Assembly: GCA_016789495.1 (NCBI GenBank)
Contig: JAEUOJ010000130.1
Coordinates: 1-42,173, forward strand
DNA from: Accumulibacter sp.
Lineage (GTDB): Bacteria > Pseudomonadota > Gammaproteobacteria > Burkholderiales > Rhodocyclaceae
Direction: 5' to 3'
DNA: 42,173 nt
Below the pieces are notes generated by a model that was given only the letters and a program-made list of their open reading frames with translations, ran no database searches and was not told the origin of the DNA. Made by a program: the position numbers and the translations under genes. Below, piece by piece: positions 1 to 42,173 of the stretch (positions within the stretch are counted from its first letter, which is position 1; every line of letters starts with the position of its first letter).

Positions 1-37
1 CCGGTTCGAAAACTTCGCCAACCCGGCCGGCTACTGA
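1..37 (+). CDS. C-terminal end of an unknown protein (partial)
   Basis: Reading from base 2, the frame gives RFENFANPAGY and stops at TGA 35-37. The codons look like ordinary high-GC coding sequence and the stop faces the convergent transglutaminase-fold gene. Only about 11 residues are visible, so no family can be named. The other frames of this short stretch are not excluded. Confidence 0.3.
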   Translation, partial: RFENFANPAGY

Positions 38-65
38 CGCCCGCGCGACGATCCCGGCAGCGGGG

Positions 66-1433
66 TCAAAACATGCTGCGACTGGCGCTGACGGTGTAAG
101 TCAGCCGACCGGCATCGCTGCTGTCGAACCGGCTGCCGCCCGTTTCAGCCTGCGGCAGGATCAGGAAAGGCAGCGGGCGGTCATTGCCGCCCTGCAGCCG
201 GACGTCGAGCGCGGCGTTGAAGGCGATCCAGTTCATTTCCCAGAAACCGAACAGCAGTTTGCGCAGCACCACCAGCTTGGCATCGCCACTGGTCAGTCGC
301 TCGTCGTGAATCGATTTGCGGACGTCGCAGGGGTCGACCGGAATCCAGCCATAGCTCGGGTTGTAGAACTCGGCGCGGCAATGCTGGCTGCTTTGCAAAT
401 TGCCGGTGGCGCCGAGACCGCCGAACAGTCGGGAGCTGTCGACGCGCAACCCGAAAACCGGCCGCGCCGGAATGCCCATCGAACGGCATAAGGCGACGAA
501 CAGCAGGGCGATGTCGGCGCTCTTGCCACTCAAGCGGTGGCTGTCAAGCATGGCTTCGATATCGCCGCGGCCAATGCCGGCCATTTGCGGGTCGTAGCTG
601 GTGTTGTCGACCACCCAGTCGTAAATTGCCTTGCCCTGGGCCACCGGGTCCTTGATTCGTCCAATCGCCCGCTCGGCGGTCTGCTTCACCAGGCCATCGG
701 TCGGCAACCAAGCGGTGGATTGCAGGCAGCGGCGCAAGACCTCGTTGCGCTCGCCTCCACCCCCGCGGCGAGTGATGTCGAAGTGCCGGTCCTGTCTGGC
801 AACTTGGCTGACGATCTGCAGATACGGCTTGCCGGCGCCCGCTTCCTGCCAGTCGGCGTAGAAGATTTCCAGATCCGACAATGGATCGCGGTAAATGCCG
901 GCGTTGTTGAAATTGCCTTGCCAGGCATGCCCGAGAGAGCGTTGCCAGGTGGTGTCCCTGAACTGCGCCAGCGGCACCCAGACGCGCAGCTTGCCGCGCA
1001 CCTCGTTGATCGCCACTGACGATACCAGCTCGTAGGTCCGCCAGTTGCTGGCCAGTTCCTCGGAGAAATTGAACGTCGGACGTGAATCGGTCGCCGGCGG
1101 CGGGCTGGCGGGTGGGGCCGGCCGTTCGACGACTTGGCGCTCGGCGACCGCCGCCCGTTCGCGACGTAGGGCGTTTTTTTTCCGTTCGCGGCGACTTTCA
1201 TGTCGACCTTCACGTCGACTGGACCGTTCGCCACGTTCGGTTTCGGCACGGGCGCCAGCGCGGCTCCGGGCCGATCCTTTGCTAGTCGAACGGGCGCCGC
1301 TCCGTTCGGACGATTTGGCCGAGCTCGAGGACCGGGCCGGCGCGTCGGTCTTTTTTTTGCGCGCGGCCAAGACCGCCGAAGGAGCAAGAAGGGAAAACAA
1401 TGCCGAAGCAGCGAGGAAAGCACGTCGTTTCAA
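66..1433 (-). CDS. Transglutaminase-fold exported protein with Ser in place of catalytic Cys
   Basis: The protein opens with an export signal (KRRAFLAASALFSLLAPS, then AVLA), followed by a long low-complexity Arg/Ser/Lys/Glu-rich stretch. The C-terminal half is a transglutaminase-like core (COG1305 type): GKSADIALLF, GIPARPVFGLRV, QHCRAEF, and GWIPVDPCD. The His (in QHCRAEF) and Asp (in VDPCD) of the Cys-His-Asp triad are present. The position where this family normally has Cys (GKCAD) is Ser, encoded by AGC at 519-521. The start is chosen at TTG 1433 because GGAGAAG lies just upstream and it begins the signal peptide; the reading frame could also open at TTG 1496, which has no ribosome site. 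It is probably a periplasmic or cell-envelope protein. It may be catalytically dead or use Ser; I cannot tell which. It lies downstream of the PhoH gene on the same strand. Confidence 0.85.
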   Translation of the reverse strand: MKRRAFLAASALFSLLAPSAVLAARKKKTDAPARSSSSAKSSERSGARSTSKGSARSRAGARAETERGERSSRREGRHESRRERKKNALRRERAAVAERQVVERPAPPASPPPATDSRPTFNFSEELASNWRTYELVSSVAINEVRGKLRVWVPLAQFRDTTWQRSLGHAWQGNFNNAGIYRDPLSDLEIFYADWQEAGAGKPYLQIVSQVARQDRHFDITRRGGGGERNEVLRRCLQSTAWLPTDGLVKQTAERAIGRIKDPVAQGKAIYDWVVDNTSYDPQMAGIGRGDIEAMLDSHRLSGKSADIALLFVALCRSMGIPARPVFGLRVDSSRLFGGLGATGNLQSSQHCRAEFYNPSYGWIPVDPCDVRKSIHDERLTSGDAKLVVLRKLLFGFWEMNWIAFNAALDVRLQGGNDRPLPFLILPQAETGGSRFDSSDAGRLTYTVSASRSMF

Positions 1434-1510
1434 TGGCTTCTCCGGTAAGCGTGGGGTCGGTGTCGCACGGAGCGGGACCGTCGTGCGGCAGCCCAAAACG
1501 ACCGAGCCGC

Positions 1511-1550
1511 GTCATATGACACGGCCCGATAAGTGCCGGAAATTATAACA
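1511..1550 (-). promoter_or_regulatory. Possible extended -10 promoter plus palindrome before the transglutaminase-fold gene
   Basis: On the minus strand a perfect TATAAT (1547 to 1542) is preceded by TGT, matching an extended -10 element. It overlaps the stop codon of the PhoH gene. A perfect 10-base palindrome, GTCATATGAC, lies at 1511-1520, just inside the predicted transcript, and could be an operator. No good -35 is visible. The downstream gene may therefore have its own promoter as well as read-through from phoH. Confidence 0.35.
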
Positions 1551-2961
1551 CCTCGCCGGCGTAGTCGGCCAGCCGAGAACGTTCACCACGCTGCAAGGTG
1601 ACGTGGCCGGCATGGCGCCAGCCTTTGAATCGGTCGACGACGTAGGTCAACCCGGAACTGCCTTCGGTCAGATACGGGGTGTCGATCTGCGCGATGTTGC
1701 CGAGACAGATGACCTTGGTGCCGGGGCCGGCACGGGTGATCAGGGTTTTCATCTGCTTCGGCGTCAAATTCTGCGCTTCGTCGATGATCAGATATTTGTT
1801 GAGGAAGGTTCGACCGCGCATGAAGTTCAGCGACTTGATCTTGATCCGCCGTTGCAACAGGTCGCGGGCCGCCGCCCTGCCCCAATCACCGCCTTCCGCT
1901 TCGCCACCGCCGTGGTTGAGCACTTCGAGATTGTCTTCGAGCGCGCCCATCCACGGTCCCATTTTCTCCTCTTCGGTACCCGGCAGAAAACCGATGTCCT
2001 CGCCGACCGGCACGGTCACCCGGGTCATGATGATTTCGCCATAGCGTTGCTGCTCGAGGACTTGCGTCAGCCCGGCGGCGAGCGTCAACAGCGTCTTGCC
2101 AGTGCCGGCTTGACCGAGCAAAGTGACGAAGTCGATCTCGGGGTTCATCAACAGGTTGAAAGCAAAATTCTGTTCACGGTTGCGGGCGACGATTCCCCAC
2201 ACACTGTGGCGCTGATGACTGTAGTCGGTCAGCGTTTCGATCTCGGCGGTCGGGCCATCGATGGTATGAACGATCGCCTGGAAGGGCGGTGGGCCGTGTT
2301 GATAAACGAACTGGTTGATCAACAATTGACTGCACAGCGGGCCGGTGATGCGGTATTGCGTATGGCCGTCCTTTTTCCAGGATTCCATCCCCTGGCCATG
2401 ATGATCCCAAAAATCGGCCGCCAGTTCGTGCATCCCGGTGTACAGCAGATCCGTGTCTTCGAGAACTTTGTCGTTGAAGTAATCCTGCGCCGACAGCCCG
2501 AGCGTGCGCGCCTTGATACGCATGTTGATGTCTTTGGAGACCAGGATCACCGGACGATCGGCATGTTGACGCTGCAGGTGGATCAGCACCGCCAGAATCT
2601 GGTTGTCGGCCTTGGCGGTGGGCAGCGCCGCCGGCAGTTCGCCGGCCATGGCCTCGGTCTGCAGGAACAACCGGCCGCTGGCCAGTTTGCGAGACGGGCC
2701 GAGCAGCGGCACACCCTGGGCAATCCGGCCATCGACACTGTTGATGATCTCGTCGAGAGTACGGGTCACCTGTCGGGCATTGCGCGCGATTTCCGAAATG
2801 CCTTTCTTGTGATTGTCCAGTTCCTCGAGAGTCATCATCGGCAGGAACAGGTCATGCTCTTCGAAGCGGTAGACGCTGCTCGGGTCATGCAGCAGCACGT
2901 TGGTATCGAGCACGAACAACTTGTGCGGCGGTGCTGACGACGGGGAGTTTTGATCGGACAT
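1543..2961 (-). CDS. PIN-PhoH family ATPase (PhoH2/YlaK type)
   Basis: The N-terminus is a PIN nuclease domain (KLFVLDTNVLLHDP, with acidic positions continuing through MTLEELDNHKKG). The C-terminal half is a PhoH P-loop ATPase with Walker A GQAGTGKT and Walker B YLIIDEAQNL. This PIN plus PhoH order is the PhoH2 architecture, known in other bacteria as RNA helicase/ribonuclease proteins that may be linked to toxin-antitoxin function. The start is set at ATG 2961, about 472 residues; an upstream TTG at 2994 is in frame but would nearly abut the bcp stop. It lies 34 bases downstream of bcp, so the two are probably co-transcribed. The family assignment is firm; the cellular role here is not established. 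Confidence 0.93.
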   Translation of the reverse strand: MSDQNSPSSAPPHKLFVLDTNVLLHDPSSVYRFEEHDLFLPMMTLEELDNHKKGISEIARNARQVTRTLDEIINSVDGRIAQGVPLLGPSRKLASGRLFLQTEAMAGELPAALPTAKADNQILAVLIHLQRQHADRPVILVSKDINMRIKARTLGLSAQDYFNDKVLEDTDLLYTGMHELAADFWDHHGQGMESWKKDGHTQYRITGPLCSQLLINQFVYQHGPPPFQAIVHTIDGPTAEIETLTDYSHQRHSVWGIVARNREQNFAFNLLMNPEIDFVTLLGQAGTGKTLLTLAAGLTQVLEQQRYGEIIMTRVTVPVGEDIGFLPGTEEEKMGPWMGALEDNLEVLNHGGGEAEGGDWGRAAARDLLQRRIKIKSLNFMRGRTFLNKYLIIDEAQNLTPKQMKTLITRAGPGTKVICLGNIAQIDTPYLTEGSSGLTYVVDRFKGWRHAGHVTLQRGERSRLADYAGEVL

Positions 2962-2995
2962 GCGGAGGCTTTCCGTTTTTGGGGTCAACGACAAC

Positions 2996-3457
2996 TCAAA
3001 GGCGACGCACCGCGTCGAGCACTTGCTGCGCGTGCCCGGCGACTTTCAGACCGCGCCACTCGCTACGCAACACCCCATGGCGATCGATGACAAACGTGCT
3101 GCGCTCGACGCCGCGCACATCCTTACCGTACATTTTTTTCTGCTTGATCACCCCGAAACGCTGGCAAAGCACTTCGTCGGCGTCCGAAAGTAGCGCGAAA
3201 GGCAATTGCTGCTTGGCCTTGAAATTTTCGTGCGATTTCAGGCTGTCACGCGAAACGCCGACGACCGTCGCTCCAGCCGCGTCGAATTGATCGTGCAGAT
3301 CACGAAAATCCTGCGCTTCGCTGGTGCAGCCGGGCGTGCTGTCCTTAGGATAAAAATAAAGCACCACAATACGCCCACGGTGCGCCGACAAGGTGAAGGT
3401 CTGGTCACCGGTGGCCGGCAAGCTGAAATCGTCTACGCTCTGGTCGATCATCCTCAC
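2996..3457 (-). CDS. bcp: Thioredoxin-dependent thiol peroxidase Bcp (peroxiredoxin)
   Basis: This is a peroxiredoxin of the Bcp/PrxQ class that reduces hydroperoxides in the cytoplasm. The peroxidatic Cys is in the motif YPKDSTPGCTSEAQDF. The resolving Cys found five residues later in E. coli Bcp is absent here (SEAQDF instead of a Cys). The only other Cys is in VLCQRFG, so the protein would work as an atypical 2-Cys or 1-Cys enzyme. At about 153 residues its length is normal. The start is either GTG 3457 or ATG 3451, and the sequence does not decide between them. It is followed closely by the PIN-PhoH gene. Confidence 0.95.
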   Translation of the reverse strand: MRMIDQSVDDFSLPATGDQTFTLSAHRGRIVVLYFYPKDSTPGCTSEAQDFRDLHDQFDAAGATVVGVSRDSLKSHENFKAKQQLPFALLSDADEVLCQRFGVIKQKKMYGKDVRGVERSTFVIDRHGVLRSEWRGLKVAGHAQQVLDAVRRL

Positions 3458-3553
3458 AGCTTTCGTCAGTAAAACTCGGATTGTGGCAGGAAAGCGCTGC
3501 GCTTGGCAGGACCGGCCAAGACTCAGCCCCCTTGACTACCCCTTGGCCGCCAG

Positions 3554-4489
3554 TCAAAGCAGCAACAACACGCTCAACGACAAAGCGTGGCCGTTGGCGG
3601 CGACGATGGTCCATTTGATCGCCGGCGCCAAGCGGGCCGGCTGAGCGGCCGCGGTCCACAATCGTCGTGCCGCCGCGACACTGGCGGCGGCCGGCAGCAG
3701 CGCCAGCAGGGCCGCGACCGGCAAGTGCCCGAAAAAGACCATCGTCGCCAACCAGCCATACGCCAACCCGGCAAGCACCAAGTACCCCCAGCGTGCCTTG
3801 GCCACCCCCAGGCGGACGACCACGGTGTGTTTCCCGCAGGCGGCATCGGCCTTGCAGTCCGGAAATTGGTTGATGTACAACACGTTGGCGACCAGCAGGC
3901 CAAAAGCCGGCCCACTGGCCAACGGCGCGAAGGCAAAAGCGCCACGTTGCACGAAATCGCTGCCGACGACCACCAGCAACCAGGCAGCGGCGATGGCCAA
4001 TTCGCCGAGACCCCGGCTTTGCAGTTTCAACGGCGGCGCCGAATAGGCCCAGCCGATCAGCAGGCCGACCAGACCGATCAACAGCAGCCCGGCACCACTG
4101 ACCGCGGCCAGCCAAATCCCGGCGGGGATCACCGCCGCAATCAAGCCGTAGCCGAAACATCGCATCGCAGCCGGAGTCAGCACGTGGTTCTGAATCAGGC
4201 GACTGCCGCCAGTGAATGGATAGAGCCGATCGACGTTCACCGCATCGGTACCGGACAAGGCATCGTAATAGTCGTTGATCACATTCGCGCCGGCATGGAC
4301 AAGCAGCGCCAGACACAGCGTGACCGCCGCCCGTGGCAGGTCGATGCCTGTTCCCGACCAGGCGGCGGTGGCCAGCCCCAGCAGACCGCCGAGCAGGGTC
4401 ACCGACAGAAACGCCGGTCGGGTGGCCGCGAAGTAGCGGCGCAGGGGATGACGCAAGGCAACCGGGGTCGGTTCACGAATTGTGTTCAT
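3554..4489 (-). CDS. UbiA-family membrane prenyltransferase (MenA-like)
   Basis: The protein is strongly hydrophobic with about eight or nine membrane segments over 311 residues. The first Asp-rich motif is NDYYDALSGTD, near residue 72. The second is NQFPDCKADAACGKHT, near residue 208, resembling the second motif of 1,4-dihydroxynaphthoate and related aromatic prenyltransferases. The family moves a polyprenyl chain onto an aromatic or quinone-precursor ring at the membrane. No menaquinone genes lie nearby, so the substrate is unknown; MenA is only the closest pattern. It sits about 96 bases upstream of bcp on the same strand. Confidence 0.9.
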   Translation of the reverse strand: MNTIREPTPVALRHPLRRYFAATRPAFLSVTLLGGLLGLATAAWSGTGIDLPRAAVTLCLALLVHAGANVINDYYDALSGTDAVNVDRLYPFTGGSRLIQNHVLTPAAMRCFGYGLIAAVIPAGIWLAAVSGAGLLLIGLVGLLIGWAYSAPPLKLQSRGLGELAIAAAWLLVVVGSDFVQRGAFAFAPLASGPAFGLLVANVLYINQFPDCKADAACGKHTVVVRLGVAKARWGYLVLAGLAYGWLATMVFFGHLPVAALLALLPAAASVAAARRLWTAAAQPARLAPAIKWTIVAANGHALSLSVLLLL

Positions 4490-4695
4490 TGGCGGATCGA
4501 TCCGGGCGGCGGATGATCAGCGACACCGCGCGGCGTTGCTGACGAGTTTATCGTCGACGAGAGTCTAGCCGACGCCGGGCGGATGATAAACCATGCCGCG
4601 TTTTGCTCCTGAACGTCAAACGGCCTGGCCGCCTGCCGGGCCAGACCAACCCGACGGCGGGAGGGAGGACGACGATGGCGGAATATTTGCCGACG

Positions 4696-4730
4696 TTTCA
4701 CGCGCATCGCCTTCACCTTTGCGCGTGAAA
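4696..4730 (-). terminator. Hairpin in the 4490-4791 intergenic gap
   Basis: A perfect 11-base inverted repeat (TTTCACGCGCA at 4696-4706, TGCGCGTGAAA at 4720-4730) with a 13-base loop lies about 60 bases beyond the stop of the EF-hand-like gene. No T-run follows on the minus strand, so it may be a stem that stabilises the 3' end or an operator, not a classic terminator. The rest of the 302-base gap holds only weak -10-like sequence upstream of the prenyltransferase gene (TAGACT near 4570). Confidence 0.35.
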
Positions 4731-4791
4731 CTCGGGAACATCGGTCGCTCGCCCCCCGCTTCTTTCGCGTCCACCCAGCCCGCCTGACTGG

Positions 4792-5769
4792 CTAGACGGC
4801 GAAATCGACCTGTTGCAACGAACCGACGGCACCGTTCTCATGCAGGAACAGCCCCGAGGCGCGAATCTGCGCCAGTGTGCGGTTGGTCGAATCGGTGAGG
4901 GTGAACGGCGTTTCTGCCGACCCGAGATACAGCGCGCCAAGGCCTTGCTCAGGGAGTGTACGCAACGTTTGCGGCCCGTCGCCACCCGACCAGAGCCGCA
5001 GTTTGGCGAAGGCGGCGTCGGCTTCGTCGATCCAACGGTTGCCGTCGTCGTCGAGCCGCGCGAGATCGGCGAAGCCGTCGCCCGAGGCGGCACCAAACAG
5101 TTCGCCGCCATGGGTGATCCGGCCGTTGCTGTCACGGTCGACCACCAGATAGGCGCTGCCACCGCCGAGCTGGGGCATCATCACATCAACCCCGTCTTGA
5201 TCGAGATCAAAGGCGAAATGTCTGCCGGCCAGTTGTACCGCGTCACCAGCAAAGTTGACCACCAACGGGTCCCGCAATTTCAGACGGCTGCTCACCACCT
5301 GTTGACTGGTGAAGAGGAGGTCGCGACCCATCGACAGATCGAGCGAGAAATCGAGCGAACGGCCGTCGGCGGTGAGGATCAATCCATGGGCCGTAAAGTC
5401 GCTGCTTTCGTGCTCGTGGATCATTTCGTTTCTTTGCGCCTGCCAGGAAATCTGCCATTGAGATCCCTGTTCGTCGACAGATGTCCGCTCACTCGATCTC
5501 ATTCCATCGACACGCCGCGACAAGCATGGTTCGTTCATCGCGACGCCCTGCCTCCCGGCAAGTAAAGCCAGCATCCTTGTCAGCAGTGCAGCGATCAGCG
5601 AAACCAGCCTAAAGCGTTCATTGTCCGCCAAACTAGGCAACACAGGTTGATCGACCGTTAGTTTATTGAATAAATTACTGAAAGTTGGCAAATCGTGATA
5701 ATCGATCTCGTGCACTTGGCGGTAGTCGTGGCTGGCACTCAAGACCACGGTGGCTTGCTCGATCTTCAT
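4792..5769 (-). CDS. Unassigned protein with EF-hand-like calcium loops
   Basis: The protein is 325 residues with no signal peptide. The N-terminal third has no recognisable fold. The C-terminal half has calcium-loop sequences: FDLDQDGVDVMMP (about residues 195-207), VVDRDSNGRITHGGELFG (about 218-235) and LDDDGNRWIDEADAAF (about 248-263). These D-x-D/N-x-D/N-G loops resemble segments found near the ends of RTX-type or cell-surface proteins and in a family of uncharacterised bacterial proteins. A good ribosome site, AGGAG, lies six bases before ATG 5769. Calcium binding is inferred from the loops alone. The gene stands alone between two gaps, and I do not recognise its function. Confidence 0.7.
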   Translation of the reverse strand: MKIEQATVVLSASHDYRQVHEIDYHDLPTFSNLFNKLTVDQPVLPSLADNERFRLVSLIAALLTRMLALLAGRQGVAMNEPCLSRRVDGMRSSERTSVDEQGSQWQISWQAQRNEMIHEHESSDFTAHGLILTADGRSLDFSLDLSMGRDLLFTSQQVVSSRLKLRDPLVVNFAGDAVQLAGRHFAFDLDQDGVDVMMPQLGGGSAYLVVDRDSNGRITHGGELFGAASGDGFADLARLDDDGNRWIDEADAAFAKLRLWSGGDGPQTLRTLPEQGLGALYLGSAETPFTLTDSTNRTLAQIRASGLFLHENGAVGSLQQVDFAV

Positions 5770-6935
5770 CGTCGGCTCCTGGCAGGTAACACACGGCTTG
5801 CTGCAAAAGCCGTGCCATAGACAGAGTACGGTCGTTTGCCGGCGATTCTTTCCAAAAGCGGCAAGCGCTGCCGGAAGGCGGCAACAATCCCCGGCAAGAA
5901 GCGGCTAAAAACTCGCTGGAACTCAAGTCGCCGTCTAAACTGCCGTTGATAGCTGCTGAAGATTGATTTATCGATGCAACGGTTGTTCCGCCGCATCGAG
6001 AGCCAAGAACATGACCTTCATCCTTTGCCCCCTTGACGGCAGCACTCCCCACTTGCCCTGCGGTTGGCAAGCGAGCGTTCCATCGATCCAGCTGGCGCTG
6101 GCGATTGACCCCGGCCAGGTGCGGGCAGCCGCCGATGAACTGCCTCCTCTGTCGCCAATGCCACTGCGGGACGTGTCGATGCGCAGCGCGTGCCGCATCG
6201 AGCAGAACGTCTCGACAATCGCTTCGGCGGTGACCGCGATCCGCCGCGAGGAAATTCAATCACAGAGCTGGCGAACCCGGTCACAAGCGCTGCGCGACCT
6301 AGCCGGGTTTTATATCCACAACGACCGGCATGATGACCTCATCGGTGTGCGCGGCACCGCCCGGCCCCAGAATGGCAACCCGCACATCCCGCTGTTGATC
6401 GGTGGGCAGCGCACCAGCGATCCGCCTGACGATCAGGCACCTGTCGGCATGCTGTCTTTCAGCAAGCAGCGATGCCGCCAGCGCAGCGGCATTTTGCTGC
6501 AGACCGATTGGCAACGGACTGAGCGTGCAGTCTTTCTCCTGGCGCGCGACTCGACAAGACCAGCGACGCCACCGGTGGCAGCCCATTGACCCATACACCA
6601 CAAACGGTGCGCAAATTCCTGCTCTGGCCGCCGCGGCCCCGGTTCGGGCGGCCACTCGGCGGCGAAGGCCAATGGTCAAGCCACCGCAAAACCGGACTCG
6701 CGACGATCGCGCCAGCCCGACAGGCGCTTGGCTACGCGATCGTCAAGCCGCCGCTGCCCAAGCCACACAGCGGTTGCCGCTGGCAATTTTCAGCCCGGGG
6801 AAACCCTCTGTTCGACCGTCGTCACGCCGACCCGGCAGCGGATACGCCCGCTTTGCCAAGTCGAGATCGCTTCACGAAGAATGAATGCACATTCCAGGTC
6901 AACGCGGTCTTTCGTTTTTGAGCGCGCGATCATTG
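5770..6935. other. Long intergenic stretch without a convincing gene
   Basis: About 1.17 kb. Open frames exist on both strands, but none has a ribosome site together with a recognisable fold or start context. The minus-strand frames near 6300-6680 read like broken coding sequence (for example the run ending in PVVVDIKPG at 6299), switching frame several times, which could be a decayed gene. A dispersed-repeat core lies at 6702-6730. The last part holds the putative promoter at 6918-6946. Nothing else can be supported. Confidence 0.4.
6640..6740 (+). repeat. Probable dispersed-repeat copy 4 (right half)
   Basis: The segment 6702-6723 matches 23955-23976 of repeat copy 1 at 20 of 22 positions and ends in a similar CCGACAG. 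The left half is not clearly conserved, so the left boundary is a guess. It lies upstream of the signalling operon, in the gap before the YfiR-like gene. Confidence 0.4.
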
Positions 6936-6946
6936 ATGGATATAGC
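6918..6946 (+). promoter_or_regulatory. Putative sigma-70 promoter before the YfiR-like gene
   Basis: TTGAGC at 6918-6923 and TATAGC at 6941-6946 are separated by exactly 17 bases. The start site would be near 6953. If real, transcription would begin downstream of ATG 6936, favouring one of the later starts of the gene. An AAGGAG ribosome site follows at 6962-6967. Confidence 0.35.
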
Positions 6947-7526
6947 GTTTTTTTGCAAACGAAGGAGTTTCATTACCAGCCATCTCGGCATGCTGGGCAA
7001 CATGGTGTTGGCGCTCGTCTGCTCGATAGCGGCCGCAGCGGAGCACAGGTCGGTCGATGAAGACGCGGTCAAGGCCGCTTATGTCTATAACTTCGCAAAA
7101 TTCGTCGACTGGCCCGATGAACTTTGGAGCAAATCGACCACCGTGCGCGTGTGCGCTACCGGTGCGCGCAACGCCTTTTTTCATGCCCTGACCGCTCTCG
7201 ATCCCCGGTTGTCGATTCGCGGCAAGGAGATCGAGGTGCGGACGATTAGCCGAGCGCATGAAGCGGCGCATTGCCACCTGCTGGTCGTCACCGGCAGCGA
7301 ATCGGTCGGCGAATGGCTGCGCCATGCTCGAACCTTGCCGGTGCTCACCGTCGGCGACGCCGAAGGATTCGCGACAGTCGGCGGCGTCATCGGCCTGTTT
7401 GTCGAAAGAGGAAAAGTGAAGTTCGAAATCAATCAGGACGCCGCCCTGCGCGCCGGCATCAAACTCAGTTCGCGCTTGGTGAAATTGGCGCGACCGGTCA
7501 AGGACGACTCGAAAGACAGCCGATGA
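6936..7526 (+). CDS. YfiR-like (DUF4154) periplasmic protein
   Basis: The protein is a signal peptide (KRRSF, then [17 protein letters not shown]) followed by a DUF4154/YfiR domain: [18 protein letters not shown], a Cys in VRVCATG, a second Cys in AHCHLLVV, and a C-terminal [23 protein letters not shown]. The two Cys match the conserved disulphide pair of this family. In Pseudomonas, YfiR is a periplasmic repressor that binds the sensor domain of the CHASE8 diguanylate cyclase YfiN. The start is uncertain. ATG 6936 gives a basic n-region; ATG 6990 and 7002 are later; ATT 6972 sits four bases behind AAGGAG. The stop overlaps the next gene's start (ATGA at 7523-7526), so it is probably coupled to the CHASE8 kinase. 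Confidence 0.9.
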
Positions 7527-10306
7527 AATATTTGTTCAGCCACCTCCATCGACTACCCGCGATCAAGGACAAACTGCTACGAATTAACCTGATCAGCACC
7601 GGCACGTCGTTTCTGGCGGCGATCGTTCTGCTGATCGGGTTCGACTACCTCAATCTCGGCAGTGAACTGGTCGAAGACGGCAAGGTGAAAGCCGGCTTGA
7701 TCGCGCACCATAGCGTCGCCGCCCTGCTGTTCGATGATAAGCAGACGGCCAGCGAACTGCTCGGCTCACTCAAGGCCGATAAACAGGTCATCCAGGCGTC
7801 GTTGTGGGATGACCAAGGACGCCTGGTTGCCAGTTATCACGCCGAAGCTCATCCCTCACCGCTCTTGCCTTTGCCTAAACAGGGGCACACGCTGGGTTGG
7901 ACGGTGCTCGACATCGCCCTACCGCTGCTCAGCGACGAACAAAGAGTCGGCACCGTTTCACTGCATCTCGACCTGCTGCCGCTTTATCAACGGTTGACGG
8001 AACATGCGCTGTCCTTCTCGCTGGTGATCCTGATCGCCTTGGCAATTTCACAGATTTTTCTTTCCCGGATGAACCGCTTCATCACCGCGCCGATCGACCG
8101 CTTGGTCGACTTGATGGGCAGAGTGTCGCAACAAGGCAATTACAGCCTGCGGGCGAAAATCGAGTCCAACGACGAAATCGGCCACTTGGCCAGCGTGTTC
8201 AATGAGATGCTTGACCAGCTCGCCGAGCGCGACCACCATCTGGCAGCTCATTCCGAGGAGTTGCAAAAAGCGAAGGAGCTGGCGGAAGAGGCCAACCGAG
8301 CCAAGAGCAGGTTCCTGGCGGCGATGAGCCACGAAATTCGCACCCCGATGAACGGTATTCTCGGCATGACCGAATTGTTGCGCGAGACACCGCTTAGTGT
8401 GCAGCAGACGCGTTTTGCCGACGCCGTTTACCAATCCGGCGAACACCTGTTGAAAATCATCAACGACATACTCGATTTTTCGAAGATCGAAGCCGGCAAA
8501 ATGGAAATCGAGCAGATCAACTTCAACCTCCGGCAACTGGTCGAGGATGTCGCCAATCTCTTTGCCCGTCCTGCCGAGCTGAAGCGCGTCGAAATCCTGT
8601 GCAGCGTGCCGCATGACCTGCCGGTCGCGGTCAAGGGCGACCCGATGCGGTTGCGCCAGATCATCACCAACCTGGTCAGCAACGCCGTCAAATTCACCGC
8701 TGAAGGGGAAATCATCATTCGCGTCCAATTGATCGACGAAGATCAACAGCAGGCGACACTCCGCTTCGAAGTCCAGGATACCGGCATCGGTATCGGCGAG
8801 GAAGCGCAAAGCCGGCTGTTCGGCGCTTTCGTACAGGTCGACAATTCGACGACCCGTCGATTCGGCGGCACCGGCCTTGGCTTGGCCATCTCGCGGCGGC
8901 TGGTCGAAATCATGGGCGGCCAACTCGGTCTGGTCAGCCAGGAAAACGTCGGAACGCTGTTCTGGTTTGAATTGACCTTGCCCAAACAGGACGCCGATGC
9001 CCGTATCGTGGTCGATTTGACCGAGCGCCTGAAGGGTTTATCGGTGCTGGTCGTTGACGACAACGCCACCAATCGTGAAATTCTGTCTCACCAGTTGCAA
9101 GGCTGGACAATGCGCTACACCGGTGCAGCCAGCGGTCAGGATGCCCTGCGACTGCTGGAGCGATGGAATGGACACGGCTGTGATCTGGCGATCCTCGACT
9201 TGCATATGCCCGGCATGGATGGTTTCGACGTCGCCCGCGCGATTCACGCCGACCGTCGCTATGCCAGACTGCCCTTGGTGATGCTCTCTTCAGTCAGTGT
9301 CGATGCCACCAACCCGGACCGACAAAGCGCCTCGATCGATTGCTATCTGACCAAACCGGTTCGGCAATCCGACCTCTTCGACGCGATCGCCACCGTCTTT
9401 TCAACGACCCCCGTCCGCTCGTCGCCCCGCGTCGATCCGGCCCTGTCAGCTTCCAAAACAGCCTTGCTTCCGCCCGGAAAGCGGGTGTTGATCGCCGAGG
9501 ACAATCCGGTCAATCAAAGTGTCGCCAAAGCAATGCTCGACTCGTTGAATGTGGCCCATGCCTTGGCCGATAATGGTCGGACGGCCCTTGAGCGCTTGCG
9601 CAACGAATCGTTCGACCTGGTGCTGATGGATTGCCAGATGCCGGAAATGGATGGTTTCGAGGCCAGCCATCAAATCCGTTTGCGTCAGCAGCGCGGTGAA
9701 TTGCCGCCGTCCCTACCGATCATCGCCCTGACCGCCAACGCCGTCGAAGGCGATCGGGAACGTTGTCTGGCAGCCGGTATGGACGATTATCTGAGCAAAC
9801 CTTTCAGCCGCGAGAGCCTGCAGACGATCCTGTCGCGCTGGCTACAGCCTTCGGCCCCGGCTGTCGTCGACACCTCAATTGACCGTCGGCATCCGTCGAT
9901 CGCCGCCAACGACCGCTTTCCGGCGATCGAGACCGCCAATGTGGCGACATTGAATCCACGGGCGCTGGAGACAATCCGCCGCTTGCCCGGCGCCAATGGC
10001 GCGGCACTGGTCGGCAAGGTGATTGCCGCCTTTCTTGACGATACCCCGAACCGTTTGGCACAAATTCGCACCGCGGTCGACAGTGGTGACGCCGACGCCT
10101 TGCGCAAGGCGGCGCACGGCATGAAATCGAGTAGCGCCAACGTTGGCGCCGAAGTGCTGGCGGCACTGTGCAAGGAACTCGAATCGATAGGCCGTGCCGA
10201 TACGGTCGCCGGTGCGGCTGAATTGCTGAGCCGCGCCGACACGGAACTCGAAAAAGTAATCGCCGCGCTTTGCGAGGAACCAGAGTGTCTGGCGGTGATC
10301 CGATGA
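7523..10306 (+). CDS. CHASE8 hybrid histidine kinase with two receiver domains and HPt
   Basis: This membrane kinase has 927 residues. Order: TM1 about 23-43; periplasmic CHASE8-like sensor ([13 protein letters not shown], then [14 protein letters not shown]); TM2 about 162-182; HAMP; HisKA with phospho-His 270 ([11 protein letters not shown]); HATPase ([25 protein letters not shown]); REC1 with Asp 559 ([10 protein letters not shown]); REC2 with Asp 703 ([10 protein letters not shown]); HPt with His 865 ([14 protein letters not shown]). All phospho-acceptor residues are present, so it can run a full His-Asp-His relay. It starts at ATG 7523, overlapping the YfiR-like stop. Pairing a YfiR-like protein with a CHASE8 sensor mirrors the YfiR-YfiN pair, but with a kinase output instead of GGDEF. 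The next gene, a binding protein, follows after 49 bases. Confidence 0.95.
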
Positions 10307-10355
10307 GCCATCGGCATCCGCTCCGGCTTGTCTTGCTTTTTTCCTGGAGTTGGTG

Positions 10356-11111
10356 ATGAAGAAATCAGCTGTCATCCTTTCCGCACTGATGCTGGCGGCG
10401 GTGGTGGCACACGGTGGGGAAGAGATTCGTGTCGGTGGCGGCGGCGCGGCGATGCTCGGCGTGTTCCAACCGGTGAAGCCTCATTTCGAAAAAGCAACCG
10501 GCATTGCCCTGATCAATCTTCAGTCCTCCCCCAAGGGCGGGTTGGTCAATTTGCTCGAAGGCCGCGTGGACCTCTCGGCCGCCGCCCATTCGCTCGACAG
10601 CATCCTTTTGGCCTTGGCTGCGGACAGGATGTCGATCGACAAATCGCAACTGGTTGAACATCGTATCGGCATCAACCGGACCACGGTGATCGTTCATCCG
10701 AGCAATCGCGTCTCCCAACTCAGCCGGGAGCAGCTCAAAGGGATATTCACCGGCAAGCTCAGCAACTGGCAAGAGGTCGGCGGCGACGACCGGGAGATCC
10801 TGGTCGTCTGGGGACGGGGCACGCCTGGCCAGAACAGCGAATTCATCACCCGGGTGCTCGACGGCGAGTCAGTCACCAAGGATGCCCTCGAATCAACCAA
10901 CTATAACGAGATCAAGGAAACGGTGGCTGCGACGCCGGAAGCGGTGGGGATCAATCCAAAGAGCGTTGCCGATTCGACGATTCGGCTGGTGGACACCGAT
11001 GCGCCCCTCTCGACACCGATTGTCGCCGTCACCCTGGGCAAACCATCGGCAAAAGTACGCAAACTTCTCGATTACCTGCTCGGCGAAGGCCGAGCTCACA
11101 TCCGTCAATGA
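10356..11111 (+). CDS. PstS-like periplasmic substrate-binding protein
   Basis: The protein is a 251-residue secreted binding protein of the PBP/PstS superfamily. The signal peptide is MKKSAVILSALMLAAVVAHG. The mature start is EEIRVGGGGAAMLGVF, followed by a glycine-rich anion-binding-like loop. RTTVIVHPSN, LKGIFTGKLSNWQEVGG and GTPGQNSEFITRVL are typical of phosphate-type binding proteins. No permease or ATPase genes are nearby. It starts at ATG 10356 with GGAG seven bases upstream. Its position between two kinases, only 48 bases from the second, suggests that it senses an anion and presents it to a kinase, as TorT does for TorS or LuxP for LuxQ. That role is inference; the ligand is not known. 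Confidence 0.9.
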   Translation: MKKSAVILSALMLAAVVAHGGEEIRVGGGGAAMLGVFQPVKPHFEKATGIALINLQSSPKGGLVNLLEGRVDLSAAAHSLDSILLALAADRMSIDKSQLVEHRIGINRTTVIVHPSNRVSQLSREQLKGIFTGKLSNWQEVGGDDREILVVWGRGTPGQNSEFITRVLDGESVTKDALESTNYNEIKETVAATPEAVGINPKSVADSTIRLVDTDAPLSTPIVAVTLGKPSAKVRKLLDYLLGEGRAHIRQ

Positions 11112-11159
11112 GAGCTTATTCACGGCACCACGGTCAATGAGCTCCGAGCGATCCAGCCG

Positions 11160-14100
11160 ATGAACATCCGCCACAAATTGTTGTTCTCCGGGGCGGTGAC
11201 TGTGCTGGGCATCGCCACCATCTCGGGCGTCAGCCTATGGGGGATGCGGCTCGTAGAAGATCAATTGCTGGTATTGATCGAGCACGCCACACCCCACCAA
11301 CTGCGTAGTCTCGAATTGCAGCGCAGCCTGCAAGAACAAGTCACCGACCTGCTCAAGGTGGCGGCTGCCGAAACTTCCGACGATCTGCGGGCGGCGGGCC
11401 GCGACGCCGAAAAAAGCGCCGCCGAAACTTCACTGCTGGAAAATACCCTGATTCTGCTGGATGGTAACCGTGTCAATCAAGATACTCGTCAAACCATCCG
11501 TCAATTGCAAAGTTTGTCCACTGAAACGCTAGAGGCAACGACCGAGCGACTGCGCGCCGAGGAAGCAGCACGCCAGGCGGCGGCGGTAGTGCGGGTCCGC
11601 TTGCAGGAAGTGGCTCGACGGCTCGGCGAACTCAGCACATCGATGAACGCCCTGGCGGCGCGGCAGATCCTGCAAACCAATGAAAAAGCCCGCGCATTGA
11701 CGCAAGAATTGAGCGACATGACCGACGCTCGCGACCTGCTCAAGGACGTCCAGTTCGCGCTGATCGAATTACGCAAGGCCGATTCCCGCAAAGAGCTACT
11801 GATTGCCCGCAGCAAACTCGACACCGCATTCAACCGATTCGCCAAAAATCGATTGGTGGCCAATGAGTACCCGGGAATTTTGGCGACCAAACGTGTGCTC
11901 GACGAAATCCGCGCGCTGAGCGGCGCCACCATCGAGGCGCAAAACGCCCTGATCCGCCAAGGCGGCGATAACGACAATGAACTGGAGCAGACCTTCAATC
12001 GGCGGATGCAGGAACTCGAAAGCCGGATGAACGTGGCAACCGCCACCCTCGGTCAGGAAATCACGCTGCTCCAGGCGCGCCATTCCTATCAAAGCGACGC
12101 GCGTGACGCTTCGCTGCAACAATCGATCGTCACTGGCGACACGGTGACACTCAATGGCGCGCTGATTTCACTCAATCTTCAAATCAGCATTTTGAGTCAG
12201 GAGTTACTGGCCGCACGCGCGCGGCCAGAATTGGCGCATCTCACCGCCCGACTCGGCAGCGCACTGAACGACAGCCAGGCAATCTGCAAAAAACTGCGCC
12301 GGGTCCTGGCCACCGCCTCGCCAGTCGAATTACGTCAACTCGACGCCGTCGCTGATGCGTTGACCCGCATCGGGCACGAGTTTCTCGGCAAGCAGGGCAT
12401 CGTCGATCAATTGCATCAAGGACTGGCGGTTCGTCAAAAAGCCCAGGCGATCGGGCAACGTCTGCAGGCTCTGGCCTCTCAACACCGCAACCAGGGCCGT
12501 CAAGGAATCGCCGCCACGGAGTCGGCACAAGAAGCGGCAATGATGTCATTACGAAAAACCATGTTGCGCAACGAAACGGCGATGATGCTTGCCGCGCTAC
12601 TGGCCTTGCTGACCGTGGTCGTAGGCGGCATCCGGATCATCAGAGCACTGACCGAACCGACCGCCCGCTTACTGGCCTTGATGCGCCAAGTATCACAAAG
12701 AGGCGATTATGCGATGCGGACAGGCATCGACTCCGGTGACGAGATTGGTGAACTGGCCGCCGGGATCGACCGGATGCTCGACCAGATCGAAGGTCGCGAT
12801 CAGGAGCTGGCCAAACATCGTGATCAGCTCGAACAGGATGTGCTGGCGCGCACCGCCGACCTGCAACAGGCCAAAGAACTCGCCGAAGCCGGCAGCCGGG
12901 CAAAAAGCGACTTTCTGGCGACGATGAGCCATGAAATCCGTACCCCGATGAACGGCATTCTCGGAATGACCGAATTTCTGGGCGGCACGACGTTGACCCC
13001 GCAGCAACAGCGTTTGAACGACGCCGTATATCGCTCGGGCGAACATTTGTTGGCGATCATCAACGACATTCTCGATTTCTCGAAAATCGAGGCCGGAAAA
13101 CTTGAAATCGACGATACCGTTTTCGATCTGCACGAACTCGTTTCCGATGTCGCCTACCTGTTCGCCTCGCCGGCCGAAACCAAGGGTTTGCGCTTGAGTT
13201 GTGTGCTGGCCGACGATTTGCCACGTGCGGTACGCGGCGATCCGCTCCGTTTGCGCCAGATTCTCAGCAATCTGGTGAATAACGCCGTCAAATTCACCGA
13301 AAGCGGTTCAATAACCATCGATATCAGTTCGATCGGCGAAAATCAGCGCGGAATACGCCTGCTTTTCTCGGTCACCGACAGCGGTCTCGGCATCTCCGCG
13401 CAAGAAAGAAATCGTCTGTTCACCCCCTTCAGCCAAGCCGACAGCTCGACGACCCGTCGCTTCGGTGGCAGCGGTCTGGGGCTGGCGATCGCCAAACGAC
13501 TGGTGGAAATGATGAGCGGTGAAATCGGACTGGATAGCGAGCCCGGTCGCGGAACACGGTTCTGGTTCGCGTTGACGCTGCGTCAGGTGACCAGCCCGAT
13601 GCCTGCCACCGCCATGGTCGCCAAAGAAACGCCCACCCGGGTCACGCCGTTGGCCGGGCATATCCTGATCGTCGAAGACAATCCGGTCAATCAAGCCGTT
13701 GCCGTCGCTATGCTCGAATCGCTCGGCTTGACTTACGCGCTGACCGAAAACGGACGTCAGGCCCTTGAGCGGGCGTCGAACGAACGTTTCGATCTGATCC
13801 TAATGGATTGTCAAATGCCTGAAATGGATGGGTTTGCCGCCACGGTCGAACTGCGCGCCAAGCAACGTGCGGGTCTGCTGCACGAACCGCTGCCGATCGT
13901 CGCGCTGACTGCAAACGCCGTAGCCAGTGATCGCGAACGCTGTCTGGCTGCCGGAATGAACGACTATCTCAGTAAACCGTTTCGACGCGATCAACTGATG
14001 ACGACACTGGCGCGCTGGTTGCCACGGCTGGCCCTGTCGGCGCATCCCACCGATCCGGTGGCGCTGCCCGGTATCACCCCGGCACCAGACGAAACGCTGA

Positions 14101-14486
14101 TCGACCACGGCGCACTCGATAACATCCGGCAGTTGCCAGGAACCGACGGTAACCGGCTGGTGGATCGGGTGATCGATGCCTATATTAAGGACACGCCGCT
14201 GCGCCTATCGCAATTGCAGGCTGCCAATCTGGCCGGCGACCTGCAAGCGCTACGCAAAGCAGCGCATACCCTCAAATCGGCCAGCGCCAACGTCGGCGCC
14301 AAGCGGTTGTCCCGGCTGTGCCAGGAAATCGAAGAAAGCGCCCGAAATGGCCATTTCGACGGCATTTTAGAACGGCTGACCAGCGTCAATGACGAATTTC
14401 CGCGTGTGCGGGTGGCACTCGACGCGCTGCGACACAACACTTGTGCCTTTCCTTCAATGGCCGGGGAAACCGGTCAACTTTCCTGA
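11160..14486 (+). CDS. Hybrid histidine kinase with long helical sensor, REC and HPt
   Basis: The protein has 1108 residues. TM1 is about residues 7-28; the periplasmic region of about 440 residues is rich in Leu, Ala, Gln and Arg and looks like helical bundles, in the style of TorS-type sensors. TM2 is about 474-494, followed by HAMP, HisKA (His 591 in [11 protein letters not shown]), HATPase ([25 protein letters not shown]), REC with Asp 883 ([10 protein letters not shown]) and HPt with His 1036 ([14 protein letters not shown]). It has one receiver fewer than the upstream kinase. It begins 48 bases after the PstS-like gene, which suggests that the binding protein is its periplasmic partner. 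Its phosphorelay residues are intact. The output partner is not known; the REC-PAS-GGDEF-EAL gene downstream is a plausible one. Confidence 0.95.
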
Positions 14487-14677
14487 GTGCTCCTGACCAC
14501 CAATCCACTCGCCAATAGGGATTGGGTTAGAATGAAAAGTTACTATTTTTATCATGCTCAAACACTCGCTCTCGTCATCGCCTCTCTCGAATCATTCATG
14601 CCGTGAGTCCTTACTCTTTCAGTCCGGAACGCCATTCCCGCTTTTATCTGGCGTTCCCGGCGACGGGATCGGCGTCG
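14487..14677 (+). promoter_or_regulatory. Intergenic region with inverted repeat and weak promoter-like sequence
   Basis: A 7-base inverted repeat (CCAATCC at 14500-14506, GGATTGG at 14519-14525) follows the second kinase. It could be a terminator stem or an operator. A loose promoter-like stretch (TTGGGT near 14523 and TATTTT 16 bases further on) lies in an AT-richer section. This may allow the third kinase to be transcribed separately. The support is weak. Confidence 0.25.
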
Positions 14678-16888
14678 ATGACCACTAACACCAGTAACAT
14701 CACGAATCCGGGCACGGAGCTGCTCCAACAGCGTTTGGCCGCGCAAATGCTGCATTTGGCTTATTCGCGCCTGTTGCTCTCGGTGGTGTTGTCCTTGGCG
14801 GTAACCCTGCTGTTCATCGACCTGCTGCACCCCTATTTCAGCCATGAGCGTTTGTTCCACGTGGCGCTGGTGATCCTGTCGGTCAATCTCTGCCGCCTAG
14901 CGCTATGGTTTTGGCACCGCCACTTCACGCCTGACGACGAGGCGACCCCCATCTGGGCACGACGATTTTTCATTAGCGCCATCGCCGCCGCCGCCGCGTG
15001 GTCGTTCAGCGTCGTCTGGCTGCTCGAAGGCGCCGGCGGCATCGAAATGGCGTTCCTGATCGTCTGGGTGATCGCCGTCACCGCCGTCGCCAGCACCTCT
15101 CTGGCCTCTCATCTCCCTTCGGTGGTCTCATTCGTGATTACCGCCTTGCTGCCGATCGGCACCTCGTTGCTGATCGACGGAAACGGCATGGTGCGAATCG
15201 TCGGCTTGGCGGTTTACGGAGCGCTGATCGCGCTGGTCCTGACCGCTTATACCAGTTACACCACCACCCGGAAAATCTTGCTCGGCGACATCGAACGTTC
15301 TGCAGCGCTGGCCGAAGCCGCCGCCGCCCGCCAGACGGCGGAAGCCGCCAGTCAGGCGAAAAGCGATTTTCTCGCCACCATGAGTCATGAAATTCGTACG
15401 CCGATCAACGGCATCATCGGAATGACCGAGCTGTTGCGCACCACCCCCCTCTCCGCCAAGCAACAACGCTTCGCCGATGCCGCCCATCAGTCGGGACAAC
15501 ATTTGCTGGCGATCATCAGCGACATTCTGGATTTTTCCAAGATCGAGGCCGGCAAGCTTGAACTCGAGCGCATCCCGTTCAGTTTGCTCGAACTGATCGA
15601 CAGCATCGAGACACTGTTTGCGCCGGTGGCGGCGGCCAAGGGCTTACGGCTGACATGCGATATTCCGGCCGATCTGCCAGCACAGGTGATCGGCGATCCG
15701 GTGCGCCTGCGCCAGATTCTGAGCAATCTAATCAACAATGCCGTCAAATTCACCGATAGCGGTGGTGTCAAAGTTCGCATAGGTACGTTACGCCAGGATC
15801 AATCAACAGTCATCTGCCGTTTCGAAATCGAAGACAGCGGCGTCGGGATCAGCGAGCAGGAACAGGGAAATCTATTCAATGCCTTCGTCCAGGCTGACAG
15901 CTCGACGACGCGTCGCTTCGGCGGCAGTGGCCTCGGACTGGTGATCGCCAAGCGTTTGTTGGCCTTAATGGACGGTCGGATCGGTCTGCAAAGTCAGCCC
16001 GGCCAAGGGACATTGTTCTGGTTCGAATTGCCGCTCGGCAAGCCCATTCTTCCCGAATTGCCAGGAGTATCGACACCGAGACGGGACGATTCGCCGATAC
16101 CGACGACACTCGGCGGCCGAGTACTGGTCGCCGAGGATAACCCGGTCAATCAAGCGGTTGTTTCAGCGATGCTAGAATCGCTGGGCGTTGTTTGTCAGCT
16201 CGCCGAAAATGGCCGTATTGCCGTCGACCGCCTGCAGACCGACTCTTTCGACCTGCTGCTCATGGATTGTCAAATGCCTGAAATGGATGGATTTTCAGCG
16301 ACGGCCATTATTCGTGAACGTGAACGGGCCGCTCACCGGTCCAAAAAATTGCCCATTGTCGCGTTGACCGCCAACGCTGTCGCCGGAGATCGTGAACGCT
16401 GCCTGGCGGCTGGCATGGATGACTATCTCAGCAAACCGTTTACGCGCGAGCAACTGTCGAGCATTCTGGTGCGCTGGTTACCGCGCGAGGTGGTCTGTGC
16501 GGCACCTCCGGCAACCTGTCCGCCAGATGCTGTGCCGCTGACCTTGCCCGCCCTCGACCCGACATCCCTCGACACTTTCCGACAGATGCCGTCAGCCGAT
16601 GGAGTCTGCTCGTTCAACAAAGTGATCGCAGCCTACCTGGCCAACACACCGCGGCAATGGCAGCGCCTTTGCGCCGCCGCGAACGCCGGCGACCGGCAAG
16701 CATTGCGCACGGAGGCGCGCGACTTGGTTTCAAGCAGCGCCAATGTCGGCGCCGCGCGCTTGTCCGCCCTCGCCCGCGAGTTGGAAGTCATCGGCGGCAA
16801 GGGCCTGATCGACGACGTAAAACCAATATTAACCACTTTCGAACAAGAATTGACGCGCGTCCTCGCCGCCTTGGCCGCCCTCAAATGA
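14678..16888 (+). CDS. Membrane hybrid histidine kinase with a degenerate HPt-like domain
   Basis: The protein has 736 residues. An N-terminal region of about six hydrophobic membrane segments replaces a periplasmic sensor. HisKA follows with His 237 ([14 protein letters not shown]), then HATPase ([25 protein letters not shown]) and REC with Asp 530 ([10 protein letters not shown]). The C-terminal domain aligns with the HPt domains of the two upstream kinases (SSSANVGA core), but the phospho-His is Arg 681 and the neighbouring Lys is Val ([14 protein letters not shown]). The Arg codon is CGC at 16718-16720. It therefore cannot relay phosphate by its own HPt. The start is ATG 14678; an upstream GTG at 14603 is in frame but adds a stretch without conserved character. 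It ends 12 bases before the GGDEF-EAL gene. Confidence 0.93.
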
Positions 16889-16900
16889 AGGGACTCCACA

Positions 16901-19027
16901 ATGCCCATGAGTGAAAATCGCGCGCTGCCCGTGGCCCTGATCGTCGACGACGATTACGTGATGCGCATGCTGGAACGGGAAACACTGGCTCAATTCGGCT
17001 TTGAAGTGGTCGAAGCCGAAGACGGCGAACAAGTATTGGCGATGTTCGACCAATCGCCACCCAATCTGGTCCTGCTTGACGTCGAAATGCCGGGAATAGA
17101 CGGCTTCGAGGTCTGCAAGCGCTTGCGCCAGGTCTGGGACATGACGCATGTGCCGGTAATCATGGTCACCGGCATGGACGACCTGGCGTCGATCAACCGC
17201 GCCTACGATTCCGGCGCCAACGACTTTGTCGCCAAACCGATCAACTGGCCAATCCTCGGGCATCGGGCACGCTACGTATGGCGTTCGGCGCAGGCCGCCC
17301 GTCAACTGAACGAGCTCAAGGAAAAGCAGGCGGCGATCATGCAGGCGATTCCGGATATGATTTTCGTGATCGATCGGCAAGGCGTCTATCTCGATTACAA
17401 AGAGGGTTTTGCCACCACGGCGTTCGTTCCGCCAAACGAGTTCCTCGGCAAAAACATGACCGAAGTCCTCCCCGCCGAGACGGCGACCCTGATTCAGCAG
17501 CACATCAATCAGGCCTTGCTGCAGAACAATTTGCAATCGGTGGTATACAAATTGCCGCTCGCAGACGGCATTCATCACTACGAAGGGCGGATCGCTCCCA
17601 ATGGCAGCGACAAAGTCGTGATCGTCGTGCGCGACATTACCGCCCAGAAACTGAACGAAGACCGCATCCGACGGCTCGCCTACTTCGATACACTGACCGG
17701 CATGCCCAACCGGCAAAGTTTCCTCGAACGGCTCGACAGCGAGCTGTTGCGCGCGACTCGCAGCAAACGCCGGGTCGCCCTGCTGTTTCTCGACCTCGAC
17801 GGTTTCAAGCGCATCAACGACACCCTCGGACACACCGTCGGCGACTATCTGCTGCAAGCGGTCGCTGAACGGATGAAGGAGAAATTGCGCACCAGCGATT
17901 TCATTTCCCGACCGGCTTTGGACGACAGCAGTCTGCACTTTGCCCGACTCGGCGGCGACGAATTCACCGTTGTTCTGCCCGACGTGGATGATGTGCAGAC
18001 GGTCAGTTTGGTGGCGGCGCGTCTGCAAGCCTTGCTGTCTCAACCATTCGTCATCGGCCCCCAGGAAATTGCCGTCACCTCGAGTATTGGCATCGCCATC
18101 TTTCCGGCCGATGGCGAGGACGGCGCGACGCTGCTCAAGCACGCCGATACCGCGATGTACCACGCCAAGGATCAGGGGCGCAACAATTGGCAAATGTACG
18201 ACCAATCGCTGACCACCCGCACCAGCGCCCGTCTGGCACTTGAAAGCGACATTCGCAAAGGGCTCGAACGCGGCGAATTCTATTTGCTGTACCAACCGCA
18301 GGTCGATGCCGAAAGCGGACGGATCGTCGGCGTCGAAGCCTTGATCCGTTGGCAACATCCGGAACACGGCGTCGTTTCACCAGCCCAGTTCATCCCGGTG
18401 GCCGAAGAAAGCGGCCTGATCGTCCCGATGGGCGAATGGGTGCTCAACGAAGCATGCTCCCAGGTCGTTCGCTGGCAGGAGCGCGCCGCGAACGCCCCGC
18501 GGGTGGCGGTCAATATCTCGGCCCGGCAGTTGCGCAGCGCCAATTTCCTTGACAAGGTCGCCGCCACGATCATCGCCACCGGTATCGCACCCGAACGACT
18601 GGAGCTGGAACTGACCGAAAGCATCCTGATGGACCCGGAAGCGCGGCAGGTCCAGGGGCTGTATCGTCTTCGGCAACTCGGCGTGCATTTTTCGATCGAC
18701 GACTTTGGCACCGGTTATTCATCGCTGTCCTACATCAAGCGCTTTCCGATCGGCATGCTCAAGATCGACCAGAGCTTCGTCCGGGGACTGCCGGACAGCG
18801 TCAACGACGCTGGCATCGCCACCGCGGTAATCGCCATGGCGCGCAACATGCAACTGGAAGTGATCGCCGAAGGGGTCGAAACGCTGGCGCAGCTCGAATT
18901 CCTTCGCCAAGCCCAGTGCCCGAAAGTTCAGGGCTATCTTTTCAGCCGCCCCCTGGCGGCGGACGATGTCGAAAATCTGCTACGTGCCGGCAAAATCGTA
19001 TTGCCCGAGTCAACGACCGTGCCCTGA
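16901..19027 (+). CDS. Response regulator with PAS, GGDEF and EAL domains
   Basis: The protein has 708 residues. REC covers about 10-125 with acidic triad VDDDY and Asp 60 (LLDVEMPGIDG). A PAS domain follows (about 145-255), then GGDEF at 351-355 and EAL at 479-481. The GGDEF active motif is intact. The usual inhibitory RxxD sits as RTSD but is separated from GGDEF by 17 residues, not 5. The EAL domain has all the usual catalytic residues visible (EALIRW, NISARQL, ELTESIL, DDFGTGYSSL, KIDQSFV, EGVET). Diguanylate cyclase and phosphodiesterase activities are both possible. It begins 12 bases after the third kinase with AAGGGA before ATG 16901, so it is the likely output of the block. Which activity dominates cannot be told from sequence. 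Confidence 0.95.
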   Translation: MPMSENRALPVALIVDDDYVMRMLERETLAQFGFEVVEAEDGEQVLAMFDQSPPNLVLLDVEMPGIDGFEVCKRLRQVWDMTHVPVIMVTGMDDLASINRAYDSGANDFVAKPINWPILGHRARYVWRSAQAARQLNELKEKQAAIMQAIPDMIFVIDRQGVYLDYKEGFATTAFVPPNEFLGKNMTEVLPAETATLIQQHINQALLQNNLQSVVYKLPLADGIHHYEGRIAPNGSDKVVIVVRDITAQKLNEDRIRRLAYFDTLTGMPNRQSFLERLDSELLRATRSKRRVALLFLDLDGFKRINDTLGHTVGDYLLQAVAERMKEKLRTSDFISRPALDDSSLHFARLGGDEFTVVLPDVDDVQTVSLVAARLQALLSQPFVIGPQEIAVTSSIGIAIFPADGEDGATLLKHADTAMYHAKDQGRNNWQMYDQSLTTRTSARLALESDIRKGLERGEFYLLYQPQVDAESGRIVGVEALIRWQHPEHGVVSPAQFIPVAEESGLIVPMGEWVLNEACSQVVRWQERAANAPRVAVNISARQLRSANFLDKVAATIIATGIAPERLELELTESILMDPEARQVQGLYRLRQLGVHFSIDDFGTGYSSLSYIKRFPIGMLKIDQSFVRGLPDSVNDAGIATAVIAMARNMQLEVIAEGVETLAQLEFLRQAQCPKVQGYLFSRPLAADDVENLLRAGKIVLPESTTVP

Positions 19028-19151
19028 CAGCCGTCATCAACCTGTTCAGGAACATCGCCACCGGACCGTCAACTGACATAACGGACACGACGCTTACCGC
19101 ACACCGGCTGAATCACCGTGCCAGGGCCGGTGGGGGTAAGAATCGATCCGT

Positions 19152-19157
19152 TATAAT
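19152..19157 (+). promoter_or_regulatory. -10 element before valS
   Basis: A perfect TATAAT sits 30 bases before the valS start. No good -35 appears at the 17-base position (GGTGGG there), so the promoter assignment is tentative. A separate promoter would fit a housekeeping gene after a signalling operon. Confidence 0.45.
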
Positions 19158-19186
19158 TTTCACTTTTCTCCTCCAAACGCCCATCC

Positions 19187-22018
19187 ATGGAACTCGCTAA
19201 GAGCTTCGAACCGGCAGACATTGAGCGTCGCTGGTATCCCGTCTGGGAAAATGCCGGCTATTTCGCCGCCGGCCTCGACCCCACCGTCAGGCAAGCCTTC
19301 TGCATCCTGCTGCCGCCACCGAACGTGACCGGTACGCTGCACATGGGTCATGGTTTCAATCAGACGATCATGGACGCGCTCACCCGCTTCCATCGCATGC
19401 GCGGCGACAACACCTTATGGCAGCCCGGCACCGACCACGCCGGCATCGCCACCCAGATCGTCGTCGAACGGCAGCTCGACGCTCAGGGTATTTCGCGTCA
19501 CGACCTCGGTCGCGAGAAATTTCTCGACAAAGTCTGGGAATGGAAAGCGTATTCGGGCGACACCATCACCCGTCAGATGCGCCGCCTCGGCACCTCGCCC
19601 GACTGGCGTCGCGAACGGTTCACCATGGACAGTGGGCTGTCGAAGACGGTGACCGAAACCTTCGTCCGCCTCTATCAGGAAGGCCTGATCTACCGCGGCA
19701 AACGACTGGTGAACTGGGATCCGGTACTGCAAACCGCCGTTTCCGATCTCGAAGTGGCGCAAGAGGAGGAACCGGGCGAGCTGTGGCACATCCGTTATCC
19801 GCTGGCCGACGGCAGCGGCGCATTGACTGTCGCCACGACCCGCCCCGAAACGATGCTCGGCGATACCGCGGTGATGGTCCATCCGGAAGATGAACGCTAC
19901 CGTCACCTGCTCGGCAAGACCGTCAGACTGCCTTTATGCGACCGCGAGATCCCGATCATCGCCGACGCCTATGTCGACCTGGCGTTCGGCACCGGCTGTG
20001 TCAAGGTCACTCCGGCGCACGACTTCAACGATTATGCCGTCGGCCAGCGCCACAAACTGGCGATGATCCCGGTCTTCACACTTGATGCGCGGATCAACGA
20101 CAACGCCCCGGCCGTCTACCGCGGTCTCGATCGTTTCGAGGCCCGCAAACGGGTGGTCGCCGATCTTCAAGCGCAAGGGTTGATCGACAAGATCGAGGCG
20201 CACACCCTGAAAATTCCGCGTGGCGACCGCACCGGCGCGATCATCGAACCGATGCTGACCGATCAATGGTTCGTCGCGATGAGCAAGCCCGGCGCCGACG
20301 GCCAAAGTATCGCGGCCAAGGCGCTGGCCTGCGTCGCCTCGGGCGAAATCCGCTTTTTCCCGGAAAACTGGGTCAACACGTACAACCAGTGGCTGAACAA
20401 CATTCAGGACTGGTGCATATCCCGGCAATTGTGGTGGGGCCACCAAATCCCGGCCTGGTATGGCGACGAAGGCCAACTGTTTGTCGCCCACGACGAAAGC
20501 GAAGCTCGCCAAGCGGCCACCGAGCAAGGGTATCACGGGCCATTGCAACGCGATCCCGACGTGCTCGACACGTGGTACTCCAGTGCGCTGTGGCCATTCT
20601 CGACGCTCGACTGGACAGCGCAGTGGCCGGCCGAATCCAACCCCGCTCTCGATCTGTACCTGCCCTCAACCGTGCTGGTCACCGGCTTCGACATCATCTT
20701 CTTCTGGGTGGCGCGAATGGTGATGATGACCCGCCATCTGACCGGCAAAATCCCTTTCAGGCATGTCTATGTGCATGGACTGATCCGCGACGCCGAAGGT
20801 CAAAAAATGAGCAAGTCGAAGGGCAACGTCCTCGACCCGATCGACCTGATCGACGGCATCGACCTGCCGAAGCTGATCGAAAAACGCACCACCGGCCTGA
20901 TGAATCCGAAACAGGCCGAGCAGATCGAGAAGCGCACTCGCAAGGAATACCCGGGAGGAATTCCGGCCTTCGGCACCGACGCCTTGCGGTTTACCTTTTT
21001 GTCGCTGGCCAGCCCGGGCCGCGACATCAAGTTCGACCTCGGTCGCTGCGAAGGTTACCGGAATTTCTGCAACAAGCTGTGGAACGCCAGCCGCTTCGTG
21101 CTGATGCATACCGCCGGTCGCGACCTCGAGGTCGACGCGGACTCGCCGGACGCTTGTGCTAGCCGCTGGCGCTTCTCGTTTGCCGACCGCTGGATCGTCA
21201 GCTTCCTGCAACGCACCGAAGCGGCGGTCGCTCAGCATTTCGCCGACTACCGCTTCGATTTGCTGGCGCGGGCCATCTACGAATTCGTCTGGGATGAATT
21301 TTGCGACTGGTACGTCGAGATGGCGAAAACGCAATTGCAAAGCGACGACGAGGCCGTGCTACGCGCCACCCGCCGGACGCTGGCCCGCGTCCTCGAAGCA
21401 GTGCTGCGTTTGGCGCACCCGCTACTGCCTTTCATCACCGAGGAACTCTGGCAAGCGGTGGCGCCGATCGCCGGTCGCAAGACACACGACTCCGTGATGC
21501 TGGCCGCCTATCCGCAAGCGCAAATGGACAAGATCGACGCCGCGAGCGAAAGCCGGATGCAGCAACTCAAGGAGATCGCGTATGCATGTCGCAATCTGCG
21601 CGGCGAGATGAATCTGTCGCCGGCGGTGCGTGTGCCGCTGTTGATGCAAGGTGATGCGACTGTGCTCGACGATTTCGCGCCGTACCTCAAAGCCCTTTGC
21701 AAACTGTCGTCGGCCGAAACCGTCACCACCTTACCGGACCATGCCAACGCCCCGATGGCCATCGTCGGCGAAACCCGCCTGATGTTGCAGGTACAGATCA
21801 ACCTGGTCGCCGAAGGCGAGCGGCTGGACAAGGAGATCGCCCGGTTGCACGCCGAAATCGGCAAAGCCCGGGAAAAACTGGCCAACGAGCGCTTTGTCAG
21901 CCGCGCCCCGACATCGGTCGTCGAACAGGAAAAGAATCGGCTCGATGCCTTCATCGCCACGCTGGAAAAACTCGAGCCGCAACGCCAGCGACTCAAGGAC
22001 AGCCAGACCGCCGGCTAA
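19187..22018 (+). CDS. valS: Valyl-tRNA synthetase
   Basis: This class I aminoacyl-tRNA synthetase charges tRNA-Val. The protein is 943 residues, a normal length. The HIGH-type motif is HMGH at residues 52-55 ([14 protein letters not shown]). KMSKS is present near residue 541 ([10 protein letters not shown]). The editing domain includes [15 protein letters not shown], and the C-terminus carries the coiled-coil arm ([19 protein letters not shown]) that binds tRNA. It starts at ATG 19187 without an obvious ribosome site. It is convergent with pabBC. Confidence 0.98.
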
Positions 22019-22033
22019 CCGGCCGGCAATCCG

Positions 22034-23818
22034 TCAACCCTCGACCTCCACCGGCAACAAGCCGCGTAGCGCATTGCCGACAAAGACCTGACCGCCAGCG
22101 CGCAGGTCTGTCGGCCAAAGCACCTGTTCGCTGGCGCGACCGGCGTCGAGCAGGCTCTGCCGCAAAACACCGGGCAGCAGACCGCAGGACAACGGTGGCG
22201 TCAACAGCCGGCCCTCGCGTTCGACGAACAGATTACTGCGCGCCCCTTCGCAAACCTCGCCGCGCGCATTCAGAAAAATGACGTCGAAAACCTCCGGGCG
22301 ACCGGCGACGGCGGCCAACGCCCGCTCATAAGCGGCGCGGGCGGTGGTCTTGTGACGCAACAGATAGTTATCGGCGTCCAGGAGGTGCTGGGCAAGGACC
22401 ACCCGCCATGCCCGGTCGCTCGGCGGAAGAAAGGGTTCGGCGAGCAGCCGATGCTCTCCGGCGTGCGTCAGTGTCAGACGAACCCGAAAAACGCCCTGCG
22501 GCCGACTGTCGGCTTGGCGGTGCAGCGCCGCGACAATCGCCGGCAAATCGCAGACAAAGCCAAGCGCGTCGGCCGAACTCCGCAAACGGTGGAGATGACC
22601 GGCCAGCCGTGGGAACACGCCGTCTTCGAGGCGCAAGGTTTCGACCAAGGCGAAACCAGGGTCGTAACCGGTCAGAAATCGCGCTTTCAGGATACATTCG
22701 GCGTATTCGCCAGCCGGATCGGCCTCGGCGACGATGCCGCTGCCCACGCCCAGCCGACCTTGCGTGCCGCCATCGAATTCCAAGGTGCGAATGGCGACAT
22801 TGAAGCGACAGTCGCCGTTCGGTGCCAGCCAGCCGAAAGCGCCGGTGTATAAGCCACGGGGCAGCGGCTCGAGTTCGGCCACCCGCTGCATGGCGCGCAA
22901 TTTCGGCGCGCCGGTGATCGAGCCGCACGGAAAAAGAGCGGCGAACAGTTCTGCCAGCGAAACGCCGGGCAGGTCGGCGCTGACCGTCGACACCAGTTGC
23001 CACAGCGTCGGGTAGGCTTCGGTCGCAAACAACGCCTCGACCCGTACCCGGCCCGGTTGAGCCAGTCGTCCGAGATCGTTGCGCAGCAGATCGACGATCA
23101 TCACATTCTCGGCACGTTCCTTCTCCGAGAGCAGCAGCCCGGCACGGGCCCGGTCGTCCTCCTCGGCCGTGGCACCGCGCGGGGCGGTCCCTTTCATCGG
23201 GCGGGTACGCACCCGATCACCGCGACGCTCGAAAAACAATTCCGGCGAGAACGAGAGGATGGTCGTCTCCTCGGTTATCAGACAACCGCCATAGCGCACC
23301 GGTTGTCGGGAACGCAAGCCGGCGTACAGCGACAGGGGATGCCCGTACACGCGAAAGGTCAACGGAAACGTCAAATTGATCTGATAACAGTCACCGTCAG
23401 CAATCCAGCGACGGATTTGCCGGACCTGTTCGCCATACCTCAGTCGATCGACGGCACAGGTCATTTCGGCAACCCCGGCTAGACGCTGCTCCTCGGGCAG
23501 CGCCGCCAGACACGTATCAAGGAAGGTGGCCACCGCCGACTGATCGAACGTCCGGGCTTCGTCGAACACCCAGGCAATCAGCGGTGGGCGGCCCGGCGTC
23601 GCCTTGACGGTCGCCGCCGGATCGAAGGCGCCGCCAAGCTCATAACGAGCGGCGATCGCCAGCCACCGTCCCTGCTTGGCCGTGGCCTCCAGCTCTGCCA
23701 ACACGTGGCGCGCAGGAATATCGGCAGAAAATTCGAGAGGACGGCCACCGGTCAGCAGCAAGGCACCGCCGAAATCGTCGTCGAACAGGGCAAACGGCCC
23801 GTCAACCGTCGGAATCAA
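22034..23818 (-). CDS. pabB: Fused aminodeoxychorismate synthase component I and aminodeoxychorismate lyase
   Basis: This single polypeptide of 594 residues makes p-aminobenzoate for folate. The N-terminal part (to about 385) is the PabB chorismate-binding enzyme (GDCYQINLTFPL, RPMKGTAPRG, DLLRNDLGR, GSITGAPKLRAM). The C-terminal part (about 390-594) is a fold-type IV PLP lyase PabC (LVETLRLEDG, HKTTARAAYE carrying the likely PLP Lys, VFLNARGEV-like and EGARSNLFV). Both active regions are intact. The start is TTG 23818 with AGGTG a few bases before. Repeat copy 1 begins only 12 bases upstream of this start, so the repeat may supply part of its leader or promoter. Confidence 0.95.
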   Translation of the reverse strand: MIPTVDGPFALFDDDFGGALLLTGGRPLEFSADIPARHVLAELEATAKQGRWLAIAARYELGGAFDPAATVKATPGRPPLIAWVFDEARTFDQSAVATFLDTCLAALPEEQRLAGVAEMTCAVDRLRYGEQVRQIRRWIADGDCYQINLTFPLTFRVYGHPLSLYAGLRSRQPVRYGGCLITEETTILSFSPELFFERRGDRVRTRPMKGTAPRGATAEEDDRARAGLLLSEKERAENVMIVDLLRNDLGRLAQPGRVRVEALFATEAYPTLWQLVSTVSADLPGVSLAELFAALFPCGSITGAPKLRAMQRVAELEPLPRGLYTGAFGWLAPNGDCRFNVAIRTLEFDGGTQGRLGVGSGIVAEADPAGEYAECILKARFLTGYDPGFALVETLRLEDGVFPRLAGHLHRLRSSADALGFVCDLPAIVAALHRQADSRPQGVFRVRLTLTHAGEHRLLAEPFLPPSDRAWRVVLAQHLLDADNYLLRHKTTARAAYERALAAVAGRPEVFDVIFLNARGEVCEGARSNLFVEREGRLLTPPLSCGLLPGVLRQSLLDAGRASEQVLWPTDLRAGGQVFVGNALRGLLPVEVEG

Positions 23819-23829
23819 AGCAGCACCTA

Positions 23830-23982
23830 AGGAGCCTGTCGGACCGACTGATCTACGGTTCCGATGGGCATTTTCCTCCCGATTTCATGTGACATAGGCC
23901 CACCCTGCGCCTTGAAATCGGAGAAAACTGCCCTTTCTTCCCCACTCGGCTGGCAACGATCGCGCCAGTCCGACAGCGCTCT
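23830..23982. repeat. Dispersed repeat copy 1 (MITE-like)
   Basis: The element is about 153 bases. The left end AGGAGCCTGTCGGAC (23830-23844) is an imperfect inverted match to the right end GTCCGACAGCGCTCT (23968-23982). The central part shares the pattern CCCAC, CTTGAA, GAGAAA with copies 2 and 3 in the same order. It lies between the pabBC start and the tusA-like gene. No open frame of note is inside it. It may be a miniature inverted-repeat or REP-like element. Confidence 0.6.
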
Positions 23983-24013
23983 AGAGAAAAGCGTCGCCTC
24001 GCCCGGCAATTGC

Positions 24014-24247
24014 TTACTTGCGTTTGATGTAATACTCAAAAACCTGCCTGATCTCGGCGCTGGACAGCAACTCGTTGCCAGTTTGTTTGGCAAACGCCTG
24101 AAAATCTTTCACCGAACCCGGGTCGGTGGCCAGCACATGCAGAATCTCGCCACTGCCCATTTCCGCCAAAGCCTTCTTGGTGCGCAAAATCGGCAACGGG
24201 CAACTGAGTCCTTGCACATCAAGCTCTCGGTCGTAATGCATCTTCAC
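24014..24247 (-). CDS. tusA: TusA-family sulfur-carrier protein
   Basis: The protein is 77 residues with the TusA motif LDVQGLSCPLPILRTKKAL carrying the reactive Cys that holds persulfide sulfur. TusA homologues pass sulfur to tRNA thiolation, molybdopterin synthesis or sulfur oxidation. The exact acceptor here is unknown. It lies 27 bases downstream of bepA on the same strand, so they are probably co-transcribed; moaC and soxYZ sit just beyond on the opposite strand, a neighbourhood in keeping with sulfur handling. The start is GTG 24247 or ATG 24241. Confidence 0.93.
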   Translation of the reverse strand: MKMHYDRELDVQGLSCPLPILRTKKALAEMGSGEILHVLATDPGSVKDFQAFAKQTGNELLSSAEIRQVFEYYIKRK

Positions 24248-24274
24248 CGCCGCGAAAAAATAAAGCTGCTTATT

Positions 24275-25741
24275 CTAAATGCCATTGCCTGACCGTTTCT
24301 CTTTCAACTCGTCCGCCAACAACTTTCTCAATTCACGCAAACGGGCATCCACCGCCGATTGCTCGAAAAAATTCCCGTCACCGGCCTGCTGGGCGAAAGT
24401 CATTTGTTCGACCGCGGCGCCAAGTTGTCCTTGCAAGACATAAGCCTCCGCTTGTGCCCGATGTTGCTGCAAACGTTTGCCGATCGCGGCAAAGGTCTTC
24501 GCCTGCAAGACATGGAGTTTGTCATCGTTGCCATGGATCGCCAACTGCGACGACAGGAAACTCAGGCCCTGCGCATACTGCTTGCCAGCAAGCAAGGCGT
24601 CGGCGTAGCCGTAAATCAACGATTTCGCCTGGGGAAAACGTTGCAGGGCTTCGCGATAAACGGCCATCGCTCCGGGCCAATCAGCGGCCGCTCGCCTGAT
24701 CTCCCCGTGCAGGCGACCGATCATCGGCGAGGACGCTTTCAGGGCCAGCAGAGCGTCCATCGCGCGCTGCGCCGCCGGCCAATCCTTGGCCTGCAGCAAG
24801 GCATACGCCAAACCATAACGAATCCCCGCCTCGGACAGGTATTTCTTGTCCCGCAATTGATTGGCCAATTCGCGGACCTGTTCGCCAGGTGACCCGGCTT
24901 GCACGCGCAGCTTCGCCCGAACCAGGTGGAATTCCAGACTATCGGCGACCTGACGGTACGACGAATCCTGCGCCCGGTTCTGCATATCAGAGATCCGCTC
25001 GAGGGTCAGCGGGTGCGATCGCAGATACACCGGCGCGCTGTTCTCGTACACCCGTCCAGCCTGGAGCAGCCGGCCAAAAAAGTCGCCCATGCCATGCACG
25101 TCGAAACCGGCTTGGCGCAAGGTCTGAAAACCGACGCGATCGGCCTCGCGTTCGAAATCGCGACTGTAAGCCAGTTGCGACTGGATTGCGCCGGCCTGCG
25201 CCGAGGCGATGGTGGCGTTGGCGATCTGCGAATTGGAACGCGCCGCCAGCACCCCCACCGCCATGGCGATCATCATCGCCAGGGAATTCTGCTTCTCGCG
25301 GGCCAGGTTGCGGGCCAAATGATTCTGCTGGACATGGGAAAGTTCATGAGCCAGCACGCCGGCTAGTTCCGATTCCGATTGTGCAGTCAAGATGGTCCCG
25401 GTATTGACGCCGATGAATCCGCCGAACATCGCGAACGCATTGATCATGCCGTCGCGAATGGCAAAGAAATGGCACTCGCTGAGCGGATTGGGACTGGCCG
25501 CCACCAGCCGGTTGCCGAGTCGATTAAGATAGTCGTTGATGTCGGAGTCATCGATGTAACTCGGCTCGCGCAGCCTGATTTCATTCATTATCCGTTCGCC
25601 GATCCGGCGTTCGAGTTGCGGCGACAACTCGGCGCGCGCCGCCTCGCCGAGATCGGGCAATTCGTCGGCAATCGCCAAGGCTTTGACGCCGATCATCGCC
25701 GCAAAGGCCATCGTAACAGCGAGTCGGACAGATTTGCTCAT
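24275..25741 (-). CDS. bepA: M48 metalloprotease with TPR domain (BepA/YfgC-like)
   Basis: The protein has 488 residues. It carries a signal peptide (MSKSVRLAVTMAFAAMIGVKALA) followed by an M48 peptidase domain with zinc motif HELSH at 132-136 and a third ligand in DFEREADR. The C-terminal half is TPR-like helices (residues about 290-450). BepA is a periplasmic protease and chaperone that supports outer-membrane protein assembly and LptD maturation. The start is ATG 25741, with AGAGGAG just upstream; the frame extends to a longer start that would lack a signal-like beginning. It is divergent from moaC. Confidence 0.94.
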   Translation of the reverse strand: MSKSVRLAVTMAFAAMIGVKALAIADELPDLGEAARAELSPQLERRIGERIMNEIRLREPSYIDDSDINDYLNRLGNRLVAASPNPLSECHFFAIRDGMINAFAMFGGFIGVNTGTILTAQSESELAGVLAHELSHVQQNHLARNLAREKQNSLAMMIAMAVGVLAARSNSQIANATIASAQAGAIQSQLAYSRDFEREADRVGFQTLRQAGFDVHGMGDFFGRLLQAGRVYENSAPVYLRSHPLTLERISDMQNRAQDSSYRQVADSLEFHLVRAKLRVQAGSPGEQVRELANQLRDKKYLSEAGIRYGLAYALLQAKDWPAAQRAMDALLALKASSPMIGRLHGEIRRAAADWPGAMAVYREALQRFPQAKSLIYGYADALLAGKQYAQGLSFLSSQLAIHGNDDKLHVLQAKTFAAIGKRLQQHRAQAEAYVLQGQLGAAVEQMTFAQQAGDGNFFEQSAVDARLRELRKLLADELKEKRSGNGI

Positions 25742-25873
25742 GGCTCCTCTTGGCGGCAAGGGACTAAGACGATGCTATGATACCGGCTGTTTTGGCTGGC
25801 CGTTGTGACCAAGCGTTACCGCTTTGCGTTACGGCTTCCGTCCTATTCACTGTTCGCTGCCAGGTCCGCGCAC

Positions 25874-26356
25874 ATGCCCACCGGCCCGCTCACTCACTTC
25901 GATCAACAGGGTCAGGCCCATATGGTTGATGTCGGGGAGAAAACGCCGACCGCCCGCCGGGCGCGCGCCAGCGGCAGGATTTCGATGAAAGCCGCCACGT
26001 TGGCGCTGATCGTCGCCGGCACCAGCAATAAAGGGGATGTTCTCGGCGTGGCACGGATTGCCGCCATCCAGGCCGCCAAACGTACGGCCGACTTGATTCC
26101 GCTGTGTCACCCTCTAGCTTTGAGCAAAGTGGCGGTCGACTTCGAGATCGATCCGCAGGCCAACGCTGTGCACTGTCGCAGCACCGTCGAATGCATCGGC
26201 CGCACCGGCGTGGAAATGGAGGCATTCTGCGCGGTCAGCGTCGGACTGCTGACCATTTACGACATGTGCAAAAGCGTGGACCGGGGCATGCGTATCGATG
26301 ACATCCGCTTGGTAGAGAAATCCGGAGGAAAATCCGGGCATTGGCTGAGCGACTGA
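25874..26356 (+). CDS. moaC: Cyclic pyranopterin monophosphate synthase MoaC
   Basis: The protein is 160 residues, a normal length for MoaC, which makes cPMP in molybdenum cofactor synthesis with MoaA. Conserved stretches are [50 protein letters not shown] and [12 protein letters not shown], with a Lys in [10 protein letters not shown]. The start is ATG 25874; a GTG 69 bases earlier would add a tail with no conservation. It is followed two bases later by soxY, so the pair may be translated from one transcript, an unusual neighbour for MoaC. Confidence 0.96.
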
Positions 26357-26358
26357 CC

Positions 26359-26853
26359 ATGGCGCCTTTCTCTGCCGGAATCGATACCTTGCGCCGCCGC
26401 TTGTTGCTTGCCGGCAGTTCCAGTTGGCTGATGGCCCCGCTGCTGAGCCTGACCGGCCTGCGGCCGTCAAGGGTGCTTGCGGCGGATGCTAGTCGACTCG
26501 CCTTCACCGCCACTACCCTCGCCGACGCCCTCAAGGCCGCCGGGGTGAACAAGTCGGCGGACAGCGCGCAGATCGTCATCAAAGCGGCGGAGATCGCCGA
26601 AAATGGAGCGCAAGTACCGATAGAAATCGTCAGCAACATTCCCGGCAGTCGACAAGCGATGGTTTTTATCGATAAGAATCCTTTGCCACTAGCAGCGAAT
26701 CTTCATTTTGCCAACGGTGCGCTGCCGCATGTCCGCCTGCAGGTCAAAATGGCCGAGTCTTCGCGCTTACGCGTGGTGGTCAAAGCCACCGACGGAAAGA
26801 CCTATCATGCCAGCCGCGAAATCAAAGTGACCATTGGCGGCTGCGGCGCCTAA
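26359..26853 (+). CDS. soxY: Thiosulfate-carrier protein SoxY
   Basis: SoxY is the sulfur-substrate carrier of the periplasmic Sox system, in complex with SoxZ. The protein is 164 residues with a twin-arginine-like export signal (TLRRRLLLAGSSS) near the N-terminus. It ends in a carrier motif whose Cys lies in IGGCGA; the usual ending is GGCGG, so the last residue is Ala, not Gly. It starts at ATG 26359, two bases after the moaC stop. It is followed directly by soxZ, but no soxXAB or soxCD are nearby, so a complete Sox pathway is not shown here. Confidence 0.95.
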   Translation: MAPFSAGIDTLRRRLLLAGSSSWLMAPLLSLTGLRPSRVLAADASRLAFTATTLADALKAAGVNKSADSAQIVIKAAEIAENGAQVPIEIVSNIPGSRQAMVFIDKNPLPLAANLHFANGALPHVRLQVKMAESSRLRVVVKATDGKTYHASREIKVTIGGCGA

Positions 26854-26869
26854 ATCGAAGAGCCTGACG

Positions 26870-27190
26870 ATGCCAGAAGCCATCAAGCTGCGCACCAGTT
26901 GGCAAGAGGACATCGCCGAAATACGTCTGATGATGCCGCACCCTATGGAAACCGGCCAACGCAAAGACCTGGAATCTGGCAAGCCGGTGGCGGCTCACTT
27001 CATCGAAACCTTCATCGTCAGCGCCAATGGCCAGGAACTTGTCCGCGGACAACTGAACACTTCGATCGCGCGTAATCCTCTGTTTTCCTTCTACGCGCGC
27101 GGACTCAAAGCGGGCGACCGCATCGAGGTGATCTGGACCGACAACAGAAGCGAAGCACGCCGAGATCAATTCACTCTCGCGGGCAGGTGA
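26870..27190 (+). CDS. soxZ: Sox system protein SoxZ
   Basis: The protein is 106 residues, lacks a signal peptide and would be exported bound to SoxY. Conserved features are IRLMMPHPMETGQRKD, FIETFIVSANG and a C-terminal immunoglobulin-like beta region (GDRIEVIWTDNRSEARRD). The start is ATG 26870; an upstream frame start overlaps soxY but has no support. It is the last gene of the moaC-soxYZ group. Confidence 0.95.
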   Translation: MPEAIKLRTSWQEDIAEIRLMMPHPMETGQRKDLESGKPVAAHFIETFIVSANGQELVRGQLNTSIARNPLFSFYARGLKAGDRIEVIWTDNRSEARRDQFTLAGR

Positions 27191-27215
27191 GCGGATTGCC
27201 CGCCCGTAGGCGCCC

Positions 27216-27306
27216 AGGAGCCTGTCCGATTTGACCGCGGACGGGCCCACGCCATCTTCTTGAAAACCGTCAAAAGCGGCGCTCGTCCGGTCCTGAGCGC
27301 TGCCAG
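27216..27306. repeat. Dispersed repeat copy 2 (left part)
   Basis: It starts with AGGAGCCTGTCCGA (27216-27229), close to the left end of copy 1. It carries the CCCAC, CTTGAA, AAAAGC pattern, and 27273-27287 matches 31759-31773 of copy 3 at 14 of 15 bases. No right-end CCGACAG is seen; the copy seems truncated where the cold-shock terminator begins. Confidence 0.5.
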
Positions 27307-27308
27307 GC

Positions 27309-27333
27309 AAAAAAAAACCCGCCAGAGGCGGGT
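27309..27333 (-). terminator. Intrinsic terminator of the cold-shock gene
   Basis: On the minus strand the stem ACCCGCC / GGCGGGT (7 bases, loop TCT) is followed by nine T. It lies 24 bases downstream of the cold-shock stop codon and is a standard rho-independent terminator. Confidence 0.9.
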
Positions 27334-27357
27334 ACCTAGTTGCTCGTCCGAATCGAA

Positions 27358-27561
27358 TCAGACGCGCGCGATGTTCGAAGCTTGCTTGCCTTTCGGGCCC
27401 TGCGTCACGTCGAAAGAAACCTTTTCGCCCTCTTTGAGGGTCTTGAAACCACCCATGCTGATTGCGGAAAAATGAGCGAAGAGATCTTCACTACCATCAT
27501 CCGGAGTAATGAAGCCGAATCCCTTGGCGTCATTGAACCACTTCACAGTACCAGTTGCCAT
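27358..27561 (-). CDS. Cold-shock domain protein (CspA family)
   Basis: The protein is 67 residues with the RNA-binding motifs KGFGFI (RNP1) and DLFAHF (RNP2), beginning [14 protein letters not shown]. It is an RNA chaperone of the cytoplasm. The start is ATG 27561 with AAGGA a few bases before. A longer frame start would add 17 residues that do not match the family. The leader contains a hairpin and T-run, which may matter for cold regulation. Paralogues usually exist elsewhere in the genome, so I give no number. Confidence 0.95.
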
Positions 27562-27574
27562 ATAACCACTTCCT

Positions 27575-27605
27575 TGAAAAAAGACTGAACCCGGGAAAAG
27601 CCCGG
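27575..27605 (-). promoter_or_regulatory. Hairpin followed by T-run in cold-shock leader
   Basis: On the minus strand CCGGG (27605-27601) and CCCGG (27595-27591) can pair with a five-base loop, followed after GTTCAGTC by six T. It lies upstream of the cold-shock start codon. It could act as a weak terminator for the small upstream frame or as a leader structure. Confidence 0.3.
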
Positions 27606-27639
27606 CATGCATGCTTCTAAGACAATGTTGTTCAAGAGG

Positions 27640-27792
27640 CTATTCGAGCCGTTCAAGCTCCCCCTCGAACGCTTGACTAAAAACACGCAGCCTTTTTACG
27701 CCATTAGATAGGTGGGCGTCAAGAACTTTATGTTTACTAATCGCCAGCTCGTTGATCAATGTGGCCAAACCTTCCGCCGTGGTATTGCGCAT
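27640..27792 (-). CDS. Possible 50-residue small protein
   Basis: An ATG at 27792 opens a frame of 50 codons: MRNTTAEGLATLINELA, then ISKHKVLDAHLSNGVKRL, ending EGELERLE. The helix-rich, charged composition is plausible for a real small protein. However, its codons are less GC-rich than the neighbours and there is no clear ribosome site. It lies between clpS (divergent) and the cold-shock gene (same strand). It might simply be leader sequence. I do not recognise a family. Confidence 0.3.
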   Translation of the reverse strand: MRNTTAEGLATLINELAISKHKVLDAHLSNGVKRLRVFSQAFEGELERLE

Positions 27793-27815
27793 CCGGGAAG
27801 AGCGTTTAGAATTGA

Positions 27816-28127
27816 ATGATGGCAACGAAGCATCAGGACAACTCCCTACTTGAAGCGCAACGCTCACAGGTCACTCCGCCCCCTCTTTACAAGGTCATCT
27901 TGTTGAATGACGATTTCACTCCGATGGACTTCGTGATTGTCGTTTTGCAACGCTTCTTTGGCATGGATAAGGAAAATGCGACACGAATCATGCTCAAGGT
28001 GCATACCGAGGGCCGGGGGGTCTGTGGAGTTTACCCGCGCGACATCGCCACCACGAAAGTTGAACAAGTCACAGCCTTCGCACGGAACAACCAGCATCCC
28101 CTGGCGTGCGTAATGGAGGAACACTGA
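27816..28127 (+). CDS. clpS: Clp protease adaptor ClpS
   Basis: The protein is about 103 residues. It delivers N-degron substrates to ClpAP by binding ClpA's N-terminal domain. Conserved elements are [20 protein letters not shown] and a C-terminal [19 protein letters not shown] occurs at 27816 and 27819. It is followed with no gap by clpA (stop TGA then ATG), a common operon arrangement. Confidence 0.97.
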
Positions 28128-30386
28128 ATGATTGCCCAGGAACTTGAAGTCAGCTTGCACATGGCGTTTGTCGACGCCCGGCAAAAGCGACACGAATTCA
28201 TCACCGTCGAACATCTGTTGCTCGCCTTGCTCGACAACCCCTCGGCGGCCGAGGCGCTGCGCGCTTGCGCTGCGCAAATCGAACCGTTGCGGTCCGACCT
28301 GGTCCGCTTCATTGCCGATCACACTCCGACTGTCGCTGGCGAAGATGAAATCGACACCCAACCAACGCTCGGTTTCCAGCGGGTAATCCAACGCGCGATC
28401 CTGCACGTGCAATCGTCAGGACGCAAGGAAGTCAACGGGGCGAACGTGCTGGTGGCGATATTCGGCGAAAAGGATTCGCACGCGGTTTATTACCTGCAGA
28501 AACAGGGTGTCACCCGTCTGGACGTGGTCAATTTCATCTCCCACGGCATCAGCAAGATTCCCCAGAATCCCCATCGAGCCGAAGCTGAAAGCGAGGCCGA
28601 CAGCGAGCAGCCCGGCGCCACGGGACCGTTGGACAGCTATACCATCAATCTCAACGCGCTGGCCTTACAAGGCAAGATCGACCCGCTGATCGGTCGAGAC
28701 CGCGAGCTAGAACGGGTGATCCAGACGCTCTGTCGGCGTCGAAAAAACAATCCATTGCTGGTCGGCGAGGCCGGCGTCGGCAAAACGGCGATCGCCGAAG
28801 GACTCGCCCGGCGGATCGTCGAGTCGGACATTCCGGAAATTCTCGCCAAGGCCAACGTCTATTGCCTCGACATGGGCTCGCTGCTCGCCGGCACCAAATA
28901 TCGCGGCGATTTCGAACAGCGGCTGAAAGCGGTGCTCAAACAATTGGCCGAGAACCCGCATGCCATTCTTTTCATTGATGAAATCCATACCTTGATCGGC
29001 GCCGGCTCGGCCTCCGGCGGCACGCTGGATGCGTCCAATCTATTGAAACCAGCGCTATCGACCGGTCAGTTGAAATGCATCGGCGCGACCACGTACAACG
29101 AGTATCGCGGCATTTTCGAAAAAGACCACGCGTTATCGCGTCGTTTCCAGAAAATCGACGTCAGCGAACCGTCGAGCGCTGAAGCGATCGAGATCCTCAA
29201 AGGATTGAAGTCTCGCTTCGAGTCGCATCACGGCATCAAATATTCAGCCGCCGCGCTGACCTCGGCCGTCGAATTGTCGGTCCGCTTCATTCCCGACCGT
29301 CACCTGCCAGACAAAGCGATCGACGTGATCGACGAAGCCGGTGCCGCGCAGCGCATCCTGCCGAAATCGAAGCAGAAACGGCTGATCGGCAAAATGGACA
29401 TCGAGGAAATCGTCGCCAAGATCGCCCGTGTGCCGTCCACGCACGTCAGCACCGACGACCGGAACAGCTTGAAAAACCTGGATCGCGATCTGAAAGCGGT
29501 CGTCTTTGGGCAGGATGCCGCCATCGACGCCCTCGCCCGAGCGATCAAAATGGCGCGTTCCGGTTTGGGCAACCCGACCAAACCGATCGGCAGTTTTCTG
29601 TTCTCGGGACCGACCGGGGTAGGCAAAACCGAGGTCGCCAAACAACTGGCGTATTGCCTGGGGATTGAGCTGGTACGTTTCGACATGTCGGAATACATGG
29701 AACGACACGCCGTTTCCCGTTTGATCGGTGCTCCGCCCGGCTATGTCGGCTTCGACCAGGGGGGTCTGTTAACCGAAGCGATCGTCAAGAAGCCGTACAG
29801 CGTTTTGCTGCTTGATGAAATCGAGAAAGCGCATCCGGATATCTACAACATCCTCTTGCAGGTGATGGATCACGGCACGCTGACCGACAACAACGGGCGC
29901 AAGGCCGACTTCCGCAACGTGGTGATCATCATGACCACCAACGCCGGCCAGGAGACGATTCAAAAAGCGACGATGGGTTTCACGTCCAACCGCCAAACGG
30001 GCGACGAAATGATCGAAATCAAGCGACTATTCACCCCTGAATTTCGCAACCGGCTCGATGCCACCATCTCGTTCCAGTCGCTCGATCATCAATCGGTCCT
30101 GCGGGTGGTGGACAAGTTCCTGATGCAACTCGAAGCGCAGCTCCATGAAAAGAAAGTGGAGGCGATATTCACCCCGGAACTGAAAGCACATTTGGCCGCT
30201 CGTGGTTTCGACCCGTTGATGGGCGCTCGTCCAATGGCCCGTCTGATCCAGGACACCATTCGCGCCGCGCTGGCGGATGAATTGCTTTTCGGACGCCTGG
30301 TCAACGGCGGTCACATTACCGTCGATGTCGATGAGGACGAAAAGATCAAACTAATCTTCGAGGAAGAGTCGGCCGTCATCGCTTAA
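28128..30386 (+). CDS. clpA: ATP-dependent Clp protease ATP-binding subunit ClpA
   Basis: The protein is 752 residues: an N-terminal ClpS-binding domain, then two AAA modules. The first has Walker A GEAGVGKT and Walker [11 protein letters not shown]; the second has [14 protein letters not shown] and [14 protein letters not shown]. It unfolds proteins and feeds them to ClpP. The frame is intact. It starts directly after the clpS stop. Confidence 0.98.
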
Positions 30387-30397
30387 TTACGTTATCC

Positions 30398-30428
30398 GGC
30401 GAAAGGCCACCCGTTGCGGCCTTTCGCC
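30398..30428 (+). terminator. Terminator-like hairpin after clpA
   Basis: A perfect 11-base stem (GGCGAAAGGCC, GGCCTTTCGCC) with a nine-base loop lies 11 bases after the clpA stop. No T-run follows, so it is a hairpin without the classic poly-U tail; it may be a rho-assisted or processing structure between clpA and rraA. Confidence 0.5.
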
Positions 30429-30449
30429 CCCTGAACAAGGACCCCCCCG

Positions 30450-30944
30450 ATGAGTTTCAAAACCCCGGATCTGCTCGATGAACACGACACTTTGGTGCGC
30501 GATGGCACTGTCCGTGTGGTCGATCCGATCTTTCGCGGCTATGGCGCCAGAAAATCGTTCAGCGGTCAAATCGTCACCCTGAAGATTTTTGAAGACAACT
30601 CGCTGGTTCGTGACGCATTCGCTGAAAACGGCCAAGCCAAGGTGCTGGTCATCGATGGTGGCGGTTCGCTGCGTTGCGCGTTGATTGGCGACCAATTGGC
30701 CGTGCTGGCGCAAAAGAATGGCTGGGCAGGTGCCGTGGTTTACGGCTGCATTCGCGATTCCGCGGATATTGAACGGATTGATGTAGGTATTAGAGCGCTC
30801 AATACCCATCCGTTAAAAAGCGTCAAAAGGGGGGTTGGCGAAAGGAATATCGTTGTGACCTTTGGTGGAGTGTCCTTCAAACCAGGTGCCTGGCTGTATG
30901 CGGACGAAGACGGAATCATCGTCAGCGATCAGCCATTGTCCTGA
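30450..30944 (+). CDS. rraA: RraA-family protein
   Basis: The protein is 164 residues with the RraA signature region GQAKVLVIDGGGSLRCALIGDQLA and GAVVYGCIRD, followed by GAWLYADEDGIIV. E. coli RraA binds RNase E and reduces its activity; related proteins of the same fold act as metal-dependent aldolases (HMG/CHA aldolase type). The sequence does not settle which. The start is ATG 30450 with AAGGA upstream. Confidence 0.92.
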   Translation: MSFKTPDLLDEHDTLVRDGTVRVVDPIFRGYGARKSFSGQIVTLKIFEDNSLVRDAFAENGQAKVLVIDGGGSLRCALIGDQLAVLAQKNGWAGAVVYGCIRDSADIERIDVGIRALNTHPLKSVKRGVGERNIVVTFGGVSFKPGAWLYADEDGIIVSDQPLS

Positions 30945-31143
30945 AAGACATCGACCTGCAAAATAGAGCCTGCCAGTTATATCAACATCGATTAAGATTC
31001 ACCAGGGTTGCTGATTTGGCAGCCAATGATCAACTCAGACAACAGAAACCACCGGCATTACAGCCCGACGGGGTCTTGAGCAATAAAGAAGCAAGAGCTG
31101 CCTTGGCTTGCCGCAACTCATTCTCGCCTATCGGAGCCATAAC

Positions 31144-31650
31144 TTGAGCGCATCCATCGATCTGCTGAAAGCCATTCGCAGCGGCCAGATCGGCGTTGTC
31201 CGGGCGGCACTGGACGCGGGCGCGCCGGTCGAATTGAACGACGGGCAGGGCGATCCCGGTTTGCCGCTTGGTATCGCCTGCTTTCTTGGTCACGCCGACA
31301 TAGTTCGCGAATTGGTGATGCGTGGCGCGAAAGTCAATCTGCCGAACAATTCTTCGCCGACCTCGCCCTTGTCGATGGCTCTGCGTGGCAAACGCAAAGA
31401 AATCGTCGAATTGTTGATCGAACTCGGTACCGAAGTTCCAGCCGGCACGGCGCTCGGCTTGACCGACCGGGAACTGTTGCTCGCCCGCTGGCGTGCTCAA
31501 CACCATGCCGCGAACCTGTCGCCAGCCGCCAACAAGACCGATTTGCCGGTTTTCGAAGAAATCGACATGCCGCGCTGCTACGGCACGGATACGGCGGTGC
31601 TGGACGCTGAAATGATCCGCGCCGCCCGCCAGATGGACAAAAAATCCTAG
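31144..31650 (+). CDS. Ankyrin-repeat protein
   Basis: The protein is 168 residues with two to three ankyrin repeats: LLKAIRSGQIGVVRAALDAG, then PLGIACFLGHADIVRELVMRG and PLSMALRGKRKEIVELLIELG. These mediate protein contacts; the target is unknown. The C-terminal third has no recognised domain. TTG 31144 is chosen since GGAG lies seven bases before it; an earlier TTG at 31108 is in frame but without a ribosome site. No cytoplasmic or export signal is visible. Its ligand or process cannot be named. Confidence 0.8.
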   Translation: MSASIDLLKAIRSGQIGVVRAALDAGAPVELNDGQGDPGLPLGIACFLGHADIVRELVMRGAKVNLPNNSSPTSPLSMALRGKRKEIVELLIELGTEVPAGTALGLTDRELLLARWRAQHHAANLSPAANKTDLPVFEEIDMPRCYGTDTAVLDAEMIRAARQMDKKS

Positions 31651-31689
31651 CCACCGGCCGCCCGTTTGACCGAGCCAGCGGCAAGACAT

Positions 31690-31817
31690 GGGGCGACGGA
31701 CGGGATTTTTCCCGACTTTCTTCGCAAATAGCCCCACATTATTCGCTTGAACTCCGAGAAAGCTGCGCTCGTCTCTCGACATTTTCGCGTCGCCCCTTCA
31801 GTCCGACAGACCCCTGG
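31690..31817. repeat. Dispersed repeat copy 3
   Basis: It shares with copy 1 the ordered pattern ATTTTTCCCG, CCCCAC at about 31732, CTTGAA, GAGAAA and a right end GTCCGACAG (31801-31809). It also shares 31759-31773 with copy 2. Its left end is less clear. It lies in the 31651-32169 gap between the ankyrin gene and sbp; the rest of that gap holds the sbp promoter region. Confidence 0.55.
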
Positions 31818-31994
31818 AAGGCAAAGCCGGTCCATCAAGCGGCCGGCAATTTTCATCACGACCTGTGAGCAAGCTGGCGAAAAATGTACGTCGCAGTGAC
31901 CTTCGAATCGAAAATCCGACGATCGATCGCATCACCATTACCCAGCCAACGTTCCCAGACACGGCTCTGTGGCGCAAACAGCCGCCCGGTCAAC

Positions 31995-32048
31995 GCATAA
32001 GCTAATAAGCAAAACTTCGTTGGTTCGCGGGTGGCGCTTCTCTAGACT
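31995..32048 (+). promoter_or_regulatory. Promoter and possible CysB site upstream of sbp
   Basis: TTGGTT at 32020-32025 and TAGACT at 32043-32048 are separated by exactly 17 bases, a good sigma-70 promoter. Immediately upstream, 31995-32019 is AT-rich (CATAAGCTAATAAGC), a style typical of activator sites before sulfate genes. CysB is encoded in the same operon, so autoregulated sulfate-starvation control is a natural guess; the site itself is not proved. Confidence 0.45.
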
Positions 32049-32169
32049 GCGCGCTGCCCTTTAATCCATTTCGAATCGTTCGCAACGCGAACCGTGCCCG
32101 CAGTGGCACGACCAGACCGTCGCCTGTTCACTCGCGATTCAAGAAATGGCTTGCCGATACGGAGTTCGC

Positions 32170-33180
32170 ATGCAAATCAAATCTCTTCTCGCCAGTTGGC
32201 TGCTTAGTGCCTGTCTAGCTGGCCCAATCGTTGCCGCCGAGCTGTCGATGTTGAATGTCTCGTACGACCCGACCCGCGAGCTTTATCAGGACTATAACGC
32301 GGCATTCGCCAAGTATTGGCAAGCAAAGACCGGCGATCGGCTGAAGGTCAAAGCATCGCACGGCGGTTCAGGCAAGCAGGCGCGCTCGGTAATCGACGGA
32401 TTGGAGGCCGACGTAGTGACGCTGGCACTGGCTTTCGACATCGACGCCATCGCCGATCGTGGACTGTTACCGGTCGACTGGCAGAAACGGTTGCCAAACA
32501 ACGCCGCGCCGTACACTTCGACAATCGTCTTCCTGGTGCGCAAGGGCAATCCGAAAGCGATCAAGGATTGGCCCGACCTGACCCGACCCGGAATATCGGT
32601 GATCACTCCCAACCCCAAGACGTCTGGCGGCGCGCGATGGAATTATCTGGCGGCTTGGGCCTATGCCCGTAAACAGCCCGGCGGCAACGACGCCACGGCG
32701 CGTGAGTTCGTCGGTCGGCTTTACGGCAACGTCAAGGTGCTCGATTCCGGGGCCCGCGCCGCGACGACCACTTTCGTCGAGCGCGGCATCGGCGACGTAC
32801 TGATCGCCTGGGAAAACGAAGCCTTGCTGGCGATCAAGGAACTGGGTCCGGCGAAATTCGAAATCGTCATGCCTTCGCTGTCGATCCTTGCCGAACCCCC
32901 GGTGGCAGTGGTCGAGAAGTACGCCGACAAACACGGTACAAGATCGCTGGCGCAAGCCTACCTCGATTATCTGTATTCGCCCGAGGCACAGGAAATCGCG
33001 GCCAGGCACTATTATCGACCGCGTGATAGCCGAGTCGTCGCCAAATACGCCGGAGCCTTCGGCAAGATTAATCTGGTAACCATCGACGAAGCATTTAGCG
33101 GTTGGCGAACGGCGCAGAAGGTGCATTTCGCCGACGGGGGCGTTTTCGATCAGATCTACGCGGCCAGCAGCAGACGTTGA
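32170..33180 (+). CDS. sbp: Periplasmic sulfate-binding protein
   Basis: The protein is 336 residues with a signal peptide ([18 protein letters not shown], then PIVAA). The mature protein begins [20 protein letters not shown]. Motifs of the Sbp/CysP family are [18 protein letters not shown] and [16 protein letters not shown]. It binds sulfate or thiosulfate for an ABC importer. The start is ATG 32170 with CGGAG six bases ahead; an in-frame ATG 24 bases upstream gives a less signal-like end. No permease or ATPase genes (cysTWA) follow; cysB does after 35 bases. Confidence 0.95.
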
Positions 33181-33215
33181 GCGGAGAACAGGCGGACAGT
33201 GAGCGGATGAGATCA

Positions 33216-34157
33216 ATGAATTTTCAACAATTGCGCATCATTCGCGAAACACTGCGGCAGAATTTCAACCTCACCGAGGTAGCCAGCGCGCTATGCACTT
33301 CGCAGCCCGGAGTCAGCCGACACATCAAGGATCTCGAGGACGAACTGGGGATCGAGATTTTCGTCCGACGCGGCAAGCGGTTGTTGGGCTTGACTGAGCC
33401 GGGCAAGGAATTGGCGGCGCAGGTGGACCGCATCCTGCTCGATGTCAGCAATCTGCGCCGCATCGCCGATCAGTTCGCCAGTCGCGAGACCGGGCATTTC
33501 GTCGTCGCCACCACCCACACGCAGGCGCGCTACGCGCTGCCACAGATCATTAAGTGGTTCAAGACCGACTATCCGAAAGTTCACCTGGCTTTGCATCAGG
33601 ACAGCCCGCAGGGGATCGCCGAACAACTGGTCGCCGGCGAAGCGGACATCGGGATCGCTACCGAGCAGCTGAACCGGGTGCCGGAACTGGTGACTTTTCC
33701 TTTCTATCGTTGGCAGCACGCCTTGATCGTTCCGCCCGACCACCCGTTGTGTCGAGCCGGCATACTGACCCTGCAGCAGATCAGCGACTACCCGATCATC
33801 ACCTATCATCACGGCTTCACCGGCCGGGCGCATATCGACCAGGCGTTCGCCGACAAAGGGCTGGTGCCGGATGTCGTCCTATCGGCGATCGATGCCGACG
33901 TGATCAAGACCTACGTCGAACTGGGGCTTGGCGTCGGCATCGTCGCTTCGATGGCTTACGCCGCCGATAAGGATCGTGGGCTGACGATGATTCCGGTGCC
34001 ACATCTTTTTCCGGAAAGCACCACGCATCTGGCAGTCCGCCGCGGCACGTATCTGCGCAGCTACGCGCTGGCGTTCATCGAAAAAATCTGTCCGGATGTC
34101 GGCGAGGAGAAATTGCGGATGGCGATCCAGCAGTCGAATGACCCGGAACCCACATGA
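33216..34157 (+). CDS. cysB: LysR-type sulfur regulator CysB
   Basis: The protein is 313 residues. The N-terminal helix-turn-helix is TEVASALCTSQPGVSRHIKD, and the C-terminal ligand-binding domain resembles CysB (TTHTQARYALPQIIKWF, HHGFTGRAHIDQAF). CysB activates sulfate-assimilation genes with O-acetylserine or N-acetylserine as inducer. The start is ATG 33216 (MNFQQLRII); ATG 33207 is also possible. It is downstream of sbp on the same strand, so the two are probably co-transcribed. Confidence 0.93.
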   Translation: MNFQQLRIIRETLRQNFNLTEVASALCTSQPGVSRHIKDLEDELGIEIFVRRGKRLLGLTEPGKELAAQVDRILLDVSNLRRIADQFASRETGHFVVATTHTQARYALPQIIKWFKTDYPKVHLALHQDSPQGIAEQLVAGEADIGIATEQLNRVPELVTFPFYRWQHALIVPPDHPLCRAGILTLQQISDYPIITYHHGFTGRAHIDQAFADKGLVPDVVLSAIDADVIKTYVELGLGVGIVASMAYAADKDRGLTMIPVPHLFPESTTHLAVRRGTYLRSYALAFIEKICPDVGEEKLRMAIQQSNDPEPT

Positions 34158-34356
34158 GCGGCGAGTCCGGAAACGGGGGGTGAACACCGCATCAAGCAGC
34201 GCACGACCGGAGGATTGACGAGGGCGCGATCGGTCATGAGCGCTCGCAGACCACGCCGCCGCTGGCCGTCAGCCACAGGCCAGCGTGATTTCGGGAGGCG
34301 AGGGCGTTGGCCGGGTTTGTTAGAATGGTATGTGATTTTTTGACCCGCTGACTCCG

Positions 34357-34816
34357 ATGCAGCCAGGCACCGACGATCTCCTCAAGCTTTCGCCCGATGC
34401 CGCTGCGGCGAACGCGGCTATCGGTCTGGCCTTGCTGCTGGCGGAAAAGCCCGTCGCATTCACCGCCGCCGACCCGCCGGCATGGACCGCTCAGTGGATC
34501 GACTCGCGTCGACTGCGGGATGAGTCGGGTAAAAGCAGAGACGACAACCGTTGCGGCCGATCTGGCCGGAAGCGCCACAGCGGACGCCGGCGCACCGACG
34601 TCCGACCATCGTTTGGCCGCCCGGCTGGCGGCGTTCGACGTGCCGTCGTTCGCCTGCGCGCCCGACAAATTTCCTGGCTTGATGACCGCCCCGACCATTC
34701 GTCGAGAAGAGATTGGCCGGTTGGGCCGCTCGACAAGACCTCGTCACCGTTCGCGACGCAAGCCGACTGGCGGCGATCGACACCGGACAGCCACCTCTTG
34801 GGGAGAGTATCGATGA
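34357..34816 (+). pseudogene. Frame-wandering coding remnant upstream of cobQ
   Basis: Three plus-strand frames take turns in looking like real coding sequence. Frame 1 (from ATG 34357) gives [20 protein letters not shown] up to about 34535. Frame 2 (about 34540-34720) gives [20 protein letters not shown] and [19 protein letters not shown]. Frame 3 gives [20 protein letters not shown] up to about 34795. Each has GC-rich codons and good protein texture, suggesting one gene of about 150 residues with two frameshifts (real or sequencing). The end overlaps the cobQ start. I do not recognise the family. The gap 34158-34356 before it shows nothing else clear. Confidence 0.45.
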
Positions 34817-36282
34817 ACTGTTCATCGCTGATGGTTCAGGGCACCACCTCGGACGCCGGCAAATCGACACTGGTGGCCGCGCTTTGCCGGATTCTCAGAC
34901 GACGCGGGGTGCGCGTCGCACCGTTCAAGCCGCAAAACATGGCCCTCAATTCGGCGGTGACCGTCGACGGCGGCGAAATCGGTCGCGCCCAGGCGTTGCA
35001 GGCGCTGGCCGCCGGGCTGCCACCGCATAGCGACTTCAATCCGGTGTTGCTCAAGCCGACCACCGATTGCCAGGCACAGGTGATCATCCACGGCCGGGTC
35101 GCCGAGAATTTCAACGCCCGCGACTACCAGGCGTATAAACCGCTGGCGATGAAGGCGGTGCTGGCCTCGTGGCAGCGGCTGTGTGCCGCGTACGATTGCG
35201 TTCTCGTCGAAGGCGCCGGTTCCCCGGCAGAAATCAATCTTCGCGACCGCGACGTCGCCAACATGGGCTTTGCCGAAGCCGTCGATTGCCCGGTGATCTT
35301 GATCGCCGACATCGATCGCGGCGGCGTCTTCGCGCATCTGGTGGGCACGCTCGACCTGCTGTCGACCAGCGAACAGGCACGCATCAAAGGATTCGTGATC
35401 AATCGCTTCCGTGGCGACATCGGCCTGCTCGAGCCGGGGCTGCGCTGGCTCGAGCAGCGTACCGGCAAACCGGTGCTGGCGGTCCTGCCGTACCTGCACG
35501 GGCTGTTCATCGACGCCGAGGACGCGCTTGCCCTCAGCCAGGCCGAAAAATCACACCCACGGCTGACGGTGATCGCCCCGGCGTTACCGCGCGTGGCCAA
35601 CCATACCGACGTCGACGCCCTGCGCCTGCATCCCGCGGTCGATTTTCGCTGGATCGCGCCGGGTCAACCGCCGCCAGCGGCCGACCTGATCATCCTCCCC
35701 GGCTCGAAAGCGGTACGCGACGATCTCGACTGGTTGCGTCGCCAGGGTTGGCCAACGACGATCGCCCGCCACCTGCGCTATGGCGGCAAAGTGATCGGCT
35801 TGTGCGGCGGCTTTCAGATGCTCGGCGAGCGAATCGACGACCCGCACGGGTTGGAAGGCATTGCCGGTCACAGTGATGGCCTGGGCTGGCTGGCGGTGAG
35901 CACCCGTCTTGAACAGGGCAAGCAGTTGCGCAACGTCAACGGCCGGCTGGCCTTCGCCGACCGTCCGGCGATGCGCGGCTACGAAATCCACCTTGGCCGG
36001 AGCACCGGCGACGGCTTGGCCAAACCAGCGGTCCTGTTCGATGACGGCGGTACCGACGGCGCGATTTCCGACGATCAGCAGATTCTCGGCACCTACTGCC
36101 ATGGCCTGTTCGACCATCCCGAAGCCCTGGCGGCGCTGCTGTCCTGGGCCGGGCTGGCCCATGCCGAGCACGTCGACCTGGCTGCCCGCCGGGAAGCCGA
36201 CATCGACCGCCTGGCCGATGCGGTCGATGTCGCGATGGATTGGGATCGCTTGCCCGAGTTGCGGCTGTTCGGCGGCGACTGA
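34813..36282 (+). CDS. cobQ: Adenosylcobyric acid synthase CobQ
   Basis: The enzyme has 489 residues and amidates side chains of adenosylcobyrinate in cobalamin synthesis. The N-terminal synthetase domain has [16 protein letters not shown] (P-loop-like) and NMALNSAV; the C-terminal glutaminase domain has [10 protein letters not shown] with active Cys near residue 331 and HGLFDHP. The start is ATG 34813 with GGGGAG upstream. A longer same-frame opening at 34357 belongs to the frame-wandering remnant and does not fit the family. No other cobalamin genes are nearby. Confidence 0.96.
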
Positions 36283-36562
36283 CGGAACGCGGGTCGATTG
36301 CCGCGGCACGTCACCACTTATCGTTGGCAGGCTGACTGAACGACCACCGGAAGAGCAGACGCCGCGATTGGCATGGTTGGTGGTGAGAGCGGCGCACCCA
36401 AGAACCGATGTTCGCGAAGAGTCTGCCGTAGAGGACCGAAGTCTGAGACCGAGCGGTTCATCCGGAGCCCAGGATGATGGCCAACCGAAGGGGGAGCAAA
36501 CCGGCGGTCACATGTCAAACAACGCCGGCCATGGCGCAATGCGTTGTTTTTTAAAAATCCTG

Positions 36563-36636
36563 CACGCCCGAGACGATTCGAACGTCCGACCCCTGCCTTC
36601 GGAGGGCAGTACTCTATCCAACTGAGCTACGGGCGC
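36563..36636 (-). tRNA. tRNA-Arg (anticodon CCG)
   Basis: On the minus strand a full cloverleaf can be drawn: acceptor GCGCCCG / CGGGCGT with a G-U end pair, D-arm AGCTCAGTTGGATAGAGT-like, anticodon stem CTGCC / GGCAG around loop CTCCGAA, and T-loop GTTCGAATC. The anticodon is CCG, so it decodes CGG as Arg. The 3' CCA is not encoded. A T-run follows about 5 bases beyond the end. The 280 bases between cobQ and the tRNA hold no gene I can support. Confidence 0.97.
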
Positions 36637-36945
36637 GTAAGAGCGGAAGCTTAACCGGTTTGGTAGCCGGAGTCTAGCGGCAGCTTGCCGTCACCGGCCT
36701 GGTGCCTGCAGTTCCAACGAGGTGGCGGGGTCGGGGGCGATGGCGGTCGGCCGTGGGGCAATCATGCCGCGGGACTTGACAGACCGTCGCCGATCAATCC
36801 GGCGGCTACCGAATTCAGGAATCGTTACAATCGTCACCGGCGTGGCGAAACCGGGCGCCTGTCCTCCTTCGACGCCCGACAGGCTCATGCCATTCGAAAA
36901 GCCGGATGAATTTTGCATCCAGGTCCAATCCTCTGCAGGCAAGAC
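36637..36945. other. Intergenic region without a gene
   Basis: About 309 bases between the tRNA and the antiporter. Frames on both strands are shadows or lack starts. A TTGACA occurs near 36776 but has no matching -10 at 17 bases. No repeat of the dispersed family is visible. I can support nothing further here. Confidence 0.35.
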
Positions 36946-38145
36946 ATGAATACGACCGAAATTTTTCTGATCGCCATGACCATCATCTTCACTCTGCCCT
37001 ACCTGGTCTGGCGATTTGGACGAACCGATTACTACGCGCCGCTGGTCGTCGTTCAGATCATCGCCGGCATTCTGCTCGGACCGGGCATCCTCGGTCGCGT
37101 TTTCCCCGAGTACTATGCCTTCGTTTTCAATCCGTTGGTGGTACAGGCGCTGAACGGCATCGCCTGGTGGGCGGTAATGCTGTTCGTGATGATCGCTGGA
37201 GTCGAGCTTGATTTGCGGCAGGCGTGGGCGCATCGGCGTGAAAGCGGTATCACCGCCGGATTGGCACTCGGCACGCCTCTGCTTTTCGGTTGTCTGGCCG
37301 GCGCCGGCTTGCTGTTGCAAGCGGGCTGGATCGGCGAACGGGCGCTGACCTGGCAATTCATCCTCGGCATCGGCATGGCCTGTGCAGTCACCGCGTTGCC
37401 GATCCTGATCCTGCTGATGGAGAAGCTGGCGATCCTCCGCCAGCCGATCGGACAACGCATCCTGCGTTATGCCAGTCTTGACGACATCGCCATCTGGGGA
37501 GTTTTGGCGCTGATCTTGATGGATTGGGGACGAGTCGGCAAACAGTTGATTTTTATAGTCGGTCTTGCTGTGCTCGGCTACCTGTTCCGGCAATTGATGC
37601 GTAGACTGCCGGAAAGGGATCGATGGTACGTCGCGCTGATCTGGTTGACGCTATGCGCCTTCGGCGCCGACTGGTCGGGCCTGCATTTCATGGTCGGCGC
37701 CTTCCTGGCCGGTGCGATCATGGACACCGAGTGGTTCGACCAGGCCCAGATGGATCTGCTGCGGCAGCACGTGCTGCTGGTGATGATGCCGGTTTTTTTC
37801 CTTAGCACCGGTCTGCGCACCAACTGGGCGCTCGGTGGCCAGGCGGTCTTTATCGCCGCGGCGCTGCTTCTGGTCGCCTCGATCGGCGGCAAGTTGCTGG
37901 GCATGCATCTCGCCAGCCGCATCTTGCGCTGGGCGCCCGGGGAAGCGAGCCTGATCGGCTGGCTCTTGCAGACCAAGGCCTTGATCATGATCATTTTCGC
38001 CAACGTCCTACTCGACAAGCAGATCATCAGTTCCGAAGCGTTCACCGCCTTGCTGCTGATGGCGGTGGTCAGCACCATGCTCACCATCCCTTGCGTGGCG
38101 CCGAAGCTGGCGAAAATGCGTGAAATCGTTTTCAGAGATCGCTGA
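36946..38145 (+). CDS. CPA2-type monovalent cation/proton antiporter
   Basis: The protein is 399 residues and almost entirely hydrophobic, with about 12 membrane segments. Family-type features are ADYY/TDYYAPLVVVQIIAGILLGP near the N-terminus, ASLDDIAIWGVL (Asp pair in the middle) and a long hydrophobic end. It would exchange Na+ or K+ for protons across the inner membrane. The start is ATG 36946; an upstream TTG is in frame but not supported. It ends 14 bases before the convergent fabG-like gene. Confidence 0.9.
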   Translation: MNTTEIFLIAMTIIFTLPYLVWRFGRTDYYAPLVVVQIIAGILLGPGILGRVFPEYYAFVFNPLVVQALNGIAWWAVMLFVMIAGVELDLRQAWAHRRESGITAGLALGTPLLFGCLAGAGLLLQAGWIGERALTWQFILGIGMACAVTALPILILLMEKLAILRQPIGQRILRYASLDDIAIWGVLALILMDWGRVGKQLIFIVGLAVLGYLFRQLMRRLPERDRWYVALIWLTLCAFGADWSGLHFMVGAFLAGAIMDTEWFDQAQMDLLRQHVLLVMMPVFFLSTGLRTNWALGGQAVFIAAALLLVASIGGKLLGMHLASRILRWAPGEASLIGWLLQTKALIMIIFANVLLDKQIISSEAFTALLLMAVVSTMLTIPCVAPKLAKMREIVFRDR

Positions 38146-38159
38146 GACGCCGGGCGGCC

Positions 38160-38879
38160 TCAGATCAACGCGCCGTTGATCGAAATGATCTGCCCGGAAA
38201 TGTAGGCGGCGTTTTCCGAAGCCAGGAAGGCGACCAAATCGGCCACTTCTTCCGGCCGGCCGGCGCGTTTCATCGGCACCAGCGTCTTGATGGCCTCGGC
38301 GCTGAAAGCGCCTTCGCTCATCGACGTAGCGATGATTCCCGGCGCGACGGCATTGACGGTGATCCCGCGACTGGCGACTTCCAGCGCCAGCGCCTTGCTC
38401 GCCGCGTGCAGCGCCCCTTTGGCCGCCGAATAATTGACCTGACCGCGATTGCCGGCGACTCCGGCCACCGAGGTGACGTTGACGATGCGACCCCAGCGAC
38501 TGCGGATCATCGCCATCAACAGCGGCTGGGTGACGTTGAAAAAACCGTTCAGCGAGACGTCGATGACGCTGTCCCACTGTTCGCCGGACATCCCCGGAAA
38601 GACCGCGTCGGCGTGGATGCCGGCGTTATTGACCAGGATCTGAATCGTTCCCTGTTCGAGCAGCGCCGCCAGCGCCGTCGCGCAGCCCGAGCGGTCGGTG
38701 ACGTCGAAAACCGCCGTTTCGGCGTGGCCGCCTTGCTCGATGATCGCCGCTACCAGTTCGTCGGCCTTCTGTCGATGACGGTTGGCGTGCACGATCACTT
38801 GGCAGCCGTCCATCGCTAAGCGCCGGCAGATCGCCGCGCCGATTCCCCCGCTGCCACCGGTCACCAAAGCCCGTTTCAT
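38160..38879 (-). CDS. fabG: 3-oxoacyl-ACP reductase (FabG-like SDR)
   Basis: The protein is 239 residues of the short-chain dehydrogenase family: cofactor loop TGGSGGIG, NNAGI, catalytic Ser in VTSVAGV and Tyr-x-x-x-Lys in NYSAAKGAL. Its sequence resembles the FabG of aryl-polyene and related pathways, but no such cluster is nearby. AAAGGAG lies a few bases before the start. It follows pyk by 24 bases on the same strand. The substrate is uncertain. Confidence 0.88.
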   Translation of the reverse strand: MKRALVTGGSGGIGAAICRRLAMDGCQVIVHANRHRQKADELVAAIIEQGGHAETAVFDVTDRSGCATALAALLEQGTIQILVNNAGIHADAVFPGMSGEQWDSVIDVSLNGFFNVTQPLLMAMIRSRWGRIVNVTSVAGVAGNRGQVNYSAAKGALHAASKALALEVASRGITVNAVAPGIIATSMSEGAFSAEAIKTLVPMKRAGRPEEVADLVAFLASENAAYISGQIISINGALI

Positions 38880-38903
38880 GTCCGCTCCTTTACTCGCTGA
38901 AAG

Positions 38904-40319
38904 TCAGACCCGGACGATGCGCACACTGTCGGTACTGCCGGCGCGCGGTCCGGAGGAACCGAAAACCAGCGCCACCAAATCGCCTTCGCGGACCAGACCG
39001 GCGCCGCGTGCCGCGGCGATCGCCAGCCGCAGTTGTTCGTTGCGATCCGGATTGTCAGCGATCAGCAGCGGCTGCACGCCCCAGACCAATGACAGGCCGC
39101 CGAGCACCTGACTGTTGGCCGACACCCCGGCGATCGGCACCCGCGGACGGAAGGCAGCGACGCGATGCGCCGTCTCGCCGCTGCGTGTCGAACAGAGAAT
39201 CGCCGCCACCCCGAGGTCCTCCGCCGCCTCGACGGCGGCGTGCGCCACCGCCCAGGCCACCCGATCGCGATCGGGCCCCTGCCCCACCGACGGATCGACC
39301 CGGTCGCGCGGCCAGTTTTCCGCCGACTCGGCGACTTCGCTCATCATCCGTACCGTTTCGTTCGGGAACTGGCCGACCGCCGTCTCTTCGGAGAGCATCA
39401 GCGCATCGGTGCCGTCGAGCACGGCATTGGCGACGTCGTTGACCTCGGCACGCGTCGGCAGCGGCGAACGGGTCATCGACTCGAGCATCTGTGTGGCGGT
39501 GATCACTGGCTTGCCGGCGGCGTTGCAACGCCGGATGATTTCCTTCTGCAACAGCGGCACGCGCCGCGCCGGCATCTGAATCCCCAGATCGCCGCGAGCG
39601 ACCATCACCGCGTCGGCAACCTCGACAATGCCGTTCAGATTCTCGATCGACGCCGCGGTTTCGATCTTCGGCACCAGCGCCGGCCGCGGACCGCGTTTGG
39701 GCAGCATCGCCCGCACCCGCTCGACGTCGTCCGGTCCACGGATGAAAGACAAGCCAAGAAAATCGACCTTGGCGGCAATGGCCATTTCCAAGGCCTGCGC
39801 GTCGCGATCGGTGAAGGGATCGACATGCGCTTCGGCACGCGGCAAATGCATGCCCTTGCGCGAACGGAGCGTACCGCCACGAACCACCTCGGTACGCACG
39901 TCGTTGCCAACCGCAGCCAGCACCCGCAAGACGATCGCTCCGTCGGCGAGATAGACGTCGTCACCCGGCTGCGCCCACTGCGCGAAATTCGCCAGCGTCG
40001 TGCCGACCCGATGCTCGTCACCGCAACCGTCATCACGGTCGGTCAGCAAAAATTCCTGGCCACTGAGCAACTCGACGGCGTCGCCGGCGACCACCCCGCT
40101 GCGAATCTTCGGTCCGGGCAGGTCCACCAGGATGCCGACGCTGCGTCCCAGCGCCTGCGACAGCTCACGAACCCGGCGCGCGTTGGCGCTGTGCGTCGCC
40201 ATGTCGGCATGCGCCGCGTTCAGACGAACGACATCGACGCCGGCAAGCAACAGTTCCCGCAGCGGTTCAGGCGCGGCGGTTGCCGGACCGACGGTGGCAA
40301 CAATTTTCGTACGGCGCAT
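38904..40319 (-). CDS. pyk: Pyruvate kinase
   Basis: The protein is 471 residues and converts phosphoenolpyruvate and ADP to pyruvate and ATP in glycolysis. It begins MRRTKIVATVGPA. Other motifs are VDLPGPKIRSG, the VPKIETAASIEN catalytic Lys region, VMVARGDLGIQMP and TQMLESM. The start is ATG 40319 with GAGGAG about ten bases ahead; an earlier same-frame start adds 34 unmatched residues. Length and motifs are typical. Confidence 0.96.
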   Translation of the reverse strand: MRRTKIVATVGPATAAPEPLRELLLAGVDVVRLNAAHADMATHSANARRVRELSQALGRSVGILVDLPGPKIRSGVVAGDAVELLSGQEFLLTDRDDGCGDEHRVGTTLANFAQWAQPGDDVYLADGAIVLRVLAAVGNDVRTEVVRGGTLRSRKGMHLPRAEAHVDPFTDRDAQALEMAIAAKVDFLGLSFIRGPDDVERVRAMLPKRGPRPALVPKIETAASIENLNGIVEVADAVMVARGDLGIQMPARRVPLLQKEIIRRCNAAGKPVITATQMLESMTRSPLPTRAEVNDVANAVLDGTDALMLSEETAVGQFPNETVRMMSEVAESAENWPRDRVDPSVGQGPDRDRVAWAVAHAAVEAAEDLGVAAILCSTRSGETAHRVAAFRPRVPIAGVSANSQVLGGLSLVWGVQPLLIADNPDRNEQLRLAIAAARGAGLVREGDLVALVFGSSGPRAGSTDSVRIVRV

Positions 40320-40666
40320 CGGGGAATACTCCTCAAGACTGGCGACGATCAGACACATCGCCGATACCATCGACAAGACCGGTTGATCGAGCGCTTCTCC
40401 CGTCGCGCTACCGACCCCCATCCGTCGCCCGAGTATAGGTGTCGTCAGCAGACAGCGTCAATCCGACGACCGCCCACGGCCAGCGACGAGACAGCGGCAT
40501 GGTGACCGCCACGGCCAGCGCATGAAGACCATTGGCAACTGTTCATCCCACCTGATTCTGGTCGACGGATCTGATGCCGGGACCGTCTGCGAGAGCGACG
40601 AAATCGAACCAGAAAACCGTCCACCCGAATACCGGACAGGCGTAAAGGTCCGGCGCAGCGCGACGC
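40320..40666. other. Intergenic region before transposase debris
   Basis: About 347 bases. It contains the pyk leader and sequence without recognised features. Short frames are present on both strands but none is supported. It may include the lost 5' part of the transposase relic described next. Confidence 0.3.
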
Positions 40667-40991
40667 GTTGCCGCAGATGCTGTCATGGCGGTGTGCGCCA
40701 TCCTGTGCGGCGCCGACAATTGGGCTGAGGTGGCTGACTGGTGCAAGGATCGCAAGGCGTGGCTGCGAGAGCGGTTCGGTTGGTCGCTGGAACACGGCAC
40801 GCCATCGCACGACACGTTTGGCACTCTTTCGGGTGCTGGACGCGAGTGTTTTCGAGGCGCGATTTCGGGACTGGATCAATGAGCTGGCCGGTCTGATCGA
40901 AGTCGTGGTGGCCCTGGACGGGAAGACCCTGCGTGGTTCCGGCAAGAAAGGGAGCAATGAGTTGCTGCATATAGTCACGGCGCACACATAA
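40667..40991 (+). pseudogene. ISAs1-family transposase relic (frameshifted, truncated)
   Basis: The segment 40685-40830 in one frame reads MAVCAILCGADNWAEVADW and HGTPSHDTFG, the N-terminal part of ISAs1/H-repeat-type transposases. From about 40833 a second frame continues with FRVLDASVFEARFRDWINEL and VVALDGKTLRGSGKKG, including the first catalytic Asp. Just before 40685 the segment GCAGATGCTGTC also needs a frame change. The protein stops at 40991 (AHT), losing most of the C-terminal catalytic region. It is a dead remnant. Confidence 0.75.
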
Positions 40992-41067
40992 AACGGGGTC
41001 ACAACATAAACGGCGAGAGGACCATCGTGTCTGACCCCGTTTCCCCCATGCTGACCCCGTTTCCCCC
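40991..41067. repeat. Inverted and direct GGGGTCA repeats at IS boundary
   Basis: AAACGGGGTCA at 40991-41001 is the exact inverse of TGACCCCGTTT at 41032-41042. The 17-base string CTGACCCCGTTTCCCCC occurs twice, at 41031-41047 and 41051-41067. Together they form a stem and a tandem copy. Such CTGACCCCGTTT strings often accompany mobile-element ends or REP-like structures, which is inference here. Confidence 0.5.
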
Positions 41068-41080
41068 TTGTGGGCGTCCC

Positions 41081-41170
41081 CTATTTCGGTACATCGTCCT
41101 CAAAAATTTCCGTCATCACCTTTGCGTGACGAACAGTACCGATGCGTGCTAGTGTAGTGTTCGACTCTTC
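41081..41170 (-). pseudogene. Possible C-terminal fragment of a disrupted gene
   Basis: On the minus strand this reads LARIGTVRHAKVMTEIFEDD then VPK and stops at 41081. The texture is like a real protein end and the base composition is AT-richer than the surroundings. It could be the tail of a gene interrupted by the IS630 element. I do not recognise a family, and it may be chance. Confidence 0.2.
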
Positions 41171-41247
41171 TAGAAACTTATTTGCATCGCAAGTCTCCAA
41201 AGCTGTACTTGGGTTTGAATTGGAGCGAGCAATTGCGAGTTGCCCCG

Positions 41248-42173
41248 ATGATTGAGTTGACGGATGAGCAGGATCGCGAGCTGAAGCGGCTGGCGCGATC
41301 CACGAAGACCAGCGCCAGGCTGGCCCAGCGAGCGCGCATTGTGTTGCTGGCCGCTCAGGGTATGCAGAACAAGGACATTGCAGAAGCGCTTGGCGTGGGG
41401 CGCGTTCAAGTCGGGCGTTGGCGCGATCGGTACGCGCAGGCTGGCCTGGAGGGCATCGAGCGGGACTTGCCGCGCGGGGCGCCACCGGTCAAAGTGGATG
41501 TGGCCCGGCTGGTGGAACTGACCACGCAGACCAAGCCCGAGGCCGCCACGCATTGGAGTACGCGCACGATGGCCGCTGTGCTCAAGGTCAGCCCCAGCAC
41601 CGTGATGCGCCACTGGCAGGCCAACGGCTTGAAGCCGCACTTGGTGCGCGGCTTCAAGGTCTCGCGCGATCCGCAGTTCGTCGAGAAGCTCGAGGACATC
41701 GTGGGCTTGTACCTGTCCCCGCCGGAGCACGCGATCGTGCTGTGCTGCGACGAAAAGAGCCCGGTGCAGGTGCTGGACCGCACGCAACCGGGTCTGCCGA
41801 TGAAGAAGGGTCGCGCGCAAACGATGACGAACGACTACAAGCGCAACGGCACGACCACGCTGTTCGCCGCGCTCAACGTGCTCGACGGGCAAGTCATCGG
41901 CCAATGCCAGCAGCGCCACACACACGCAGAGTGGTTGAAGTTCCTGCGGCAGATCGACCGCCAGACGCCCAAGGACAAGACGCTGCACCTGATCGCCGAC
42001 AACTACGCCACGCACAAGCACCCGGCCTTTCAGGCATGGCTGACCAAGCATCCGCGCTTCAACATGCACTTCACGCCGACTTCCGCTTCGTGGCTGAACA
42101 TGGTCGAGCGCTTCTTCCGCGACATCACCGTCAATCGGCTGCGCCGTGGCGTGTTCACCAGCGTGCCGGAGTT
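41248..42173 (+). CDS. IS630-family transposase (partial at window end)
   Basis: From ATG 41248 the frame stays open through 308 codons to the end of the window, without a stop. The N-terminus holds a helix-turn-helix (MQNKDIAEALGVGRVQVGRW). The DDE catalytic core shows Asp in VLCCDEKSPVQVL, Asp in HLIADNYATHKHP and Glu in SWLNMVERFFRDI. The family cuts and pastes at TA targets. The left terminal repeat cannot be fixed from sequence alone. A TTG at 41233 is an alternative start. It lies next to the ISAs1 relic and so marks a mobile-element-rich edge. Confidence 0.9.
   Translation, partial: MIELTDEQDRELKRLARSTKTSARLAQRARIVLLAAQGMQNKDIAEALGVGRVQVGRWRDRYAQAGLEGIERDLPRGAPPVKVDVARLVELTTQTKPEAATHWSTRTMAAVLKVSPSTVMRHWQANGLKPHLVRGFKVSRDPQFVEKLEDIVGLYLSPPEHAIVLCCDEKSPVQVLDRTQPGLPMKKGRAQTMTNDYKRNGTTTLFAALNVLDGQVIGQCQQRHTHAEWLKFLRQIDRQTPKDKTLHLIADNYATHKHPAFQAWLTKHPRFNMHFTPTSASWLNMVERFFRDITVNRLRRGVFTSVPE

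Follow-up and report, generated by a model that had tools for sequence, protein, structure and literature searches.

YfiBNR of Pseudomonas aeruginosa combines YfiR with a CHASE8 membrane protein, and TorT–TorS combines a binding protein with a long helical sensor on a hybrid REC–HPt kinase; TorT belongs to a different binding-protein class from the PstS fold. In RocS1–RocR and PvrS–PvrR, a sensor kinase is paired with a response regulator carrying an EAL domain, and neither is known to have a multi-sensor array on one relay core or a PAS domain with a GGDEF–EAL tandem. RocS1–RocR has been described as a sensor kinase with a response regulator (PMC8623646), and binding proteins serve as signals for histidine kinases in AioXSR, ArxXSR and ArrXSR, where AioX is PhnD-like and its output is a transcription regulator (PMC5908839). 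An in silico analysis of 2012 noted YfiR beside CHASE8/PAS–HAMP membrane proteins with kinase, HPT, GGDEF–EAL and MCP outputs, and its section 12, which includes a hybrid kinase with YfiR–CHASE8 in Thauera, describes neither an array nor sensor exchange (PMC3375315).

We analyzed a 42,173-nucleotide stretch of DNA from Ca. Accumulibacter (the window) with a block of six co-directional plus-strand genes (6885–19027, by Pfam scan and ORF ends), best read from its sequence as kinases with periplasmic inputs that may act on a c-di-GMP regulator by phosphorelay. Like YfiBNR, the block has YfiR beside a CHASE8 membrane protein, but its output would be a separate REC-PAS-GGDEF-EAL regulator common to several kinases, and it has no YfiB. 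It shares with TorT–TorS the binding protein and the long helical sensor on a hybrid REC–HPt kinase, but the binding protein has the PstS fold and no TorR lies in the block. Word searches of the open-access literature found no description of such an array, nor of DUF4154 together with a histidine kinase or TorS with McpZ. The earlier note had seen no description of this combination, which holds for the array but not for its YfiR–CHASE8 kinase part; the expandable many-to-one array appears new, whereas YfiR–CHASE8 kinase units have been known since 2012.

Results

Organization of the six-gene block

The block contains the following features.

6885..7526, + strand: YfiR-like periplasmic protein (DUF4154; Pfam PF13689, E 8e-37)
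7523..10306, + strand: HK1, a CHASE8-HAMP-HisKA-HATPase-REC-REC-HPt hybrid kinase (Pfam; ATGA overlap with yfiR)
10356..11111, + strand: PstS-fold periplasmic binding protein (PBP_like_2; Pfam PF12849, E 2.9e-14)
11160..14486, + strand: HK2, an N-terminal sensor of ~480 aa followed by HAMP-HisKA-HATPase-REC-HPt (Pfam)
14603..16888, + strand: HK3, a membrane-sensor hybrid kinase, HisKA-HATPase-REC with a degenerate HPt (Pfam; residue check)
16553..16873, + strand: the HK3 HPt domain, which lacks the phospho-acceptor His (residue check)
16901..19027, + strand: RPGE, the REC-PAS-GGDEF-EAL regulator (Pfam; motif check)
10229..14737, + strand: segment with the binding protein (PBP) and HK2, in place of which the sister locus L062 has ~180 bp (blastn)

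The plus-strand order and short gaps described in the earlier note were borne out by the Pfam scan and ORF ends: yfiR and HK1 overlap by 4 nt, the gaps after HK1 are 49, 48, 116 and 12 nt in order, and 159 nt separate RPGE from valS (19187). Pfam detected no DNA-binding regulator inside the block, again as claimed, and no yfiB (OmpA/Pal lipoprotein) among its proteins. The most likely start of HK1 is ATG 7523, and the TTG ORF listed at 7271 is an artefact; yfiR may start at 6885 or, as in the earlier note, at 6936, and ATG 14678 is a possible start of HK3. Every part of the block scored above its Pfam cut-off, so that chance is not an issue, the weakest being the HPt of HK3 (29.0 versus 24.6 bits), and all receiver, kinase and c-di-GMP motifs checked were intact except in this HPt. 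Scans for promoters and terminators found about as many as in shuffled sequence (4 versus 4.0 and 15 versus 15.6, respectively), so it is the gaps and the overlap that argue for an operon. The window had no Rfam matches.

YfiR and HK1

The YfiR-like protein scored far above the Pfam cut-off for DUF4154 (126.9 versus 24.9 bits). Its best NCBIfam match, NF053591 (TOL_0243 family YfiR-like), fell just under the cut-off (117.2 versus 125 bits), the equivalog model for the sequestration protein YfiR gave 32.7 bits (cut-off 85), and the match to P. aeruginosa YfiR structures had an E value of 0.0025. The sensor part of HK1 scored 161.9 bits against NF053592 (sensor histidine kinase, YfiR-like protein-associated; cut-off 194); the block thus has the same family pair as TOL_0243 and its associated kinase, but under both cut-offs. 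A phmmer search of PDB sequences with the HK1 sensor gave no match. As in YfiBNR, a CHASE8–HAMP partner gene, HK1, adjoins yfiR, but this CHASE8 protein lacks a GGDEF output and continues into HisKA-HATPase-REC-REC-HPt, keeping the HPt His and the Asp of its last REC (residue check). HK1 is presumably the partner of YfiR.

The PstS-fold protein and HK2

The model of the binding protein (pLDDT 90.7) matched PstS 4exl in Foldseek (E 8e-21), giving it the PstS fold, and scored 69.8 bits against TIGR02136 PstS (cut-off 206.6). The phosphate loop of PstS is RxxGSGTR-like; at this position the binding protein reads WGRGTPGQNS, and its homologues vary. It is presumed to carry a ligand to HK2, whose HPt is intact, with the phospho-acceptor His, and whose long periplasmic sensor is all-helical (model pLDDT 81, pTM 0.49). 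The best fold match of this sensor in Foldseek was McpZ (8f7n; E 3e-6, TM by target 0.54), which is a chemoreceptor, whereas HK2 is a kinase with an adjacent binding-protein gene. TorS (3o1h, 3o1i and 3o1j) matched with probability 1.00 and TM by target 0.55–0.61 but with rmsd 9–12 and E values of only 0.007–0.02, and an E value of ~0.01 is no better than that of unrelated coiled coils in the same list, e.g., Rad50 (7.5e-4). Relatives came from the fold search alone, as phmmer found none among PDB sequences (best E 0.51). HK2 reached 461.2 bits against TIGR02956 (TorS) over residues 169–1089 (cut-off 676.5), and HK1, with a different sensor, reached 509.7 bits, indicating that this score mostly reflects the kinase core and is not sensor-specific.

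The binding-protein/helical-sensor pair has a chemoreceptor output in 7 of 13 loci and a kinase output in the block, and in Geobacteraceae and Nitrospirota bins several relatives come with a chemoreceptor. The kinase form was found in 2 of 28 Accumulibacter genomes, taking the best-scored candidates per genome, and in a search of 398 Pseudomonadota genomes (own included, at most three best candidates scored in each) the HK2 sensor was found in the window only, a depth at which absence counts for little. The relevant part of a paper on Geobacter sensing has nothing on such a pair (PMC8396549).

HK3

The kinase part of HK3 lies behind a TM region (six TM segments by a crude hydropathy count). 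The HisKA His, N-box Asn and REC Asp are present in all three window kinases. The HPt-like domain reported for HK3 in the earlier note was recognized by the Pfam Hpt model, but it has Arg at the position of the phospho-acceptor His and Val at that of the nearby Lys. HK1 and HK2 keep this His, and in all 22 of the 24 subtype-A kinases (those with the HPt subtype typical of kinases beside the regulator) do so. HK3 is the one kinase of the three with no route for phosphate through an HPt of its own, which qualifies the phosphorelay proposed in the earlier note. HK3-type kinases that do have the HPt His adjoin the regulator in loci L062, L065 and L066. The L065 kinase lacks part of its ATPase domain.

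RPGE and the sign of its output

RPGE, the presumed common output of the block kinases, has intact REC, GGDEF and EAL motifs, including the REC Asp and, in EAL, the motif and the N, DD, K, E and Q catalytic columns; the RxxD I-site is absent. Among 36 related regulators, all kept the EAL motif, 22 had a canonical GGDEF and none had RxxD at the I-site column. GGDEF was intact in all 15 window-type regulators, while in a sister array in the genus 7/7 regulators read DGD[AS]F and have an intact EAL. Of the NCBIfam models, the five that matched RPGE best were phosphodiesterases, although far under their cut-offs and partly scoring the GGDEF. The universal EAL, set against the 22 canonical GGDEF motifs, favors a probably phosphodiesterase-led output, which sharpens the earlier claim of c-di-GMP control; the intact GGDEF of RPGE leaves the sign unsettled.

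Distribution in Accumulibacter

The earlier note had made its proposal depend on recurrence of the gene order, and this was not borne out: among the best-scored candidates per genome (18, up to 78, and 23 in three scans), the exact six-gene order was found in only 1 of 28 Accumulibacter genomes, its own, with sub-orders conserved. The regulator was present in 17 genomes, and in 15 of these 17 loci an adjacent upstream kinase, in one case a remnant, carried a single HPt subtype (A). Both were present in 15 genomes, the regulator only in 2, the HPt subtype only in 3 and neither in 8 (Fisher p 0.0033), an association that is partly circular, because subtype A was defined from regulator-adjoining kinases, and that comes from non-independent genomes of one genus. 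The regulator lacked the HPt subtype in G007 and G020, the latter still reading VMLET at the REC specificity positions. Conversely, four regulator-less genomes had a trace of subtype A; three (G004, G015 and G022) held only short HPt ORFs of 128–175 aa, and G010 (L143) had an intact subtype-A kinase. Subtype-A kinases lay away from the regulator in G009, G023 and G025, arrays had decayed in G015 and G022, and G009 had a remnant kinase. The sister locus L062 was collinear with the window in two blastn blocks (7049–10228 and 14738–19005) and lacked the PBP–HK2 segment.

Histories of sensors and relay cores

Sensor classes were scattered on the relay-core tree (12 changes versus a minimum of 6). 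A single clade was rejected for the CHASE8 cores (AU p 2.8e-87) and class c5 (p 3.6e-5) and not rejected for the HK3-sensor (p 0.077) and HK2-sensor cores (p 0.147). The history of the sensors differs from that of the relay cores, by sensor exchange or by gene conversion between neighboring cores; the trees fit both, and the relay core is uniform either way. HK2 and HK3 had the longest end branches of the 24 subtype-A cores (0.74 and 0.57).

A separate HPt subtype belongs to a paralogous array, whose regulators read M[VIL]LES (7/7) at five Spo0F-numbered REC specificity positions, compared with VMLET in 13/15 window-type regulators. The kinase–REC covariance envisaged earlier was run as a distance-matrix (mirror) comparison of 24 HPt–regulator pairs, too few for residue coupling, and did not single out HPt–REC: rho was 0.60 for HPt–REC versus 0.78 for HPt–EAL, and the partial correlations were 0.21 versus 0.64. 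This indicates a shared history, with no sign of direct HPt–REC coevolution in these pairs.

CHASE8 proteins beyond the genus

In all 48 non-own places of the class scan, CHASE8 outputs were kinases in 35 (26 hybrid), GGDEF–EAL in 11, MCP in 1 and none recognized in 1, and YfiR adjoined the CHASE8 gene in 37. For 8/35 CHASE8 kinases, the same strand carried a REC-GGDEF-EAL gene no more than 1 kb downstream, and three more were fusions, with CHASE8-HAMP-HisKA-HATPase-REC(-REC)-HPt-REC-PAS-GGDEF-EAL in one polypeptide (L165, L209 and L210; Pfam), L210 with YfiR upstream (first 39 places assigned by script, last 9 by hand). These single-polypeptide fusions are the strongest argument that the relay leads to the regulator. 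Along with recurrent gene triads, the single HPt subtype beside the regulator and orthologous loci, they make the earlier proposal of a periplasmic-signal phosphorelay onto c-di-GMP the best reading.

Discussion

The block is probably an expandable many-to-one phosphorelay governing c-di-GMP, most likely through its breakdown. YfiR would target the HK1 CHASE8 domain in the way it acts on YfiN, the PstS-fold protein would dock onto the helical sensor of HK2 like TorT on TorS, and HK3 would respond to a cue in the membrane or inside the cell. After autophosphorylation, every kinase would hand phosphate to the last of its own REC domains, from where it would go to an HPt. HK1 and HK2 would use the HPt they carry themselves; HK3 would have to borrow one or drain phosphate. 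The HPt would then phosphorylate the REC of the REC-PAS-GGDEF-EAL protein. In evolution, the antennae would change while relay core and HPt remain matched to one REC.

The same relay might have the opposite sign, with phosphorylation mainly activating GGDEF and the array raising c-di-GMP like YfiN released by YfiR. The intact GGDEF of RPGE and its window-type relatives, the missing I-site, by which product inhibition would be absent, and the fact that YfiN is a cyclase (PMC3375315) speak for it, but GGDEF decays among related regulators and in the sister array while EAL never does, and the NCBIfam matches, with the reservations above, point to phosphodiesterases; we consider this sign rather unlikely. 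It is also unlikely, somewhat more so, that YfiR, HK1 and the regulator alone form a working unit, with PBP–HK2 and HK3 as recent or decaying passengers. The degenerate HPt of HK3, the long end branches, the absence of PBP–HK2 from the sister locus and its rarity in the genus, and the decayed arrays and remnant kinase elsewhere would fit, but HK2 and HK3 keep open frames (1108 and 761 codons) and their HisKA, N-box and REC residues, the HPt of HK2 is intact, and HPt-His-bearing HK3-type kinases adjoin the regulator elsewhere, including the partly truncated one of L065.

That the kinases are neighbors by history and signal mainly to other regulators is improbable: the genome has 73 receiver-domain matches, subtype-A kinases occur without or distant from the regulator, and the distance test does not favor HPt–REC pairing, but against it stand the single-chain fusions and the triads across the CHASE8 class, and three of the four regulator-less genomes with a subtype-A trace hold only short HPt ORFs. 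As for the ligand, phosphate cycling (polyphosphate) is well known in Accumulibacter, and with its PstS fold the binding protein might be a phosphate sensor linking this cycle to c-di-GMP. We regard this as very doubtful, given the divergent loop and low TIGR02136 score and the relatives paired with chemoreceptors in Geobacteraceae and Nitrospirota, lineages not known for polyphosphate cycling.

For the many-to-one phosphorelay that we favor, the data suggest a plug-in system in which a lineage adds or swaps sensors and the output is not rewired. A bolder version, held tentatively at somewhat below even chances, is that a relay core matched to one regulator has repeatedly mounted foreign antennae, including the binding-protein/helical-sensor unit, which several other bacteria use to drive chemotaxis receptors and which would here have been converted to c-di-GMP control, with HPt-His-less kinases kept as modulators that borrow a neighbor's HPt or drain phosphate.

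Accumulibacter drives phosphorus removal in the flocs and granules of wastewater treatment, where c-di-GMP probably matters; in the open-access papers found to contain both Accumulibacter and c-di-GMP, neither term appears in any title or abstract. According to a 2022 review, SBP_bac_3 was the sole Pfam periplasmic-binding-protein family with studies on its part in c-di-GMP networks (PMC8846402). If the proposed reading is true, one binding-protein sensor unit would serve chemotaxis in some relatives and c-di-GMP in others, and one genus would provide a natural series in which the same output has one, two or three sensors with exchanged antennae. With its natural insert/empty-site pair, the addition of inputs to a c-di-GMP decision without crosstalk would be directly testable.

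The six-gene array and its sister locus

Pfam matches and translations bore out the six genes in the order that the earlier note had given, all on the + strand: yfiR, the CHASE8 hybrid kinase HK1, the PstS-like binding protein PBP, the helical-sensor kinase HK2, the membrane kinase HK3, and the REC-PAS-GGDEF-EAL regulator RPGE. The HK1 start was most likely ATG 7523, giving a 4-nt overlap with yfiR. A residue check found the HisKA, N-box, and REC residues of HK3 all intact; in its HPt domain, Arg replaces His and Val replaces Lys three residues further on. Promoter and terminator scans of the window gave no signal above the shuffled-sequence level. The genome is 3.26 Mb and 87.6% complete.

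The sister locus L062, in genome G006, was collinear with the window in two blocks (blastn), and the 4.5 kb carrying PBP and HK2 in the window faced ~180 bp at the same place in L062.

Array features and collinear blocks in the window
7049-10228, +, collinear block YfiR-HK1, 70.7% DNA identity to L062
10356-11111, +, PBP
11160-14486, +, HK2
14738-19005, +, collinear block HK3-RPGE, 73.7% DNA identity to L062
16901-19027, +, RPGE

The spacer before HK3 (14487-14602) has no counterpart in L062, where HK3 directly follows HK1; it is possibly a secondary promoter, although one lacking consensus support. Upstream of its array, L062 shares with the window the transglutaminase, PhoH, and AhpC genes (66-3457 in the window), but inverted in orientation relative to the array. 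In the window, valS is next after RPGE at a distance of 159 bp (19028-19186) with no GGDEF-domain gene between, whereas a GGDEF-domain gene is next after RPGE in 16/16 other Accumulibacter loci.

Variable arrays around a recurrent regulator

RPGE was present in 17 of 28 Accumulibacter genomes, the window's own included: 14 further genomes carried full-length orthologues (63-83% identity), and it was split or partial in G023 and G027. The 16 non-window loci were fetched and mapped with home-built profiles. The kinase immediately upstream of RPGE carried an HPt of one subtype, termed A (motif INPRALDxIRQLPG..., 15 further residues not shown), in 15 of the 17 loci, a remnant in L064 included; L072 and L075 were without it. 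Arrays contained one to three subtype-A kinases, some of them broken, and the window contained the most. A complete YfiR-CHASE8 kinase-(others)-RPGE arrangement was seen in the window, L062, L068, and L069, and in L065, L073, and L079 the CHASE8 kinase was present but no yfiR adjoined it. The exact six-gene order was seen only in the window among the 28 genomes, which do not show a conserved six-gene combination.

Three further loci appeared to be array remnants with the regulator missing: a lone HPt ORF (L142, G004), HPt and REC ORFs ahead of a GGDEF gene (L144, G015), and a fragment of REC-EAL accompanied by an HPt ORF (L145, G022). A subtype-A kinase far from the regulator (L147 8051-10849, G009) had Tyr for the HPt His, the second such loss. 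The window's own genome encoded a second YfiR-CHASE8 hybrid kinase, REC-REC-HPt, on contig C166 (L162 7018-10545); its HPt scored 72.8 bits against the subtype model, and no REC-GGDEF-EAL gene was found in the 4.3 kb up to the contig end.

RPGE as the proposed target of the relay

Direct support for the regulator as a kinase target came from L165, L209, and L210, in which CHASE8-HAMP-HisKA-HATPase-REC(-REC)-HPt-REC-PAS-GGDEF-EAL is encoded in one frame of 1627-1672 codons (Pfam-confirmed). These loci were among those of a class-wide scan with a kinase sensor as query, which matched in 36/274 genomes. Of its 50 rows, 2 came from the window's own genome, and the remaining 48 places were all retrieved and mapped. 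The CHASE8 outputs were kinase at 35, GGDEF-EAL at 11, MCP at 1, and unrecognised at 1, the kinase share being biased upward by the choice of such a query. An adjacent yfiR was present at 37/48 places. Besides the three fusions, 8 of the 35 CHASE8 kinases had a same-strand REC-GGDEF-EAL gene within 1 kb downstream; in one of these, L197, another REC ORF intervenes.

Across the 28 genomes, RPGE and subtype-A HPt occurred together in 15, RPGE only in 2, HPt only in 3, and neither in 8 (Fisher p 0.0033), or 15/2/1/10 (p 5e-5) with the short HPt ORFs of G004 and G015 taken as absent; both p-values are optimistic, since kinases next to the regulator served to define subtype A and congeneric species are not independent samples. 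The G022 HPt fragment (88.9 bits) was scored absent in both counts. The covariance check suggested by the earlier note, run as a distance-matrix mirror test on 24 HPt-regulator pairs, did not reveal a specific HPt-REC pairing: rho was 0.60 for HPt-REC versus 0.78 for HPt-EAL, with partial correlations of 0.21 versus 0.64. Since the HPt-EAL correlation was the higher, the co-divergence reflects common history.

Pointing the other way, towards a specific pairing, a paralogous array in the genus, made up of YfiR, a CHASE8 kinase, and a REC-GGDEF-EAL regulator, plus a second membrane kinase in L073 and L074, carries a different HPt subtype (HTLKSSSATVG). At five Spo0F-numbered REC specificity positions, its regulators read M[VIL]LES (7/7), versus VMLET in 13/15 window-type regulators; the exceptions were L067 and L075. 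Of the two loci without subtype-A HPt, L075 thus departs from VMLET and L072 keeps it. In L073 and L074, two paralogous YfiR/CHASE8 c-di-GMP arrays lie back to back; GGDEF is intact in one of the two and reads DGDSF in the other.

Different sensors on a uniform relay core

Mapped on a tree built from 24 subtype-A cores and three outgroup rows, seven sensor classes required 12 changes, against a minimum of 6; shuffling gave a mean of 14.2, and 9/200 shuffles reached a count as low. Placing CHASE8 cores (p 2.8e-87) or class c5 (p 3.6e-5) in a single clade was rejected; for cores with the HK3 sensor (p 0.077) or the HK2 sensor (p 0.147), a single clade was not rejected. The HK3-type sensor sits on a REC-REC core in L066 and on a single-REC core in the window and L062. 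Sensor exchange could account for this distribution, and gene conversion between adjacent cores would produce it equally well.

Two ~1800-aa CHASE8 hybrid kinases (L170 7640-13060 and L176 2943-8252) had four consecutive HPt-model matches and a final REC; an unrecognised repeated domain may underlie these matches.

The HK2 sensor and its binding protein

The binding protein has a PstS fold (structure model and Foldseek). The HK2 sensor was modelled as all-helical (pLDDT 81, pTM 0.49), and Foldseek ranked the sensor of McpZ first (E 3e-6, TM by target 0.54). TorS, from TorT complexes, also matched (probability 1.00), but at E about 0.01 and among unrelated coiled coils (Rad50, MukB), making the likeness to McpZ the firmer statement.

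Binding-protein loci numbered 21, of which the 12 best (L041-L052) were mapped and nine weaker matches left out. The same helical sensor adjoined the binding protein in 10 of these best 12; it was not found in L049 or in L048 (8.9 kb downstream covered, upstream cut). An MCP output followed it in L042, L044, L045, L046, and L047, called by a home-built profile in all five and by Pfam in L042, L044, and L047. A kinase followed in L041 (a G027 contig), a GAF domain in L051 (Pfam), and nothing recognised in L052; contig ends cut the output in L043 and L050. In Accumulibacter the pair is rare (4/28 genomes), joined to a kinase in two (window, G027) and to a chemoreceptor in two (L077 and L078; G006, G009). 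The 13 pair loci, namely these 10, the window, L077, and L078, therefore gave MCP 7, kinase 2, GAF 1, unrecognised 1, and cut 2. From this distribution and the fold, we read PBP and the helical sensor as a unit often wired to chemotaxis and here to a hybrid kinase. At L042 8742-11174 (Geobacteraceae), three tandem binding-protein genes lie upstream of one same-sensor chemoreceptor.

Output activity of the regulator

Motifs were compared in 36 regulators (15 window-type, 7 paralogous-array, and 14 others), two broken window-type genes, in L076 and L079, having dropped out. The EAL motif was intact in 36/36, once as EAV; GGDEF was canonical in 22/36, plus one GGDEY, and all seven paralogous-array regulators had DGD[AS]F. 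RxxD at the I-site column occurred in 0/36, four rows being gapped there. We favour phosphorylation-controlled phosphodiesterase activity as the probable output, with GGDEF either contributing a second activity or acting as a GTP-sensing regulator, a role with precedent in other proteins.

Membrane proteins of 995 and 1020 aa (L154 2173-5157 and L155 4083-7142) carry a PAS-GGDEF-EAL ~70% identical to that of RPGE, the former being a 7TMR-DISM protein (Pfam). This version occurs in genomes with and without RPGE (without: G003, G004, G011, G024); the output module, too, seems to move.

Relation to known systems

Malone et al. 2012 (PMC3375315) already present the YfiR-YfiN core as modular, with kinase, HPT, GGDEF-EAL, and MCP outputs, including a hybrid kinase in Thauera. 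Both a YfiR-like protein and the kinase associated with it have models in NCBIfam. Binding-protein kinases have precedents in TorT-TorS and in AioX-type systems (PMC5908839), as does a kinase paired with a regulator of RPGE's output class in RocS1-RocR (PMC8623646). Searches of the open-access literature found no account of an array in which one relay core carries several exchangeable sensors and serves a single REC-GGDEF-EAL regulator; YfiR-CHASE8 kinase outputs, by contrast, already appear in PMC3375315.

The block is confirmed and its parts are recurrent, but it is a variant of known parts. The strongest proposal of the earlier note, one module through which periplasmic signals would control c-di-GMP, is likely. 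Whether by sensor exchange or by gene conversion, the antennae differ on a relay core that stays uniform. The interest of the system lies in the variability of the array rather than in a conserved six-gene combination.
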